Assembly: GCA_021771715.1 (NCBI GenBank)
Contig: JAETOO010000014.1
Location: 124,001 to 188,000, forward strand
Origin: Oscillospiraceae bacterium
GTDB taxonomy: Bacteria; Bacillota; Clostridia; Lachnospirales; Lachnospiraceae
Direction of reading: 5' to 3'
DNA: 64,000 nucleotides
The notes beneath the pieces are model-generated. The model was not told the DNA's origin. It was given only the letters and a program-made list of their open reading frames with translations, and ran no database searches. A program made the translations under genes and the position numbers. Positions 1 to 64,000 of this stretch are shown in pieces. Within the stretch, counting starts at the first letter, position 1. Every line of letters begins with the position of its first letter.

Positions 1-1
1 T

Positions 2-283
2 ATGCTGCAGGTCGGCGCGTATCCGTACTATCTGAAGCAGCGGATTCTGGGGCGCAGGGGCCACCTGTCGAATGACAACGCGGGCCGTCTGCTCGGAGAG
101 ATTCTCAATGATAAGATGAAGGCGGTCATGCTGGGTCATCTGAGCAAGGAAAACAACTATGAGGCGCTCGCGATGGCGACCGTCTGCGCGGAGATCACAG
201 AGGGGGACAACCCCTACAAGGCCGGAGATTTCCAGATCCGGGTGGCGAAGCGCGACGTGCCGTCGGAGCTGATTGCGGTGTGA
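2..283 (+). CDS. MBL-fold metallohydrolase, C-terminal fragment (YycJ/WalJ-like)
   Basis: Only the last 93 residues are in the window; the gene starts upstream, so the first Met is not a real start. The tail holds GHLSNDNAGRLLGEIL followed by a GHLSKENN segment. These resemble the C-terminal part of the YycJ/WalJ group of metallo-beta-lactamase-fold hydrolases, where the late His in GHLS belongs to the metal-binding set. Members are thought to be nucleases or phosphodiesterases, often linked to WalRK cell-wall signalling. The catalytic HxHxDH core lies outside the window, so the exact subfamily is inferred from the tail alone. Confidence 0.7.
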   Translation: MLQVGAYPYYLKQRILGRRGHLSNDNAGRLLGEILNDKMKAVMLGHLSKENNYEALAMATVCAEITEGDNPYKAGDFQIRVAKRDVPSELIAV

Positions 284-368
284 GAAGGCCAGAGGTATGG
301 CGGGAAGTGGAACGCGCCGCCGGAACGAGACGCAGTGTGAGGATGTATAATAGGAAGAGAGGAGCACT

Positions 369-641
369 ATGAAAAAGACAATTATCACAGTGGTAGGAAA
401 GGATACGGTGGGGATCATCGCGAAGGTCTGCACGTATCTCGCAGAGAGTAATGTCAATATCCTGGACATTTCTCAGACAATCGTGCAGGGATTTTTCAAC
501 ATGATGATGGTGACGGACGCGACGCAGTCGCCGAAGACGGCTGCCCAGATCGCGGATGAGCTGGATAAGCTGGGGCAGGAGATCGGTGTGTCGATCCGCT
601 GCCAGCACGAGGATATCTTTAACATGATGCACCGTATCTGA
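369..641 (+). CDS. ACT domain protein, UPF0237 family
   Basis: Small 90-residue protein that is essentially one ACT fold, opening MKKTIITVVGKDTVGIIAKV and continuing with a SNVNILDISQTIVQG segment typical of UPF0237. ACT domains usually bind amino acids or similar small ligands and regulate a partner. AGAGAGGAGC precedes the ATG at suitable distance. It ends 9 bases before the UPF0210 gene, and this ACT plus UPF0210 pairing is common in Firmicutes, which suggests the two act together. The ligand is unknown. Confidence 0.88.
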   Translation: MKKTIITVVGKDTVGIIAKVCTYLAESNVNILDISQTIVQGFFNMMMVTDATQSPKTAAQIADELDKLGQEIGVSIRCQHEDIFNMMHRI

Positions 642-650
642 GGAGACGCT

Positions 651-2015
651 ATGATTAATATATTCGAAGTAAATGAGACGAATAAGATGATTACGCAGGA
701 GAATCTGGATGTCCGCACGATCACGCTGGGCATCAGTCTGCTGAGTTGTATCACGGATGATCTGGATCAGCTGAATGAGAATATTTACCGCAAGATCACC
801 ACCGTTGCGAAGGATCTCGTGCTGACCGGTCAGGAGATCGAGAAGGAGTACGGGATTCCGATCGTCAACAAGCGGATCTCCGTGACCCCGATCGCGCTCG
901 TGGGCGGAAGCGCGTGCAAGTCGTCGGAGGATTTTGTGACGATCGCGAAGACGCTGGACCGCGCGGCGAAGGAGGTCGGCGTGAATTTCCTGGGCGGATA
1001 TTCCGCGCTGGTGTCGAAGGGGATGACCAAGGCGGATGAGTATCTGATCCGCTCGATCCCGCAGGCGCTCGCCGAAACAGATTTCGTCTGCAGCTCCGTG
1101 AATGTCGGATCGACGAAGTGCGGCATCGACATGGACGCGGTGCGGCTGCTGGGCGATGTGATTCTGCAGACGGCTGAGCTCACAAAGGAGCAGGACTCCC
1201 TGGGCTGTGCGAAGCTCGTCGTGTTCTGCAATGCGCCGGACGACAACCCGTTTATGGCGGGCGCGTTCCACGGGGTGACGGAGGCGGACGCGATCATCAA
1301 TGTCGGCGTCAGCGGCCCGGGTGTCGTCAAGCACGCGCTCGCGGATGTGCGCGGGAAAGACTTTGAGACGCTCTGCGAGACGATCAAGAAGACCGCATTT
1401 AAGGTGACGCGTGTCGGCCAGCTCGTGGCGCAGGAGGCGTCGCGGCGGCTGGGAGTCCCGTTCGGTATCGTGGACCTCTCGCTCGCGCCGACACCGGCGA
1501 TCGGGGACAGCGTGGCGGATATCCTGTGCGAGATTGGGCTTGAGTACGCGGGGGCGCCCGGCACGACGGCTGCGCTCGCGCTTCTGAATGATCAGGTGAA
1601 GAAGGGCGGCGTCATGGCCTCGTCGTACGTCGGCGGCCTGAGCGGCGCGTTCATCCCGGTCAGCGAGGACCAGGGGATGATCGACGCGGTGCGCGCCGGA
1701 GCCCTGACACTGGAAAAGCTCGAGGCGATGACGTGTGTGTGCTCGGTCGGGCTCGATATGATCGCGATCCCGGGCGACACCAAGGCGACGACGATTTCCG
1801 GCATCATCGCCGACGAGATGGCGATCGGCATGGTGAACCAGAAGACGACCGCCGTTCGCGTGATCCCGGTGATCGGGAAGGGCGTCGGAGAGACGGTGGA
1901 GTTCGGCGGCTTGCTGGGCTATGCGCCGATCATGCCGGTCAACCGCTACTCCTGCGACGCGTTTGTGAACCGCAGAGGGCGCATCCCGGCGCCGATTCAC
2001 AGTTTTAAGAATTGA
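651..2015 (+). CDS. PFL-like family protein, UPF0210 (DUF711)
   Basis: A 454-residue protein of the DUF711/UPF0210 family, which is structurally related to the glycyl radical enzyme fold but has no established reaction. The full family length is present, including the [11 protein letters not shown] and [13 protein letters not shown] segments and the C-terminal [13 protein letters not shown] end. It follows the ACT-domain gene by 9 bases with a GAGGAG ribosome site between them, so the two are almost certainly co-transcribed. The role is unknown; the ACT partner suggests ligand-controlled metabolism. Confidence 0.9.
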
Positions 2016-2080
2016 GTCGCTGATCAGAGAACGATTGGTAAAAAACAGGTATCCGAAAATCAGAGAAAGGGGACACGGAC

Positions 2081-2309
2081 GCCGGAAAGCTGGGGCGCTT
2101 CTGTGAAGCCTTTCCGAAAGGAGACGCGGAGACGATCGAGGCGATGCTCAGGGAGTATCTGTGGAACGCGATCAGCATCCGCGATACCGCAGCGCGCGCA
2201 GAGCGAGGAAAAGAAGTACGACGCGGCTCTGCTGGACGACGACATGGATCAAGTCATCCGGTACGGGATCGCATTTTACAAGAAACGCTGCAGGGTAGAC
2301 GTAGCGTAG
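2081..2309 (+). pseudogene. Remnant of AAA-ATPase-like / PD-(D/E)XK nuclease gene
   Basis: Two out-of-frame pieces match the C-terminus of the AAA-ATPase-like plus PD-(D/E)XK family (Pfam AAA-ATPase_like and PDDEXK_9). The first reads GKLGRFCEAFPKGDAETIEA and continues to SIRDTAARAER. The second, shifted in frame, reads EEKKYDAALLDDDMDQVI and ends RYGIAFYKKRCRV. In family members the catalytic block with the metal-binding Asp and the E-x-K pair lies between these segments. Here it is deleted, as is the whole ATPase part. An intact gene of the same broad family, but another subfamily, lies at 31.9 kb. Confidence 0.75.
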
Positions 2310-2354
2310 GGATATAGGATGCAATCGCTTTGGAAATGAGAGAGCAGGGAAACG

Positions 2355-3122
2355 ATGATATATGAGAGAAACGGAGACCCGGAAATCGCGGCATTATTCG
2401 GAGGCTGGCAGGAGACAATGATCTGGTCATGTCTGCAGGGGGTGATGGGCAGGCTGTACGCAGACTCAGCCGAGACTCCGGAATCGGCGATGGCGATCCT
2501 CGGCGATTTCTGCTTTTTCGCAGGGAAGCCGAGTGCGGAGCTGGTTTCATATAAACCGGACTGGTGTGTCCAGGATTTCATTATCATGACGGCGTGCGCG
2601 CCGGACTGGTTCGAGGTGATCGAGGCGGTCTACGGGGAGCGGGCGAAAAAGGTCAGCCGCTATGCGTTTCGGAAGGACCCGGACGCGTTTGACCAGGCGA
2701 GCCTGCGCGCCTTTGCGGAGGCCGTGCCCGAGGGATATGCCCTGCGGATGATCGACCGGGAACTCTTTGACCGCTGCCAAGCGCAGGACTGGAGCCGTGA
2801 TTTCGTCTCCCTGTTTGACGGCTATGAGCAGTATGAGGAGCACGGGCTGGGCGTCGTTGCGCTGCAGGGCGGGGAGATCGTCGCCGGGGCGTCCTCCTAC
2901 AGCAGCTACCTGGGCGGGATCGAGATCGAGATAGACACAAAGGCGGAGCACCGCAGGCGTGGGCTGGCGACCGCGTGCGCGGCGAGACTGATGCTCGAGT
3001 GCCAGAACCGCGGCCTGTACCCGAGCTGGGATGCGCAGAATCTGTGGTCCGTCGCGCTGGCGCAGAAGCTGGGTTACCAGTTTGACCATGAATATACCGC
3101 TTATGAAATTAAGGGGTATTGA
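2355..3122 (+). CDS. GNAT family N-acetyltransferase
   Basis: A 255-residue protein. The N-terminal half (about residues 1-125) has the MIYERNGDPEIAALF and LGDFCFFAGKP segments typical of the GNAT_acetyltran group (PF12746). The C-terminal half carries the acetyl-CoA binding region, with HRRRGLATACAARLMLE at about 197-213 as the R/Q-x-x-G-x-G/A loop and a late NLWSVALAQKLGYQ motif. It should transfer an acetyl group to an amine, but the substrate cannot be read from sequence. It has its own ribosome site (AGAGCAGGGA) and a good terminator downstream. Confidence 0.9.
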   Translation: MIYERNGDPEIAALFGGWQETMIWSCLQGVMGRLYADSAETPESAMAILGDFCFFAGKPSAELVSYKPDWCVQDFIIMTACAPDWFEVIEAVYGERAKKVSRYAFRKDPDAFDQASLRAFAEAVPEGYALRMIDRELFDRCQAQDWSRDFVSLFDGYEQYEEHGLGVVALQGGEIVAGASSYSSYLGGIEIEIDTKAEHRRRGLATACAARLMLECQNRGLYPSWDAQNLWSVALAQKLGYQFDHEYTAYEIKGY

Positions 3123-3220
3123 CAGACAGGATAGATCTTGCAGAGAAGAAAAGTTCTGTAGTGTTCTCTTTCCTATCTTCGAAAAGGTTGTGTATTAACG
3201 CAGTAAATATATAAAATCTC

Positions 3221-3248
3221 TGCAGGCTGCATAAAGCCTGCATTTTTT
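3221..3248 (+). terminator. Rho-independent terminator after the GNAT gene
   Basis: Eight-base perfect stem TGCAGGCT / AGCCTGCA with a six-base loop, followed by six T. It ends the rightward acetyltransferase transcript. The stop codon of the leftward ABC gene abuts the T run, so two convergent units meet here. Confidence 0.85.
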
Positions 3249-5094
3249 AGTGATTTTGTATTGTATAATACTGCGCCTGGGCGTTCCAGAGCTCATAATA
3301 GTTCCCGCTGCGGTCAGCGAGGAGCTCCTCATGGCTCCCTGTCTGGACCACTTGTCCCGCATGGAACACCGCTATGTTATCGCAGAAACGGCACGACGCA
3401 AGGCGGTGGCTGATATAGATGGCGGTCTTGTCGCCGGCGATCTCGTTGAATTTGCTGTAAACTTCATATTCCGAACGCGGGTCGAGAGCGGCTGTCGGTT
3501 CATCGAGGATGATAAAGGGCGCATCCTTATAGAGCGCGCGGGCAAGGGCAAGCTTTTGCGCTTCGCCGCCGGATAACTCCACGCCATCTGTGTCGAAGTC
3601 CTTGTAGAGGAACGTTTCCAGGCCATCCGGCATGGATGCGAGCCGTTCCGCAAAGCCAGCTTTTTTCAGACATGCGCGCACCTTCTCGCTGTCATAGACC
3701 GCGCTGGCAGAAACGTTTTGCCCGAGGCCAAGGGAAAACAGCCGGAAATCCTGAAAGACCACGGAGAACAGGGAGCGATATTCGTCGTAGTCATATTTTT
3801 GAATGTTGACCCCGTTCAGCAGGATTTCCCCCTCTGTCGGGTCGTACAGGCGGCATATCAGCTTGATAAACGTCGTTTTCCCCGATCCGTTCCTTCCCAC
3901 GACGGCGAGTTTTTCCCCGACCTTAAATTTCAGATTCACATGCCGGAGCGCGTAGGTGTCCGTGTTGGGATACCGGAACGATACGTCCCGGAATTCCACA
4001 TCATACTCGTTGTCGTCCCGTTTCTCCACGGTCAGGGAACCCTGGTACATGTGGTTGGGCAGATCCAGATACTCGAATAAGTTCTGCAAATGGATGCAAT
4101 ACACTTCATTGTCGGACAGGATATACATTAGTTCCTGCAATCCTTCCCCGAGTCGTGACAAAACGGCAACGTACTGCACGACATTTCCAACGCCAAAAGC
4201 CCCGGACAACGCTTTCGCCGCGACAAACAGGTAGCAAACGGCATTCGCCAGTCCGATCAGGACAGAGGCGAGGGCAGGATAGACGGACATTTTGAAAAGA
4301 TCGCCCTGATTTTCCCGCTCATGTTGAATGAGCTGATCCAACTCGTTCTCGGCGATCGCAGTCTGCCCGTATATGCGGACGTCTTTAGCCTTTTCCTGAT
4401 TCCGGTACAGCGCGCTGCCGAAAAACACGAATACCCGATTGAACCAGACCGTATCCTCGCACCATTTCAGGAACACCTCATTCACTTTGATCGTTGCCTT
4501 TGAGTTGCCGAGGCCGCCTGACACAATGCAAAGCAGGACAATCAGAATCCAGATGGGATGGTCGACTGCGCGGTTCCCGGATTTGGATACAAAGAGGGAT
4601 ACCGTCATGGCGAGGGAGGCCAGCAGGTTCACGGAAGCCCGGACAAGCGTCGAGGTGCCCCAGACGAGCTCGGCCAGGCCGTTCCCGAACATATAGAGGT
4701 TTTCTTCCGCCTTCTGCCGCTGATGCTGGATGGCTGCGCGTTCCAGATCAACAAAATCAAGAGCCATCTGCTTGTCGGAGAAGATTTTTCCAAACCAGCC
4801 CCACATCTGTGATTCTTTTTCCTTACAGACTCGCTTCACAATACTTTTCAGCACTGCACAGACGAAATTCGTCAGAACAACGCCGAGCACATATCCCAAA
4901 ACCGTTCTGATCCTTCTCTGTGCGGAGAGTTCATTGATGATCCGCGCGGTAAACCAGACGGAGAGGAAAGGCTGAATCGAGTGGACCAGCTCATAGAATG
5001 CGTTCCCCTGTGCAAGGCCGGGGCAGTACTGCTTCAGGATTGCAAACCCGCGCGCAGTGACGGAAATTCTTTTCTGCATGGACATCCGCTTCAT
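3247..5094 (-). CDS. ABC transporter, permease-ATPase half-transporter (subunit 2)
   Basis: A 615-residue half-transporter with an N-terminal membrane domain (hydrophobic segments near 68-85, 150-172, 180-195 and 275-300) and a C-terminal nucleotide-binding domain. Walker A GRNGSGKT is at about 400-407, followed by a signature LSGGEAQKLALARALY (SGGE rather than SGGQ) and Walker B FIILDEPTAALD, with an ISHRL switch histidine after it. The start ATG overlaps the stop of the upstream ABC gene in ATGA, implying translational coupling and a heterodimer. The downstream position near a LytTR/GHKL pair suggests export of, or defence against, a peptide. The cargo is unknown. Confidence 0.92.
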   Translation of the reverse strand: MKRMSMQKRISVTARGFAILKQYCPGLAQGNAFYELVHSIQPFLSVWFTARIINELSAQRRIRTVLGYVLGVVLTNFVCAVLKSIVKRVCKEKESQMWGWFGKIFSDKQMALDFVDLERAAIQHQRQKAEENLYMFGNGLAELVWGTSTLVRASVNLLASLAMTVSLFVSKSGNRAVDHPIWILIVLLCIVSGGLGNSKATIKVNEVFLKWCEDTVWFNRVFVFFGSALYRNQEKAKDVRIYGQTAIAENELDQLIQHERENQGDLFKMSVYPALASVLIGLANAVCYLFVAAKALSGAFGVGNVVQYVAVLSRLGEGLQELMYILSDNEVYCIHLQNLFEYLDLPNHMYQGSLTVEKRDDNEYDVEFRDVSFRYPNTDTYALRHVNLKFKVGEKLAVVGRNGSGKTTFIKLICRLYDPTEGEILLNGVNIQKYDYDEYRSLFSVVFQDFRLFSLGLGQNVSASAVYDSEKVRACLKKAGFAERLASMPDGLETFLYKDFDTDGVELSGGEAQKLALARALYKDAPFIILDEPTAALDPRSEYEVYSKFNEIAGDKTAIYISHRLASCRFCDNIAVFHAGQVVQTGSHEELLADRSGNYYELWNAQAQYYTIQNH

Positions 5095-6941
5095 TCTGAC
5101 ACCTCCGCTTCCGTGGTTTTCTCTCTGTAATAGTTCGCCTGCAGTTCAAACAGCGTGCAGTATGTTCCGTTTAGAGCAAGCAGCTCCGCGTGCGTACCTT
5201 CCTCGCACACCGTCCCGTTTTCCATCAGCAGGATGCGGTCGCAGAAGCGCGTGCTGGCGAGTCTGTGTGAGATAAACAAGGAGGTTTTTCCGGCGCTGAT
5301 TTGATTGTAATTCTCATACAGTGTGTGTTCGGCGATCGGGTCGAGCGCAGCGGTAGGTTCGTCGAGCAGCATAACGGGCGCGTTTTTGTATAAAGCGCGG
5401 GCGAACAACAATTTCTGAATCTCGCCTCCGGAAAATGCTATGCCGTCGTCGTATATGGTTTTTCCGAAGTGGCTTTTGACACCGCCGGGAAGCTGTTCGA
5501 TTTGATCCCAGAGCCCTGCAGTGGTCAGGCAGCTCTGAACTCTGACGGGATCTGTGGCTTCTGCCGGGCGTTCGGAGACGAGTTCTTCAATGGTCACGGG
5601 CAGGATACTGAACTGCTGGAATACGGCAGAAAACAGTTTGTAGAATTCGACCCGATTGTATTCGCGCAGATCAACGCCGTCATAGCATACCTGTCCTTCT
5701 GTCGGATCGATGAGTCCGCAGATCAGCTTCACAAGCGTTGTCTTTCCGGCGCCGTTCAATCCCACGATGGCGATGTGCTCGCCGGGAGCGATGGTCAGGT
5801 TGATCTTGCGCAGCGCAAAGTGATCGACTCCCTCGTACCGGTAGCTGACCTGTTTCAGCTCGATGACCTTCGGACAGCCATCCGCAGGGGGCTTCAGACC
5901 GTCGTCCCGGCGGAATGTTTCCGGATATTCAAGGTACGAGCGAAAATAGTTGATTTTCAGATTGATCTGGTTCAGCGAGGATACCTGTGCAAAAAGATTG
6001 CCGAGCCATGCGGAAAAACCGGTGACGACATTCACATACAGAAGAAACTCTGCGACAGACAGCTGTCCGTTCCATATGAGAGAGAGCAGATAGAGGTAGG
6101 CAGCACTTTCCCGAAGGAGAGCCAGACCGCCCTCAGATACCGCTACGCCAAAGAGTTTGCCTGCAAACCGCCTGTACCATCCGGCAAGCCCGCCCATATT
6201 GCTCTTGTAAAGATCCGAAAACCATACGGCCATCCGGTATAGGCGGATATCCTTTGCGGAGCGAAGATCGCCGGTGATCCGATTGATGTAGCCGATCCGC
6301 TGCTGATAAGTGATGCGCTCCTGATTGTTTGCGGCTGTCCACTGAAGGATCCTTTGATTCAGGAAATAGCTCGCGAGCGTGGTCAGGATCAGAAAAAGGA
6401 TGAGCCGCCAGTTTAGCCGTACAAGCATTGCCCAGAAAACGGATAGCCCTAACACGCTCGTCAGCAGATCAATTAAGACCTCGTAGATATTGGAGAGCGG
6501 GGAATAGTTTCCGTTGCAGCACTCAAAGCTTTCGGTCTGAAGCTTCCGGAAGATTCCGTTTTCCTGATTGATGTAGTCGGTGGTCAGCCCCTTGAGCGCC
6601 ACGCGTTTGAGATAAAATGTGTTCATCCGGTATTTCTGATGATAAATGTATTTGGTCAGAAATTGATTGGCGCCTGAGAGTATGGCTATGGTGCCCATAA
6701 AGACAAGGATGACACATGCCAATTCCTGAAAACTGCGCTTCGCGGTGACGATGTCTATGACTGCTTTGGGCAGATAGGTGGTCAATAGCGGAATGAGCAC
6801 CTGAATCAATATGGCGAGAGCGCACCAGATCAGCAGCGGGAAACAGCACTGGACCGTGCTGTGAAGGCAGTACAACACATTCTGGGTCACAGAGTATCGG
6901 CTGCGGTTCAGCTCATCGATGGGATTGCTCGTTCTTTTCAA
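5091..6941 (-). CDS. ABC transporter, permease-ATPase half-transporter (subunit 1)
   Basis: A 616-residue half-transporter with the same layout as its downstream partner: membrane domain in the first ~330 residues, then a nucleotide-binding domain with Walker A GLNGAGKT, signature FSGGEIQKLLFARALY, Walker B VMLLDEPTAALD and ISHRL. The start is TTG at 6941, supported by AGGAGG ten bases upstream; no ATG fits. It is first of a two-gene unit with a candidate promoter at 7033-7061. Two different half-transporters with overlapping genes normally form one heterodimeric exporter. Both ATP sites look complete. Confidence 0.92.
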   Translation of the reverse strand: MKRTSNPIDELNRSRYSVTQNVLYCLHSTVQCCFPLLIWCALAILIQVLIPLLTTYLPKAVIDIVTAKRSFQELACVILVFMGTIAILSGANQFLTKYIYHQKYRMNTFYLKRVALKGLTTDYINQENGIFRKLQTESFECCNGNYSPLSNIYEVLIDLLTSVLGLSVFWAMLVRLNWRLILFLILTTLASYFLNQRILQWTAANNQERITYQQRIGYINRITGDLRSAKDIRLYRMAVWFSDLYKSNMGGLAGWYRRFAGKLFGVAVSEGGLALLRESAAYLYLLSLIWNGQLSVAEFLLYVNVVTGFSAWLGNLFAQVSSLNQINLKINYFRSYLEYPETFRRDDGLKPPADGCPKVIELKQVSYRYEGVDHFALRKINLTIAPGEHIAIVGLNGAGKTTLVKLICGLIDPTEGQVCYDGVDLREYNRVEFYKLFSAVFQQFSILPVTIEELVSERPAEATDPVRVQSCLTTAGLWDQIEQLPGGVKSHFGKTIYDDGIAFSGGEIQKLLFARALYKNAPVMLLDEPTAALDPIAEHTLYENYNQISAGKTSLFISHRLASTRFCDRILLMENGTVCEEGTHAELLALNGTYCTLFELQANYYREKTTEAEVSE

Positions 6942-7032
6942 AACCTACGTTCCTCCTTCTGACTGTGTTTTGACCTGCACACCGGAAACGGCATTTTGTG
7001 TGATTGTGCAGGTATTTGTCGAACGTTATACA

Positions 7033-7061
7033 GGTATAGCGCTCTGAAAGCCCTTGTGCAA
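7033..7061 (-). promoter_or_regulatory. Candidate promoter of the ABC exporter operon
   Basis: Read on the minus strand: TTGCAC (-35), 17-base spacer, TATACC (-10), about 90 bases before the TTG start of the first ABC gene. The -10 matches consensus at four of six positions. A 12-base word shared with the region upstream of the response regulator overlaps the -35. Confidence 0.45.
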
Positions 7062-7133
7062 CTATTTTCGGAAATTGGCACAGGGACTTCTGGAATGCTA
7101 TTCTAGCACAGAAAATGACACAGGAAATGATCC

Positions 7134-7168
7134 GTGCACCAACTGCATTTGCCGGTGCACGAATTGCA
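7134..7168 (-). promoter_or_regulatory. Direct repeat with 21-bp period, possible LytTR operator
   Basis: Two 14-base words, GTGCACCAACTGCA and GTGCACGAATTGCA on the plus strand (12 of 14 identical), start exactly 21 bases apart. On the minus strand they give GCAGTTGGT and GCAATTCGT. LytTR-family regulators typically bind two 9-base direct repeats separated by 12-13 bases, which is the same period. The site lies between the kinase gene and the ABC operon promoter. Binding is an inference; the second half-site deviates from the GTT core. Confidence 0.35.
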
Positions 7169-7210
7169 GACTGTGCTGCGGCGGGCATGGGGAATTCGGG
7201 AGAACGGCAG

Positions 7211-7861
7211 TTATCGGATGGCCGGAACCAGAAATTCGGAGGTGAAAGCGCCGTCCTCGCTGTTGTATTTGCACCAGCCGCCGTGCTCCGAGAGGATTGA
7301 TTCGGCCCGGCGGAGGCCGAAGCCGTGAGCGCCTTTTTTGCGGGAGGAGAAGAGGGTGCCCAGCTTTGGCCTTTTTCCGTCGGAGGAATTCAGCATGGAA
7401 AAGTAGAGCATGGTTCCTTTCATGGACATGTAGACGCGGATAAAGCGGCTGCCGGTCACCGTGCGGCAGGCCTCAATGGCATTGTCCAGCAGATTTCCGA
7501 CGATCATGCTGAGCTCCAGGTCGGAGAGCAGAAGCTGGTCCGGGACGTTGGCCTTGACCGTCACCTGGATGTTTTCTGCTTTTGCCTGGGCGATTTTGGC
7601 CGAGAGGATGGCGTCCAGAGATACGTTTCCCGTTTTCAGGAGGGTATCTACGCTCATAAGCTGCTGGTCCAGCTGTTCAATGTAGGAGAGTGCACGCGCG
7701 ACCTCCCCTGCTTCCAGATGCCCCTTCAGGATCTGCAGGTGATTGTGGAAGTCGTGCTTATAGCCCCGCATTTCCTTGTGGATGCTGCGCACCTCGCCCA
7801 GGTGGCGCTCAGACTGCTCTGTCTGATATTCGACCAGTTTCAGGTATGTTTTCTTTCTCAT
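7211..7861 (-). CDS. GHKL-type histidine kinase without membrane domain
   Basis: About 216 residues. It opens with basic and helical sequence and no hydrophobic segment, then has an AgrC/CitA-like H-box RGYKHDFHNHLQILKG and a GHKL ATPase domain with N-box MIVGNLLDNAIEAC and a C-terminal G-box in GAHGFGLRRAESIL. Family members such as AgrC carry about 200 residues of membrane sensor ahead of this; here none exists. The start at 7861 has AGAGG seven bases upstream; an ATG at 7879 adds six residues but has a weaker site. It probably phosphorylates the LytTR regulator encoded just upstream. Confidence 0.88.
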   Translation of the reverse strand: MRKKTYLKLVEYQTEQSERHLGEVRSIHKEMRGYKHDFHNHLQILKGHLEAGEVARALSYIEQLDQQLMSVDTLLKTGNVSLDAILSAKIAQAKAENIQVTVKANVPDQLLLSDLELSMIVGNLLDNAIEACRTVTGSRFIRVYMSMKGTMLYFSMLNSSDGKRPKLGTLFSSRKKGAHGFGLRRAESILSEHGGWCKYNSEDGAFTSEFLVPAIR

Positions 7862-7888
7862 AAAAAAACCTCTGTTCATAAGTAGTTT

Positions 7889-7963
7889 CTAGTTAGTGCT
7901 CAATCGAAACATCCACTGTTTTATGTAATTTCCGATTAGTGATTTCAAGTAGCCTATCCTCAT
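7889..7963 (-). CDS. Possible 24-residue peptide between regulator and kinase genes
   Basis: A short open frame starts MRIGYLKSLIGN and ends QWMFRLSTN in the gap between the regulator and kinase genes. It is hydrophobic and basic, with no Cys, and codon use is more AT-rich than in the neighbours. There is no convincing Shine-Dalgarno sequence before its ATG, which is the main argument against it. Small peptides do occur beside LytTR/GHKL systems, but no AgrB-like processing gene is seen here. Treat as a candidate only. Confidence 0.22.
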   Translation of the reverse strand: MRIGYLKSLIGNYIKQWMFRLSTN

Positions 7964-7977
7964 CTGCTTGCTTGGAA

Positions 7978-8679
7978 TTAATTATTTTCGATAAAGGCTC
8001 GGTGGATGGCATCGTACTTTCCTCTGGCCAGTGGCAGCTCCAGCGCATCTCCGAGGCAGACCGACGTACGTGAAATCCGGGTGATGGATTTCAGGGAGAC
8101 CAGGTAGGAGCGGTGTGTGCGGAAAAATGCGCTGCTCAATCTCTGCTCAAAGGAGGAAATGTTTTCCTTGATTTGATAGACCCGGTCTCTGGTATGGATG
8201 GAGAGATAGTGGCGAAAGGCTTCCACGTATAGGATCTGTGTTTCGTAAAGCCGGATCGTTTCTCCGTCACAGGTCAGGATCACGGAAGGAGGTTCCACGG
8301 ACAGCCGCCCGGCCGCCTTGGACAGCACCGAAAAAAGCTTGTCCTCCGGAATCGGTTTGACGAGATAATGCAGCGCGTCCACCTCATAGCCCTCGCAGAC
8401 AAATTCAAAGTGGGAAGTGATAAATATAATTTCGGCCCGGTTGTTGTCCCTCCGGATCTGCTTGGCGAGGTCGATGCCCGAGATGGTCCGCATCTCGATA
8501 TCGAGAAGAAGAATGTCGAAGGCTTTATCCTCCTCGTACGCAAACAGAAACGCTTCCGCCGAGGCGAAGGTGCGGATCTCGCAGGAGTGACCGGACTGGC
8601 GGCTCCACGCGGAAACCAGGAAAACCATGTATTCTATTTGAGCTTGTTCGTCGTCACAGATTCCAACGCGGTATGCCAT
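7978..8679 (-). CDS. LytTR-family response regulator
   Basis: A 233-residue AgrA/LytR-type regulator. The receiver domain (about 1-120) has the acidic pair in GICDDEQ, the phospho-acceptor D60 in LLLDIEM, and K108 in YLVKPI. The LytTR DNA-binding domain (about 130-230) includes the FFRTHRSYLVSL segment. AAAGGTGGAAAGG precedes the ATG. The kinase gene follows after about 115 bases, so the two should be one operon, and the ABC exporter operon downstream is the obvious target. The signal is unknown because the kinase has no sensor domain. Confidence 0.92.
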   Translation of the reverse strand: MAYRVGICDDEQAQIEYMVFLVSAWSRQSGHSCEIRTFASAEAFLFAYEEDKAFDILLLDIEMRTISGIDLAKQIRRDNNRAEIIFITSHFEFVCEGYEVDALHYLVKPIPEDKLFSVLSKAAGRLSVEPPSVILTCDGETIRLYETQILYVEAFRHYLSIHTRDRVYQIKENISSFEQRLSSAFFRTHRSYLVSLKSITRISRTSVCLGDALELPLARGKYDAIHRAFIENN

Positions 8680-9012
8680 TTCCTTTCCACCTTTCAGAAT
8701 GTTTGTAGAGCTGCAACTATTTTAGATCACAGTCAGGGGAAATACAAGGGAGATTTACCTGCAGCTTGTCTTTTGGCAAGGTATGGGTTATTGTTTACGG
8801 CCATCCTGGCCGCGCACAGTAACGCGTTTCACAATGCGAAAACAGTAACTCGTATGGACAGAACAGAGGATTCAAATCTCTGGCACGATGGAAAAGTTAA
8901 AAAAATATTAAATAGATCATACTTATGTTGACTATATGAAATATAATTGTTAATATTATGTAGCATATATGCAAAAATTACGTAATAAATCAACATGAGG
9001 AGGCGATTGATT
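8680..9012 (+). other. Divergent intergenic region, AT-rich on the right
   Basis: No gene is supported here. It separates the leftward regulator gene from the rightward NlpC/P60 gene. It holds a small palindrome CGGCCATCCTGGCCG near 8800, the word TGCAACTATTTT at 8712-8723 that also occurs before the ABC operon, and the promoter given separately. The last 120 bases are clearly more AT-rich than the surrounding genes. Confidence 0.6.
8928..8956 (+). promoter_or_regulatory. Sigma-A type promoter for the NlpC/P60 gene
   Basis: TTGACT, 17-base spacer, TAATAT, within an AT-rich stretch about 55 bases before the AGGAGG and ATG of the secreted hydrolase. Five of six -35 positions and four of six -10 positions match consensus. 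Confidence 0.6.
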
Positions 9013-10479
9013 ATGAGAAAGAAGCTACCTAAGACGGTGTCGCTCTGCGTGGCCGCGGGTCTGATGGCCTGTGTGCAGGGGATGCCGGCGATGGCAGCGG
9101 AGGCGCCGCCGACAGAGGTACAAGGGGAGAACCCGCTTGTCGGGACGATGGCGTTTGCACAGTGTAACGAGTATATCAATGTCCGCGCGGCCGCGACGAC
9201 AGACAGCGAGGTGACGGCTAAGATTTACAACAATGGCTCCGTCACGATCGAGGAGCAGGACGGCGAGTGGTTCCGAATCCGGTCGGGCAATGCCGAGGGG
9301 TATGTGAAGGCGGAGTATTTTGCGACCGGAGCCGAGGCTGAGGAGATCGCGCAGCGCGTGGCGTACAACGTGGCGTCCGTCTACCCGGACGAGCTGAATG
9401 TGCGCTCCGCTCCGAATGAGGAGTGCGAGGTCATCGACGTGGCGATGAAGCAGGAGGAGCTCGAGGTCGTGGCCTGGGACGGCGACTGGATGAAGGTGGC
9501 GCTCGGAGGTGATGTTTACGGGTATGTCAGTGCGTACTATGTGGCGTACAAGACGTACTACCCGGTGGCAGAGACCATCGAGGAGGAGCAGGCGCGCCTG
9601 CAGAACGAGCAGGCAGCGGCGGAGGCGGCGAACTACGAGGGCTCCGGTGAGGAATCTGCACAGGAGACGGAAGCGCCGGCGGCGGAGCCGGAGTACACGG
9701 AGACCGAGGCACCAGTGACAGAGCCGGAGTACACGGAGACGGATGCACCGGTGACCGAACCGCAGTACACGGAGACGGAGCCGCAGTATACAGAAACCGA
9801 GGCACCGGCGACGGAACCGCAGTACACAGAGACGGAGCCGCAGTATACAGAAACCGAGGCACCGGCGACGGAACCGCAGTATACAGAGACAGAAGCTCCG
9901 GCTACAGAACCGCAGTATACAGAGACAGAAGCCCCGGCTACAGAACCGCAGTACACGGAGACCGAGGCACCGGCCACGGAACCGCAGTACACAGAGACGG
10001 AAGCCCCGGAGACCGAACCGCAGTACACAGAGACGGAAGCACCGGCCACCGAACCGCAGTACACAGAGACCGAGACACCGGCCACCGAGCCGCAGTACAC
10101 AGAGACCGAGGCTCCGACCTCCGGTGTCGGTCAGCAGATTGCTGACTTTGCAGTGCAGTACGTCGGCGGCCCCTATGCGTGGGGCGGGACAAGCCTGACA
10201 AACGGGGCGGACTGCTCCGGCTTTGTGCAGACCGTATTCTCGAACTTCGGAATCGGCCTTGCGCGGACGGCGGAGACCCAGGCGTACGGCGGCACGTCCG
10301 TGAGTCTATCCGACATCCAGGCAGGCGATCTGCTGTTCTACAATTCCACAGGCGTCATCGACCACGTCGCGATCTACATCGGCGGCGGACAGATCGTCCA
10401 TGCGGCGAACTCCAAGAGCGGCATCATCACATCGAGCGCCTACTACCAGACGCCGGTGTGCGCGAGGAGATACTGGTAG
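9013..10479 (+). CDS. Secreted SH3-NlpC/P60 cell-wall hydrolase with repeat linker
   Basis: A 488-residue protein. A signal peptide (about 1-28, ending AMAAEA) is followed by two bacterial SH3 domains (about 45-105 and 115-175), a 142-residue Pro/Thr/Glu linker built of YTETEAPATEP units, and a C-terminal NlpC/P60 domain. The catalytic set is C401 (NGADCSGF), H451 (IDHVAIY) and H463 (IVHAAN). Such enzymes cut peptidoglycan stem peptides. The true start is 9013: AGGAGG at 8998-9003 lies nine bases before it, and an ATG at 8995 would put that ribosome site inside the gene. The linker probably spans the wall. Confidence 0.93.
   Translation: MRKKLPKTVSLCVAAGLMACVQGMPAMAAEAPPTEVQGENPLVGTMAFAQCNEYINVRAAATTDSEVTAKIYNNGSVTIEEQDGEWFRIRSGNAEGYVKAEYFATGAEAEEIAQRVAYNVASVYPDELNVRSAPNEECEVIDVAMKQEELEVVAWDGDWMKVALGGDVYGYVSAYYVAYKTYYPVAETIEEEQARLQNEQAAAEAANYEGSGEESAQETEAPAAEPEYTETEAPVTEPEYTETDAPVTEPQYTETEPQYTETEAPATEPQYTETEPQYTETEAPATEPQYTETEAPATEPQYTETEAPATEPQYTETEAPATEPQYTETEAPETEPQYTETEAPATEPQYTETETPATEPQYTETEAPTSGVGQQIADFAVQYVGGPYAWGGTSLTNGADCSGFVQTVFSNFGIGLARTAETQAYGGTSVSLSDIQAGDLLFYNSTGVIDHVAIYIGGGQIVHAANSKSGIITSSAYYQTPVCARRYW
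9691..10116 (+). repeat. In-frame tandem repeat, 36-bp unit, 13 copies
   Basis: The coding linker consists of 13 consecutive units of mostly 12 residues, [EQ]YTETEAPATEP. Two shortened 7-residue units (QYTETEP) are present. DNA copies differ mainly at third codon positions, so selection on the peptide is likely. Copy number probably varies between strains. Confidence 0.9.
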
Positions 10480-10549
10480 GTTCGAACGCGTAGAGACGGA
10501 ATAGATATAGTATTCGTTATTGACCTTGTTGCAGATTGCGATAATTATT

Positions 10550-10750
10550 ATGGGGGTGCATGCACCTTTGCCAGAACCTGAGTTCATTGATTTTGACGGT
10601 GATTTCCGGGTGAACATGTATCGGCAAGTAGAAAGGGGGTTTGGGGGCAATGGTGTCACTACCCAAACTACCCAAACTACCCAAAGCCCTACCCAAACAG
10701 AAGGATTCCATTTTACCAACGAAGATAAGGCTATTCTATGTGAGAGATAA
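10550..10750 (+). pseudogene. C-terminal remnant of an AlbA_2/RecG-like ATP-binding regulator
   Basis: The frame reads PLPEPEFIDFDGDFRVNMYR followed by a TTQTTQTTQ stretch encoded by repeats of ACCCAAACT. The PEPEF..DGDFRVN segment and the TTQ string are familiar from the C-terminal part of AlbA_2/Schlafen-type putative DNA-binding and helicase-related proteins of gut Firmicutes. Everything upstream (ATPase and DNA-binding parts) is missing and the tail is truncated. No ribosome site is evident, so this is judged a relic. Confidence 0.5.
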
Positions 10751-10856
10751 GTTGGAGACACTGCACAATCTGATGAAAAATTTGGGCTGGACAGCAGAGC
10801 AGGCAATGGCAGCTATGGGAGCCGAAGCAGAAAAAGGGATTCTTATTGTGTCCTAA
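10731..10856 (+). pseudogene. Remnant of a small helical tail (LETLHNLMKNLGWTAEQAM)
   Basis: In another frame, overlapping the end of the previous remnant, the sequence reads DKLETLHNLMKNLGWTAEQAM and ends AEAEKGILIVS. This resembles the C-terminal tail of several transposase- or Rpn-nuclease-like proteins in Clostridia (TAEQAMxAM motif). No full domain remains. It ends four bases inside the tmcAL stop region. Confidence 0.35.
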
Positions 10857-12316
10857 CGGTATATGACAGGATTTTTCTGATATTCCGTCAGAAACGGAAG
10901 TCCATATTTATAGGAGACAATGCTGCCGTACAGATGCGAGGCATAGAGATCCTGTGCGAGCATGGAGAGGGCGGCCGTTTCCTTTTGATTCGCAGCGGCG
11001 GCGGGGGCAACCATTGCCCGCTGCCCGGCGGAAATGTCCACAGTGTGCCGTCCGGTGAGCGCATCCAATATCTGCTGCCCATCGGAGTATGCGGTGCGTA
11101 TCACAGCCTCCGCATTTGCCATCTTGACCGGAAGCGGAATCCTGCTGTGCTCCCGGACGGCGTGCAGCAGCGGGCCTGCGCTTTTGCGAAAGCCGAGAAT
11201 CCGCGCGTAATATACGGAGCCGGATGCGCGGTAGTCGGCGAGATCCTGTGTGCGGATGTCCAGGATCAGGTGCAGCAGCGCGCGCCGGATGCGCGCTTCC
11301 GTGAGCTGCCGGGTCTTCAGGCGGGCGAGGAGCTCCGGGTAGGACAGGCCGATGCAGGAATAGCGCAGGCGCAGAATCCTTGCGGCAAGATCCGGTGAAA
11401 TGTCCAGTGTCTGGGCGAAATCCGTGACGGTGAGGAGCTTTTGCGCCAGGTAGGGCAGGAGATCGTCAGCCGTCACGATACGACCAGCAGCGTATTCGAA
11501 CAAAGAATGACACTCCCTGGGAATGTAAGGCTGCAGCCGCTGCAGGTCGCAAAAACGCGGTATTTGCCCGCCAAGTGTTGCGGAGCATTCCACAGGTGCG
11601 CTGCATTGTGAAGGAACGGAATCTGCCGCATACGTCCTGTCCTGCTCAACCGCTCCTCTTCCCAGCAGCGCCCTGCGCAGCGCAGTCGCGGAGCAGTAGC
11701 GCCCCGCGAGGTCATCGCTGTCGTACGCGTTTCCCTCACGCCGGATGGGGAGGGGGCGGATTGGAGAGCCGAGGCCAAGCAGCGCGCGGCAGTATTCGAC
11801 GCCGAGGATATTGTTCGGCGTCGCGAGAAAATTGGCGAGCGCAGAAGTCTCCCCGGTCCCGGCGCGGACAGCCTGCAGGGCCTCGGCGCGTGCCTGGGGG
11901 AAGGTCTTGCCGGATTTCAGACCGTTGTCAAGGAGCTGGCGGTAGGCTTCTGGCTCCTCCGCGAGCAGTCTGGCCGCCGCGTCGAACAGGGCCGGGTCTG
12001 CCGTTTCACTCCCGAAGCAGAGCGCGTCCACGACGCCCAGGGCGTCGAGAATCCCGACGGCGCCGCGCGCGAAATACTCTGCGCTGCCGGTGGCATAGCA
12101 GACGGGCAGTTCGAGGACGAGATCGGCGCCGCAGCGCAGCGCAAACTCGGCCCGCGTGTGCTTGTCAAAGATGGCGGGCTCCCCCCGCTGCACGAAATCC
12201 GGGCTCATGACGACAACGGCGTAGTCAGCTCCTGTCTTCCGTTTTGCTTCCTGAATGTGGTACTCGTGCCCGGTGTGAAACGGATTGTACTCCGCGATAA
12301 TTCCGACTGTGCACAT
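10853..12316 (-). CDS. tmcAL: tRNA(Met) cytidine acetate ligase TmcAL
   Basis: A 487-residue nucleotidyltransferase-fold protein. The N-terminus has GIIAEYNPFHTGHEYHI, the family's nucleotide-binding HxGH-type motif, followed by SPDFVQRGEPAIFDKH and a GADLVLELP segment. TmcAL activates acetate with ATP and acetylates the wobble cytidine of elongator tRNA-Met, an activity that fits a cell making acetate. It is somewhat longer than the usual ~400-420 residues; an insert near 215-250 (DRTYAADSVPSQCSAPVECS) may be lineage specific. It is transcribed alone, divergent from pta. Confidence 0.9.
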   Translation of the reverse strand: MCTVGIIAEYNPFHTGHEYHIQEAKRKTGADYAVVVMSPDFVQRGEPAIFDKHTRAEFALRCGADLVLELPVCYATGSAEYFARGAVGILDALGVVDALCFGSETADPALFDAAARLLAEEPEAYRQLLDNGLKSGKTFPQARAEALQAVRAGTGETSALANFLATPNNILGVEYCRALLGLGSPIRPLPIRREGNAYDSDDLAGRYCSATALRRALLGRGAVEQDRTYAADSVPSQCSAPVECSATLGGQIPRFCDLQRLQPYIPRECHSLFEYAAGRIVTADDLLPYLAQKLLTVTDFAQTLDISPDLAARILRLRYSCIGLSYPELLARLKTRQLTEARIRRALLHLILDIRTQDLADYRASGSVYYARILGFRKSAGPLLHAVREHSRIPLPVKMANAEAVIRTAYSDGQQILDALTGRHTVDISAGQRAMVAPAAAANQKETAALSMLAQDLYASHLYGSIVSYKYGLPFLTEYQKNPVIYR

Positions 12317-12627
12317 GTGAGCAGTTCTCCTTTTTTACGTGATATCTGCATCTGCAGACGGTACGTTTTCTGCACCTGCCGGTCATCCGATGGCAGGCGA
12401 GTGTTCCCTGTTTTGTTCTATTTTCGAAACAATCCCGATAAACCCCATTTTAACAGACAAAAAAGAGGCGTGCAACGCAAATTTCATCTTGTCCGCTGTA
12501 AGAATTTGGGGTATAATCTTGAAAAAAGGGGCAAGGCGTTCCACCCAGGGTACGCTCTGTCCCGTGTGTCATGCGCCCGGAGGGGCGGGTGGCGGGCCAA
12601 AATACAAGTGAAAGGAGTCCATTGATC
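12317..12627 (+). other. Divergent intergenic region between tmcAL and pta
   Basis: No gene is supported. The right half holds the pta promoter given separately and a leader of about 100 bases before the ribosome site AAAGGAG at 12611-12617. Reading frames across it are fortuitous extensions of pta. Confidence 0.6.
12489..12517 (+). promoter_or_regulatory. Promoter of pta-ackA
   Basis: TTGTCC, 17-base spacer, perfect TATAAT. Transcription would begin near 12524, leaving a leader of about 100 bases before the pta start. Confidence 0.75.
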
Positions 12628-13623
12628 ATGGCAATTATTGATGTATTAAAAGCGAAGGCAAAGGCAGATAAGAAGACGATCGTGTTACCGGAGAGCGAGG
12701 ACCGGAGAACGTATGAGGCGGCTGCGAAGATCCTGAAGGAAGGGATCGCGGACATCATCCTGGTAGGTTCCGAGGACGTTGTGAAGAAGAACGGCGAGGG
12801 CCTTGACCTCACAGGCGTGAAGGTAGTAGATCCGGCGACTTCCGATCGGACGGCTGCGTACATCGACAAGCTCGTTGAGCTGAGATCGAAGAAGGGCATG
12901 ACGCCGGAGCAGGCGAAGGAGATCCTTCTGAATCAGTATCTGTACTACGGCGTTATGATGGTTAAGATGGGCGACGCAGACGGCATGGTATCCGGTGCGT
13001 GCCACTCGACGGCTGACACCCTTCGTCCGTGCCTGCAGATCCTCAAGACGAAGCCGGGCACAAAGCTTGTGTCTGCGTTCTTCCTGATGGAGGTTCCGAA
13101 CTGCGAGTTCGGCGAGAACGGCACCTTTGTATTTGCAGACTGCGGTCTGAACCAGAATCCGAACCCGGAAGAGCTCGCGGCGATCGCAGCTTCCTCCGCG
13201 GAGTCCTTCAAGTCCCTGGTCGGCGCAGAGCCGAAGGTAGCGTTCCTGTCCCATTCCACGAAGGGCAGCGCAAAGCATGCGGACATCGACAAGGTGACGG
13301 CTGCGGTAGCGATCGCGAAGGAGCAGAATCCGGAGCTGATGCTGGACGGCGAGATGCAGCTTGACGCGGCGATTGTCCCGAGCGTAGGCGAGTCCAAGGC
13401 GCCGGGCAGCCCGGTAGCAGGCCATGCGAACGTTCTGGTCTTCCCGGATCTGGATGCAGGCAACATCGGCTACAAGCTGGTACAGAGACTGGCAAAGGCA
13501 GAGGCGTACGGCCCGGTGACGCAGGGTATCGCAGCTCCGGTCAACGATCTGTCCCGCGGCTGCTCTGCGGATGACATCGTGGGCGTGGTAGCGATCACGG
13601 CTGTGCAGTGCCAGAATAAATAA
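12628..13623 (+). CDS. pta: Phosphate acetyltransferase
   Basis: A 331-residue single-domain Pta that converts acetyl-CoA and phosphate to acetyl phosphate, the step between the Wood-Ljungdahl pathway and acetate. It opens MAIIDVLKAKAKADKKTIVL and has VLPESEDRRTYEAA, MVSGACHSTADTLRP and the C-terminal FPDLDAGNIGYKLVQRLA typical of the family. The chosen ATG follows AAAGGAG by ten bases; an upstream in-frame ATG at 12571 lacks a site and adds unrelated residues. ackA follows 35 bases later in the same operon. GTA and GCA codons are frequent, as in other strongly expressed genes here. Confidence 0.97.
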   Translation: MAIIDVLKAKAKADKKTIVLPESEDRRTYEAAAKILKEGIADIILVGSEDVVKKNGEGLDLTGVKVVDPATSDRTAAYIDKLVELRSKKGMTPEQAKEILLNQYLYYGVMMVKMGDADGMVSGACHSTADTLRPCLQILKTKPGTKLVSAFFLMEVPNCEFGENGTFVFADCGLNQNPNPEELAAIAASSAESFKSLVGAEPKVAFLSHSTKGSAKHADIDKVTAAVAIAKEQNPELMLDGEMQLDAAIVPSVGESKAPGSPVAGHANVLVFPDLDAGNIGYKLVQRLAKAEAYGPVTQGIAAPVNDLSRGCSADDIVGVVAITAVQCQNK

Positions 13624-13658
13624 ATCAGACGTTTACATAGAAACAGGAGGATAAGGAA

Positions 13659-14861
13659 ATGAATGTATTAGTAATCAACTGTGGAAGTTCTTCCCTGAAG
13701 TTCCAGCTGATCAACTCCGACACGGAGGCAGTGGCGGCAAAGGGTCTCTGCGAGCGGATCGGCATCGACGGCAGACTCGTATACCAGCCGGCAGGCGGGG
13801 AGAAGGAAGTGACGGAGGCTCCGATGCCGACGCATACCGAGGCAATCCGCATGGTGCTGGATGCCCTCGTAAATCCGAAGACCGGCGTTCTTGGGAGCCT
13901 GGACGAGGTAGAGGCGATCGGACACCGTGTCCTGCACGGCGGCTCCAAGATCACAGAGTCCCGCATCATTGACGACGAGGTAATCGCGGTAATCGACGAG
14001 TGCTGCGACCTCGGCCCTCTTCACAACCCGGCGAACCTGATGGGCATCCGTGCCTGCATGGAGCTGATGCCGGGCAAGCCGAATGTGGCAGTGTTCGATA
14101 CCGCATTCCATCAGACCATGCCGCCGAAGGCATACCGCTATGCGATCCCGACCAAGTTCTATGAGAAGTATGCGGTGCGCAAGTACGGCTTCCACGGCAC
14201 CTCCCACAGCTTTGTGTCGAAGGAGACAATCAAGTTCCTGGGCCTCGATCCGGAAAACAGCAAGGTTGTTGTCTGCCACCTCGGAAACGGCGCTTCGATC
14301 AGCGCAGTCAAGGACAGCAAGTGTGTGGACACCTCGATGGGTCTGACTCCGCTGGAGGGCCTGGTGATGGGCACCCGCTCCGGCGATCTGGATCCGGCGG
14401 TTCTGGAGTTCGTGTGCAAGAAGGAAAGCATCGACGTATCTGAGATGGTGCGCATCCTGAACAAGGAGTCCGGCGTGATGGCTCTGTCGAACGGCCTCTC
14501 CAGCGACTTCCGCGATCTCGAGGAGGCAATGAACGGCGGAAATGAGGCAGCAGGCCTGGCGATCGACGCGTTCAGCTACCGTGTTGCAAAGTATGTCGGC
14601 TCCTACGTGGCAGCGATGAACGGCGTGGATGCGATCGCATTTACCGGCGGCATCGGCGAGAACGCAGGGCTGGTGCGCGAGAAGGTGCTGTCCTACCTCG
14701 GCTTCCTGGGCATCGAGATCGACCCGGAGATGAACAAGAAGCGCGGCGAGAACTTCGTCCTGTCGACCGCAGACTCCAAGGTAAAGGTAGCGGTTATCCC
14801 GACGAACGAGGAGCTTGCGATCTGCCGCGAGACAGTAGAGCTGGTAAAGGCTGCAAAATAA
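13659..14861 (+). CDS. ackA: Acetate kinase
   Basis: A 400-residue enzyme of the ASKHA fold that makes ATP and acetate from acetyl phosphate. Visible signatures are MNVLVINCGSSSLKFQLI at the N-terminus, the RYGFHGTSH-like segment (KYGFHGTSHSFV), GNGASISAVKDSK, TPLEGLVMGTRSGDLDP, and IAFTGGIGENAG near the end. Length is standard. The ribosome site AGGAGG precedes the ATG. It is the second and last gene of the pta operon, closed by the stem at 14870-14900. This is the substrate-level ATP step of acetogenesis. Confidence 0.98.
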   Translation: MNVLVINCGSSSLKFQLINSDTEAVAAKGLCERIGIDGRLVYQPAGGEKEVTEAPMPTHTEAIRMVLDALVNPKTGVLGSLDEVEAIGHRVLHGGSKITESRIIDDEVIAVIDECCDLGPLHNPANLMGIRACMELMPGKPNVAVFDTAFHQTMPPKAYRYAIPTKFYEKYAVRKYGFHGTSHSFVSKETIKFLGLDPENSKVVVCHLGNGASISAVKDSKCVDTSMGLTPLEGLVMGTRSGDLDPAVLEFVCKKESIDVSEMVRILNKESGVMALSNGLSSDFRDLEEAMNGGNEAAGLAIDAFSYRVAKYVGSYVAAMNGVDAIAFTGGIGENAGLVREKVLSYLGFLGIEIDPEMNKKRGENFVLSTADSKVKVAVIPTNEELAICRETVELVKAAK

Positions 14862-14869
14862 GAGAGGAC

Positions 14870-14914
14870 GTTCAGCACGCAGGCCACAGACGTGCTGAAC
14901 TGAGAAAAATTTTT
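14870..14914 (+). terminator. Terminator of pta-ackA
   Basis: Perfect ten-base stem GTTCAGCACG / CGTGCTGAAC with an 11-base loop, followed after nine bases by a T run. The -35 box of the next operon begins two bases after it. Confidence 0.7.
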
Positions 14915-14915
14915 G

Positions 14916-14944
14916 TTGACAAATTTATACACGGCAGGTATAAT
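14916..14944 (+). promoter_or_regulatory. Consensus sigma-A promoter of the DUF177-rpmF operon
   Basis: TTGACA, 17-base spacer, TATAAT: a perfect match to the consensus. It lies 28 bases before the TTG start of the DUF177 gene and directly behind the ackA terminator. Confidence 0.9.
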
Positions 14945-14972
14945 TTGAAGAGTGCGTTGAGGAGGAGATCGT

Positions 14973-15455
14973 TTGACTGACCTGACGGATGTACTTTTGA
15001 ATGACGGAAAGACCGTGCACTATGAGGTGGCGCTTGCGCTGGCTTCGTTTTCGTATCGGTTCGGTGATTTTAAGGTAAAGAAATCGTCTCCGATTTCTCT
15101 CACAGTGGAGAATCTCGGAGAGCGGAAGCTCCTTGTAAAGGGAGAGGTGTCGGTCGAGGTATGGATTCCGTGTGCGCGTTGTCTGGAGCCAGTGGCTTCC
15201 GAATTGGACATCCGGTTCGAGAATGAGCTGGAGGCCGACGACAGAGATTATATTGAGGGCTATAGCCTGGATGTGGATCAGTTAGTTCATGATGAGGCAC
15301 TGCTTGTCTGGCCGGAGAGGGTACTCTGCCGGGAGGATTGTAAAGGTCTGTGCAGCACTTGTGGACAGAATCTGAATGATGGATCCTGCAGCTGCGGACC
15401 GACAGACCTTGACCCCAGAATGGCAAAAATCCTTGATATATTCAAGAATGTTTGA
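14973..15455 (+). CDS. DUF177 (YceD) family protein
   Basis: A 160-residue member of the YceD/DUF177 family, nearly always encoded before rpmF and linked to 23S rRNA or ribosome maturation. Cysteine pairs are visible: CARC in the middle, and a C-terminal CREDCKGLCSTCGQN..CSC cluster, which may bind zinc. The start is TTG at 14973, seven bases after AGGAGG; no ATG fits. It shares a transcript with rpmF, and the consensus promoter implies strong constitutive expression. Confidence 0.88.
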   Translation: MTDLTDVLLNDGKTVHYEVALALASFSYRFGDFKVKKSSPISLTVENLGERKLLVKGEVSVEVWIPCARCLEPVASELDIRFENELEADDRDYIEGYSLDVDQLVHDEALLVWPERVLCREDCKGLCSTCGQNLNDGSCSCGPTDLDPRMAKILDIFKNV

Positions 15456-15483
15456 TAAATTACGGATTTAAGGAGGTGTTATC

Positions 15484-15666
15484 ATGTCTATCTGTCCGAA
15501 GAATAAAAGTTCGAAGGCGAGAAGAGACAAGAGAAGAGCAAACTGGAAAATGACTGCTCCGAACCTTGTAAAGTGCAGCAAATGCGGTGCGCTGATGCTC
15601 CCGCACAGAGTCTGCAAGGCCTGCGGAACCTACAACAAGAAGGAAATCATCCCGGTAGAGGACTAA
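15484..15666 (+). CDS. rpmF: Ribosomal protein bL32
   Basis: A 60-residue bL32: basic N-terminus (KNKSSKARRDKRRANWKM), then a zinc-ribbon with C-x2-C pairs CSKCG and CKACG. It keeps all four Cys (the C+ form). AAGGAGG lies before the ATG. The terminator at 15688-15725 ends the two-gene operon. Confidence 0.97.
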   Translation: MSICPKNKSSKARRDKRRANWKMTAPNLVKCSKCGALMLPHRVCKACGTYNKKEIIPVED

Positions 15667-15687
15667 TTGGTTCTTGCGCGGGGAGCG

Positions 15688-15725
15688 AGAGTCTGCCAAG
15701 CATACAGCCTGGCAGGCTCTTTTTT
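15688..15725 (+). terminator. Terminator after rpmF
   Basis: Stem AGAGTCTGCCA / TGGCAGGCTCT (one G-T pair) followed by six T. Confidence 0.85.
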
Positions 15726-15816
15726 CTGCGGCTTGCATGGCATTCCGGCAGAACTGTAATCAATTCTGCGGCCTGCAGGGCGTTTGGGGTAACAGCGGAT
15801 TATTTGGAATTTTCTG

Positions 15817-15845
15817 TTGCTTTTTATTATGATGTTTAGTATATT
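15817..15845 (+). promoter_or_regulatory. Candidate promoter of plsX
   Basis: TTGCTT, 17-base spacer, TATATT, in an AT-rich gap about 28 bases before the plsX start. No FapR-like palindrome is seen. Confidence 0.5.
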
Positions 15846-15872
15846 AGGTTATAGAAAACAGGAGGGACGATT

Positions 15873-16892
15873 ATGAGCGATTTGGTCCGGGTCGTTGTCG
15901 ATGCGATGGGCGGAGACAATGCGCCAGCAGAGATTGTAAAGGGAGCTATAGCGGCGGTGAACAGCCGTGAGGATATCTATCTGATCCTCACCGGCCTGAA
16001 GGATGCGGTGGAGCGGGAGCTGAAGCAGTACTCCTACCCGGCAGACCGTGTGGAGGTGGTGCCGACCACGCAGGTGATCGAGACAGCCGAGCCGCCGGTG
16101 GCTGCGATTCGGACGAAGAAGGACTCATCAATCGTAGTCGGATTGACGATGGTGCGCCGCGGCCAGGCGGATGCGTTTGTGTCCGCGGGCAGCTCAGGGG
16201 CAGTGCTCGTGGGCGGCCAGGCGATTGTGGGCAGGATCAAAGGCATTGAGCGGCCTGCTCTCGCACCGCTGATTCCGACGAAGGACGGCGTGGCGCTGCT
16301 GATTGACTGCGGGGCCAACGTCGATGCCAGACCCTCTCACCTTGTCCAGTTCGCGAAGATGGGCTCCATCTACATGGAGCACGTAGTCGGAGTGAAACGG
16401 CCAAGAGTAGGTATTGTGAATATCGGAGCAGAGGAGGAAAAGGGAAATGCGCTTGTAAAAGAGACCTTCCCTTTGCTGAAGGAACAGCGCGATATCCATT
16501 TCACGGGCAGCGTTGAGGCGCGGGATATCCCGTACGGCGCCTGCGATGTCGTGGTCTGCGAGGCATTTGTCGGGAATGTGATCCTGAAGCTGTACGAGGG
16601 CGTCGGGGCAGTCATGATCAAAAAGATCAAGGGCGGCCTGATGACGAACCTGCGCACAAAGCTCGGCGCGGTGCTGATCAAGCCGGCGCTGAAGAGGACG
16701 CTGAAGGCATTTGACGCCACAGAGTACGGCGGAGCGCCCCTGCTGGGGCTGAAGGGCCTCGTCGTGAAGACGCACGGGAGTTCGAAGGCGGCGGAGGTGG
16801 AGCACTCCGTGTATCAGTGTGTACAGTTCAAGCAGCAGCAGATCAGCGAAAAGATCGAGAAAGCAATACACCAAAATGAAGAAACATATTAA
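15873..16892 (+). CDS. plsX: Phosphate acyltransferase PlsX
   Basis: A 339-residue PlsX, which makes acyl phosphate from acyl-ACP for phospholipid synthesis. The N-terminal [19 protein letters not shown] is diagnostic, followed by [15 protein letters not shown] and [19 protein letters not shown]. Length is normal. AGGAGG lies before the ATG. acpP follows 14 bases later, giving the usual plsX-acpP unit, then rnc and smc. PlsY, which uses its product, is encoded at 47.9 kb. Confidence 0.96.
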
Positions 16893-16906
16893 GGAGAGGT
16901 TTTGTT

Positions 16907-17137
16907 ATGGAATTTGAAAAATTGCAGAGTATTATTGCAGAGGTTTTAAATGTGGATGCCGATGAGATCACGCCGGAGACAACGTTTGTAGATGATCTCG
17001 GGGCGGACTCCCTGGATGTATTTCAGATCATTATGGGAATCGAGGAAGAGTTCGATATCGAGATCCCGCAGGAGAAGGTGGAGAAGATTGTGTCCGTAGG
17101 CGATGCGGCGGAGGCGATCAAGGGAGCGATCGGCTGA
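16907..17137 (+). CDS. acpP: Acyl carrier protein
   Basis: A 76-residue acidic protein with the phosphopantetheine site S35 in [19 protein letters not shown]. It carries growing acyl chains in fatty acid synthesis and supplies PlsX. AAGGAGAGG lies before the ATG, and the gene directly follows plsX. It uses GTA/GAT-rich codons, as expected for an abundant protein. Confidence 0.97.
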
Positions 17138-17270
17138 GCCTAAACAGGACCAAACACAGTGTGAAACTGTCATGCGCAGACAGGCACCTGGCAGAAGGAT
17201 AACGCAGGAGGGGCTGAGGCAAGGCTCCTCCTTTCACTTCGCAGAAACAAGGCTGCAGGAGGAAAAAACG

Positions 17271-17966
17271 ATGATCAATGAAAAAATGAAGGAACTGGAG
17301 CGGCAGATCGGATATGTGTTTCAGAATCCGCAGCTGCTGCAAAATGCGATGTGCCACAGCTCCTACGCGAATGAGCACCGGCAGAAGGCGCTGCACGACA
17401 ATGAGCGGCTGGAGTTCCTGGGTGACGCGGTGCTGGAGATCGCGAGCAGCGATTTCCTGTTTCACCAGTACCCGGACATGCCGGAGGGGAAGCTGACGAA
17501 GCTGCGCGCGAGCATCGTCTGTGAGCCGACGCTGGCACTGTGCGCGCGGGAGATCCATCTGGAGCAGTATCTGCTGCTCGGAAAAGGGGAGGAGCACACC
17601 GGAGGGCGCTACCGCGATTCGATCATCTCGGACGCGATGGAGGCGCTGATCGGGGCGATCTATCTTGACGGTGGTTTTGCTAATGCAAAAGAGTTTGTGG
17701 AGAAATACATTCTGACAGACATCGAGCACAAGAAGCTCTTTTATGATAGCAAGACTATTCTTCAGGAGATGGTGCAGCGGGATTTTAAAGAAGACGAGAT
17801 CCAGTATGACATCGTCGGCGAGGAGGGCCCGGACCACGCGAAACGATTTATCGTCGAGGTGCGGATCGGAGACCGCCCGGCGGGACGCGGGAAGGGCAGC
17901 ACGAAGAAGGCGGCCGAGCAGGAGGCGGCGTACCGGGCGATCATTCAGTTGAAAGGGAACCAGTAA
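17271..17966 (+). CDS. rnc: Ribonuclease III
   Basis: A 231-residue RNase III. The catalytic domain has NERLEFLGDAVLEI (signature, residues about 44-57) and a second acidic cluster in ISDAMEALIGAIYLDGG. The C-terminal double-strand RNA-binding domain ends GKGSTKKAAEQEAAYRAI. It processes rRNA and other structured RNAs. The start at 17271 has CAGGAGGAA upstream; the frame stays open to 17103, but that stretch is leader and contains a weak AGGAGG/CCTCCT inverted repeat at about 17207-17234. smc begins three bases after the stop. Confidence 0.96.
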   Translation: MINEKMKELERQIGYVFQNPQLLQNAMCHSSYANEHRQKALHDNERLEFLGDAVLEIASSDFLFHQYPDMPEGKLTKLRASIVCEPTLALCAREIHLEQYLLLGKGEEHTGGRYRDSIISDAMEALIGAIYLDGGFANAKEFVEKYILTDIEHKKLFYDSKTILQEMVQRDFKEDEIQYDIVGEEGPDHAKRFIVEVRIGDRPAGRGKGSTKKAAEQEAAYRAIIQLKGNQ

Positions 17967-17969
17967 GGA

Positions 17970-20900
17970 ATGTATCTGAAGAGCATTGAAGTACACGGGT
18001 TTAAATCATTTGCAAACAAGATTGTATTTCAGTTCCACAACGGCATCACGGCGATTGTCGGACCGAATGGCAGCGGAAAGAGCAACGTCGCGGACGCGGT
18101 GCGCTGGGTGCTGGGTGAGCAGAGCGCGAAGTCACTGCGCGGCGCGAGCATGCAGGATGTCATCTTTTCCGGCACGGAGCTGCGCAAGCCGCTCGGCTAT
18201 GCCTCCGTGTCGATCACGCTGGACAATTCCGACCACCAGCTGGCGATTTCCTATGATGAGGTGACGGTGACGCGGCGCGTCTACCGCTCGGGGGAGAGTG
18301 AGTATCTGATCAACGGGACGCAGGTGCGGCTGAAGGATATCAATGAGCTGTTCTACGACACGGGCGTCGGCAAGGAGGGCTACTCGATCATCGGGCAGGG
18401 CCAGGTCGAGAAGATCATCAGCGGCAAGCCGGAGGAGCGCAGGGAGCTGTTCGACGAGGCGGCCGGCATCGTAAAGTTCAAGCGCAGAAAGTACGCGGCG
18501 CAGAAAAAGCTCGAGGACGAGAAGCAGAACCTCGTGCGTGTCAACGACATCCTCTCAGAGCTGACCCGACAGTTAGGGCCGATGGAGCGGCAGGCGGAGA
18601 CGGCGCGGATTTATCTGAAAAAGAAGGAGGAGCTCAAGAGCCTAGACGTGAATCTGTTCCTGCTCGAGTACGAGCGGATCAGCCGGGAGCTGAACGAGAC
18701 GAGGGAGAAACAGGCGCTCTCCTTGGAGCAGCTGAACGAGACGCGGGAGGCGTACGAGCAGGCCAAGGCAGAGTATGAGCAGCTCGAGAAAGAGCTTGAG
18801 CAGCTGAATGAGACGCTGCAGCAGAGGCGTGACTGCGTGGCGCAGGGGCAGTTGACGGCGCAGCGGTTCGAGACCCAGGTGCAGCTGCTGCATGAGCAGA
18901 TCAACACGGCGAAGACAAACGGCGCGCACCTGAAAGCGCGCATCGAGGGGATCGACCAGGAACTCTCGGAGCGGGAGGCACAGCGGGAGCACGCGCAGGA
19001 AGAGCTGGCGGCGCTGCGGCAGGCGCTCGAGGAGGTCCAGGAGCAGAGCACGGACGCGTCGGATGCACTCGCGCTGCTGCAGAAGGGAATCCAGGAGCAT
19101 GAGAGCGCGATTGCGGGCGGCAAGAGCACGATCATTGATATTCTGAACCAGCGCGCTTCCGTGAAGGCGCGGATGCAGCGGTACGACACTATGTACGAGC
19201 AGACGCAGATCCGGAAGGCCCAGATCTCCCAGGAAGCACTGCGGCTGAAGAGTGAGGAGTCTGAGCAGGCGGAGGTGCTCGCCGGTCTGCAGAAGGAGTA
19301 CGACGAGGTCACGGCGCGGATCACGGCGCTGACCGCAAAGAGCGACGAGACGAATGAGCAGCTCTCGGTGCGCCAGCAGGAGCTCTCAGAGTACAACCAC
19401 ACGATTGAGATTGAGCAGACGGAGTACCACAGGGAAGCGTCGCGGCTGGAATCTCTGAAAAATATTACGGAGCGGTACGACGGGTACGGAAACAGCATCC
19501 GCCGTGTGATGGAGCAGAAGAGCCGCGTGCCGGGGATTCTCGGCGTCGTGGCGGATATCATCAAGGTGGAGAAGGCGTATGAGATCGCGATCGAGACGGC
19601 GCTGGGCGGAAGCATCCAGAATATCGTGACCGACACGGAGGAGACGGCCAAGAAGCTCATCGAGTTCCTGAAGCGGAACAAGTTCGGGCGCGCGACCTTC
19701 CTCCCGCTCTCAGGGATCTCGGGCAGAGGCGGCTTTTCGACCCCGCAGGCGCTGAAGGAGCAGGGCGTGCTGGGACTGGCATCCTCGCTGGTGCAGGCCG
19801 GGAAGCAGTACGGGGAGCTGGTACAGTATCTGCTGGGCAAGACGGTGGTCGTCGACACGATTGACCATGCGATTGCGCTGGCGCGAAAGTACCGCCATTC
19901 GCTGCGCATCGTCACGACGGACGGCGAATTGCTCAGCCCGGGCGGCTCGATGAGCGGCGGTGCGTTTAAGAACTCGAGCAACCTGCTCGGGCGGCGGCGT
20001 GAGATCGAGGATCTTGAGAAGCAGGTCGGGGCGCGCAGGGAGCGGCTGCAGACACTGCAGCAGCAGATTGACGCGTGCCGGATGGAGCGGAACCGTCTGC
20101 GGGACGAGATCGTCCGCCAGAAGGATGCGCTGCAGGAGGAGTACCTGAAGCAGAATACGGCGCGGATGAAGCTGGATGAGGTGAAGACGAAATCCGGCAG
20201 TACCGCGCAGGGATACCGGAGGATCCGCTCGGAGGCCGGCGAGCTGGAGGCTCAGATCCAGGAGATCCAGGAGAGCCGGAAGAAGGAGCAGGAGCAGCTG
20301 GCCGCCTCGGAGGCGCAGGAGCATGAGACGGAGCAGGAGATTCTGCGGCTGCAGCAGGAGCTTGACCGGAAGCGCGGGGAGGAGCACACGCTGATGGCGG
20401 AGGCCGAGCGTCTTCACCTGGAGCTGGCACAGCAGCGCCAGCAGGAGCAGTTTATCGGACAGAATCTCGCGCGGCTTCGCCAGGAGGCGGGGAGGCTGAC
20501 GCAGGAGAAGGAGCAGTATGCGGCCGGGATCCGCGAGAGCGATGGGGAGATCGAGGCAAAGCTGTGCCAGATCCGCGAGATTGAGACGGCCATCGGTGAG
20601 GCTGCCGGCTCGCAGGAGCAGCTGCGCAGTGAGATCGAATCGCTCACGGCACAGAAGGAGGAGAAGAGCGCGGTACATAAGCGCTTCTTCGCGACGCGCG
20701 AGGAGCTCTCGGAGCGGATGACGCTTCTGGACCGGGAGACGTTCCGGCTGAACGCGCAGTTGGAGAAGCTGACCGAGCAGCAGGACCATCAGACCTCCTA
20801 CATGTGGGAGGAGTACGCGCTGACGTTCGGCGCGGCGAAGGAGCTGCAGCAGGAGGAGCCGGCGAGCGCCGCAGCCCTCAAGAAGAGCATCGCCGCGATT

Positions 20901-21530
20901 AAGAGCGAGATCAAGGGACTCGGGAACGTCAACGTCAACGCGATCGAGGACTACAAGGAGCTCTCGGAGCGCCACACGTTTTTGTCGGCGCAGCACGAGG
21001 ATCTGATGAAGGCGGAGGCGGCGCTGGTTAAGATTATCGAGGAGCTGGATGAGGGAATGCGCACTCAGTTCCGGGCGCAGTTCGCGCGGATTCAGACGGA
21101 GTTCGACAAGGCGTTTAAGGAGCTGTTCGGAGGCGGGCGCGGCTCGCTCGAGCTCGTCGAGGATGAGGACATCCTGGAGGCGGGCGTGCGGATCATCGCG
21201 CAGCCGCCAGGCAAGAAGTTGCAGAACATGATGCAGCTCTCCGGCGGCGAGAAGTCGCTGACCGCGATCGCGCTGCTGTTCGCGATCCAGAACCTGAAGC
21301 CGTCCCCATTCTGTCTGCTGGACGAGATCGAGGCGGCGCTCGACGAGAGCAACGTCGACCGGTACGCGAACTACCTGCACAAGCTGACGAAACATACACA
21401 GTTCATCATCATCACGCACAGAAGAGGGACGATGACGGCGGCCGACCGGCTGTACGGCATCACGATGCAGGAGAAGGGCGTCTCGGCGCTGGTGTCGGTG
21501 AACCTGATCGAGGACGATCTGGACGAATAG
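17970..21530 (+). CDS. smc: Chromosome segregation ATPase SMC
   Basis: A 1186-residue SMC. Walker [10 protein letters not shown] lies near residue 32. Two long coiled coils rich in Glu/Gln/Leu (about 170-500 and 670-1000) flank a hinge (about 515-650) containing [14 protein letters not shown] and [10 protein letters not shown]. The C-terminal head has signature [17 protein letters not shown] and Walker [16 protein letters not shown]. It forms the condensin ring with ScpAB. ATG follows rnc with a TAAGGA site, and the order rnc-smc-ftsY is standard in Firmicutes. Confidence 0.98.
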
Positions 21531-21568
21531 CGTTTGCTTACAATTTTGAAATGTTTGAATGTGAAATA

Positions 21569-21597
21569 TTGTATTTCGGCGCGTTGCGTGATAAGAT
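21569..21597 (+). promoter_or_regulatory. Candidate promoter of ftsY
   Basis: TTGTAT, 17-base spacer, TAAGAT, in the gap between smc and ftsY, about 100 bases before the ftsY start. Confidence 0.5.
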
Positions 21598-21696
21598 AGG
21601 GAGCAGATTCGCAGAGATGCTCAGGCGGGCGCCATGTCAGGCATGGCGGAGCGTCTGCTGTCCGCGGGAATCAGCAGTTTGATGGGAGGGAAACGG

Positions 21697-22635
21697 ATGG
21701 AAGAGAAGAAGGGCTTTTTTAAGCGGCTTGTGGAAGGGCTGACGAAGACCAGGGATAATGTAGTTTCGAAGATTGACGAGATCTTCAGCGGGTTTTCGAG
21801 CATAGACGATGATTTCTACGACGAGATCGAGGAGATTCTCGTGATGGGAGACATCGGGATCAATGCGACGACCTCCATCATCGAAGATCTCCGGCAGAAG
21901 GTGAAGGATCAGAATATCAAGGATCCGGCGGCCTGCAAGCAGCTGCTGATCGACAGCATCAAGCAGGAGATGAACGTCGGGGAGACAGCGTATGAGTTTG
22001 AGAAGCGAAAATCCGTGGTGCTCGTGATCGGAGTAAACGGCGTTGGCAAGACGACGAGTGTCGGCAAGCTGGCGGGCAAGCTGAAGGATCAGGGCAAGCG
22101 GGTCGTGCTGGCGGCGGCGGATACGTTCCGCGCGGCAGCCGGGGAGCAGCTGACCGAGTGGGCGCACCGCGCGGATGTCGATATCATCGGCGGCCAGGAG
22201 GGTTCAGACCCGGCCTCGGTGGTCTACGACGCAATCTCGGCGGCGAAGGCGCGCAGTGCGGATGTCCTGCTGATCGACACGGCCGGACGGCTGCACAACA
22301 AGAAAAATCTGATGAATGAGCTTGGCAAGATCAACCGGATCCTGGATCGGGAGTATCCCGAGGCATTCCGGGAGACGCTCGTCGTGCTGGACGGTACGAC
22401 GGGGCAGAACGCACTCGCCCAGGCGCGCGAGTTCAAGGAGGTTGCGAACATCACCGGCATCATTTTGACGAAACTGGACGGTACGGCAAAGGGCGGCATC
22501 GCGGTGGCGATCCACTCAGAGCTCGGAATCCCGGTCAAATACATCGGCGTCGGCGAGTCGATCGACGATCTGCAGAAGTTTGACGCGGACGAGTTTGTGA
22601 ACGCGCTCTTTGACGTGGAGAACAGGACCGCCTGA
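21697..22635 (+). CDS. ftsY: SRP receptor GTPase FtsY
   Basis: A 312-residue FtsY, partner of Ffh in delivering nascent membrane proteins to the translocon. N-terminal MEEKKGFFKRLVEGLTKTRD is the amphipathic membrane-targeting region; the long acidic A domain of enterobacteria is absent, as usual in Clostridia. G1 GVNGVGKTTSVGKLA, the DTAGR motif and TKLDGTAKGG are intact. The start follows GGGAGGG by six bases; an in-frame ATG at 21634 lacks a site. The cognate ffh lies at 33.9 kb. Confidence 0.97.
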   Translation: MEEKKGFFKRLVEGLTKTRDNVVSKIDEIFSGFSSIDDDFYDEIEEILVMGDIGINATTSIIEDLRQKVKDQNIKDPAACKQLLIDSIKQEMNVGETAYEFEKRKSVVLVIGVNGVGKTTSVGKLAGKLKDQGKRVVLAAADTFRAAAGEQLTEWAHRADVDIIGGQEGSDPASVVYDAISAAKARSADVLLIDTAGRLHNKKNLMNELGKINRILDREYPEAFRETLVVLDGTTGQNALAQAREFKEVANITGIILTKLDGTAKGGIAVAIHSELGIPVKYIGVGESIDDLQKFDADEFVNALFDVENRTA

Positions 22636-22707
22636 ACCGGCGGGTGTGCGCCATATCGCAGCATGGATCCTGATGTGCCGGATCGGGCGGCTGACCGCAT
22701 GACAGCG

Positions 22708-22830
22708 AGCATACCGGATCGTAAGGCTAACGGCATTATAGCATACCGGATCGTAAGGCTGACGGTATTATAGCATACCGGACCGGAGGGCTGACGGCAT
22801 TATAGCATACCGGATCAGATTGCTGCCGGC
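22708..22830 (+). repeat. Intergenic 32-bp tandem repeat
   Basis: Units begin AGCATACCGG at 22708, 22740, 22772 and 22804, exactly 32 bases apart; the last is partial, and a more diverged copy precedes the array at about 22676. The core reads CCGGATCGTAAGGCTGACGG. There are no spacers, so it is not a CRISPR array. The period is not a multiple of three, consistent with its non-coding position. Confidence 0.9.
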
Positions 22831-22888
22831 TTTGGCGGATTCCGGGGTCAATATAGAAGAAATGAGAGAAAAGGACAGGGAACAGACG

Positions 22889-24106
22889 ATGGAGATGTTG
22901 ACGTTAGAAGCATTTGAGCAGGCCTCGGAGTGCGTGAAGCGTGTCACGCAGGAGACGAAGCTGATCTACAGTGAATATTTCAGCGCGCAGACCGGCAACA
23001 AGGTCTACCTGAAGGCGGAGAACATGCAGGTGACGGGCGCGTACAAGATCCGCGGGGCGTACTACAAGACGAGCACGCTGACCGAGGAGGAGCGCGCGCG
23101 CGGCCTGATCACGGCCTCTGCGGGCAACCATGCGCAGGGCGTGGCGTACGCGGCGAAGGCGTACGGCTGCAAGGCAGTCATCGTGATGCCGGAGACGACG
23201 CCTCTGATGAAGGTGAACCGCACGAAGAGCTACGGCGCGGAGGTGGTGCTGCACGGGGATGTGTACGACGAGGCGTGCGAGTACGCGTATCAGCTCGCCG
23301 AGGAGAAGGGCTACACCTTCATCCACCCGTTTGACGACCTCGCGGTCGCGACCGGGCAGGGGACGATCGCGATGGAGATCGTGCAGGAGCTGCCGCTGGT
23401 CGACTATATCCTCGTCCCGATCGGGGGAGGCGGACTCGCGACCGGCATCTCGACGCTCGCGAAGTACCTGAATCCGAAGATCAAGGTGATCGGCGTGGAG
23501 CCAGAGGGCGCGGCCTGCATGAAGGCGTCGCTCGCGCAGGGCGAGGTCGTGACTCTGCCGAGCGTGAACACGATCGCGGACGGCACGGCGGTGAAGACAC
23601 CGGGCCACAACATCTTCCCCTATATCCAGCAGAATGTCGACGACATTATCACCGTGAGTGACGATGAGCTGATCGTGGCGTTCCTCGACATGGTAGAGAA
23701 CCACAAGATGGTCGTGGAAAATTCCGGCCTGCTGACGGTGGCCGCCCTGAAGCATCTCGAGGCGAAGGGCAAGAAAGTCGTCTCCGTCCTCTCCGGAGGA
23801 AATATGGACGTGATCACAATGGCGTCGGTCGTGCAGCATGGCCTGATCCAGAGAGACCGGATCTTTACGATCTCGGTACTGCTCCCGGACCGCCCGGGCG
23901 AGCTCGTGCGCGTCGCCTCCGTGATCGCCGAGCAGCAGGGCAACGTCATCAAGCTCGAGCACAACCAGTTCGTCAGCACGAACCGGAACGCGGCTGTGGA
24001 GCTGCGCATCACGATGGAGGCTTTCGGCACCGACCACAAGCAGCGGATCATCAACGCGCTCAAGGAGCACGGCTACGACCCGGTGCACAAGACGGCCAGC
24101 CTGTAG
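22889..24106 (+). CDS. ilvA: Threonine ammonia-lyase (dehydratase)
   Basis: About 405 residues: a PLP domain of the tryptophan-synthase-beta fold (Lys in TGAYKIRGA, GNHAQGVAYAAK, and the phosphate-binding PIGGGGLATG loop) plus a C-terminal ACT-like domain (LLPDRPGELVRVASVIAEQQ). It deaminates threonine to 2-oxobutanoate, for isoleucine synthesis or catabolism; the short single ACT form does not settle which. The start is chosen at 22889, where AGGGA sits seven bases upstream; ATG codons at 22862 and 22895 are alternatives. An in-frame open stretch continues past the TAG stop to 24199. Confidence 0.92.
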   Translation: MEMLTLEAFEQASECVKRVTQETKLIYSEYFSAQTGNKVYLKAENMQVTGAYKIRGAYYKTSTLTEEERARGLITASAGNHAQGVAYAAKAYGCKAVIVMPETTPLMKVNRTKSYGAEVVLHGDVYDEACEYAYQLAEEKGYTFIHPFDDLAVATGQGTIAMEIVQELPLVDYILVPIGGGGLATGISTLAKYLNPKIKVIGVEPEGAACMKASLAQGEVVTLPSVNTIADGTAVKTPGHNIFPYIQQNVDDIITVSDDELIVAFLDMVENHKMVVENSGLLTVAALKHLEAKGKKVVSVLSGGNMDVITMASVVQHGLIQRDRIFTISVLLPDRPGELVRVASVIAEQQGNVIKLEHNQFVSTNRNAAVELRITMEAFGTDHKQRIINALKEHGYDPVHKTASL

Positions 24107-24256
24107 GCATGCGGAGAGAGAAAGCTGCTTTTGCCGTATTTTGATCATCCGGCGGAGTTGAGCGTGATTGCACAGAAGATGATGCAGATGGATCAGTGAA
24201 CGTACGCTGAGAAGTGGACAAGAGAAATAAAAGGAATTAGATAGAAAAGATAGATA

Positions 24257-24304
24257 AGACAGCCGACCCGTGTGGCACATTTGCCCGGTTGGCTGTCTTT
24301 TTGT
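24257..24304 (+). terminator. Terminator between ilvA and the convergent kinase gene
   Basis: Stem AGACAGCCGACC / GGTTGGCTGTCT followed by five T. It ends rightward ilvA transcription just before the leftward kinase stop codon. Confidence 0.8.
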
Positions 24305-24306
24305 GC

Positions 24307-25761
24307 TTATGTCTCCTCCTGCACGACCTGGAAGACGAGCGTCACGAGAAACTGATTTCCGCTTGTCTTAGTTGCAAAGGTTCCATTCATGAGCTCCATC
24401 ATCTTGCGGACGCTGCGCAGGCCGATGTGGTTGCTCTCGACGGCAAAGGCATCCGCTTTGACCGCGTTGGACAGGCAGAATCTGGCCTGCGCGGAATCAG
24501 CGCTGCAGCAAAGCGTGACCGGCTGCTTTTTGTCGCCGTACTTGATGATGTTGGAGAAGAGGTTGTTCAGCACGCGCCTGATCAGGGCCTCATCGCCCCA
24601 GATGCGAAGGGCCTCCGGGATCGTCTCGCCGCCGTTTTCCCTGAGCGCAAAGCCGGTCAGGCGGATATAGTCCGCGTTTTCCCGCAGGCACTGCAGCAGG
24701 AGGGAGCAGGGGAGGGCGGTGAGCGTGGCTGTCTCGCTCTCCTCGTAGACCAGTGCATACTCAAACATCCGGTCGGTCAGCTGGCGGATCTCATCGGTCT
24801 TTTGGAGGCAGCGCTCCAGGTATTCCTCGCGCTGCTGCGGCCTGCGGTCGAGACGCACGACCTCAAGATAGCCGTTCAGGATCGTGAGCGGCGTGCGCAG
24901 GTCGTGCGACATGGCGGTGATCAGGTCCTGGTTCGCCTGCCGGCTCTCCTGCTCCTGCCGGATCGTTGTGGCGAGAGAACGGCGCAGTTGATCGAGGTGC
25001 ACTGCGAGCGTGCCGATCTCGTCGTTGCCGCACGCGGGTACGGGGTGGCCGAGATCGCCGGAGGACATGCGCAGCACCTCCTGCTCCAGTGACCGGATCC
25101 GGTGTATCTTGCGGCTGATAAAGCGCAGGACAATCCAGAAAAACAGAAGGATCGAGCCGGCGATGGAGAACAGAAAGTATGGAAGCATAAAGAGTGAGGG
25201 ATGGTACAGATAGACCAGCACCTCCGCATTCCCGTTGCGGAAGGGCATGATTTCCGAGCCAAAGCGCAGTCCCGTGTCGTCCAATATCGCGTAGCCGAAG
25301 GAGAAGAAACCGGAGAACGGATTGACAAACAGCAAGGAGTCAGGAATGCTGCCGGCCAGAAACAGCCCGGGTTTCCAGCTTGCCCCGTAGATATAAATGC
25401 CGGTGTAGGAGTCGCCGAGATACAGAAAGGGTTGGAGCTGCTGGACCGTGATGGCATCGCCCTCGTCCTTGGGCAGGTCATAGTTCACGGCTTCTTCCCG
25501 GAGCGTGTCAAAGAACTCGTCCAGATCCGGAAAGACTGTCCTGCCCCACGGTGTGCGGGAGAGCAGGTTGTAGCTGGTCCATTTGCTGGTCCAGAGTCCC
25601 AGAAACAGCAGCAGGGCAAGCGTCCCGGCCAGGAGCATGACACACAGCAGCTGTGTGCGCAGGCGCATGCGGGAAAAGCGCTGCGTCAGCCTTTTGACGG
25701 CGGCGGTCTGAGTGACCTTCTGGGTCAGACGGTGTAGTTTGCCGGAAGAATTTCTACTCAC
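24307..25761 (-). CDS. Membrane sensor histidine kinase (HAMP type)
   Basis: A 484-residue kinase with a basic N-terminus, TM1 at about 36-57, an extracellular sensor of about 130 residues, TM2 at about 187-213, HAMP at about 214-266, H286 in AMSHDLRTPLTIL, and an ATPase domain with N-box RRVLNNLFSNIIKYG. The usual DxGxG G1 box is not recognisable: the stretch reads LSNAVKADAFAVESNHIGL, so ATP binding may be unusual, although HIGLRSVRKMME supplies G2. It overlaps the upstream regulator gene by 8 bases. The signal is unknown; the layout resembles cell-envelope kinases. Confidence 0.92.
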   Translation of the reverse strand: MSRNSSGKLHRLTQKVTQTAAVKRLTQRFSRMRLRTQLLCVMLLAGTLALLLFLGLWTSKWTSYNLLSRTPWGRTVFPDLDEFFDTLREEAVNYDLPKDEGDAITVQQLQPFLYLGDSYTGIYIYGASWKPGLFLAGSIPDSLLFVNPFSGFFSFGYAILDDTGLRFGSEIMPFRNGNAEVLVYLYHPSLFMLPYFLFSIAGSILLFFWIVLRFISRKIHRIRSLEQEVLRMSSGDLGHPVPACGNDEIGTLAVHLDQLRRSLATTIRQEQESRQANQDLITAMSHDLRTPLTILNGYLEVVRLDRRPQQREEYLERCLQKTDEIRQLTDRMFEYALVYEESETATLTALPCSLLLQCLRENADYIRLTGFALRENGGETIPEALRIWGDEALIRRVLNNLFSNIIKYGDKKQPVTLCCSADSAQARFCLSNAVKADAFAVESNHIGLRSVRKMMELMNGTFATKTSGNQFLVTLVFQVVQEET

Positions 25762-26473
25762 AGCGGTACCCCTTTCCCCATACGGTTTTGATGAGCGTCG
25801 GGTTGGCCGGATCCTGCTCGACCTTGCGGCGCAGGTTGCGGATGTGGACCATGACGGTGTTGTTGGCGCCGTAGTAGTATGGCTCGTTCCAGATCGCCTC
25901 GTAGAGGCGGGCGGCGGAAAAGAGCTGGCCGCGGTTTGTGACGAGCAGGAGCAGGACCGCGTACTCGGTGTCAGTCAGATCCAGCGGCCTGCCGTCCCGG
26001 CGCACCTCCTCCGTGGAGGGATCAATCTCGAGGCCGCGGCAGCGGATCAGGGGCGCGGCGGGCGCATCCTCCTGTGGGGAAATTGTTTTGCCGCGGTAGA
26101 CCTGGTAGCGGCGGATCAGCGCTTTGACACGCCCCAGCAGCTCATGGTAGGAGAACGGCTTCGTCAGATAATCGTCCCCGCCGTTCGAGAATCCGAGTGT
26201 CTTGTCCTGATCCTGCCCGCGCGCGGAGAGAAAGAGAATCGGCGCGTTGCTCTGCTCGCGGATCGCGCGGCAGGCCTGATAGCCATTCATGCCGGGCAGC
26301 ATGATGTCGAGGATGATCAGGTCAAAGCTGCATTGCCGGATCTGCGCAAGTGCCTCCTGCCCGTCCGCCGCCTCAGCCACCTCGTAGCCCTCACCGCCCA
26401 GCAGCACCTGTATGATTTCCCGGATCTCCGGGTTGTCGTCTACGACTAGAATCTGTGACTTCTGTTCGCTCAT
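25754..26473 (-). CDS. OmpR/PhoB-family response regulator
   Basis: A 239-residue regulator. The receiver domain has VVDDNPE, phospho-acceptor D56 in ILDIMLPGMNG, and K105 in YLTKPFSYHEL. The winged-helix domain (about 140-239) has LTDTEYAVLLLLV and the C-terminal VMVHIRNLRRKVEQD..IKTVWGKGYRCE. It is first of the pair; its stop overlaps the kinase start, so the two are translationally coupled. Targets are unknown; the nearest candidates are the envelope genes at 27-32 kb. Confidence 0.94.
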   Translation of the reverse strand: MSEQKSQILVVDDNPEIREIIQVLLGGEGYEVAEAADGQEALAQIRQCSFDLIILDIMLPGMNGYQACRAIREQSNAPILFLSARGQDQDKTLGFSNGGDDYLTKPFSYHELLGRVKALIRRYQVYRGKTISPQEDAPAAPLIRCRGLEIDPSTEEVRRDGRPLDLTDTEYAVLLLLVTNRGQLFSAARLYEAIWNEPYYYGANNTVMVHIRNLRRKVEQDPANPTLIKTVWGKGYRCE

Positions 26474-27005
26474 ATGAAAGATCCTTTCTCATTTTTCCCG
26501 GGAGCTGTTCTCCCGTATGGAAGCCGATACACTGCGCAGGATTCTGTTTCCGGTTTTGAGTGTGAAAACCGATTCGGATTCTGCTTCCGGCCTGCACAGG
26601 TGCATTGCGTGCGAAAATCGATTCGGATTCGGCTTCCAATGCAGGAGATCGGCTGTCTTACAGTATACTTGATTTTCGGAGTTTTTGCGATTTTCTTAAT
26701 AAAATTTAAGATTTTCAGAGGAGGACGGCAATTTATTCCCACGAGCTTCCCGCGATGGACGGGTGGTGATATGGCGGAAAAGGACACGCGGTGGAGATTA
26801 AGAATCATTAAGATCTTCTTTGGGCGATTCTTAAACAATAGGGAGTAGAATGGCAGCTGTGAGATGAGCAGGATAGCAGGCGTATACCTGGGCAATATGG
26901 AGGCGGCATGACATGGAGGCGGCAAGGGACGGAGAGAGCTGGCTGGCGTATGCCGGGGAAGGTATGTGGGAATGCTTTGGATAGATGGAAAGGAGGAATG
27001 CAGCG
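26474..27005 (+). other. Intergenic region with repeats between the regulator and GT2 genes
   Basis: No gene is supported in these 530 bases. Visible structure: a direct repeat GAAAAYCGATTCGGATTC at 26564 and 26613 (49 bases apart); a nine-base inverted repeat TTAAGAATC / GATTCTTAA at 26798-26806 and 26826-26834; and two ATGGAGGCGGCA copies near 26900-26925. A TATACT element at about 26663 on the minus strand could be a -10 for the regulator. The middle is clearly AT-rich compared with the flanks. Confidence 0.6.
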
Positions 27006-28220
27006 ATGAAGTTGATTTCGATTGTTGTCCCGTGTCTGGACGAGGAGGAGGCGTTGCCGTTTTACTATCGGAACATGTGCGGGATCATGGGGCAGATGTG
27101 CGAGGTGCGCTTTGAGCTGATTTTTGTGGATGACGGGTCGACGGACGGGACGCTGGAGATTTTGCGGGAGCTCTCGCGGAGGGATGCGCGCTGCCGCTAT
27201 CTCTCGTTTTCGCGCAATTTCGGGAAGGAGGCGGCGATCTGTGCGGGGCTTCGGTCCGCAAAAGGAGATTACACGGCGACGATGGATGTGGATCTGCAGG
27301 ACCCGCCGGAGCTCTTGCCCAAAATGTACGAGCTGGTGTCATCCGGGGTGTGCGACTGCGCGGCGGCGCGGAGGGTGACGCGGGACGGAGAGAGCTGGCT
27401 GCGGTCGCGGCTGTCGCAGGAATTTTACCGCTGCGCGAACCGGATCGCAAAGACGGAGCTGGTGAGCGGGGCGCGGGATTTCCGGCTGATGAGCCGCCGG
27501 ATGACGGAGGCGGTGCTGGAGCTCGGGGAGTGCAGCCGCTTCTCGAAGGGGCTGTTTTCCTGGGTCGGCTTCCGCACGGAGTGGCTCGCGTATGAGAATG
27601 TGGAGCGCTCCGCCGGGCGGACGAAATGGTCGCTCGGCAAATTGTTCGGGTATGCGCTGGAGGGGATCGCCGGGATGTCGACCGCGCCGCTGATGCTCGC
27701 GTCGCTCTTGGGCTTCCTGTTTTTGCTGCTCTCGGGCGGGATGCTGGCGGCAGCCGGGATCTGGGCGGCCACCGGCCGCGGTGCGGTCACGGCCGGGTAT
27801 CTGCTCGGCTGTCTCGTCGTGTTCGCGGGCGGGGTGCAGCTTCTGTGCATGGGGATCTCGGCGTGGTATCTGTCGCGGACGTACATCGAGGTGAAACACC
27901 GGCCGGTCTATATTTTGCAGGAGACGGACGAGACGGAGCGCGTCGGAACAGGCGCGGCGAAGGCGGCCGCGGGGCAGGTTCAAGGGGTGGCAGAGGAGTA
28001 CGTTTGCAGAGATCTGGACGAGCGGCAGTGTGATCGCAGAAGAGCGGACGAGCAGCAGTGTGATCGCAGAAGAGCGGATGAGCGGCGGCGCGATCGCAAA
28101 GGGGCGGCGGGACAGCCGCAGCCGGGGATCATCCTTCGGCCGCTGCCGACGGAATTGGGGATGGAGCACTGTGTGAGTGCGGCGGCACAGAGCGACGGAA
28201 TGGGAAGGGAACCCTTCTGA
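27006..28220 (+). CDS. Family 2 glycosyltransferase, GtrB/polyprenyl-phosphate type
   Basis: A 404-residue membrane glycosyltransferase. The catalytic domain opens ISIVVPCLDEEEALPFYY, with FVDDGSTDGT (nucleotide-sugar site), SFSRNFGKEAAICAGL and MDVDLQDPPELLPKM. Two C-terminal membrane segments follow (about 225-258 and 262-290), then a charged repetitive tail. Relatives load glucose or other sugars onto undecaprenyl phosphate for wall or teichoic-acid decoration. The start at 27006 has AGGAGG nine bases upstream. The YfhO-like gene follows, and this pairing often acts as lipid-linked donor synthase plus membrane glycosyltransferase. Confidence 0.92.
   Translation: MKLISIVVPCLDEEEALPFYYRNMCGIMGQMCEVRFELIFVDDGSTDGTLEILRELSRRDARCRYLSFSRNFGKEAAICAGLRSAKGDYTATMDVDLQDPPELLPKMYELVSSGVCDCAAARRVTRDGESWLRSRLSQEFYRCANRIAKTELVSGARDFRLMSRRMTEAVLELGECSRFSKGLFSWVGFRTEWLAYENVERSAGRTKWSLGKLFGYALEGIAGMSTAPLMLASLLGFLFLLLSGGMLAAAGIWAATGRGAVTAGYLLGCLVVFAGGVQLLCMGISAWYLSRTYIEVKHRPVYILQETDETERVGTGAAKAAAGQVQGVAEEYVCRDLDERQCDRRRADEQQCDRRRADERRRDRKGAAGQPQPGIILRPLPTELGMEHCVSAAAQSDGMGREPF
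28017..28106 (+). repeat. In-frame 30-bp tandem repeat in the GT2 tail
   Basis: Three units of ten residues: DERQCDRRRA, DEQQCDRRRA, DERRRDRKGA. It lies in the cytosolic tail after the last membrane segment. Units 1 and 2 are almost identical in DNA. Confidence 0.85.
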
Positions 28221-28278
28221 GGAAGGAATATACCGGAGCAGAAATTGGATTAGGGAAGCGGATGCGGGAGAGAATCGC

Positions 28279-31200
28279 ATGAAAAAGGAAAGAAAGAGGA
28301 CAGACGGAAGGAAAGAAAACGAAAGAAAGAAAAACTGCAAGGGACAAAACAGTATGGGGAAGGACAGAGGCGTGTCATGGAAGGATGTTGGCCTGTGTGC
28401 AGTTCTGGCGGGCCTCGCTGTATTCTTCTGCTGGTTTGAGGTCGGAAGGTACGGGGTGCTTGGCTCCAATGTGGACTGGATCAGCCAGCACAGCGTGATC
28501 CCGGAGTATTTTCGGCAGCAGTTTTACGAGACGGGAAAGCTGCTGCCGGAGTTCGCGTTGGGGCTTGGCGGCGGGCAGAACGCATTTTGTTTTGCCTACT
28601 ATGGACTGGCAAGCCCGCTGATTCTGCCGTCGTACCTTCTGCCGTCCGTGCGGATGGGGGATTATCTAATGGCCGTGTCGGTGCTGACGGTCGCCGCCAC
28701 GGCTGTGCTGTGCTACGGTTGGCTGCGCCATCTTCACTTTTCGCGGGGGATTAGCTTCTGGTGTGCGCTGATGCTGACGCTTAGCGGCCCGCTGATCTTC
28801 CAGTCGGCCAGGCAGGTGATGTTCGTCGACTATCTGCCGTTTTTGTGCCTGGCGCTGTGGGGCGTCGACCGGTATCTCGAAACAGGCAGGGCTGGACTGT
28901 ACATTGCGGGCGTGTTCCTGATGATCATGACGAGCTTTCTGTACAGCATCTGCGGGATGCTGGTGCTCGTGCTATACGGCGTGCACCGGTATCTGCGGTA
29001 TATGGACGGAGTGGAGGAGTTGCCGGAAGGGACGATGGTATTTGGAGGAAGGGCGGAACGAAGAAGATGGGTATTTAGAAGAGCATCGGAGAGTGAGAGG
29101 TGTATACCTGGGAAAGCATCGGAGAGCGAGAGGTGTATACCTGGGAAAGCATCGGAGAGCGAGAGGTGTATACCTGGGGAAGCATCGGAGAGCGAGCGGT
29201 GTATACCTGGGGAAGCGTCGGAGCGAAGAAGATGTATACTTGGGGAAGCGTCGGAACGAAGGAGGCGTATATTTAGGAGACATGCGGAGTGCGTGGAACG
29301 CGGCAGATGTTTGACGATGAGGCGATTTCTGACGGACGGCGTGCGGTTTCTGCTGCCACTGCTGGCCGCTGTGCTGATGAGCGCCGTGCTGCTGGTGCCC
29401 GCGGCGGCTGCGCTTCTGGGAAAGCGGGGCGGGAGAGCTGCGGTTGATGTCGCGTCTCTTTTGCTGCCGGAGCTCGCTGTCTTTCGGAACCTGTACAGCG
29501 CCTACGGGACGGGGCTGACGACGCTGGCAGCGACGGCGCTGCTCTCCGGGCTATTCTGGCGGCGCAGGAATGAGCGGGTGCTCGTCCTGGGCTGTCTTGC
29601 GGTATTCGCGTTCCCGATCTTTTTGTGGCTGCTCAACGGAGGGCTGTACGTGCGGGAGAAGGCGCTGATTCCGTTTGTTCCGCTGCTCGTCTATGTCATC
29701 GCGTACTACTGCAGGAGGCTGACAGAAGAAGGAACGGAAGAAATCTGCACAGAGTCGGGACGGAGGATCCGGAGAAAAACAGAGATGGTTGTGGCGTGCC
29801 TGCCTTACCTGCTCACGATCTATCTGCTCTGGACGGAGGCGGGCTACGAGCTGCCGGACTACCTGAACGCTCTGCAGCAGCTTCCGGAGAGCATTCTGAG
29901 CAGAGGCGTGGTCAGCCGTGTGCAGCGGTGGACTCTGGTGCTGCTGGATGCGGCGGTGATGCTGGTGTGGTTTCTTCTGTGGAGACTGGCGAACGTTCTG
30001 ATTTCGAGGAGAGAAAGGCGGAGGAGACTACAGCAGACTTCTCGGGCAAAGGCTTGCGGCAACTGCAGCGTACAGAAGGATCAGACCGCGTATGTGCGAA
30101 GCAGCAGAAAACAGAGCTGCCTCATAGGACAGAGTGTGCTTCTCATTCCGCCTGTCCTGTTCCTCATTCTATTTGGAGGCTCTTTCCACGGGAGTTTGAG
30201 CGTTGTAAATCGGGACTTTTATGAGAAGGTGAACGATACCGGAATCGGCGAGGTGGTGCAGGAGGTGCTGGAGGGCGAGGACGGATTGTATCGGATGGAG
30301 CAGTGGGGGACGGAGCAGGAGCGCGCGGCGAACATCAACCGTGTCTGGGACGCAGAGCAGTACGTGACCTCCGTGTATTCATCCGCGTACAACCCGGAAT
30401 ATCAGGACTTTCGGATGGAGACCTTTGACGTCGAGGAGCCGGCCGGGAACTTTATGATGCAGCGCGTCTCGGAGAATCCTGTGTTCCGGAGGCTGATGGG
30501 GGTCAAATATCTGGTGGATGTTCAGGAGGAGAGCGAGAAGGAACCGGCGCCTGGGTACGAGCTGTTCTTTGAAAAGGATGGCGTCAGAATCTACCGGAAT
30601 CCGAAGGTCGCCCCGATCTGCTACGCGACAGACCGGGTGATATCGCAGGAGGAGTATGAGTCGCTGGAATTTCCCTGCACACAGACCGTATTCGATCGGT
30701 ATGCTGTCGTGGAGGACGTACCAGACGAAAAAGTGAGAGCAGAGAAACTGTCAGAGCCGGAAGAACCTGTGAGCGATAATCCGCAGGAGAGTCTGGTGAA
30801 AGAACCTGTGGGCGATAATCAGCAGGGGAGTCTGCCGGAAGAATCTGTGGGCGATAATCCGCAGGAGAGTCTGGTGAAAGAACCTGTGGGCGATAATCCG
30901 CAGGAGAGTCTGGCGGAAGAATCGATGGGCGATAATCCGCAGGAGAGTCTGTCAAAAGAATTGGTGGGCGATAATCCGCAGGAGAGTTTGCCGAAAGAAT
31001 TGGTGGGCGATAATTCGCAGAAGAGTCTGCCGAATGAATCTGTAGGCGGTACGCTGCAGAAGAGTCTGGCGGAGGACATGCAAAAGCTGGAGCTTTCCCT
31101 CCCCGAGTTGACACAGGATTCAGACCGCATGGAGAAGACAGAGGACGGATATCTCGTCGAGACAAAGAAGAGCCGGAAAATCCGAATCCCACTCCCGAGT

Positions 31201-31827
31201 GAGGCGTGCGGCGAATCTGCAGCCACCTTGTACCTTCGCTTTGAGATCGAAAACCTGCGGCCTGCGCAGGAGGTGGCGATCCGGCTGGAAGGAGTCAAAA
31301 ACACCCTGTCCTCCCACTCTGGCGGATATTTCTACTATAATAAAAACACGATCTTCACATACGCCATCCCGCTGTCAGCCGGTCAGACAGAGGTGGAGAT
31401 GACGCTCGGCGCAGGCCGTTACCGGATTCGCGGGCTCGACTGCTTTGTGGATCGCGGCGCGGCGGCCGATACGGATACACAGACACTATACCAGTCAGAA
31501 CTGATTCCGGATCAGGAGCAGACAAAGGGGAACCGGATCGCAGGCTCGATCGACGTTGACCGTGACGGCTACGTGATCACCTCCATCCCGTACGACCAGG
31601 GCTTTACGGTAAAAGTCGACGGCAACCCATGCGCGATCCAGAGAGTCAACACAGCGTTTCTCGGCTTCCCAATCTCCTCCGGCCATCACACGGTCGAGAT
31701 CTGCTACCACGCACCGGGTCTTCGGGTGGGAAAGGTGATTTCGGTTCTGGGACTTTTCCTTGCGCTTTTTCTTGTAGCAAGCCACAGAAGCTGCAAATTT
31801 ACGAGTTTTTCTCAACGCCCGGCTTGA
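28279..31827 (+). CDS. Large YfhO-family membrane protein with two inserted repeat arrays
   Basis: About 1182 residues. A basic start is followed by many membrane segments with the family landmark VGRYGVLGSNVDWISQHS..P and GLGGGQNAFCFAYYG early on, then a C-terminal extracytoplasmic domain and a last membrane segment near the end (VISVLGLFLALFLVAS). YfhO proteins glycosylate lipoteichoic acid or similar polymers using a polyprenyl-phosphate sugar, which fits the GT2 gene upstream. Two tandem-repeat blocks are inserted: 33-bp units in a cytosolic loop and 39-bp units in the outer domain. The start at 28279 follows GGGAGAGA; an upstream ATG at 28177 overlaps the GT2 end. Confidence 0.88.
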   Translation: MKKERKRTDGRKENERKKNCKGQNSMGKDRGVSWKDVGLCAVLAGLAVFFCWFEVGRYGVLGSNVDWISQHSVIPEYFRQQFYETGKLLPEFALGLGGGQNAFCFAYYGLASPLILPSYLLPSVRMGDYLMAVSVLTVAATAVLCYGWLRHLHFSRGISFWCALMLTLSGPLIFQSARQVMFVDYLPFLCLALWGVDRYLETGRAGLYIAGVFLMIMTSFLYSICGMLVLVLYGVHRYLRYMDGVEELPEGTMVFGGRAERRRWVFRRASESERCIPGKASESERCIPGKASESERCIPGEASESERCIPGEASERRRCILGEASERRRRIFRRHAECVERGRCLTMRRFLTDGVRFLLPLLAAVLMSAVLLVPAAAALLGKRGGRAAVDVASLLLPELAVFRNLYSAYGTGLTTLAATALLSGLFWRRRNERVLVLGCLAVFAFPIFLWLLNGGLYVREKALIPFVPLLVYVIAYYCRRLTEEGTEEICTESGRRIRRKTEMVVACLPYLLTIYLLWTEAGYELPDYLNALQQLPESILSRGVVSRVQRWTLVLLDAAVMLVWFLLWRLANVLISRRERRRRLQQTSRAKACGNCSVQKDQTAYVRSSRKQSCLIGQSVLLIPPVLFLILFGGSFHGSLSVVNRDFYEKVNDTGIGEVVQEVLEGEDGLYRMEQWGTEQERAANINRVWDAEQYVTSVYSSAYNPEYQDFRMETFDVEEPAGNFMMQRVSENPVFRRLMGVKYLVDVQEESEKEPAPGYELFFEKDGVRIYRNPKVAPICYATDRVISQEEYESLEFPCTQTVFDRYAVVEDVPDEKVRAEKLSEPEEPVSDNPQESLVKEPVGDNQQGSLPEESVGDNPQESLVKEPVGDNPQESLAEESMGDNPQESLSKELVGDNPQESLPKELVGDNSQKSLPNESVGGTLQKSLAEDMQKLELSLPELTQDSDRMEKTEDGYLVETKKSRKIRIPLPSEACGESAATLYLRFEIENLRPAQEVAIRLEGVKNTLSSHSGGYFYYNKNTIFTYAIPLSAGQTEVEMTLGAGRYRIRGLDCFVDRGAAADTDTQTLYQSELIPDQEQTKGNRIAGSIDVDRDGYVITSIPYDQGFTVKVDGNPCAIQRVNTAFLGFPISSGHHTVEICYHAPGLRVGKVISVLGLFLALFLVASHRSCKFTSFSQRPA
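29083..29280 (+). repeat. In-frame 33-bp tandem repeat in the YfhO-like gene
   Basis: Six units of 11 residues, [KE]ASESERCIPG, start with GCATCGGAG or GCGTCGGA at 29083, 29116, 29149, 29182, 29215 and 29248. A decayed copy precedes them at about 29050. Central copies are nearly identical in DNA, so expansion looks recent; the outer copies are diverged. Confidence 0.92.
30772..31083 (+). repeat. In-frame 39-bp tandem repeat in the YfhO-like gene
   Basis: Eight units of 13 residues with consensus GDNPQESLxKEPV. They sit in the predicted outer domain between a DRYAVVEDV segment and the C-terminal beta-rich part. DNA identity between units is high, with scattered substitutions. Confidence 0.92.
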
Positions 31828-31852
31828 TTCACCGCTGCCTGTGAGGTACAAT
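31824..31852 (+). promoter_or_regulatory. Promoter of the AAA-ATPase gene
   Basis: TTGATT, 17-base spacer, TACAAT (five of six in the -10). It overlaps the last codons of the YfhO-like gene and lies about 50 bases before the AAA-ATPase start. Confidence 0.6.
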
Positions 31853-31903
31853 GGAAACGAAAGGTAAGAGGGAGGCTGATTCTTTATTTGGAGGTGACGA
31901 CAG

Positions 31904-33487
31904 ATGGGCAGCTATTTGAATCCTGGCAGCGAACGGTTTCAGACGGGACTCAGATCCCGGATTTACGTTGACAAAACGCTGTTAATCTCACGGGTGAACG
32001 ATTGTGTCCGGACGGAGCAGAAATTCATCTGCGTCAGCCGTCCGCGCCGGTTCGGCAAGTCGATGGCAGCGGACATGCTGTCCGCGTACTATGGATGCGG
32101 AGAAGACACATCAGAGCTGTTTGAGAATCTGAAGATTGCTTCCGCCGATTCCTACAGGGAGCATTTGAACAAGTACGATGTGATCAAGATCAACATGCAG
32201 GTATTCCTCAGCGCGACGAATGACGTGGATGATATGCTTAAAACATTGCAGAGGCGAGTGCTGATGGATCTCCGATGCGTATATCCAGAATGTGCAAATG
32301 ATGAGCAGCTGGTCTGGGCTATGAATGATATTTTTGCCGTGACCAAACGTCCCTTTGTCATCCTGATTGACGAGTGGGACTGTCTGTTCCGCGAATACGC
32401 CCACAACACGGAGGCGCAGAAGAAGTACCTGGACTTCCTGCGCGTGTGGCTGAAGGATCAGGACTACGTGGCGCTGGCGTACATGACGGGCATCCTGCCC
32501 ATCAAGAAATACGGCACGCACTCCGCCCTCAATATGTTCACAGAGTATTCGATGACCGATCCGGGCAATCTGGCGGAGTTCTTCGGCTTCACGGAGGAAG
32601 AGGTGCGCGGGCTGTGTGAAACGTACCGGATGAGCTTTGAGGAGGCGCGGGCGTGGTACGACGGCTACGAGCTCGTGACGCACAGCATGGATGGGGATAC
32701 GCACTACTCGATGTACAGTCCGAAATCGGTGGTGGAGTCCATGCTGCGCCATAAATTCGGCACTTACTGGAACCAGACGGAGACGTATGAGGCGCTCAGG
32801 GCCTACATCCAGATGAACATGGACGGCCTGAAGGACGCTGTGGTCAGGATGCTGGCAGGCGGGAGCGTGGAGATCAACACGGGAACCTTTACGAACGATA
32901 TGACCACCTTTGCGGGGAAAGATGACGTGCTTACCTTGCTTGTGCATCTTGGGTATCTGACCTACGATTCCGAACGCTGCGCGGTGTCCATTCCGAACCG
33001 GGAAGTGGCCAAGGAGTACGTCAACGCGATCAGCACGATGGACTGGGGCGAGGTAATCCGTTCGGTCGAATCATCGCGCAGGCTGCTGCAGAGCCTGTGG
33101 GAGATGGATGCGGATGCAGTGGCGAAAGGCATCGACCGGGCGCATGAGGAGATTTCGATCCTGCAGTACAACGATGAGAACTCCCTGAGCTGCACGATCA
33201 ACCTGGCGTTCTATTTTGCGAAGGAATACTACACGATCATCCGGGAGCTGCCCACCGGCAAGGGCTTTGCGGACATCTGCCTGATTCCGCGCAAGCTGCA
33301 CGCAGACAAGCCGGCGGTGGTGATCGAACTGAAAAAAGATAAGGATGCGCAGGGAGCCATCGACCAGATTAAGCAGAAGAACTACGTAAAGGCACTGGAG
33401 GATTACAGCGGCAATCTGCTGCTGGCCGGCATCAACTACGGCAAGGACAAGAAGCACACGTGTGTGATTGAAAAGATGGTTGTGTGA
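31904..33487 (+). CDS. AAA-ATPase-like protein with C-terminal PD-(D/E)XK nuclease
   Basis: A 527-residue protein. The N-terminal ATPase domain has Walker A in SRPRRFGKSMAAD (about 45-57) and Walker B VILIDEWD with D156. The C-terminal nuclease-fold domain has D457 in GFADICLIP and the E475-x-K477 pair in VVIELKKDK. This AAA-ATPase_like plus PDDEXK_9 family is expanded in gut Bacteroidetes and Firmicutes, often in many copies per genome, and its function is not established; selfish or defence roles have been proposed. It has its own promoter and a GGAGG ribosome site. It sits between wall genes and the SRP operon, with no phage or transposase gene nearby. Confidence 0.9.
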   Translation: MGSYLNPGSERFQTGLRSRIYVDKTLLISRVNDCVRTEQKFICVSRPRRFGKSMAADMLSAYYGCGEDTSELFENLKIASADSYREHLNKYDVIKINMQVFLSATNDVDDMLKTLQRRVLMDLRCVYPECANDEQLVWAMNDIFAVTKRPFVILIDEWDCLFREYAHNTEAQKKYLDFLRVWLKDQDYVALAYMTGILPIKKYGTHSALNMFTEYSMTDPGNLAEFFGFTEEEVRGLCETYRMSFEEARAWYDGYELVTHSMDGDTHYSMYSPKSVVESMLRHKFGTYWNQTETYEALRAYIQMNMDGLKDAVVRMLAGGSVEINTGTFTNDMTTFAGKDDVLTLLVHLGYLTYDSERCAVSIPNREVAKEYVNAISTMDWGEVIRSVESSRRLLQSLWEMDADAVAKGIDRAHEEISILQYNDENSLSCTINLAFYFAKEYYTIIRELPTGKGFADICLIPRKLHADKPAVVIELKKDKDAQGAIDQIKQKNYVKALEDYSGNLLLAGINYGKDKKHTCVIEKMVV

Positions 33488-33514
33488 AAAAAATGATTTG
33501 TCAACAAAAAATAC

Positions 33515-33543
33515 TTGACACCGCTCTCATTTGCGAGTAAGAT
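33515..33543 (+). promoter_or_regulatory. Promoter of the ylxM-ffh-rpsP operon
   Basis: Perfect TTGACA, 17-base spacer, TAAGAT. Transcription should start near 33550, which rules out the in-frame TTG at 33515 as a start for ylxM. Confidence 0.8.
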
Positions 33544-33559
33544 AGCAAAGGTGATGCGA

Positions 33560-33904
33560 ATGGAACAGTTTTTGCAGCAGACGCTGCTGTACGATTTTTA
33601 CGGTGAGCTCCTCACGGAGCATCAGCAGAGGGTGTACGAGGAGGTCGTTCTGAACGACATTTCCTACTCAGAGGCGGCCGAGGAGTTCGGAGTCAGCAGG
33701 CAGGGCGTGCATGAGCTGGTGAAGCGCTGCAACAGGATCCTGGAGTCCTACGAGTCAAAGCTGCATCTGGTAGAGCGCTTCGTCCTGATCCGAGAGAATG
33801 TGCGGCAGATTCAGACCCTCGCGTCACAGGTTGACTCGATTGACAAGGATGCACTTGCAGCAGGGGTGCGGGAGCTGTCCGGAAAGATTCTGGATGAATT
33901 GTAG
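33560..33904 (+). CDS. ylxM: YlxM-family DNA-binding protein (UPF0122)
   Basis: A 114-residue helix-turn-helix protein of the sigma-70 region 4 type, with LTEHQQRVYEEVVLNDISYSEAAEEFGVSRQGVHELVKRC covering the two helices. YlxM always sits before ffh and is thought to modulate the SRP system. The ATG at 33560 follows AAAGGTGA; GTG 33551 and ATG 33554 are less well placed given the promoter at 33515-33543. ffh begins 40 bases downstream. Confidence 0.92.
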   Translation: MEQFLQQTLLYDFYGELLTEHQQRVYEEVVLNDISYSEAAEEFGVSRQGVHELVKRCNRILESYESKLHLVERFVLIRENVRQIQTLASQVDSIDKDALAAGVRELSGKILDEL

Positions 33905-33944
33905 CATTGGCAGGCGGGACTGAGTCCGCAGAGGAGTTCGGAGC

Positions 33945-35294
33945 ATGGCGTTTGAGAGCTTATCGGAGAAACTTCAGAATGTATTTAAGAACCTGCGCGG
34001 CAAGGGCAGACTGACCGAGGCCGATGTCAAGACCGCATTGAAGGAGGTCAAGATGGCGCTCCTCGAGGCGGATGTCAGCTTCAAGGTGGTTAAGCAGTTC
34101 ACGAAGGCGGTGCAGGAGAAGGCGGTCGGAGCAGACGTGATGAACGGGCTGAATCCGGGCCAGATGGTCATCAAGATCGTCAATGACGAGCTGGTGTCGC
34201 TGATGGGCTCCGAGACGACGGAGGTCGCGCTCCGCGCATCGAACGAGGTGACGGTCATCATGATGGCCGGACTGCAGGGCGCAGGAAAGACGACTACGAC
34301 CGCGAAGCTCGCGGCGAAGTTCAAGTCCAAGGGTCGCAGGCCGCTGCTGGCCGCGTGCGACGTCTACCGCCCGGCGGCGATCAAGCAGCTGCAGGTCAAC
34401 GGTGAGAAGGTCGGCGTGGAGGTGTTCTCCTTAGGTGACAAGGAGAGCCCGGTCGTGATCGCGCAGCGCGCGGTCGCGTACGCGAAGGAGAACGGGTTCA
34501 ATCTCGTATTCCTCGACACGGCGGGACGTCTCCATGTGGACGAGGACATGATGCGCGAGCTGCAGGAGATCAAGGCGCAGGTCGGTGTCGACCAGACGCT
34601 GCTCGTGGTGGACGCGATGACCGGACAGGACGCCGTGAATGTGGCGACGATGTTCGAGGAGAAGATCGGGATCGACGGCGTGGTGCTGACGAAGCTGGAC
34701 GGCGATACGAGAGGCGGCGCGGCGCTTTCCATCAAGGCGACGTGCGGAAAGCCAATTCTCTACGCGGGCATGGGCGAGAAGCTCTCCGATCTGGAACAGT
34801 TCTACCCGGACCGCATGGCGTCGAGAATCCTCGGCATGGGCGATGTGCTCTCCCTGATCGAGCGGGCGCAGGACACGATCGACGAGACGAAGGCGAAGGA
34901 GATGGAGCAGAAGCTCCGCAAGGCGCAGTTCGGATTCGACGATTACCTCGAGAGCATGCACCAGATGAAAAATATGGGCGGCATCTCGAAGATTCTGAGC
35001 ATGATGCCCGGCGTGGGCGGCGCGCAGATGAAGCAGATCGAGGACGCGATCGACGAGAAGCAGATGGCGCGGATCGAGGCCATCATCTACTCGATGACGC
35101 CGAAGGAGCGGTCGAATCCCGACATCCTGAATCTCTCGCGCAAGCGCAGGATCGCGGACGGAGCAGGGGTCGATATCAGCGAGGTGAACCGACTGGTGAA
35201 GCAGTTCGACCAGAGCCGGAAGATGATGAAGCAGTATTCCGGCATGCTCGGAGGCAAGGCTGGTAAAAGAGGTAAGTTTAAACTTCCCTTTTAA
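33945..35294 (+). CDS. ffh: Signal recognition particle GTPase Ffh
   Basis: A 449-residue Ffh: N domain, GTPase domain with G1 GLQGAGKTTTTAKLA, DTAGRLHVDEDMM and TKLDGDTRGGAAL, then the methionine-rich M domain from about 300 (MHQMKNMGGISKILSMMPGV) that binds signal peptides and SRP RNA. It works with FtsY (21.7 kb). GAGGAG precedes the ATG. Length and motifs are standard. It heads the ribosomal group rpsP-khpA-rimM-trmD-rplS. Confidence 0.98.
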   Translation: MAFESLSEKLQNVFKNLRGKGRLTEADVKTALKEVKMALLEADVSFKVVKQFTKAVQEKAVGADVMNGLNPGQMVIKIVNDELVSLMGSETTEVALRASNEVTVIMMAGLQGAGKTTTTAKLAAKFKSKGRRPLLAACDVYRPAAIKQLQVNGEKVGVEVFSLGDKESPVVIAQRAVAYAKENGFNLVFLDTAGRLHVDEDMMRELQEIKAQVGVDQTLLVVDAMTGQDAVNVATMFEEKIGIDGVVLTKLDGDTRGGAALSIKATCGKPILYAGMGEKLSDLEQFYPDRMASRILGMGDVLSLIERAQDTIDETKAKEMEQKLRKAQFGFDDYLESMHQMKNMGGISKILSMMPGVGGAQMKQIEDAIDEKQMARIEAIIYSMTPKERSNPDILNLSRKRRIADGAGVDISEVNRLVKQFDQSRKMMKQYSGMLGGKAGKRGKFKLPF

Positions 35295-35340
35295 CACATA
35301 CAGCAATATCTAAAAGATGAGTTCAAGGAGGTGAAATGAA

Positions 35341-35586
35341 ATGGCAGTAAAGATCAGACTGAGAAGAATGGGACAGAAGAAGGCTCCTTACTATAGAATC
35401 GTTGTTGCGGATTCCAGATCCCCGAGAGATGGAAGATGTATCGAGGAGATCGGTACCTACAATCCGAACACAGATCCGAGTGAGTTCAAGATCAACGAAG
35501 AGCTTGCGAAGAAGTGGCTTGCAAATGGCGCTCAGCCGACCGAGGTAGTTGGAAAGCTCTTCAAGGCAGCTGGCATCGAGAAGTAA
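35341..35586 (+). CDS. rpsP: Ribosomal protein bS16
   Basis: An 81-residue bS16: [32 protein letters not shown] is the family signature and the rest is of standard length. It is a 30S assembly protein. AAGGAGGTG is five bases before the ATG region. The GTT/GGT-rich codon choice matches an abundant product. It is second in the SRP/ribosomal operon. Confidence 0.98.
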
Positions 35587-35608
35587 GATCGGTTAGAGGT
35601 GGGCAAAG

Positions 35609-35839
35609 ATGAAAGAGTTGGTGGAGGTAATTGCAAAATCTCTAGTCGACAATCCGGACGAGGTAGTAGTTACTGAAAAAGAAAGTGGAAAAGCTCTCGT
35701 TCTGGAGCTTAAAGTCGCACCCTCCGACATGGGGAAGGTGATCGGCAAGCAGGGCCGGATTGCGAAGGCGATCCGCTCCGTCGTAAAAGCCGCAGCATCG
35801 AAGGAAGATCAAAAGGTGATTGTGGATATTTTACAGTGA
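35609..35839 (+). CDS. khpA: KH-domain RNA-binding protein KhpA
   Basis: A 76-residue single KH domain with the GKVIGKQGRIAKAIRSV loop (GxxG = GKQG). KhpA pairs with KhpB in Gram-positive bacteria to control cell elongation and sRNA-like regulation. It sits between rpsP and rimM, its usual place. A weak hairpin with a T run (about 35849-35886) follows and may limit read-through into rimM. Confidence 0.94.
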   Translation: MKELVEVIAKSLVDNPDEVVVTEKESGKALVLELKVAPSDMGKVIGKQGRIAKAIRSVVKAAASKEDQKVIVDILQ

Positions 35840-36019
35840 GAAAATGAGTCTGTCCCGAAAGTGATGCTTTTGAGGCGGGCTTTTTTCTTACATGGCTGCG
35901 GGAAGTTGGCCTTCACTGAATCAGACCGGCGGTACGTCAGGTGCGGGAGCGGCAGGGGAATCGTTCCCGTGCGGCGCGATGCGGCTGGATGTTTTTATAT
36001 AGAATCGGAAGGAAGCAGG

Positions 36020-36529
36020 ATGGAAAATCGATTACAGGTAGGCGCGGTGACGACGACGCACGGGCTCGCCGGGGAGGTCAAGGTCTTTCCGACGACCGAC
36101 GACGCAAAGCGCTTTAAAAAGCTGAAGGACGTCCTTCTCGACACAGGGAAGGAGCTGCTGCCGCTCGAGGTGGAGCATGTCAAGTTCTTCAAAAATATGG
36201 TGATTCTGAAGTTCCGGGGCTATGACAGAATCGAGGACGTCATGGGCTTTAAGGGGAAGAATCTGTATGTGACGCGGGAAAACGCGGTCAAGCTGAACAA
36301 GGATGAGTATTTTATCGCTGATCTGATCGGCATGAAGGTCTACACGGAGGAGGATGCGTACCTGGGCGAGCTGACCGAGGTGATCACGACGGCTGCGAAC
36401 GACGTCTACACGGTCCGGATGGAGGATGGGCGGGAGGTCCTGATCCCGGCGATCGGACAGTGCATCCTGGAGGTGGACGTGGAGCAGGCCGTGATGAAGG
36501 TGCATCTGCTGGAGGGACTGCTGGAATGA
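36020..36529 (+). CDS. rimM: 16S rRNA processing protein RimM
   Basis: A 169-residue RimM: N-terminal barrel (LQVGAVTTTHGLAGEVKVFPTTDD) and C-terminal PRC-barrel (YFIADLIGMKVYTEEDAYLGELTEV, then VLIPAIGQCILEVD). It helps 30S head assembly next to S19. The start at 36020 has GGAAGGA just upstream; the frame is open back to 35861 but without family sequence. Its stop overlaps the trmD start in ATGA. Confidence 0.96.
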   Translation: MENRLQVGAVTTTHGLAGEVKVFPTTDDAKRFKKLKDVLLDTGKELLPLEVEHVKFFKNMVILKFRGYDRIEDVMGFKGKNLYVTRENAVKLNKDEYFIADLIGMKVYTEEDAYLGELTEVITTAANDVYTVRMEDGREVLIPAIGQCILEVDVEQAVMKVHLLEGLLE

Positions 36530-37326
36530 ATTACTATGTGATGACGCTGTTTCCGGAGATGATCGAGGACGGGATGCACACGAGCATCATCGGGCGCGCG
36601 ATGGCGAAGGGGCTGCTCTCCCTCGAGACGGTGAATATCCGCGATTTTTCGGTGCGCGGCGACGGGCGGATCGACGATTACCCGTATGGCGGCGGGGCCG
36701 GGATGGTGATGCAGGCGGAGCCGGTGTATCGCGCGTATGAGGCGCTGACCGCGCGGATCGGGTACCGCCCGCGGCTGATCTATCTGACGCCGCAGGGGCG
36801 CGTGTTCAACCAGCAGATGGCGAAGGAGCTGGCGAAAGAGCAGGACCTGATCTTTCTGTGCGGGCATTATGAGGGAATCGACGAGCGGGTGCTCGATGAG
36901 ATCGCGACGGATTACGTGTCGATCGGGGATTACGTGCTGACCGGAGGGGAGCTGCCCTCGATGGTGATGATGGATTCGATTGCCCGTATGGTGCCCGGTG
37001 TGCTGAGCAACCAGGAATCGGGGGAGACGGAGAGCTTCTCCGGAAATCTGCTCGAGTACCCGCAGTACAGCCGCCCGGAGGTCTGGCACGACACAGCGGT
37101 GCCGCCGGTTCTGATGTCCGGCCACCACGGAAATGTGGACCGCTGGAGGCGCGACCAGTCGCTGTACCGGACGCTTCGAAGCCGCCCGGATCTGCTGCCC
37201 GGCGTGGAGCTGGACAAGAAGGACCGCAAATTCCTGCGCGCGCTGCTGGAGCAGGGGCCGGAGTTTGGGGGCTATCCGATCACGGAGCAGGAGCAGGATT
37301 TTCTGAGAAAACTGCTTGCAATCTGA
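36526..37326 (+). CDS. trmD: tRNA (guanosine-37-N1)-methyltransferase TrmD
   Basis: A 266-residue TrmD of the knotted SPOUT class. The start at 36526 overlaps the rimM stop, giving MNYYVMTLFPEMIEDGM. The SAM-binding knot is visible as IFLCGHYEGIDERV and SIGDYVLTGGELPSM, with HPHY-type segments later (SGHHGNVDRWRR). It methylates G37 of tRNAs reading CUN, CCN and CGG, preventing frameshifts. It is co-transcribed with rimM; rplS has its own promoter inside the trmD end. Confidence 0.97.
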   Translation: MNYYVMTLFPEMIEDGMHTSIIGRAMAKGLLSLETVNIRDFSVRGDGRIDDYPYGGGAGMVMQAEPVYRAYEALTARIGYRPRLIYLTPQGRVFNQQMAKELAKEQDLIFLCGHYEGIDERVLDEIATDYVSIGDYVLTGGELPSMVMMDSIARMVPGVLSNQESGETESFSGNLLEYPQYSRPEVWHDTAVPPVLMSGHHGNVDRWRRDQSLYRTLRSRPDLLPGVELDKKDRKFLRALLEQGPEFGGYPITEQEQDFLRKLLAI

Positions 37327-37344
37327 CAAAATCCGTGATAAAAT
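37316..37344 (+). promoter_or_regulatory. Candidate promoter of rplS
   Basis: TTGCAA, 17-base spacer, TAAAAT (five of six). It spans the last codons of trmD and leaves a leader of about 78 bases before rplS. Confidence 0.5.
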
Positions 37345-37428
37345 AAAACGCGTTGTGAGAAAAGAGATGGTCCTCTGTCGCAGCCAACCCGCGATAAGAA
37401 CATCCGAATAATAAGGAGGAACAACACA

Positions 37429-37776
37429 ATGAACGACATTATTAAGAACATCGAGGCAGCTCAGATGAAGGCTGAGGTACCGCAGTTCTCCGTAGGCGAC
37501 ACCGTAAAGGTATACGGCAAGATCAAAGAGGGTAACCGCGAGAGAATCCAGGTATTCGAGGGCATCGTGATCAAGAAGCAGGGCGGCAGCGTGAGAGCAA
37601 CCTTCACGGTCCGCAAGAACTCGAACGGCATCGGCGTTGAGAAGACCTGGCCGCTGCATTCTCCGTCTGTTGAGAAGGTGGAGGTTGTCAGACACGGTAA
37701 GGTAAGACGTGCGAAGCTGAACTACCTGCGTGGACGCGTCGGAAAGAGCGCGAAGGTAAAAGAGCTGGTTAAATAA
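37429..37776 (+). CDS. rplS: Ribosomal protein bL19
   Basis: A 115-residue bL19, found at the 30S-50S interface. Signatures include [31 protein letters not shown] and [42 protein letters not shown] precedes the ATG. It is separated from lepB by a clear terminator, so the signal peptidase gene is likely a new unit. Confidence 0.98.
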
Positions 37777-37785
37777 TGAATCGTT

Positions 37786-37822
37786 CAGGGACAAGTACTT
37801 CGTGTATATTGTCCCTGTTTGC
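37786..37822 (+). terminator. Terminator after rplS
   Basis: Nine-base perfect stem CAGGGACAA / TTGTCCCTG with a 14-base loop and a T-rich tail (TTTGCGTTT). Confidence 0.75.
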
Positions 37823-37929
37823 GTTTCGGGCCGCGATTTGCCGGGAGAGCGGGACGCGCAGCGGAGGCCAAGCGCCCGCGCTGCCGCGGCAGATTGTGCC
37901 ATCATCAGGGCAAGAGAGGAGCGTGTGCG

Positions 37930-38610
37930 ATGAGAGGGCGAAAAAAGGCGCACAGCGCGCAGCGAAGAGGCAGCAGCCGTTATGACGCGCAGCCGTTTCC
38001 GGCGGGGAGCCGCTATGCGCCGGCGGACATGCTGACCCCGGACGGATATCCCAAAGCGCCGGCGCCGGAGGGGAAAAAGTCAGCCATTGTAAAAAATATT
38101 CTGCTGTGGACGTTTGAGATATTGGTCGCAATTCTGTTTGCGTATGTGCTGGTGTACTTTTTCGGACAGTCGCGCACCAACATCGGGCAGTCGATGGATG
38201 TGACGCTCTCGGGAGGGGACACGGTGCTTCTGAATATCCTTTCCTATCAGCTGGGTGCGCCAAAGCGCGGTGACGTGATCTCGTTTAAGCCGAACGGCAG
38301 CAGCACGAGCCATTCGAGCATTAAGCGCGTGATCGGCCTGCCGGGCGAGACGGTGCGGATCGAGAACGGCATCATTGAGATCGACGGCGAGGTCTATTTC
38401 GAGAAGAAGAGCTACCCGGTGATCACGAATCCGGGGATGGCGTCGGAGGGCATCACACTCGGGGATCAGGAGTATTTTGTGCTCGGCGACAACCGGAATA
38501 ACAGCGTCGACAGCCGTTTCGCGGATGTCGGCGTGGTGAAGGCATCCTACATCGAGGGAAAGGTGTGGTTTGTCCTGCAGCCGGCCGGGCACCGCGGATT
38601 TTTAAAGTAA
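37930..38610 (+). CDS. lepB: Signal peptidase I paralogue 1
   Basis: A 226-residue type I signal peptidase with one membrane anchor (about 55-79). Catalytic S88 sits in NIGQSMDVTL and K132 in SSIKRVIGLPGE; box E reads LGDNRNNSVDSR. The proline normally found in the SMxPT box is V here, unlike paralogue 3. It has a basic, Tyr/Pro-rich cytosolic extension of about 50 residues not seen in the other two. It cleaves signal peptides outside the membrane. The start follows AGAGGAG; an ATG at 37819 lies inside the terminator region. Confidence 0.95.
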   Translation: MRGRKKAHSAQRRGSSRYDAQPFPAGSRYAPADMLTPDGYPKAPAPEGKKSAIVKNILLWTFEILVAILFAYVLVYFFGQSRTNIGQSMDVTLSGGDTVLLNILSYQLGAPKRGDVISFKPNGSSTSHSSIKRVIGLPGETVRIENGIIEIDGEVYFEKKSYPVITNPGMASEGITLGDQEYFVLGDNRNNSVDSRFADVGVVKASYIEGKVWFVLQPAGHRGFLK

Positions 38611-38641
38611 CTCGGAGACGAGACATGCAGGGAGGTATGGC

Positions 38642-39478
38642 ATGAACTACCAGTGGTACCCCGGACATATGACGAAGGCAAAGCGGATGATGCAGGAGGA
38701 CATACGGCTGATCGACCTTGTGATCGAGATCATCGACGCGAGAGTCCCGCTCGCGAGCCGGAATCCGGACATCGACGAGCTCGGGAAGGGCAAGGCGCGA
38801 TTGATCGTGCTGAACAAGGCGGATCTTGCGGACGAGAGCCAGAATGACGTGTGGGCCGCCTATTTCCGCGACAAAGGCTACTATACGGCGAAGGTCAACG
38901 CGCGCAGCGGGGCTGGGATGAAGAAAATCGAGGAGGTCATACGCGAGGCCTGCAGGGAAAAGATCGAGCGGGACCGCAGACGCGGAATTCTGAACCGCCC
39001 GGTGCGGGCGATGGTGGTCGGCATCCCGAACGCCGGGAAGTCGACTTTTATCAACACGCTGGCCGGAAAGGCGTGCGCGAAGACTGGCAACCGTCCCGGC
39101 GTCACGAAGGGAAAGCAATGGATCCGCCTGAACAAGAGTGTGGAACTGCTCGACACGCCCGGTATCCTCTGGCCCAAGTTCGAGGATCAGCTCGTCGGCA
39201 AAAAGCTGGCCGTCGTCGGCTCGATCAAGGATGAGCTGCTGCAGCCGGAGGAGCTCGCGCTGTGGCTGATCGAATACGTGCGGGAGGCGTACCAGGGGCT
39301 GCTCGCCGCGCGGTACCAGATCGAGGAGGAGGGCGATGCGCTCGCGCTGCTTGCGCAAATTGCCGAGGCGCGCGGCTGCAAGCTGAAAGGGAATCAGCCG
39401 GATTACCCCAAGGCAGCGTCGCTGGTGGTCGAGGACTTCCGCAGCGGGCGGCTGGGCAGAATTACGCTCGAGAGATAA
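38642..39478 (+). CDS. rbgA: Ribosome biogenesis GTPase RbgA (YlqF)
   Basis: A 278-residue circularly permuted GTPase: G4 NKADLAD comes first, then G1 GIPNAGKSTF, and G3 DTPGILWP. The N-terminal YQWYPGHMTKAKRMM motif is diagnostic of RbgA. It drives late 50S assembly (uL16/L6 region). GGGAGG lies eight bases before the ATG. The neighbourhood lepB-rbgA-rnhB downstream of rplS is typical of Firmicutes. Confidence 0.97.
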   Translation: MNYQWYPGHMTKAKRMMQEDIRLIDLVIEIIDARVPLASRNPDIDELGKGKARLIVLNKADLADESQNDVWAAYFRDKGYYTAKVNARSGAGMKKIEEVIREACREKIERDRRRGILNRPVRAMVVGIPNAGKSTFINTLAGKACAKTGNRPGVTKGKQWIRLNKSVELLDTPGILWPKFEDQLVGKKLAVVGSIKDELLQPEELALWLIEYVREAYQGLLAARYQIEEEGDALALLAQIAEARGCKLKGNQPDYPKAASLVVEDFRSGRLGRITLER

Positions 39479-39485
39479 CTAACAG

Positions 39486-39514
39486 TAGACAAATCTCCGG
39501 GCGGGCGTTACAAT
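39486..39514 (+). promoter_or_regulatory. Promoter of the lepB2-lepB3 pair
   Basis: TAGACA, 17-base spacer, TACAAT, each box five of six. It starts eight bases after the rbgA stop. The predicted transcript start near 39521 makes the ATG at 39557, not 39527, the better start for paralogue 2. Confidence 0.65.
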
Positions 39515-39556
39515 AAAAGAGATTTTATGTCGGATTTGACAGAAAGTGGTGAGAAG

Positions 39557-40147
39557 ATGAGCGAAGAAAAGAGGCCGGCCGTCGGTGAGCCGGAGGAGAG
39601 CGGGGAAAAGCAGATGGATGTGAAAAAGGAAATCCTCAGCTGGGTATTCTATATCGCGTTTGTGGTGGTGGCATCCTGGCTGATTATCACCTTCGTCGGA
39701 CAGCGGACGCGCGTCGACGGCCGCTCGATGATGAATACGTTGAGCGACGGCGACAATCTGATCGTGGATAAGCTGTCTTACCGGTTCGGTGATCCGAAGC
39801 GGTTTGACGTCATCGTATTTTCGCCGTACGGCACGAAGGAGTACTACATCAAGCGGATTATCGGGCTTCCGGGCGAGACGGTGCAGATCGACGCGGATGG
39901 CAATATCTACATCAATGGCGAGCTGCTCGAGGAGGATTACGGGGCGGAGACGATCCGCAGCGCAGGGCGTGCGGCCGAGCCGGTCACACTCGGCGATGAT
40001 GAGTACTTTGTGATGGGCGACAACCGGAACAACAGCAAGGACAGCCGCTCGGAGGAGGTCGGAAATGTGAAGCGCTCGCAGTTTGTGGGACGTGCGTGGC
40101 TGCGGATCTGGCCGCTGAACCAGATCGGCTTCCTGAGACATCAGTAG
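39557..40147 (+). CDS. lepB: Signal peptidase I paralogue 2
   Basis: A 196-residue signal peptidase I: short acidic N-terminus, one membrane anchor (about 28-47), catalytic S57 in DGRSMMNTLSDGD, K99 in YYIKRIIGLPGE, and MGDNRNNSKDSR as box E. The SMxPT proline is replaced by Asn. The start at 39557 has GGTGAG upstream and fits the promoter; ATG 39527 would add ten residues. It is followed 12 bases later by paralogue 3, so the two are co-transcribed and arose by tandem duplication. Confidence 0.93.
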   Translation: MSEEKRPAVGEPEESGEKQMDVKKEILSWVFYIAFVVVASWLIITFVGQRTRVDGRSMMNTLSDGDNLIVDKLSYRFGDPKRFDVIVFSPYGTKEYYIKRIIGLPGETVQIDADGNIYINGELLEEDYGAETIRSAGRAAEPVTLGDDEYFVMGDNRNNSKDSRSEEVGNVKRSQFVGRAWLRIWPLNQIGFLRHQ

Positions 40148-40159
40148 AGTGAGCGGAAA

Positions 40160-40732
40160 GTGGTGGGTAAATTGAGGCGTGGAGTGAGGCGGGAGAAAAA
40201 GAAAAAAAGTGCCATAAAGGGAGCTTTGGGCTGGCTGATTTATCTTACCATTTTGGTGACGGTTGTGTTTCTGCTGATTCGCTTTGTCGGGGAGCGCACG
40301 GTGGTGAGCGGAGACTCGATGGAGCCGACGCTGCGCGACGGCGACAACCTGATCGTCGACAAGCTCTCGTACCGGTTCCGCGACCCGCAGCGCTATGACA
40401 TCGTAGTGTTCCCGTTCCGCTATCAGGAGGATACGTACTATATCAAGCGGATCATCGGGCTGCCCGGGGAGACGGTACAGATCTACGACGGCGACGTGTA
40501 CATCAACGGGAAGCTGCTCAGGGATGATTACGGCAGCGAGGCGATCCGAAATGCCGGGCTCGCGTCCAAGGCGATCACGCTGAGCGAGGATGAGTATTTC
40601 GTGCTGGGCGATAACCGGAATAACAGCGCGGACAGCCGCGAGCCGAGCGTGGGGAATATCCGGAAGCAGGACATCAAGGGAAGAGCGCTGCTTCGGATCT
40701 GGCCGCCGGACGCGGTGAGCTTGCTGGACTGA
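40160..40732 (+). CDS. lepB: Signal peptidase I paralogue 3
   Basis: A 190-residue signal peptidase I with a strongly basic N-terminus, one anchor (about 22-44), S53 in the canonical SGDSMEPTLRDGD, K96 in YYIKRIIGLPGE, and LGDNRNNSADSR. It is the only one of the three with the standard SMxPT box. The start is uncertain: GTG 40160 is used here, with GAGCGGA upstream, but no ATG is available and a later TTG or GTG is possible. A terminator closes the pair. Confidence 0.93.
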   Translation: MVGKLRRGVRREKKKKSAIKGALGWLIYLTILVTVVFLLIRFVGERTVVSGDSMEPTLRDGDNLIVDKLSYRFRDPQRYDIVVFPFRYQEDTYYIKRIIGLPGETVQIYDGDVYINGKLLRDDYGSEAIRNAGLASKAITLSEDEYFVLGDNRNNSADSREPSVGNIRKQDIKGRALLRIWPPDAVSLLD

Positions 40733-40751
40733 GACATAGAACAGAGATTGG

Positions 40752-40779
40752 ATGCGGGTGGGCGACCATCCGCATTTTG
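40752..40779 (+). terminator. Terminator after the signal peptidase genes
   Basis: Ten-base stem ATGCGGGTGG / CCATCCGCAT (one G-T pair), four-base loop GCGA, then TTTTG. Confidence 0.75.
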
Positions 40780-40921
40780 TACATGCGATTTTTATTTTAT
40801 GTATATTTGACGGTGCCGTGTGCTGGCAGAGACTAAGAAAGTGACTACGGGAATCGTTTTGCGATAAGAATGAGCAGATCGGCAAAATCTCGCAGGAAAA
40901 AGAGGAAGGGGTGTATGGAAG

Positions 40922-41677
40922 ATGAAAGGGATTGCAAGGATCAGGGAGGAATTTGCGCAAGCGTCCGAGGAGGAGCTCGGGGAGCTGTTTGCAGCGTACG
41001 CGCAGGATCCGCGTCAGGGGGTGGCTGCGCTGATCGGAAAATATCAGAGAAAGCTCGAACGCCTCGCGGCGGAGCGCGCGCGCCTGGACGGGATGCGCGC
41101 TTATGAGCGGGAATACGCACACCTCGGGCTGGTCTGCGGGATCGATGAGGCGGGCCGCGGGCCGCTGGCGGGGCCGGTGGTGGCCGGCGCGGTGATTCTG
41201 CCGCCGGACTGCGAGATTCTGTATCTGAATGACTCGAAGCAGCTCAGTGAGAAGCGGCGCGAGGAGCTGTTCGACGAGATCCGGGAGAAAGCGGTGGCGT
41301 ACGGAGTCGGGATGGCCAGCCCGGCGCGGATTGACGAGATCAATATTCTGCAGGCAACCTACGAGGCGATGCGTCAGGCCCTCGCCTCGCTCGACCCGCA
41401 GCCGCAGGTGCTCTTAAATGACGCAGTTCGGATCCCCGAGGTCGCGCAGCCGCAGGTGCCGATCGTTAAGGGGGACGCGAAGAGCCTCTCGATCGCGGCG
41501 GCGAGCGTCCTGGCGAAGGTGACGAGGGACCGCCTGATGCGCGAGTATGACAAGGTCATGCCGCAGTACGGCTTCGCCGTGCACAAGGGCTACGGCACCG
41601 CGGCGCATATCGAGGCACTGCGCCAGTACGGCCCGTCGCCGATCCACCGCAGGAGCTTTATCGGGAATTTCATATGA
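40922..41677 (+). CDS. rnhB: Ribonuclease HII
   Basis: A 251-residue RNase HII. The catalytic core begins GIDEAGRGPLAGPVVAGAV (first Asp and Glu), with LNDSKQLSEKRREEL, and the KGDAKSLSIAAASVLAKVTRDRLM segment containing later acidic residues. About 70 N-terminal residues precede the core, as in other Firmicutes enzymes. It removes RNA from DNA-RNA hybrids. The ATG follows a G-rich stretch (GAGGAAGGGG), somewhat distant. It is downstream of the lepB terminator with no strong promoter visible. Confidence 0.95.
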   Translation: MKGIARIREEFAQASEEELGELFAAYAQDPRQGVAALIGKYQRKLERLAAERARLDGMRAYEREYAHLGLVCGIDEAGRGPLAGPVVAGAVILPPDCEILYLNDSKQLSEKRREELFDEIREKAVAYGVGMASPARIDEINILQATYEAMRQALASLDPQPQVLLNDAVRIPEVAQPQVPIVKGDAKSLSIAAASVLAKVTRDRLMREYDKVMPQYGFAVHKGYGTAAHIEALRQYGPSPIHRRSFIGNFI

Positions 41678-41795
41678 GATGCAAATGGTTACGATTAAGA
41701 AAGCCGGCGCGACACTGCAGCATGGCCGGTGGGATTTGATTTCCGTGAAGGCTGTGATTCAGGCAGACACGGCAGAAGACTCGTGCAGAACAGCA

Positions 41796-41965
41796 GATGA
41801 TATGGTTCGGGAGAGCCGGATAGCAGGCATAGAGTAACGGATGATATGGCTGGGGAGAGAGCCGGATGGCAGGCATAGAGTAACAGATGATAGGCTGGAT
41901 GGAGAGCCGGATGGCAGGCACAGAGTAACGGATGGTATAACTGGGGAGAGAGCCGGATCAAAGGT
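41796..41965 (+). repeat. Intergenic ~45-bp tandem repeat between rnhB and yraN
   Basis: Four units begin GATGATATGG or GATGGTATAA at 41796, 41840, 41886 and 41931 (period 44-46), each containing a GAGAGCCGGATGGCAGGCA-like core and an AGAGTAAC end; the last unit runs into the yraN ribosome site. It is non-coding and does not keep a reading frame. Confidence 0.85.
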
Positions 41966-42319
41966 ATGAATAAGAGAAAAACGGGTGCACTGTATGAGCA
42001 GCGGGCCGCCGCGTTTCTGCGGGGGCGGGGCTACCGGATTCTGGAGCAGAACTACCGCTGCCGCGCCGGAGAGATCGACCTGATCGCGCGGGACGGGCGC
42101 TACCTCGTGTTTGTCGAGGTGAAATACCGCCATGACGGGCGGCTGGGCGAGGGCGTGTGCGCAGTCGATTGGCGCAAGCAGCGCCGGATCAGCCGAACCG
42201 CCCTGTGGTATCTCGCCGAGCACCGCCTGGGCGCAGAGACACCGTGCAGATTCGATGTCGTGTCGGTGGACGGAGAGCGGGTCACACTGGTTCAGGACGC
42301 TTTTTCCTTTGTGGGGTGA
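41966..42319 (+). CDS. YraN family protein (UPF0102)
   Basis: A 117-residue protein with a nuclease-like fold: KTGALYEQRAAAFLRGRGYRI, then AGEIDLIARDGRYLVFVEVKYR, where the D and E-V-K spacing resembles Holliday-junction resolvase type PD-(D/E)XK sites. The biological role of the family is unsettled; the link to RNase HII genes is conserved. AAAGGT lies just before the ATG, at the end of the intergenic repeat, so the repeat abuts its translation start region. Confidence 0.9.
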   Translation: MNKRKTGALYEQRAAAFLRGRGYRILEQNYRCRAGEIDLIARDGRYLVFVEVKYRHDGRLGEGVCAVDWRKQRRISRTALWYLAEHRLGAETPCRFDVVSVDGERVTLVQDAFSFVG

Positions 42320-42604
42320 CGGCTGGTTGGAGCAAAGAAGTGTTTCGAAGCGGAATGCAGGTGAGAGCGGTTGGATGCAGAGTTTCTGATGGGATCAGAG
42401 AAGAGATCATGTGGGAACTATTGTACTTTTGTTTGTTGGGCGATAGAATTTTTGGGAGTTTGGGAAGAATTGCATAATCCCGATTTTAACCGTGTGCAAT
42501 TCGAGGCGGTTAAAAATGAGGCGGGGTTAAATCGTTTTGTAATGACATCGACTAAGTGGATTACACGGATGAGGGCCTATTGGCGGAAGAAAGGGGTATG
42601 GAAT

Positions 42605-43474
42605 ATGGAGAAGAACGACAGACTGAGACGGAAGCATCCGGGAGAGGAGACCATGCGGGCGCACGAGCGGGGCGGCGTGCTCTATTTTACGTTTCCGCTG
42701 CTTGACCGGGTGGGGGACCGGTTTGTACACTGTTTCAGCAGCCGGCTCGGAGGGGTCAGCAGTGCATCGCATCTGTCCTCGATGAATTTCAGCGTCAGCT
42801 GCGGTGATACCAGGGAGAACGTGCAGGAAAATTTTCGGAGGATCGCTGCTGCGGCGGGCTTCGACGCAGGGCGCATTGTCTGCTCCGCGCAGACGCACAC
42901 GAAGCACGTGCGGGTCATGACGGAGCAGGATGCCGGGAAGGGGTACGACAGAGAGCAGGATTACCGGGATGTGGACGGGATGGTGACGAACGTGCCGGGA
43001 CTCGTGCTGGCGACGTTCTACGCGGACTGTGTGCCGCTGTACTTCATCGACCCGGTGCACGAGGCGGTCGGCCTGTCACACTCCGGCTGGCGCGGGACGG
43101 TCGCCGATATTGCCGGGGAGACGGTGCGGACGATGCAGGAGGCGTACGGCACGCGGCCCAAGGAGCTGCTCGCGGCAGTCGGCCCGTCGATCTGTCAGGA
43201 CTGCTACGAGGTCAGCGAGGATGTGATTGCGCAGTTCCGGGAACAATATCCAAAGGACGTGTGGCCGGAGCTGTTTGAGGAGAAGGAGAACGGGAAGTAC
43301 CAGCTGAATCTCTGGGCGGCCTGCCGCCGGAACCTGCTCGGCGCCGGTGTCCTGTCAGAACACATCCAGGTGACGGACCTGTGCACGTGCTGCAATCCGG
43401 GGATTCTGTTTTCCCACCGGGCGACGAAGGGAAAGAGAGGGAATCTGGGCGGGTTTCTGGGAGTGCGGGGGTAG
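42605..43474 (+). CDS. pgeF: PgeF/YfiH laccase-domain protein (peptidoglycan editing factor, purine nucleoside phosphorylase type)
   Basis: A 289-residue Cu-oxidase_4 family protein. Signatures: HCFSSRLGGVSS near the start, SAQTHTKHV, FYADCVPLYFIDP (Cys of the metal site), LSHSGWRGTVA (His) and GPSICQDCYEVSEDV. The family binds zinc or copper through C/H residues and is reported to have adenosine deaminase/phosphorylase activity and a wall-editing role. The start at 42605 follows AAGGGG by eight bases. The frame stays open back to 42371 over 234 bases, but that stretch has no family sequence and I see no other gene in 42320-42604. Confidence 0.92.
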   Translation: MEKNDRLRRKHPGEETMRAHERGGVLYFTFPLLDRVGDRFVHCFSSRLGGVSSASHLSSMNFSVSCGDTRENVQENFRRIAAAAGFDAGRIVCSAQTHTKHVRVMTEQDAGKGYDREQDYRDVDGMVTNVPGLVLATFYADCVPLYFIDPVHEAVGLSHSGWRGTVADIAGETVRTMQEAYGTRPKELLAAVGPSICQDCYEVSEDVIAQFREQYPKDVWPELFEEKENGKYQLNLWAACRRNLLGAGVLSEHIQVTDLCTCCNPGILFSHRATKGKRGNLGGFLGVRG

Positions 43475-43507
43475 AATAGCCCGGGACGCCATGCAAGCCG
43501 TAGACCC

Positions 43508-43635
43508 GCTTGCTTCGCAAGCTATCCGCTGCTTCGCAGCTCCTGTCTGCGGCTGAATGGGCGTTCCGCCCATTCAAAACCGAAAATGCAGTCCTTAGCA
43601 AGCAAGCTTGCACGGGCTGCCTTTCCGGTTTTTTG
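43508..43635 (+). terminator. Hairpin cluster ending in a terminator after pgeF
   Basis: Three consecutive perfect hairpins share the loop TTC: GCTTGC/GCAAGC (43508-43522), GCTGC/GCAGC (43528-43540) and GAATGGGCG/CGCCCATTC (43555-43575). Next comes a longer imperfect stem in which AAAACCG (43576-43582) pairs with CGGTTTT (43626-43632), with GCAG/CTGC inside and a run of six T. The last element is the likely terminator; the three before it look like a repetitive extragenic element. Confidence 0.65.
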
Positions 43636-43673
43636 CATGGCTGAACTTTTTATGACATTTTGCGCCAATATTC

Positions 43674-43702
43674 TTGACGGAGATTTTACAAAATGATATG
43701 AT
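43674..43702 (+). promoter_or_regulatory. Promoter of prs
   Basis: TTGACG, 17-base spacer, TATGAT (both five of six), about 65 bases before the prs start. Confidence 0.75.
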
Positions 43703-43766
43703 ACCCGCAGCAGGGATACACAGGATCAGAAAACAACAATAAGAAAAGCGGGAGGATATCATACCC

Positions 43767-44951
43767 ATGTCAGACTATGATAATCTGGAACACATTCTGC
43801 CGGTTGGCCCCTTAAAGATTGCGGCGCTCGAGGGGTGCCGTTCCTTTGGCGAGACGGTTGACAGCTATCTGGTAAAAACGAGGATCGAATCGAAACAGAA
43901 GTATCCGTCCCTTGCGACGGTTCCCGGCTACATTGAGGACACCTACCTGCTGGACTGTGCGTGTCCGCGCTTTGGCTCCGGAGAGGGAAAGGGCCAGATT
44001 CACGATTCCGTGCGCGGCGCAGACCTGTATATTCTGGTGGATGTCTGCAACTACAGCCTGACGTATTCTCTGTGCGGCTATGAGAACCACATGTCGCCGG
44101 ACAATCACTTTCAGGATTTGAAGCGCATTATTTCTGCGGCAAACGGAAAGGCGAAGCGGATCAGCGTCGTGATGCCGTTCCTCTATGAGGGCCGTCAGCA
44201 CAAGCGCTCCAAGCGGGAGTCCCTGGACTGCTCCTTGGCGCTCCAGGAGCTGGTCGACATGGGAGTCTCGAATATCATCACCTTTGACGCGCACGACCCG
44301 CGTGTGCAGAATGCGATCCCGCTGAGCGGTTTCGATTCGTTTATGGCGACGTACCAGTTCCTGAAGGCGCTGGCGGACACGGTAGAGGATTTCCGGATCG
44401 ACAACGATCACCTGATGGTGGTCAGCCCGGACGAGGGGGCGATGAGCCGCGCGGTCTATTTTTCGAGTATTCTGGGCGTGGACATGGGGATGTTCTACAA
44501 GCGGCGCGACTATTCCACCGTGGTCAACGGGCGCAATCCGATCGTGGCGCATGAGTTTCTGGGGGATTCGGTAGAGGGGAAGGACGTGATCGTCGTCGAT
44601 GACATGATCTCATCGGGCGACAGTATGCTGGATGTCGCGAAGCAGATCAAGAACCGCGGCGCGAAGCGCGTCTTCGTCTGCACGACGTTCGGTCTGTTCA
44701 CGGATGGCTTTGCGAAGTTTGACGAGTATTACGAGAAGGGCTATATCACAAAGGTTGTGACGACGAACCTGAATTACCGCAATCCGGAGCTCTTCACGAA
44801 GCCGTACTACGCGGAGGCGGATATGACGCGCTTTCTCGCGATGATCATCGAGTATCTGAATCACGATGTCACCTTGAGCAAGCTCGAGTCGCCGACGGAC
44901 AAGATCAACGATTTCCTCGGCACGATGCGCGAGATTGAGCAGGGACTTTGA
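43767..44951 (+). CDS. prs: Ribose-phosphate pyrophosphokinase, long form
   Basis: A 394-residue PRPP synthetase, about 75 residues longer than the usual ~315. It keeps the catalytic His region (NIITFDAHDPRVQNAI), the flexible-loop Lys/Arg (YKRRDYS) and the PRPP-binding loop DVIVVDDMISSGDSM. The extra length lies in an N-terminal extension and loop (LPVGPLKIAALEGC..KYPSLATVPGYIED) and the C-terminal tail. Similar long forms exist in Clostridia. It makes PRPP for nucleotide, His and Trp synthesis. AGGAGG lies before the ATG. Confidence 0.93.
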   Translation: MSDYDNLEHILPVGPLKIAALEGCRSFGETVDSYLVKTRIESKQKYPSLATVPGYIEDTYLLDCACPRFGSGEGKGQIHDSVRGADLYILVDVCNYSLTYSLCGYENHMSPDNHFQDLKRIISAANGKAKRISVVMPFLYEGRQHKRSKRESLDCSLALQELVDMGVSNIITFDAHDPRVQNAIPLSGFDSFMATYQFLKALADTVEDFRIDNDHLMVVSPDEGAMSRAVYFSSILGVDMGMFYKRRDYSTVVNGRNPIVAHEFLGDSVEGKDVIVVDDMISSGDSMLDVAKQIKNRGAKRVFVCTTFGLFTDGFAKFDEYYEKGYITKVVTTNLNYRNPELFTKPYYAEADMTRFLAMIIEYLNHDVTLSKLESPTDKINDFLGTMREIEQGL

Positions 44952-45002
44952 GTTTCGCGGCGCGTTGTCTGCGGAAATAGAAATAGAATAGGAAAAGCAG
45001 GG

Positions 45003-45050
45003 AGAGGGGGACTTTGCACAGCGGCACCGTGCGGGATTCCCCTCTTTTCT
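45003..45050 (+). terminator. Terminator after prs
   Basis: Stem AGAGGGG / CCCCTCT with an inner GCAC/GTGC stem, followed by TTTTCT. Confidence 0.6.
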
Positions 45051-45138
45051 CCGGTTGCAAATTTGCGGCCGGGAGTGTATGATTAAGGCAGAATGGGGCA
45101 GGCGTTGGCTGTGCCCGTCAGGAAGAGATGGAAGAAGA

Positions 45139-46479
45139 ATGATGCAGAGTTTTGAACACAGAATCGCCCGGGTGCTTCCGGGCAGTATCGCCGAGGAGCT
45201 GGAGCTGGAGCCGGGGGATGTGCTGCTCTCGGTCAACGGCCATGAGATTGAGGATATTTTTGACTACCAGTATTTTACAAATGAAGAGTATCTGACGGTG
45301 CTTGTGCGCAGGCCGGACGGGGAGGAGTGGGAGCTCGAGATCGAGAAGGAGTTCGAGGAGGATCTGGGGATCGAGTTTGAGAACTCCCTGATGGACGACT
45401 ACCGCTCCTGCCGCAACAAGTGTGTGTTCTGTTTTATCGACCAGATGCCGCCGGGCATGCGCGATACGCTGTACTTCAAGGACGATGACTCGCGGCTTTC
45501 CTTTTTGCAGGGGAACTACGTGACGCTGACGAATATGAGCGACCACGATATCGACCGGATCATCCAGTACCACCTGGGGCCGATCAATATCTCTTTCCAC
45601 ACGACGAACCCCGAGCTGCGCTGCAGGATGCTGCACAACCGGTTTGCCGGGGAGGTGTTTCCGAAGATCCGCCGCCTCGCGGATGCCGGGATCGAGCTGA
45701 ACGGCCAGATCGTCCTGTGCAGGGGAATCAACGACGGGGAGGAGCTGGAGCGCTCGATCCGCGACATGACCGCCTATCTGCCGAGTCTGCGCAGTGTCTC
45801 GGTGGTGCCCGTGGGTTTGTCGAAGTACCGGGACGGGCTGTACCCGCTCGAGCCGTTTGAGCCCGGGGACGCCGGGCAGGTGATCGACCAGATTGAAGCG
45901 TGGCAGAGACGGCTGTACCCGGAGCACGGCATCCATTTCGTGCACGCGTCCGACGAGTGGTACTTGCTGGCCGGCCGCCCGCTGCCCGAGGAGGAGCGGT
46001 ACGACGGCTATCCGCAGCTGGAGAACGGAGTGGGGATGCTGCGGCTGCTCCATGAGGAGGTGCGCCAGGCGCTTGACGAGGAGGGCGCTTTTTCAGCCGG
46101 AAAGAGCAGTGCAGGAGAGGCGCTGCGCACCGTGTCGATCGCGACCGGGCGGTTGGCGGCCCCGTTCATCCGCAAGCTCGGAGCGCTGGTCACGGAGCGC
46201 CATCCGCGGCTCGCCGTGCAGGTGTTCGAGATCACAAATGAGTTTTTCGGGGAGAGCATCACGGTGTCCGGGCTGATCACGGCGCAGGATTTGATCCGTC
46301 AGCTGAAGGGGAAAGCGCTCGGCAGCAGACTGCTGCTCCCGTGCAATATGCTGCGCAGCGGAGAGCAGGTTTTCCTGGACGATCTGACCGTGGCCGACGT
46401 CGAAACTGCTTTACAAATCGAAATCCGTATTGTAGAATCAGGCGGATATGATTTTGTCCGCGCTCTGACGGAGGCCTGA
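45139..46479 (+). CDS. DUF512 radical SAM protein with PDZ-like N-terminus
   Basis: A 446-residue protein: PDZ-like region at about 5-60 ([23 protein letters not shown]), radical SAM-type cysteines C91, C95 and C98 in [14 protein letters not shown], then the DUF512 domain ([36 protein letters not shown]). The family is conserved in Clostridia next to der, and its reaction is unknown; a role in ribosome or RNA modification is sometimes guessed from context. The start at 45139 has GGAAGAAGA upstream; an ATG codon three bases later is equally possible. Confidence 0.9.
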
Positions 46480-46595
46480 CGGGCCTTTGCAGGCAGCGGT
46501 ATACACGGCGTCTGCCAGGAACAGGCGCAGAATCAGGCTGCTCTGCCCGGGACAGAAGGACAGAAGGGCAAAGCGGCAACAGACAGGAGGGTACA

Positions 46596-47927
46596 ATGAG
46601 TAGACCGATAGTAGCAATCGTGGGAAGACCGAACGTGGGGAAATCGACGCTGTTCAATGCGCTGGCCGGCCAGAACATAGCGATTGTAAAAGATACGCCG
46701 GGCGTGACGCGCGACCGGATTTATGCGGATGTGGAATGGCTGAATGTGAATTTTACGCTGATTGACACCGGCGGCATCGAGCCGGATTCGAGCGACATCA
46801 TTTTGTCGCAGATGCGCGACCAGGCGCAGATCGCGATCGACACGGCGGACGTGATTCTGTTCATGGTGGACTGCAAACAGGGGTTGGTCGATTCCGACGC
46901 GAAGGTGGCGGACATGCTGCGCCGCTCCCACAAGCCGGTCGTGCTGGTGGTGAACAAGGTGGACCAGTACGAGCGCGACATGGCGGATGTCTATGAGTTT
47001 TACAATCTGGGCATCGGCGACCCGTACCCGATCTCGGCGAGCAATAAGCTGGGCATCGGTGATATGCTCGACCATGTGATTGCGTGCTTTGGGGAGGAGA
47101 CGGAGCCGGAGGCCGAGGACGAGCGCCCGCGCGTGGCGATCGTGGGGAAGCCGAATGTCGGCAAGTCCTCCCTGATCAACAAGATTCTAGGCGAGAACCG
47201 GCTGATTGTCTCGAATATTGCCGGGACGACGCGCGATGCCATCGACACCGAGGTCAAGTGGAACGGGAATGCGTACGTGTTCATTGACACGGCGGGACTG
47301 CGCCGCAAGAGCAAGGTCAAGGAGGAGCTGGAGCGCTACAGCATCATCCGCACCGTGACCGCGGTGGACAGGGCGGATGTGGTGGTCCTGATGATCGACG
47401 CCGTCGAGGGCGTGACGGAGCAGGACGCGAAGATCGCCGGGATTGCGCACGACCGCGGCAAGGGAATCGTGATCGCGGTCAACAAGTGGGACGCGATCGA
47501 GAAGGACGACAAGACGATCTACAAATACACGCAGGATGTGCGCCAGATCCTGTCCTACATGCCGTACGCGGAGATTGTCTTCATCTCGGCGGAGACCGGG
47601 CAGCGGGTGCAGAAGCTGTTCGAGACGATCGACATGGTGATCCAGAACCAGCAGCTTCGGGTGGCGACCGGCGTGCTCAACGAGATCATGGCGGAGGCGG
47701 TCGCGCTGCAGCAGCCGCCCAGCGACAAGGGGAAGCGTCTGCGCCTGTACTACATTACGCAGGTGTCGGTGAAGCCGCCCACGTTCGTCATTTTCGTGAA
47801 CGACAAGGAGCTGATGCACTTCTCGTACACGCGCTACCTCGAGAACAAGATCCGGGATACCTTTGGATTTAAGGGGACCTCCCTCAAGTTTATCATCCGG
47901 GAGCGGAAGGACAAGGAGAATCAGTGA
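46596..47927 (+). CDS. der: Tandem GTPase Der (EngA)
   Basis: A 443-residue double GTPase: first G domain with [12 protein letters not shown] and DTGGIEPDS, second with [13 protein letters not shown] and [11 protein letters not shown], then a KH-like C-terminal domain ending in [10 protein letters not shown]. It is essential for 50S maturation. CAGGAGGG precedes the ATG. It overlaps plsY by one base (TGATG), giving coupled translation. Confidence 0.98.
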
Positions 47928-48568
47928 TGGTGCGTTTGATCTGTATCTTGATCGGCTATGTGTTTGGACTGTTTCAGACCAGCTACCTGTACGGGAAGCT
48001 GCACGGGATCGACATCCGCAAGTGCGGCAGCGGCAACGCGGGGACGACGAACATGCTGCGGACGCTGGGGACGAAGGCAGGCGCGATCACTCTGCTCGGC
48101 GACGCGTTCAAATGTGTGCTGGCCGTGGCGCTGGTGCGGCTGCTGTTCGGCGGGCGCTATCCGGAGCAGGTCGCGCTGCTTGCGATCTACACGGCGGCCG
48201 GCGTGATCCTCGGCCACAATTTCCCGTTCTACATGAACTTTAAGGGCGGAAAGGGCATCGCGGCGACCGCCGGGCTGATCCTCTCGATGAGCCCGCTGAT
48301 GACGCTTTTGGGAATCCTGACGTTCGGGCTGACGGTGGCGCTGACACACTACGTGTCCCTGGGCTCGCTGCTGGTCTACATCGGCTTTCTGATCGAGCTG
48401 GTCGCGCTCGGCCAGAGCGGGACGTTCGGGATGACGCAGCGGTACCTGAACGAGATGTACGCGGTGGCCGTCTGCCTGGCGGCGCTGGCGTTTTTCATGC
48501 ACCGGGAGAACATTGTGCGGCTCCTGCATGGAACGGAGCGGAAGACCTACCTTTTCAAGAAGAAATGA
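47927..48568 (+). CDS. plsY: Acyl phosphate:glycerol-3-phosphate acyltransferase PlsY
   Basis: A 213-residue integral membrane enzyme that uses PlsX-made acyl phosphate to form lysophosphatidate. Motifs: SGNAGTTNMLRTLG (motif 1), HNFPFYMNFKGGKGIAA (motif 2) and a C-terminal REN-containing segment. About five membrane segments are visible. The ATG overlaps the der stop. It precedes gpsA, which makes its glycerol-3-phosphate substrate. Confidence 0.97.
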   Translation: MVRLICILIGYVFGLFQTSYLYGKLHGIDIRKCGSGNAGTTNMLRTLGTKAGAITLLGDAFKCVLAVALVRLLFGGRYPEQVALLAIYTAAGVILGHNFPFYMNFKGGKGIAATAGLILSMSPLMTLLGILTFGLTVALTHYVSLGSLLVYIGFLIELVALGQSGTFGMTQRYLNEMYAVAVCLAALAFFMHRENIVRLLHGTERKTYLFKKK

Positions 48569-48628
48569 TCGGCAGGAGTGATCGCACGCAGCGGATGCTG
48601 TGGGAAGATGCGATGGCTGGGAGGTAAG

Positions 48629-49639
48629 ATGAAAAAGATCGGTGTGATAGGAGCGGGCAGCTGGGGAACGGCGCTTGCGATTTTGCTGAACGAAAACGGA
48701 AATGAGGTCACGCTGTGGTCGCACCGCGAGGAGGAGGCCGCGCGCGTGCGCAGGACGCGGGAGATCGCGAAGCTGCCGGGCGTCCGGATCCCGGAGGGCG
48801 TGCGCGTGACGTCGGATCTCGCAGAGGCCGCGGCCGACAGGCAGGTGCTGGTGCTGGTCGTCCCGTCAAAGTGCGTGCGGGAGACCGCCGAGAAGCTGCG
48901 CGCACACGTACGGCCTGGGACCGTGGTGGTGAACGCGGCGAAGGGGATTGAGGCGGGGACGCTGTTTACCATGACGGACATCATCGAGGAGGTGCTCCCG
49001 CAGGCGGAGTCCGCCGTGCTCTCCGGTCCCAGCCATGCCGAGGAGGTGGCGAGACTGCTGCCCACGACGTGCGTGATCGGCGCGCACACCGAGGCGACGG
49101 CGCGCGAGCTGCAGAGCCTGTTCATGAGCCCGGCGTTCCGCGTCTACATCAGCTCGGACATGCTCGGCATCGAGCTGGGCGGCGCGCTGAAAAATGTGAT
49201 TGCGCTGGCTGCCGGCATTGCGGACGGCATGGGCTACGGGGACAACGCGAAGGCTGCAATCATCACGCGCGGGATTGTGGAGATCGGCCGCCTCGGCATG
49301 CGGATGGGCGGCAAGCTCGAGACGTTCTCCGGCCTGACCGGGATCGGGGATCTGATCGTGACGTGCGCCAGCATGCACAGCCGCAACCGCCGGGCCGGAA
49401 TTCTGCTGGGGCAGGGCTACTCGATGGAGGAGGCGATGCGGGAGGTCAACATGGTGGTCGAGGGCGTCTACAGCGCGCAGGCCGCGATGGAGCTGGCGCG
49501 CAGGTACGACATCGAGCTGCCGATCATCGAGCAGGTCAACCACGTCCTGTTTGACGGGAAGGACCCGAAGGCAGCCGTCTCGGAGCTGATGCTGCGCGAC
49601 ACGAAGCTGGAAAATTCCCTGATTCCGTGGGAAGAGTGA
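48629..49639 (+). CDS. gpsA: Glycerol-3-phosphate dehydrogenase [NAD(P)+]
   Basis: A 336-residue GpsA: N-terminal nucleotide-binding GAGSWGTALAILLNENG, VLSGPSHAEEVARL, catalytic Lys in LGGALKNVIALAAGIADGMGYGDN, and TGIGDLIVTCASMHSRNR. It reduces dihydroxyacetone phosphate to glycerol-3-phosphate for PlsY. GGGAGG is six bases before the ATG at 48629. It is the last gene of the der-plsY-gpsA group. Confidence 0.97.
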   Translation: MKKIGVIGAGSWGTALAILLNENGNEVTLWSHREEEAARVRRTREIAKLPGVRIPEGVRVTSDLAEAAADRQVLVLVVPSKCVRETAEKLRAHVRPGTVVVNAAKGIEAGTLFTMTDIIEEVLPQAESAVLSGPSHAEEVARLLPTTCVIGAHTEATARELQSLFMSPAFRVYISSDMLGIELGGALKNVIALAAGIADGMGYGDNAKAAIITRGIVEIGRLGMRMGGKLETFSGLTGIGDLIVTCASMHSRNRRAGILLGQGYSMEEAMREVNMVVEGVYSAQAAMELARRYDIELPIIEQVNHVLFDGKDPKAAVSELMLRDTKLENSLIPWEE

Positions 49640-49711
49640 GGCACTTTGTTGCTTTTCACAAGAGATCGGGCGGTCACAGCCAAAAGTTCTGAAAAAAGTA
49701 CATCACAGTTG

Positions 49712-49740
49712 TTGAGATGAAAGCAGAATTATGTTATAAT
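49712..49740 (+). promoter_or_regulatory. Strong promoter at the head of the acetogenesis locus
   Basis: TTGAGA (four of six), 17-base spacer, perfect TATAAT. The predicted start, about 49747, coincides with the left arm of a long hairpin. Confidence 0.8.
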
Positions 49741-49747
49741 ACAGCAA

Positions 49748-49794
49748 ATGTGAGAGCCTGTTCAAGAATGTCAAAAAATTAACAAGCCTCACAT
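49748..49794 (+). promoter_or_regulatory. Hairpin at the predicted 5' end of the acetogenesis transcript
   Basis: ATGTGAG (49748-49754) pairs with CTCACAT (49788-49794); inside it GC and TGTT pair with AACA and GC around one mismatch. The loop is AT-rich. The arms begin at the predicted first transcribed base, so this could be an mRNA-stabilising 5' stem or an operator read as DNA. No known riboswitch is recognised. Confidence 0.5.
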
Positions 49795-49830
49795 GACTAT
49801 CTATGGAAGCGGACAGAAAGGAGTTGCGAT

Positions 49831-50166
49831 ATGCATATCGTTTATGACGAGAACGGGAATCCGATTGCACATGGGCACGACCACGGTGAGGGACATCACC
49901 ATCACCATGATCACGACCATGCAGGCTGCAGCCCGGAGGCGTGCGCGGATGGCTGTACCGGCTGCGGCGCAGACAAGACGGCGGCGCTGCTCGACTACAT
50001 GCTGAAGCACAATGAGCACCATGCCGCAGAGCTTGACCAGCTCGCCGACAAGCTGCGCGCGGACGGAAAGGACGCCGCTGCAGATCAGATCAAGAAGGCG
50101 GTGGACGAGTTCAACAAGGGCAATCTCTACCTGAGCCTCGCGCTTGCGACTGTGAAGGAGCAGTAA
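49831..50166 (+). CDS. Histidine/cysteine-rich putative nickel-binding protein
   Basis: A 111-residue protein with 14 His and 4 Cys. The N-terminal part (14-30) alternates His with Asp/Gly and has five consecutive His (22-26), followed by C33, C38, C42 and C45. The C-terminal half (49-111) is helical and amphipathic (LLDYMLKHNEHHAAELDQLA). No signal peptide is seen, so it is cytosolic. It lies directly before cooT and the CO dehydrogenase genes, so nickel storage or delivery to CODH/ACS is the likely job, comparable in logic to Rhodospirillum CooJ although not evidently homologous. AAGGAG precedes the ATG. Confidence 0.85.
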   Translation: MHIVYDENGNPIAHGHDHGEGHHHHHDHDHAGCSPEACADGCTGCGADKTAALLDYMLKHNEHHAAELDQLADKLRADGKDAAADQIKKAVDEFNKGNLYLSLALATVKEQ

Positions 50167-50259
50167 ATACAGGTTTCATTCCCTGCAGCTTTCCCGGATG
50201 AAGAGAGGGCTGCGGGCTGTTTTCATGTCAGAAATGGGTTTCGATAGGAGGTGGACGGT

Positions 50260-50442
50260 ATGTGTCTGTCGACTGCATATAAGACGAGCGAGCCGGACAG
50301 CATCATCATGGAGTATGTCAGCCGGATCGAGGTCGAGGGCAACCAGATCACGCTGACCGACGTGCTCGGCGATACGAAGACAGTGGAGGGTACGATCAAG
50401 ATGGTCGACCTGACCGGCGGTGTGGTGAAGATCAACTGCTGA
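50260..50442 (+). CDS. cooT: CooT-family nickel-binding protein
   Basis: A 60-residue CooT-like protein. It begins MCLS: Cys2 is the residue implicated in Ni(II) binding in Rhodospirillum rubrum CooT, whose dimer binds one nickel. The rest is a small beta fold (VEGNQITLTDVLGDTKTVEG, ending GGVVKINC). The ATG at 50260 follows AGGAGG by eight bases; an in-frame codon at 50251 would destroy the MC start. It sits between the His-rich gene and metF and should supply nickel for the CODH and ACS metal clusters. Confidence 0.9.
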   Translation: MCLSTAYKTSEPDSIIMEYVSRIEVEGNQITLTDVLGDTKTVEGTIKMVDLTGGVVKINC

Positions 50443-50545
50443 CCGGCGCCGGAATTTTTAACGATCGACAACAGCGGCGATATACCATGCAGCTGTGTAC
50501 GATAAACATATCCTAGGATAAAATTATGATGGAGGTATGAAGGAA

Positions 50546-51487
50546 ATGGCAAAAGTAAAACTGACTGATTTGATGAAGGAAAGACAGCTGCTTTCTTTCG
50601 AGCTTTTCCCGCCGAAGACAGACAAGGGCATGGAGAATCTTCCGGGCACGATCGAGAAGCTCTGTGAGTTCAACCCGGAGTATATCTCATGTACATACGG
50701 TGCAGGCGGCGGAAACGTAGGCCGCAATCGTGAGGTTTGCCAGGAGATCATCAAGGCCGGCACAGTTCCGGTAACGCACTTTACCGTAATCAAGAACACG
50801 AAGGAGGGCATCAAGGATCAGCTTCAGCAGTACCTCGATGAGGGCGTGGACCACATGCTCGCACTCCGCGGCGATATCCCGCTCGGCGAGACGACGACCT
50901 GTGGTGATTTTGATTACGCGACAGATCTGGTAGCGTTCGTCCGCAAGGAGTTCGGCGACAAGTTCGAGATCGCAGTAGCAGGCTCCCCGGAGGGACACAT
51001 TGCATGCCGCAGCCTCGACGCTGACATCGCTGTCCTGAAGATGAAGCAGGACAACGGCGCGGACTACATCATGACTCAGCTTTGCTGGGATATGGAGCAG
51101 TTCAAGAGATGGCTGGACAAGATCCGCACCGCTGGCGTTACGATGCCGGTAGATGTAGGTATCATGCCGATCCTGGATCAGGCAGCGACGATCAACATGG
51201 CGCTTTCCCGCAACGGATGTGTCATGGAGCGCAACCTGAGCAGACTGATCTCCAAGTACTGGCTCTTCCCGAATCCGTTCGCAGCGAAGGATGCGGAGGG
51301 CAAGCCGTTCGATATGTTCTACGAGCAGAAGGTAAGAGACTTCAAGGAGGCTGGTATCGAGTACACGATCAAGCAGATCGACGAGTACCGTGCTCTCGGC
51401 GTAGACGGCATCCATCTGTACGCGCTGAACAAGTGGCAGGATGTATCCCGCATCATCAAGGAGTCCGGGATGCGCACGATGATCTAA
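50546..51487 (+). CDS. metF: 5,10-Methylenetetrahydrofolate reductase
   Basis: A 313-residue MetF, TIM-barrel flavoprotein that reduces methylene-THF to methyl-THF, the methyl donor for AcsE. Visible: LLSFELFPPKTDKG (catalytic Glu region), CTYGAGGG, LALRGDIP and GADYIMTQLCWD. The start at 50546 is ten bases after GGAGG; the ATG at 50537 is only one base from that site. Most described acetogen reductases have a small zinc/Fe-S partner, MetV; no metV gene is adjacent here. A palindromic structure follows before cooC. Confidence 0.95.
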   Translation: MAKVKLTDLMKERQLLSFELFPPKTDKGMENLPGTIEKLCEFNPEYISCTYGAGGGNVGRNREVCQEIIKAGTVPVTHFTVIKNTKEGIKDQLQQYLDEGVDHMLALRGDIPLGETTTCGDFDYATDLVAFVRKEFGDKFEIAVAGSPEGHIACRSLDADIAVLKMKQDNGADYIMTQLCWDMEQFKRWLDKIRTAGVTMPVDVGIMPILDQAATINMALSRNGCVMERNLSRLISKYWLFPNPFAAKDAEGKPFDMFYEQKVRDFKEAGIEYTIKQIDEYRALGVDGIHLYALNKWQDVSRIIKESGMRTMI

Positions 51488-51526
51488 GGCGCACAGGATC
51501 AGAGACAGAGAAAAGGACTGAGATGG

Positions 51527-51599
51527 CTTTGCATGCCCGGGGAGGACTGCCGGGCATGCAAAGATGAGCGCGCGGCCTGCCGCGGGAGAACATGCCCGG
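51527..51599 (+). promoter_or_regulatory. Mutually exclusive hairpins before cooC
   Basis: A perfect 14-base stem CTTTGCATGCCCGG (51527-51540) / CCGGGCATGCAAAG (51550-51563) is followed by another copy of CATGCCCGG at 51591-51599. The right arm can therefore pair either upstream (14 bp) or downstream (9 bp). A CGCGG/CCGCG hairpin lies between. No T run follows, so it is not a classical terminator. Possible roles are RNA processing, mRNA stabilisation or attenuation between metF and cooC. Confidence 0.55.
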
Positions 51600-51637
51600 A
51601 CGGCCTGCGCGGCAATATAGATTGTAGGAGGCAGAAC

Positions 51638-52408
51638 ATGTCACACGTAATAGCGATTGCAGGCAAAGGCGGAGTGGGGAAAACGACTCTTTCCGGCATG
51701 CTGATTCAGACCATGTGCAGGATGGGGAAGACCCCGATTCTTGCGGTGGATGCAGATGCGAATTCCAATCTGAATGAGGTTCTTGGGGTTGATGTCGACA
51801 TGACGCTCGGCGAGGTGCGCGAGCAGATTGAGCGGGCTGAGAACAGTAAGGAGAATCCGATTCCGGCGGGAATGTCAAAGGCGGACTACGCGGAGATCAT
51901 GTTCCAGCGCTGCCTGAATGAGGATGACGATTTCGATCTTCTCGTGATGGGGCGCACGCAGGGAAAGGGCTGCTACTGTTATGTGAACGGCCTGCTTCAG
52001 ACACAGATGCACAAGCTCCTTCCGAATTATCAGTATATGGTCGTCGACAATGAGGCCGGTATGGAGCATATCAGCCGCGGCATTCTGCCAAAGGTCGACA
52101 CGATCATTCTCGTGAGCGACTGCTCGAGACGCGGTGTCCAGGCAGCAGGCAGGATCGCTGAGCTCGCGAAGGAATGTAATCTGAATCCGAAAACAATGGG
52201 CCTGATTGTGAACCGGGCGCCAGGCGGAAAATTAAATGACGGCACGATGGAGGAAATCGAGCGCCAGGGTCTGACCCTGCTCGGTGTTGTGCCGCACGAT
52301 GATCAGGTGTATGAGTACGACTGCGACGGAAAGCCGACGGTCGAGCTCCCGGAGAACTCACCGGTGCGCCTGGCATTAAACGAGATTATCAAAAAGCTTG
52401 CTTTATAA
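51638..52408 (+). CDS. cooC: CO dehydrogenase nickel-insertion ATPase CooC
   Basis: A 256-residue MinD-type ATPase with the deviant Walker A GKGGVGKTT at residues about 9-17 and the metal-binding pair C112-x-C114 in GKGCYCYVN, the same positions as in characterised CooC1, where the dimer binds one Ni. DNEAGMEHISRG is the Walker B region. It matures the C-cluster of the CO dehydrogenase encoded 48 bases downstream. The start at 51638 follows TAGGAGG; the frame is open back to 51533 through the hairpin region. Confidence 0.95.
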   Translation: MSHVIAIAGKGGVGKTTLSGMLIQTMCRMGKTPILAVDADANSNLNEVLGVDVDMTLGEVREQIERAENSKENPIPAGMSKADYAEIMFQRCLNEDDDFDLLVMGRTQGKGCYCYVNGLLQTQMHKLLPNYQYMVVDNEAGMEHISRGILPKVDTIILVSDCSRRGVQAAGRIAELAKECNLNPKTMGLIVNRAPGGKLNDGTMEEIERQGLTLLGVVPHDDQVYEYDCDGKPTVELPENSPVRLALNEIIKKLAL

Positions 52409-52456
52409 TTACCCATTTATATAAAGAAAGAATCTATAAATTTAAGGAGGTTTATA

Positions 52457-54349
52457 ATGGGAGACTTTAAGTTGACAACAGTAGAAGAGTTCGAGGCTGC
52501 TACCGAACGTCTTCTGGAGACTGGCAAAAAGGTGGGAGCTGACGGCTGGCAGTACCGTGTAAAGAACCAGACCCCGCACTGTAAGTTCGGTGAGCAGGGT
52601 ATCTGCTGCCGGATCTGCGCGATGGGCCCGTGCCGCATCACCCCGAAGGCTCCGAGAGGAATCTGCGGCTGTGACGTTCACGGCATCGTAGCGCGTAATT
52701 ATCTGAAATTTACGGCGGGCGGCTCTGCGACGCACTCCGATCACGGCCGTGAGATCTGCCACACGCTGTACTGCACAGATCCGAACGGCGCATATAAGGT
52801 AAAGGATCCTGAGAAGCTGATCCGCATCGCGAAGGAGTGGGGCGTTGAGACCGAGGGCAAGGATATCTACGATCTGGCTCACGAGATGGCACTGTTGGCT
52901 CTGGGCGAGTACGGCAAGGTATTCGGCTACCAGAACTTCATCAACAGAGCGCCGGAGCACACCCAGGAGCTGTGGAAGAAGCAGGAGATCGCTCCGCGTG
53001 CGATCGACCGTGAGGTTTCCTGTTCCCTGCACATGACCCATATGGGATGTTCCTCCCTGCCGGAGGCTCTGATCCGTCAGTCCCTGAGATCCGGTCTGTG
53101 CGACGGCTGGGGCGGTTCGATGGCAGGCACGGAGTTCTCCGATGTCCTGTTTGGCACGCCGAAGCCGATCGAGACCGAGGCGAACCTCGGCGTTATGAAC
53201 GCTGACAACGTAAACATCGTCGTGCACGGGCATGATCCGTCACTTTCCGAGATGATCTGTGAGATCGCGGACAGCCCGGAGATGATCGCATACGCGAAGG
53301 AGAAGGGTGCGAAGGGCATCACGATCTCCGGTGTCTGCTGTACCTCCAACGAGGTGGCAATGCGCCGCGGTATCCCGATGGCAGGTAACTTCCTGCAGCA
53401 GGAGAACGTAGTCCTGACAGGCGCTTGTGAGCTGATCGTCGTGGACGTTCAGTGTATCTTCCCGGCATTAGGGCCTCTTTCCAAGTGCTTCCACACGAAG
53501 TTCGTCACGACTTCCCCGGTAGCGCAGATGCCGGATTCCGATTTCATCCGTTTCAGCCCGGAGAATGCGACGGAGAACGCGAAGGCGATCGTAAAGATGG
53601 CAATCGACAACTTCGAGAACAGAAAGCCGGAGCTGGTACATATCCCGCAGATGAAGCAGAAGGCGACCGTCGGATACTCGGTCGAGGCAATCAAGAAGCA
53701 GCTTGACACCGTTGCGAACTCTCAGGTAGACGAGTTCGGCACGACGAAGCCGCTGATCGAGTGCATCACCTCCGGCGTACTCCGCGGTGCGGTAGCAATG
53801 GTAGGCTGCAACAACCCGAAGGTAAGACCGGATACCGCTCACATTGAGCTGATGAAGAAGCTGATCGCGAACGATATCATCATCGTGGCATCCGGATGTT
53901 CCGCACAGGCAGCTGCAAAGGCTGGTCTGATGGACAAGAGAGCGAAGGATCTGTGCGGCGCAGGCCTGAAGAGAGTCTGCGAGCTGGCTGACATCCCGCC
54001 GGTACTGCACATGGGCTCCTGCGTGGACATCAGCCGTATGATGGTGCTGGTGGCAGAGCTTGCGAAGGATTCCGGACTGAACATCTCCCAGCTGCCTGTA
54101 GTCGGCTGTGCTCCGGAGTGGATGTCCGAGAAGGCAGTATCCATCGGTAACTACGTTGTGGCGACAGGTCTTGACACCTTCCTGGGCGTAGATCCGTATG
54201 TGAGCGGCTCCGACAAGGTGGCAGAGCTTCTGACCAGCGGCATCAGAGACTGGGTAGAGGCTGCTTACACCGTAGAGAAGGATATCGACAAGCTCGGCGA
54301 CAAGATGATTGAGCGCATCGAGGAGAAGAGAAGAGCGATTGGTATCTGA
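52457..54349 (+). CDS. acsA: Carbon monoxide dehydrogenase catalytic subunit
   Basis: A 630-residue Ni-Fe-S CO dehydrogenase that reduces CO2 to CO for acetyl-CoA synthesis. The N-terminal cysteine cluster C42, C50, C51, C54 and C59 (B and D cluster ligands) is present, with NIVVHGHDPSLSEMI carrying the catalytic His region. Later Cys in GVCCTSNE, CELIVVDVQCIFPAL and ASGCSAQAAAKAGL match C-cluster regions. Length is typical of AcsA/CooS. AAGGAGG precedes the ATG. It is flanked by two maturation ATPases, and codons are biased to GTA/GCA, consistent with very high expression. Confidence 0.98.
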   Translation: MGDFKLTTVEEFEAATERLLETGKKVGADGWQYRVKNQTPHCKFGEQGICCRICAMGPCRITPKAPRGICGCDVHGIVARNYLKFTAGGSATHSDHGREICHTLYCTDPNGAYKVKDPEKLIRIAKEWGVETEGKDIYDLAHEMALLALGEYGKVFGYQNFINRAPEHTQELWKKQEIAPRAIDREVSCSLHMTHMGCSSLPEALIRQSLRSGLCDGWGGSMAGTEFSDVLFGTPKPIETEANLGVMNADNVNIVVHGHDPSLSEMICEIADSPEMIAYAKEKGAKGITISGVCCTSNEVAMRRGIPMAGNFLQQENVVLTGACELIVVDVQCIFPALGPLSKCFHTKFVTTSPVAQMPDSDFIRFSPENATENAKAIVKMAIDNFENRKPELVHIPQMKQKATVGYSVEAIKKQLDTVANSQVDEFGTTKPLIECITSGVLRGAVAMVGCNNPKVRPDTAHIELMKKLIANDIIIVASGCSAQAAAKAGLMDKRAKDLCGAGLKRVCELADIPPVLHMGSCVDISRMMVLVAELAKDSGLNISQLPVVGCAPEWMSEKAVSIGNYVVATGLDTFLGVDPYVSGSDKVAELLTSGIRDWVEAAYTVEKDIDKLGDKMIERIEEKRRAIGI

Positions 54350-54385
54350 TGAGATCTGTTAGAGAGAAGAACCAGAGGTGAGACT

Positions 54386-55156
54386 ATGAAGATTGCTGTT
54401 ACCGGAAAGGGCGGCGTAGGAAAGACAACGTTTGCGGCGACGCTGGCGCGGCTGTACGCGGATGAGGGACATCCGGTGCTTGCGGCGGACGCGGACCCGG
54501 ATGCGAATCTCGGGCTGGCGCTCGGATTTACGGATGAGGAGATCGACGAGATCGTCCCCATCTCCAAGATGCGCAAGCTCGTCGAGGAGCGGACCGGCGC
54601 GGACGAATTTAATAAAATCTTCAAGCTGAATCCGAAGGTGGATGACATTCCTGACAAGTATGCGAAGACATGCAACGGGGTGAAGCTGCTCGTGCTCGGC
54701 ACGATTGAGACGGGCGGAAGCGGGTGCGTCTGCCCCGAGCATGTCATGCTGAAGCGCATTATCAATCATCTGATGCTGCACTCGGGGGATGTGGTGATTC
54801 TTGACATGGAGGCCGGGCTTGAGCATCTCGGACGCGGCACGACGAGCGGCATGGACGCGTTTGTCGTCGTGATCGAGCCGGGTGCGCGGAGCGTACAGAC
54901 CTACCGGAATGTCAAGCGTCTTGCCAGCGACCTCGGCGTGCATCAGGTCATGGTGGTTGCGAATAAGGTGCGTTCCGCTGACGACGAGGAGTTTATTCGA
55001 TCCAAGATTCCGGCAGAGGATCTGCTCGGGTTCATTCATTACAATTCCGAGGTCATAGATGCGGACCGTCAGGGACAGTCCCCCTATGATTTCAGCGAGA
55101 AGCTGATTGAGGAAGTGCGCAGTATTAAAGAAAAAATAGATCACTCAAAGAATTGA
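54386..55156 (+). CDS. Second CooC-type ATPase (AcsF-like, ACS/CODH maturation)
   Basis: A 256-residue MinD-type ATPase paralogous to CooC. Deviant Walker A is GKGGVGKTTF near the N-terminus, and the metal-binding pair is C114-V-C116 in SGCVCPEHVMLK. DMEAGLEHLGRGT is the Walker B region. Position directly before acsB fits AcsF, the ATPase that activates acetyl-CoA synthase with nickel, but a role on CODH is also possible. It overlaps nothing; acsB follows 15 bases after the stop. Confidence 0.92.
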   Translation: MKIAVTGKGGVGKTTFAATLARLYADEGHPVLAADADPDANLGLALGFTDEEIDEIVPISKMRKLVEERTGADEFNKIFKLNPKVDDIPDKYAKTCNGVKLLVLGTIETGGSGCVCPEHVMLKRIINHLMLHSGDVVILDMEAGLEHLGRGTTSGMDAFVVVIEPGARSVQTYRNVKRLASDLGVHQVMVVANKVRSADDEEFIRSKIPAEDLLGFIHYNSEVIDADRQGQSPYDFSEKLIEEVRSIKEKIDHSKN

Positions 55157-55171
55157 TTGGAGGAAAGAAAC

Positions 55172-57295
55172 ATGACATTATTTGATGTTGTATTTAGTGG
55201 AAATGATGCGGTCTACGGCCTGACCGAGAACGCAATCAACGAAGCTATTGCAAAGTACGGCGAGGACAAAGCAGTCGCGTTCCCGGATACCGCTTACAGC
55301 CTTCCGTGCTACTACGGCGTGACAGGCACAAAGGTAGGCAACCTCGGCGAGCTGAAGGCAGCGCTCGGCGTTGTCAAGACTCTGATGACCAGAGAGCAGA
55401 AGCTGAACGATGCGTTCATGTCCGGCGTGGCGACAGCTCTGTGCGCAGAGTTCATCGAGGTTCTCAAATACATCGACGGTGCGACGCCGTACGAGGCTCC
55501 GTGCTACGGCCACCTCGCAGACGCAGTGATCCGTGAGCTGGGCGTTCCGCTTGTAACGGGCGATATCCCGGGCGTGGCGGTTCTCCTCGGCGCGGCTCCG
55601 ACGACGGAGGATGCGGTTGCTCTGGTAAAGAGCTATCAGTCTCAGGGTATTCTGGTAACGCTGACAGGCGGCATCATCGATCAGCTCGAGGAGGCTGGCT
55701 ACAAGACCGGCGCGAACGTGCGTGTGATCCCGCTTGGCAAGGATGTGACTTCCGTGATCCATGTCGTATCGGTTGCAATCCGTGCGGCTCTGATCTTCGG
55801 CAACGTGACGCCGGGCGATGCAGGCGCTCTGATGGAGTACACCATGAAGCGCGTGCCGGCATTCGTAAACGCATTCGCTCCGCTTGATCCGGTGATCGTG
55901 GCGTGCGGCGCAGGCGCGATCGCACTCGGCTTCCCGGTAGTCACGAACGAGGATACGTTCAAGGTTCCGAAGAGCCTGATCAACCAGCCGGATGTCTCCA
56001 AGTTCAACGCGACCTCCCTTGAGGCGAGAGACATCAAGATCAAGATCACAAATATTGACATTCCGGTAGCGTACGCATCCGCATTCGAGGGCGAGATCAT
56101 CCGCCGTAAGGATATGCAGGTTGAGTTCGACGGTTCCCGCGTGGACTGCTTCGAGCTGGTACAGACGAAGGAGATGAGCGAGATCGAGGATCACAAGATC
56201 GAGCTGATCGGACCGGACATCGACACGTTCGAGGTAGGCTCCAAGCACTCTCTGGCGTACATCGTAGAGGTGGCGGGCAAGAGCATGCAGGCAGATTTCG
56301 AGCCGGTTATCGAGCGTAAGTTCCACTCCTACCTGAACTGTGTGGAGGGCGCATATCATACCGGACAGCGTGACATGTTCCGTATCCGTATCGGCAAGGA
56401 TACGTTTGCGGCAGGCTTCCGCGCAAAGCACATCGGCGAGATCCTCTACGCGAAGGTAAAGAGCGAGTTCGCTGCTGTCGTTGACAAGTGCCAGGTAAAG
56501 ATCATCACGGACGCAGAGCTCTGCACAAAGCTTCGTCATGAGCTGGCAATCCCGGTATTTGACAAGCGTGACGAGCGTCTGCTGACTCTGACCGACGAGA
56601 GCGTTGACGTATACTACAGCTGCATCATGTGCCAGGCGTTCTCCCCGAGCCACGTCTGCGTGGTTACCCCGGAGAGACTGGGACTTTGCGGCGCCGTTTC
56701 GTGGCTGGATGCAAAGGCGACGAACGAGCTGGATCCGCAGGGACCGTGCCAGGTTATCACAAAGGAGAGACCGATCGACGAGAGAATCGGTGAGTACGAG
56801 GATGTCAACGAGGCAGTCAACAAGTTCTCGCAGGGCGCGCTGGACGATGTGTCTCTGTACTCCATCATCGAGAAGCCGATGACGAGCTGCGGATGCTTCG
56901 AGTGTATCTGCGGTATCGAGCCGCTGTCGAACGGTGTCTGCATCGCGAACCGTGAGTACGCAGGCATGACCCCGATCGGCATGACGTTCTCCGAGCTGGC
57001 TTCTATGACCGGCGGCGGAGTTCAGACCCCGGGCTTCATGGGCCACGGCAAGCACTTCATCGCTTCCAAGAAGTTCATGAAGGCAGAGGGCGGCGTAGCG
57101 CGTATCGTCTGGATGCCGAAGGAGCTGAAGGAGCAGGTGGCAGAGAGACTGAATGCGACGGCGAAGGAGCTGTATAATATCGACAACTTCTCCGATATGA
57201 TCGGCGACGAGACCATCGCTGAGGATCCGGAGACCTTGCTGGCGTTCCTTGAGGAGAAGGGCCACCCGGCACTCTCGATGGAGCCGATGATGTAA
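55172..57295 (+). CDS. acsB: Acetyl-CoA synthase (CODH/ACS alpha subunit)
   Basis: A 707-residue enzyme that joins CO, a methyl group and CoA. A-cluster ligands are all present: C484, C487, C496 and C506 for the Fe4S4, and C573-G574-C575 for the distal nickel. The constant offset of 22 from Moorella numbering (C506, C509, C518, C528; C595-G-C597) supports homology over the full length, including the N-terminal domain that contacts CODH. The start at 55172 follows TTGGAGGAAAG; a TTG at 55157 would swallow the ribosome site. Codon bias indicates strong expression. Confidence 0.98.
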   Translation: MTLFDVVFSGNDAVYGLTENAINEAIAKYGEDKAVAFPDTAYSLPCYYGVTGTKVGNLGELKAALGVVKTLMTREQKLNDAFMSGVATALCAEFIEVLKYIDGATPYEAPCYGHLADAVIRELGVPLVTGDIPGVAVLLGAAPTTEDAVALVKSYQSQGILVTLTGGIIDQLEEAGYKTGANVRVIPLGKDVTSVIHVVSVAIRAALIFGNVTPGDAGALMEYTMKRVPAFVNAFAPLDPVIVACGAGAIALGFPVVTNEDTFKVPKSLINQPDVSKFNATSLEARDIKIKITNIDIPVAYASAFEGEIIRRKDMQVEFDGSRVDCFELVQTKEMSEIEDHKIELIGPDIDTFEVGSKHSLAYIVEVAGKSMQADFEPVIERKFHSYLNCVEGAYHTGQRDMFRIRIGKDTFAAGFRAKHIGEILYAKVKSEFAAVVDKCQVKIITDAELCTKLRHELAIPVFDKRDERLLTLTDESVDVYYSCIMCQAFSPSHVCVVTPERLGLCGAVSWLDAKATNELDPQGPCQVITKERPIDERIGEYEDVNEAVNKFSQGALDDVSLYSIIEKPMTSCGCFECICGIEPLSNGVCIANREYAGMTPIGMTFSELASMTGGGVQTPGFMGHGKHFIASKKFMKAEGGVARIVWMPKELKEQVAERLNATAKELYNIDNFSDMIGDETIAEDPETLLAFLEEKGHPALSMEPMM

Positions 57296-57324
57296 AAAGC
57301 ATCCTGCGGCTCTGCTGTGGGATA

Positions 57325-57348
57325 GGGGATTTGCTTCTGCAAATCCCC
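57325..57348 (+). promoter_or_regulatory. Intercistronic hairpin between acsB and acsD
   Basis: Perfect ten-base stem GGGGATTTGC / GCAAATCCCC with loop TTCT, no T run. A second imperfect GC-rich stem follows at about 57381-57412. They probably modulate mRNA stability or partial read-through from acsB into acsD. Confidence 0.55.
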
Positions 57349-57438
57349 GTATAAAATAACATAAATTCTTTTCACCAACTCTCCCCCGGAGCGCCTGCGC
57401 TTCCCGGGAGCATGCAAACACAAGGAGGTAACGAAACA

Positions 57439-58380
57439 ATGCCGTTTACTGCAAAATCAGGAAAATTCAGTGCCAGCATCAACACCCTGACGATGGGCAC
57501 TGGCGAAAAAGCAATCGTTCTCGGTGGCGAGAATGTATTACCGTTCTATACATTCGATGCTCCGATTGAGAACGCACCGAAGGTAGGAATCGAGATCACG
57601 GACGGCGGTCTTGAGGCTGAGCCGGAGTGTGTCAAGAAGTATTACGAAGGCTGCGAGACGATCGTGGACATGGCTAAGAAGGCTGCAACCTTCGAGGGCG
57701 TAGATTTCCTGAGCATCCATCTGGAGGGCGGAGATCCGAATGGCGAGAACAAGCCGACCGAGGAGCTGATCAAGATCGTGAAGGAAGTTGCAGAGGCAGT
57801 GGACCTCCCGATCGTCATCAGCGGATGTAAGAACGTTGAGAAGGATTCGGAGATCTTTGCGAAGGCATCCGAGGTACTCAGCGGGAAGAATGCCGTAATG
57901 CTTGCGGCAAAGGAAGAGAACTACAAGAATGTCGGCGCATCGGCAGGTCTTGCTTACAAGCAGATCGTAGGTGCTGAGTCCGCTGACGATATCAACCTTG
58001 CAAAGCAGTTGAACGTACTGCTGACACAGCTCGGTGTAGACGCGAAGTCCATCGTGATGAACGTAGGTACTGCAGCGGCAGGCTACGGCTACGAGTATGT
58101 GGTATCCACTATGGACCGTATCAAGGCAGCGGCTCTTCAGCAGGGTGACGCGACACTGCAGATGCCGATTATTACTCCTGTTGCATCTGAGACATGGGGC
58201 ATCAAAGAGTCCATCGCTACGGAGGAGGATATGCCGGAGTGGGGCGATCAGGAAGCGCGCGGAATCGACATGGAGGTAGAGACTGCAGCGGCAGATCTGG
58301 CTTCCGGTTCGAATGCGGTGATTCTGAAGCACCCGGTTTCTGTAGCTACGATTTCGAAGATGATCAAGGCTCTGGTGTAA
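57439..58380 (+). CDS. acsD: Corrinoid iron-sulfur protein small subunit
   Basis: A 313-residue TIM-barrel subunit that shares binding of the cobamide with AcsC. Landmarks include GGENVLPFYTFDAPIENAP, FLSIHLEGGDPNGENK, GYGYEYVVSTMDRIKAAALQQGD and the conserved LKHPVSVATI near the end. AAGGAGG lies ten bases before the ATG at 57439; an ATG at 57412 lies upstream of that site. The subunit has no Fe-S cysteine motif, as expected. It is co-expressed with acsC and acsE. Confidence 0.97.
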   Translation: MPFTAKSGKFSASINTLTMGTGEKAIVLGGENVLPFYTFDAPIENAPKVGIEITDGGLEAEPECVKKYYEGCETIVDMAKKAATFEGVDFLSIHLEGGDPNGENKPTEELIKIVKEVAEAVDLPIVISGCKNVEKDSEIFAKASEVLSGKNAVMLAAKEENYKNVGASAGLAYKQIVGAESADDINLAKQLNVLLTQLGVDAKSIVMNVGTAAAGYGYEYVVSTMDRIKAAALQQGDATLQMPIITPVASETWGIKESIATEEDMPEWGDQEARGIDMEVETAAADLASGSNAVILKHPVSVATISKMIKALV

Positions 58381-58457
58381 GATCAGACGGTTTTACACGG
58401 AGATCATAGAAAGGATATTGGTATCCGTTTGTCCGGATAGAAGGAGGATATAGAACA

Positions 58458-59804
58458 ATGGCATTAAAAGGTCTTGATATTTTTAAATTATCACCGAAGA
58501 AGAACTGTAAGGAATGCGGTTCTCCGACATGTATGGCCTTCTCCATGAAGGTAGCGCAGGGCGCGGTCAGCATTGACGCATGCCCGTATTTCTCAGAGGA
58601 CGCAAAGGCGGCTATGAGCGAGGCGACCGCTCCGCCAATGAAGACGATCAAGGTCGGCGCCGGCGAGAATGAGATGGTGCTGGGCGGCGAGACCGTGCTG
58701 TTCCGTCATGAGAAGACATTTGTAAACAAGACAAGATATGCAGTGGACATCTGCAGCTGCATGGATGACGCGACGATCGAGGCGAAGGTAGCGGAGCTGA
58801 AGCACGTAGATTACGAGCGTATCGGTGAGCGGATGTACGTCGAGATGATCGACGTAGAGTATGATCCGGCGAGCGGCGCAGACCGTTACGTTGAGGTTGT
58901 GAAGAAAGTTGCAGGCGAGGGCAGAGTCCTGATCCTGGACTGCCAGGACGTTGAGGTGGCGAAGGCTGCACTCGATGTGTGCAAGGATGCGAAGCCGGTG
59001 CTGAACGGCGCAAATGCACAGAACTATGAGGCGATGAGCAAGCTGGCGACAGAGGCTGGCGTAGTGCTTGGCGTTTACGGCGCAGACGAGAACGAGCTGT
59101 TTGACACACTCGCAGCTCTGGAGAAGCTTGGCAACAAGAATCTGGTATTCAATGCGTGCACGTCTTCCGTGAAGGCAGCGTTCGCTACGGCGGTACAGTT
59201 CCGTAAGGCAGCGATCAAGGACAGCAACCGTACCTGCGGTTATCCGTCGATCGTGAATGTGTCCAAGCTGGCGAAGGGCGATTCCCATCTGCAGGCAGCG
59301 CTTCTGTCCCTGTTCACCGTGAAGTACGGTTCCATCGTAATTGCAGAGAAGATCAGCTACGCAGAGGCGCTTCCGCTCTACGGCCTGAGACAGAACGTCT
59401 TCACCGACCCGCAGAAGCCGATGAAGGTTGAGCCGGGCATCTACCGCATCAATGGCGCAGACGAGAACTCGATCTGCCTGACGACGGTTGACTTCGCTCT
59501 GACCTACTTTGTAGTATCCGGTGAGCTGGAGCGCTCTGGCGTACCGTGCAACCTGATCATCAATGACGCAGGCGGACTCTCCGTGCTGACCTCCTGGGCA
59601 GCAGGTAAGTTCTCCTCGAGCTCCATCGCGAAGTTCTTCCAGGAGCAGGATATCGAGGGCAAGATCAAGTGCCGCAAGCTCTGCATCCCGGGCAAGGTAG
59701 CAGTGCTCAAGGGCGAGCTGGAGGCGAAGATGCCGGGCTGGGAGATCATCGTAGCTCCGCGTGAGGCTGTACAGCTTGTGAAGTTCCTGAAGGACATGCA
59801 GTAA
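58458..59804 (+). CDS. acsC: Corrinoid iron-sulfur protein large subunit
   Basis: A 448-residue protein with the N-terminal Fe4S4 domain: C17, C20, C25 and C42, identical in position to the characterised Moorella protein. The central TIM barrel and C-terminal Rossmann-like domain (about 320-448; DAGGLSVLTSWAAGKFSS) bind the cobamide. It carries the methyl group from AcsE to AcsB. AAGGAGG precedes the ATG. A short GC stem (GGTATCC/GGATA) lies in the gap after acsD. Confidence 0.97.
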   Translation: MALKGLDIFKLSPKKNCKECGSPTCMAFSMKVAQGAVSIDACPYFSEDAKAAMSEATAPPMKTIKVGAGENEMVLGGETVLFRHEKTFVNKTRYAVDICSCMDDATIEAKVAELKHVDYERIGERMYVEMIDVEYDPASGADRYVEVVKKVAGEGRVLILDCQDVEVAKAALDVCKDAKPVLNGANAQNYEAMSKLATEAGVVLGVYGADENELFDTLAALEKLGNKNLVFNACTSSVKAAFATAVQFRKAAIKDSNRTCGYPSIVNVSKLAKGDSHLQAALLSLFTVKYGSIVIAEKISYAEALPLYGLRQNVFTDPQKPMKVEPGIYRINGADENSICLTTVDFALTYFVVSGELERSGVPCNLIINDAGGLSVLTSWAAGKFSSSSIAKFFQEQDIEGKIKCRKLCIPGKVAVLKGELEAKMPGWEIIVAPREAVQLVKFLKDMQ

Positions 59805-59916
59805 TTGCCGGTTCTCTGTGCGGGAGTTCCCGCAGAAGGAGGACAGGAATCCGAGGTTCATCGCCCGCCCGGCATCTGCCGGCGGGCGGTCAATATAACG
59901 ATAAAGGAGAAGAACA

Positions 59917-60702
59917 ATGGGAAAATTTGTAGTAATCGGTGAGAGACTTTCCACCACAGCTCCGATCATCAACAAGGCGTTCACGGAGAGAGATCCGGAG
60001 CCGGTGCTCAAGAGAGCAGAGCAGCAGCTGAAGGCCGGCGCTACGTATCTTGATGTCAACATCGGACCGGCAGAGAGCGACGGCGAGGACCTGATGAAGT
60101 GGGCAGTTACCCTTCTTCAGAGCCACTTCGACAACGTTCCGCTGGCACTGGATACCGCGAACAAGAAGGCAATCGAGGCTGGTATCTCCGTGTACAACCG
60201 CGCAAAGGGCAAGCCGATCGTAAACTCTGCGGACGCAGCAGGACGTATCGAGTACCTGGACCTTGCTGCAGCGAACGATGCGATCTGTATCGCGCTCTGC
60301 AACGGCGAGGGCATTGCGAAGGACAACGACGAGCGTATGATGTACTGCCAGACGCTGCTCGAGAGAGGTATGGAACACGGCATGGAGGCTGAGGACATCT
60401 GGTTTGATCCGTTATTCCTGGTTGTAAAGGGCATGCAGGACAAGCAGATGCAGATCCTTGAGTGCATCAAGATGTTCAGCGACATGGGCCTGAACTCCAC
60501 CGGCGGACTCTCCAACAACTCCAACGGTATGCCGAAGGCGATCCGTCCGATCATGGACTCCGCTCTGGTAGCAATGGCGATGATGCAGGGCCTTACCTCT
60601 GCAATCGTAAACCCGAACGACCTGCGTCTGATGGAGACGATCAAGTCCTGTGACGTATTCAAGGGCAACACGCTCTACGCTGACTCCTATCTGGAGATCT
60701 AA
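59917..60702 (+). CDS. acsE: Methyl-THF:corrinoid iron-sulfur protein methyltransferase
   Basis: A 261-residue pterin-binding TIM barrel that moves the methyl group from methyl-THF to the cobalt of AcsCD. FVVIGERLSTTAP, LDVNIGPAESDGEDLMKWAV, ALDTANKKAIEAG, KPIVNSADAAGR and GLSNNSNGMPKAIRP match the pterin site. AAAGGAGAAG precedes the ATG. A strong terminator-like stem follows, separating it from acsV, so AcsV is probably made at a lower level. Confidence 0.97.
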   Translation: MGKFVVIGERLSTTAPIINKAFTERDPEPVLKRAEQQLKAGATYLDVNIGPAESDGEDLMKWAVTLLQSHFDNVPLALDTANKKAIEAGISVYNRAKGKPIVNSADAAGRIEYLDLAAANDAICIALCNGEGIAKDNDERMMYCQTLLERGMEHGMEAEDIWFDPLFLVVKGMQDKQMQILECIKMFSDMGLNSTGGLSNNSNGMPKAIRPIMDSALVAMAMMQGLTSAIVNPNDLRLMETIKSCDVFKGNTLYADSYLEI

Positions 60703-60728
60703 TTCAGAACTGTTTCGTGAGGAAAAGG

Positions 60729-60757
60729 AAAACAGGAGCTGCGAGGCTCCTGTTTTG
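60729..60757 (+). terminator. Terminator-like stem between acsE and acsV
   Basis: Perfect 11-base stem AAAACAGGAGC / GCTCCTGTTTT with a six-base loop, ending in TTTT. It looks intrinsic in both directions. No new promoter is obvious before acsV, so partial termination is likely. Confidence 0.75.
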
Positions 60758-60799
60758 CGGCTTATCTGGAATACAATATGCGAACTGGAAGGATCAATT

Positions 60800-62728
60800 A
60801 TGTACAAGGTAACATTCAAATTTGAGGACGGCGGCGCTGTGGAAGCGTTCGCTGCGGAGGGCGAGAATCTCCTTGAGGTGGCCAGAAAGACAAACGTAGC
60901 CATCGACGCACCATGTTCCGGAAATGCGGCCTGCGGAAAATGTAAAGTAAAGCTGTTGGGGGGCGAGCTGGACTCCCAGAAGACGCTCCATATCACGGAC
61001 GAGGAGTACGCGCAGGGATGGAGGTTGTCCTGTGTGAGCCACGTCATCGCGGATGTCGAGATCGAGGTTCCGGACATCGCTTCCGCGTACAAGAGCAGAA
61101 TGAAGGTGGCGGACCTGGATTCTGCAAAGGAAATCGAAATATTTGAGAAGACAAAGGCCGATGTGGCCGAGACAGGGATCGACTTTGAGAACGACATGGA
61201 TGTGGTTCGGGTCACGATGGACCCGCCGTCGTTAGACGACACGATGCCGGATCTCGAGCGGCTGATCTGGAACGTCAGGCAAGTCTGCGGCACCGAGCAT
61301 GTGAAGGTTCCGTTCGCGGTGATGAAGCACATGGCGGAGACGCTGAGGGAGTACCACTTTGACGTGCAGTGCGTGATCCGGAGACGCAAGAACAAGGTCG
61401 AAGTGCTCGACCTTCTCGGGCCGGATGAGGACGTGAAGATGTGTGGTCTCGCGGTGGATATCGGCACGACCTCGGTGGCGGCGCTGCTTGTCGACATGCG
61501 GACCGGGGAGATTCTCTCAAAGGCGTCCACCGGAAACGGACAGATCCGGTACGGGGCGGACGTCATCAACCGCATCATCGAGGCGGTCAAGCCGGGCGGC
61601 AGGCAGAAGCTGCAGGACGCGATCATAAAGGAGACCTTAAATCCGCTGATTGCACAGATGTGCGCGGCCGCGAAGGTGAAGGCGAGCAGGATCTACCGGA
61701 TGTGCGTCGCCGGAAATACGACGATGAACCATCTGCTTGTCGGGGTGTTTGCCGACCCGATCCGGATGGAGCCGTACATCCCGACGTTCTACGAGACGCT
61801 CAACATCCACGCAAACGACTTGGGACTCCATATTTTCCCGCATGCGCGCGTGATCATGGCGCCGAATATCGGCAGCTACGTCGGCGGCGACATCACGGCC
61901 GGCACGTTCGCGAGCTGCATCTGGCACAAGCCGACGATGTCCCTGTTCATCGACCTGGGGACGAACGGCGAGCTCGTGTTCGGAAACGAGGAGTTCATGA
62001 TGAGCTGCGCCTGCTCGGCGGGCCCTGCGTTCGAGGGTGGCGATATCAGCTGCGGCATGCGTGCGACAGACGGCGCGATCGAGGCGTGCACGATTGACAA
62101 GGAGACGATGGAGCCGACGCTGTCCATCATCGGCGACGAGGGACAGAAGGCGGTCGGCGTCTGCGGCTCCGGCATCATCGACCTGATGAGCGAGCTGTTC
62201 CGCTGCGGCATCATCAACCCGAAGGGAAAATTCATCCGCGAGGGCAAGCGGATCCGCCACGACAAGTACGGCATGGGCAGCTATGTCATCGTGTTCAAGG
62301 AGGACGCGGCCTCGGTCAAGGACGTGGAGATCAACGAGGTGGATATTGACAATTTCATGCGCGCGAAGGGCGCGATTTTCTCGGCGATCCGCGTCATGCT
62401 CAATTCGCTCGACTTTACGGTCGACATGATCGACGACGTCTACGTGGCGGGCGGTATCGGCAGCGGCATCAACATGGAGAACGCGGTCAACATCGGCATG
62501 TTCCCGGATATTCCGATTGAGAAGTACCACTATATCGGAAATTCCTCGCTGTCCGGCGCGTACATCATGCTCCTCTCCAACAGTGCGGAGTACAAGGTGT
62601 GGGAGATGTCGCACAACATGACGTACCTCGAGCTCTCGAATGAGCCGACGTACATGGATGAGTTTGTGGCGTCGTGCTTCCTGCCGCACACGGACGCGGA
62701 CCTGTTCCCGTCTTTATCATTTAAATAA
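60800..62728 (+). CDS. acsV: Corrinoid activation protein (reductive activator of the CFeSP)
   Basis: A 642-residue RACo-type protein. The N-terminal plant-type [2Fe-2S] domain has C39, C45, C48 and C78 in the C-x5-C-x2-C-x29-C pattern. It is followed by a linker and a C-terminal ASKHA ATPase domain (LAVDIGTTSVAALLVD, FIDLGTNGELVFGN, GVCGSGIIDLMSELF, YVAGGIGSGINMENAV). It uses ATP to reduce inactive Co(II) corrinoid to Co(I). The ATG at 60800 follows GGAAGGA; the frame is open upstream through the terminator. GC-rich codons contrast with the acs structural genes. Confidence 0.95.
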   Translation: MYKVTFKFEDGGAVEAFAAEGENLLEVARKTNVAIDAPCSGNAACGKCKVKLLGGELDSQKTLHITDEEYAQGWRLSCVSHVIADVEIEVPDIASAYKSRMKVADLDSAKEIEIFEKTKADVAETGIDFENDMDVVRVTMDPPSLDDTMPDLERLIWNVRQVCGTEHVKVPFAVMKHMAETLREYHFDVQCVIRRRKNKVEVLDLLGPDEDVKMCGLAVDIGTTSVAALLVDMRTGEILSKASTGNGQIRYGADVINRIIEAVKPGGRQKLQDAIIKETLNPLIAQMCAAAKVKASRIYRMCVAGNTTMNHLLVGVFADPIRMEPYIPTFYETLNIHANDLGLHIFPHARVIMAPNIGSYVGGDITAGTFASCIWHKPTMSLFIDLGTNGELVFGNEEFMMSCACSAGPAFEGGDISCGMRATDGAIEACTIDKETMEPTLSIIGDEGQKAVGVCGSGIIDLMSELFRCGIINPKGKFIREGKRIRHDKYGMGSYVIVFKEDAASVKDVEINEVDIDNFMRAKGAIFSAIRVMLNSLDFTVDMIDDVYVAGGIGSGINMENAVNIGMFPDIPIEKYHYIGNSSLSGAYIMLLSNSAEYKVWEMSHNMTYLELSNEPTYMDEFVASCFLPHTDADLFPSLSFK

Positions 62729-62826
62729 AATCAGTTGGGCTGTCAGAGACTGCTGTCTGTCCGAGACGACGGTCAACCTGGCAGCTCCTTTTGCGTGACG
62801 TAACGATTTTTTCAGTCGGAGGTAAC

Positions 62827-63471
62827 ATGGAGATCGAACGAAATAACAACAAAGAATTGGTGCCCCTTGAGCACTACCTGGAGCAGTACGCAAAGGCGGA
62901 CCCGTCGGAGATCGCGAGCCGCACTGCCATGCCATACGATGCTGACCGCGGCTGTTTCCGTGTCCGCTTTTTCGGTCGGGACTACGAGGTGTCCTACCCG
63001 GATTTCGGCGTGAGCTGCCTCGACACCGCGTATGGGTTCGACGCGCTCGCGGGCATGAATGCCGCAAAGATTCTGGTCGTGCGGTTCCTGCTTGAGAGTG
63101 CGGCCACGGTCGGGACGGGCAAATTTCTGACGTACCGGGAGGTGCCGTGGGGAGAGGTGTACTACCGGCAGTTCAACGGCCGCTGCATGCAGCGCCTTGC
63201 GTACGGCTTCGGCAACCGGCTGGATGCATTTCGAAAGGCGATGGAGTCGATCGGCGGCCAGAGCGTGAAGGCGGCAGACGCGGCCTACCAGGTCGAGGTC
63301 TTCCCGAACTACTACGTGCAGTTCCTGCTCTGGGAGGGAGACGAGGAGTTCGCGCCGTCCTCGCAGATCCTGTTCAGCGATAACTTTCCCGCTGGCTTCC
63401 ACGCGGAGGATCTGGTCGTCGTGTGCGATGTGCTGATTTCGATTCTGAAACAACAGCTCAACCATGCATAA
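62827..63471 (+). CDS. DUF3786 family protein
   Basis: A 214-residue protein of unknown function. Visible features: YPDFGVSCLDTAYGFDALAGMNAAKILVVRFLL, LTYREVPWGEVYYRQFNGRC, and a C-terminal FLLWEGDEEFAPSSQILFSDNFP segment. No signal peptide or membrane span. DUF3786 genes tend to sit beside corrinoid methyltransferase and acetogenesis genes, so a role in corrinoid protein handling is plausible but unproven. The ATG at 62827 follows GGAGG; an upstream ATG at 62791 is not supported. It is the last gene before fhs. Confidence 0.88.
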   Translation: MEIERNNNKELVPLEHYLEQYAKADPSEIASRTAMPYDADRGCFRVRFFGRDYEVSYPDFGVSCLDTAYGFDALAGMNAAKILVVRFLLESAATVGTGKFLTYREVPWGEVYYRQFNGRCMQRLAYGFGNRLDAFRKAMESIGGQSVKAADAAYQVEVFPNYYVQFLLWEGDEEFAPSSQILFSDNFPAGFHAEDLVVVCDVLISILKQQLNHA

Positions 63472-63784
63472 AAAATGGAAAGACAGACCGTGCAAGCGGA
63501 GCGTAGACCTGTATTTTCAGATATTTTGATATTTTGTGATTGATATTTGCCTGCTTTTATTCTATTATAGATAATAGCATATAGGCAGAAACTGCCATTC
63601 GCGGAGAGTGAGAGCCCCGTTTTCTATAGGATGCCGCGGGCGTGTCCGGTGCCGGTGCAGCGTATCGTCCCCCCTTTTTGTAAGTGGGATGCGCTGTGTC
63701 AGAAGGGATCAGACGGCGGAAGGGAACTGGAGAGTGCTGGAAAGCAGGGCGGCTTTGGCCTCTGCGGGAAAGGAGAATGTTACA
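63472..63784 (+). other. Intergenic region and leader before fhs
   Basis: No gene is supported. The left part is AT-rich and holds the promoter given separately. The remaining leader is about 200 bases, GC-rich and capable of folding. I compared it by eye with THF, ZTP and cobalamin riboswitch cores and found no match. AAAGGAG at 63768 is the fhs ribosome site. Confidence 0.55.
63547..63575 (+). promoter_or_regulatory. Candidate promoter of fhs
   Basis: TTGCCT, 17-base spacer, GATAAT (five of six in the -10), in an AT-rich stretch about 210 bases before the fhs start. Confidence 0.5.
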
Positions 63785-64000
63785 ATGGGATTCAAAACTG
63801 ACATTGAGATCGCTCAGGAGACAGAGATGCTCCCGATTACGGAGATCGCGAAGAAGGCCGGCATCGAGCCGAAGTACCTGGAGCAGTACGGCAACTATAA
63901 GGCTAAGATCGACTACAACCTTCTCAAGGAGTCCGACAAGCCGAACGGAAAGCTCGTTCTCGTGACGGCGATCAACCCGACTCCGGCGGGCGAGGGCAAG
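63785..64000 (+). CDS. fhs: Formate-tetrahydrofolate ligase, N-terminal part
   Basis: The first 72 residues are in the window and the frame runs off the end. It begins [18 protein letters not shown], then has KAKIDYNLL and, at the edge, [13 protein letters not shown], the ATP-binding loop of formyl-THF synthetase. The enzyme binds formate to THF with ATP, the entry to the methyl branch of the Wood-Ljungdahl pathway. AAAGGAG is ten bases before the ATG. It sits directly after the carbonyl-branch genes; folD and fchA may follow outside the window. Confidence 0.96.

Follow-up and report, generated by a model that had tools for sequence, protein, structure and literature searches.

A small His-rich protein encoded beside CooT in CODH/ACS gene clusters of Lachnospiraceae

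Results

Organisation of the locus

The window (the whole 64,000-nucleotide stretch of DNA analysed here) carries on one strand (+) a run of genes in the order His-rich gene, cooT, metF-like gene, cooC, cooS, cooC, acsB, acsD and acsC. The His-rich gene (49831-50166) encodes a 111-residue protein of PF26551 type, with the N-terminus MHIVYDENGN, a His/Cys-rich tail and a predicted C-terminal hairpin containing HNEHH. After a gap of 93 nt comes cooT (50260-50442; 60 residues), a clear match to PF10133 (69.2 bits, cut-off 27). Its product begins MCLSTAY, which places at position 2 a Cys whose role we take from work on Rhodospirillum rubrum CooT, as reported in PMC6006190. A gene resembling metF, for methylenetetrahydrofolate reductase, follows (50537-51487; PF02219, with TIGR00676 below its cut-off), and then the first CooC-type ATPase (51638-52408; start chosen at MSHVIAIAGKGG), with the motif CYC, and cooS, for the anaerobic CO dehydrogenase catalytic subunit (52457-54349; TIGR01702, 614 bits, cut-off 478). 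The second CooC-type ATPase (54386-55156) has CVC at the same motif and is followed by the genes for acetyl-CoA synthase, acsB (55157-57295; NF040764, 1053 bits, cut-off 800), and for the delta and gamma subunits of the acetyl-CoA decarbonylase/synthase complex, acsD (57412-58380; NF040759, 485 bits, cut-off 430) and acsC (58458-59804; NF003195, 514 bits, cut-off 306).

An 11/12 match to a sigma-70-like promoter, TTGAGA-17-TATAAT with TG before the -10 element, lies at 49712-49740 (+), about 90 bp 5' of the start codon of the His-rich gene. Judged from this match to consensus, the His-rich gene is probably the first in its transcription unit. Between 49600 and 50700 the sequence showed no terminator-like site, and an Rfam scan of 44000-64000 gave no match at the gathering threshold. 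The initial annotation had described a 111-residue His/Cys-rich protein (His, 14; Cys, 4) at the head of a Wood-Ljungdahl locus, followed at once by a CooT with an MC start and accompanied by two CooC-type ATPases at 51.6 and 54.4 kb. All of this agrees with the reading frames and with the CODH/ACS cluster downstream, with the one correction that the metF-like gene separates cooT from the first cooC.

A family defined by its C-terminal hairpin

The 14 His residues of the window protein are at positions 2, 14, 16, 18, 22-26, 28, 30, 60, 63 and 64, and the four Cys at 33, 38, 42 and 45; 11 of the His fall within residues 2-30 and none within residues 65-111. Conservation across a family is a stronger argument for the reality of the gene than the improbability of this composition (P ~6e-8 for at least 14 His in 111 residues, at an assumed His background of 2%). 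At E<=0.001, 707 of the 803 candidates from a protein search were homologues, and a profile search gave 4088 matches, with 7999 candidates scored. The precomputed label PF26551, a family known to us by number only, is carried by 120 of 120 among the homologues listed; one of these is 99% identical to the window protein, whose own membership is read through that label. By sequence, then, the window protein belongs to an undescribed family, PF26551 by number. It is a member of a large family, and a His-rich/cooT pair of acetogens has been published before (PMC10230548).

Across 80 aligned members there is little or no variation in an N-terminal MH, the sequence DENGN and a C-terminal Y-M-x-x-H-N-x-x-H-A-x-E-x-D, and the His/Cys tail varies in length. 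HNxxH is present in 159/160 homologues and HN..H in 100/103 profile-positive open reading frames, neither set being picked for the motif; one further alignment was so picked, and invariance in it is by construction. A start of the form MH[LIV] is found in 138 of 160 homologues, and we take this Met-His start to resemble the nickel-binding starts of HypA and NikM/CbiM. The number of His residues ranges from 6 to 35 (n = 160). The number of Cys residues before HNxxH ranges from 0 to 8, with four in 91/159 and none in 5/159, so that the "four-Cys knuckle" of the initial annotation is not a defining feature. Distant members can lose the tail (L133, and L089 with only 69 residues) and keep both the hairpin and the CooT neighbour. 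Since the tail varies or vanishes while the hairpin stays, the conserved core of the family, as judged from its sequences, is the C-terminal hairpin with H-N-x-x-H and not the His tail; the C-terminal part is predicted to be helical. Two loci hold extra family copies that lack the HNxxH motif (L093, 129-446; L097, 8968-9378).

Several homologues have been named "cobalt transporter" automatically. The maximum 19-residue hydropathy mean of the window protein is 0.56 and none of 160 homologues reaches 1.6; with no membrane-spanning stretch by hydropathy, the name as it stands lacks credibility. Matches of the window protein to Pfam DMP19, DUF4363 and Chap-C, and to NCBIfam IteA and AdcA, were far below cut-offs and were dropped. 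A profile search of the PDB gave four chains at E<=10, all designed or ribosomal proteins; none of them, in a PDB set that may lack CooJ, carried that name.

Pairing with CooT

Four genes were searched for in 299 genomes from the window's own family, the Lachnospiraceae, with the source genome among them, at E cut-offs of 1e-5 or below for the His-rich protein, 1e-4 for CooT and 1e-30 for AcsB and CooS. Positive genomes numbered 45, 46, 38 and 64, respectively. CooT was present in all 45 genomes with the His-rich protein, and in 44 the His-rich gene lay directly upstream of cooT, with a median gap of 21 nt between the two matches; in one genome (G199) the order of the pair is reversed. The lone CooT genome with no His-rich match (G154) has a His-rich open reading frame that ends just before CooT and was scored by no profile. 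The survey of cooT co-occurrence across Lachnospiraceae proposed in the initial annotation thus gives a near-absolute result. Second His-rich copies away from CooT were seen in G201, G203 and G225. Among loci from named genomes (the best 80 of 183, which lean to close relatives and so test the pairing less fairly than the 299 genomes do), CooT followed downstream on the same strand, no more than 1.5 kb away, in 79/80, and at the 80th the contig ends within the His-rich gene. In G203 (L092, 2272-5012) and G261 (L097, 9979-12515) an ABC transporter of polar amino-acid type follows the pair.

A further 299 genomes from the phylum contained 92 with CooT, two of them Lachnospiraceae, leaving 90. 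Examination of 80 of these gave 12 hairpin matches, 10 strong (E<=1e-15) and two weak (G408 and G443, E ~1e-4); neither weak one shared a contig with a CooT match, and both were counted as chance. All 10 strong matches lay directly upstream of a CooT. All 10 genomes also have AcsB, which is not itself telling because AcsB is common in this set (65 of the 80 CooT genomes). No partner was found in 68/80. At 40 CooT loci from outside the family, some shortened by contig ends, AcsB lay within ~6 kb in five, three of which have the hairpin; the remaining 35 gave no profile match for it. CooT is often without the partner, and the partner seldom without CooT.

A plasmid search aimed at a CooJ-bearing operon returned two CooS records, from Acetoanaerobium noterae and Ruminococcus albus. 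The former (L172) has CooT at 21085-21273 and, read by eye, a His-rich protein with HNNSH at 21725-22072. This record (NZ_CP154629.1), filed as an Acetoanaerobium plasmid, is 2.63 Mb long and probably a chromosome; it holds a CODH/ACS cluster in a region that has no gene annotation.

Co-occurrence with ACS and CODH

Among the 38 Lachnospiraceae genomes with AcsB, 37 have the His-rich protein and all 38 have CooT. The pair is present in only one (G201) of the 27 genomes with CooS and no AcsB, three of which have CooS matches below the family's cut-off, and the G201 contig ends just past the second cooC, the expected place of acsB. Conversely, G219 carries the pair beside AcsB and has no CooS match. 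All 47 named loci with at least 8.5 kb of downstream sequence reach AcsB (among the best 80 of 183). These counts show that the module follows ACS rather than CODH as such, the CODH clades being pooled; because they are pooled, the pair could instead follow one CODH type. The initial annotation proposed a likely nickel-delivery module, with the His-rich protein in the role of CooJ. The pairing with CooT and the conserved ACS/CODH context uphold that proposal in part, and the 26/27 CooS-only genomes without the pair speak against a module that follows CODH as such.

It has to be considered that the pair supplies nickel to CODH (CooS) only, as an accessory of CooJ type, and that the link to ACS arises because this type of CODH is encoded with ACS. 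The window's cluster includes CooS, as do 69/80 of the named loci (best 80 of 183). CooJ and CooT of R. rubrum are described as acting on CODH (PMC6006190), and a survey published in eLife in 2026 relied on manual selection of potential CooJ proteins in operons that also encode CooS and CooT, reporting 68 after PSI-BLAST (PMC13056359). We nevertheless regard this explanation as unlikely, given the near-absence of the His-rich protein from CooS-only genomes, its presence with AcsB in G219 where CooS is unmatched, and the occurrence of the pair in seven genomes with no match to either enzyme.

Two further features of the named loci were observed. In 17 of 80 loci (L008, 14272-14964; L020, 14621-15313; and 15 others) there is, separate from the full cooS, a stretch whose match to CooS is confined to the C-terminal part, mostly from about residue 398 to residue 630 at 38-50% identity; in two loci that were read through, it forms an open frame of ~245 residues before acsB. 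Six of 80 loci (L034, L066, L072, L073, L077 and L079) have two acsB matches of more than 600 residues.

The pair beside an ACS-like operon

The survey of 299 Lachnospiraceae genomes gave seven in which the pair occurs with no CooS or AcsB match (G009, G081, G199, G234, G238, G252 and G295). In 7/7 the pair's contig also encodes an ACS-like protein of ~237 residues with the CODH/ACS beta-subunit domain PF03598, and in 5/7 its gene lies within 600 bp of the His-rich gene. Seven of the eight AcsB-less genomes with the pair have such a protein (hypergeometric P ~9e-8). The contigs hold, with varying completeness, a CooC-like ATPase (in 5/7 of the stretches fetched), HGD-D subunits, an activase and the ACS-like protein. 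The best NCBIfam match of the HGD-D subunits (PF06050) is a double-cubane reductase, below its cut-off, and the activase is of the acyl-CoA dehydratase activase type. Among the matches listed, the CooC-like proteins of ACS-like operons (loci L084-L090 and L154-L171) have GCYC in 20/20 (19 genes, L090 being the same as L171).

Nine of 10 ACS-like proteins tested exceed the PF03598 cut-off, the tenth having E 3e-4; that of L089 is also over it. In an alignment of 17, a C-terminal CX2CX5C keeps its three Cys residues in every member; the protein stops shortly after this motif and lacks what remains of the ACS C-terminal domain. Matches carry the names CODH/ACS complex beta subunit (Pseudobutyrivibrio) and carbon monoxide dehydrogenase (Butyrivibrio fibrisolvens). 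A profile search found the ACS-like protein in 23/299 family genomes; the profile was built from five pair-bearing operons, so that scores there are biased upward, yet it still found 16 other genomes. Fifteen genomes have the ACS-like protein with neither pair nor AcsB, four of them with CooS, and in G026 it is on a different contig from AcsB and the pair. With the pair lacking from 15 of the 22 AcsB-less genomes that have the ACS-like protein, the ACS-like system can evidently do without it.

We found no description, in open-licence literature listings, of the ACS-like/HGD-D/CooC operon or of the pair beside it. Tentatively, the His-rich protein and CooT might be a nickel-loading pair for proteins of the ACS fold generally, and the ACS-like operon an unrecognised nickel-dependent, ATP-driven reductase, possibly related to one-carbon metabolism; we consider this possible, with the balance against it. 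Valk et al. report CO dehydrogenase activity and acetogenesis in one member of the Lachnospiraceae that lacks canonical CODH/ACS genes (PMC7000372), and if the suggestion were true, the operon would be a candidate for that unexplained activity.

Discussion

We know of no settled route for the supply of nickel to acetyl-CoA synthase, on which acetogenesis centres. A module of two genes that tracks ACS and not CODH identifies parts that can be tested. The other context, that of the ACS-like operon, suggests a candidate nickel enzyme in bacteria of the rumen and gut and supplies a concrete gene set for the question of acetogenesis without CODH/ACS genes.

Our preferred reading, which we hold to be rather more probable than its competitors together, is that the His-rich protein is a dedicated CooT partner in a nickel-handling module serving ACS-fold enzymes. 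We infer the metal, the direction of its transfer, the contact with CooT and the client enzyme as follows. The variable His-rich tail would collect and buffer Ni(II), and the conserved HNxxH hairpin would hold or dock the metal and meet CooT. CooT, through its Met-Cys start, would hand nickel to the CooC-type ATPases, which would load the A-cluster of ACS and, in the same complex, the C-cluster of CODH. The "complete dedicated nickel route" of the initial annotation stands as far as the presence of CooT and two CooC-type genes; its completeness is not supported as written.

Nickel is favoured as the metal that the His-rich protein would bind because of CooT, of CooC proteins with CxC and of a paralogue in a NikA/NikD-like importer operon. 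R. rubrum CooT is reported to bind Ni with a Kd of 9 nM (PMC6006190). CxC is kept in full-length CooC homologues of the loci (78/78, 66/66 and 21/21), and the synteny of cooC with cooT likewise favours nickel. The paralogue, in G201 (L095), is the last gene of an importer operon; the closest matches of the operon's binding protein and ATPase are NikA and NikD, neither reaching its curated cut-off. CbiM/CbiQ-like transporter genes upstream of the pair in G219 (L091) keep cobalt as a less probable candidate.

The pair hp/nbp of Clostridium autoethanogenum (CAETHG_1604/1605) has been studied by Nwaokorie et al. (2023), who deleted each gene and report that homologues accompany Wood-Ljungdahl genes in other acetogens (PMC10230548). 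According to that paper, deletion of hp or cooT lowered AcsB 1.5- and 1.8-fold (q<0.01) and raised AcsE and AcsD, which may be possible support for a link to ACS. CooS1 also fell, so the effect was not on ACS only. The deletions reduced growth rate in rich medium, though not in minimal batch culture, and the cooT mutant was unaffected by nickel supplementation (PMC10230548). On these grounds the deletions are not proof of nickel delivery.

The medium dependence of these growth defects, together with the wide range of His content in the family, would suit a buffer or detoxifier of nickel or of metals in general, acting like other His-rich stores with no directed delivery. We think this improbable, more so than supply to CODH only, since some pairs lose the tail (L089) and keep the hairpin and CooT neighbour, and CooT is unnecessary for a pure buffer. 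Cobalt handling for the corrinoid Fe-S protein, to which the automatic name, acsC and acsD in the cluster and the CbiM- and CbiQ-like genes of G219 would point, is very unlikely in view of the absent hydrophobic stretch, the failure of the fetched stretches L084-L090 to match AcsC or AcsD of the window, and the nickel-binding CooT of R. rubrum (PMC6006190).

Comparison with known systems

The module of the window, as a nickel-handling candidate, resembles R. rubrum CooJ, a small His-rich CooT partner in a CODH operon that has been proposed as a nickel-delivery helper. The window gene, too, is encoded beside cooT in a CODH operon. The two differ in architecture, the His-rich domain of CooJ being C-terminal as described in PMC6006190, whereas the window protein is His-rich at its N-terminus, lacks a His-rich C-terminal domain and has the hairpin there instead; they differ also in that the window module follows ACS. 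In the 2026 survey CooT and CooJ fall within two sections of CODH clade E, and one-carbon genes accompany them with a single exception (PMC13056359); the terms "His-rich", "histidine-rich" and "Lachnospir" are absent from the survey's main text. The likeness to PF26551 is that of a label shared by all 120 of the homologues listed, and CooT itself (PF10133) is shared with many genomes of the phylum's other families that have no such partner. Closest by description, on which the comparison rests, is hp/nbp, likewise a small His-rich protein adjoining CooT beside a CODH/ACS cluster; that paper, as far as consulted, contains no family, motif, test of ACS against CODH or context outside ACS (PMC10230548). 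As far as the open-licence literature shows, the hairpin core, the association with ACS and not CODH, and the second operon are new.
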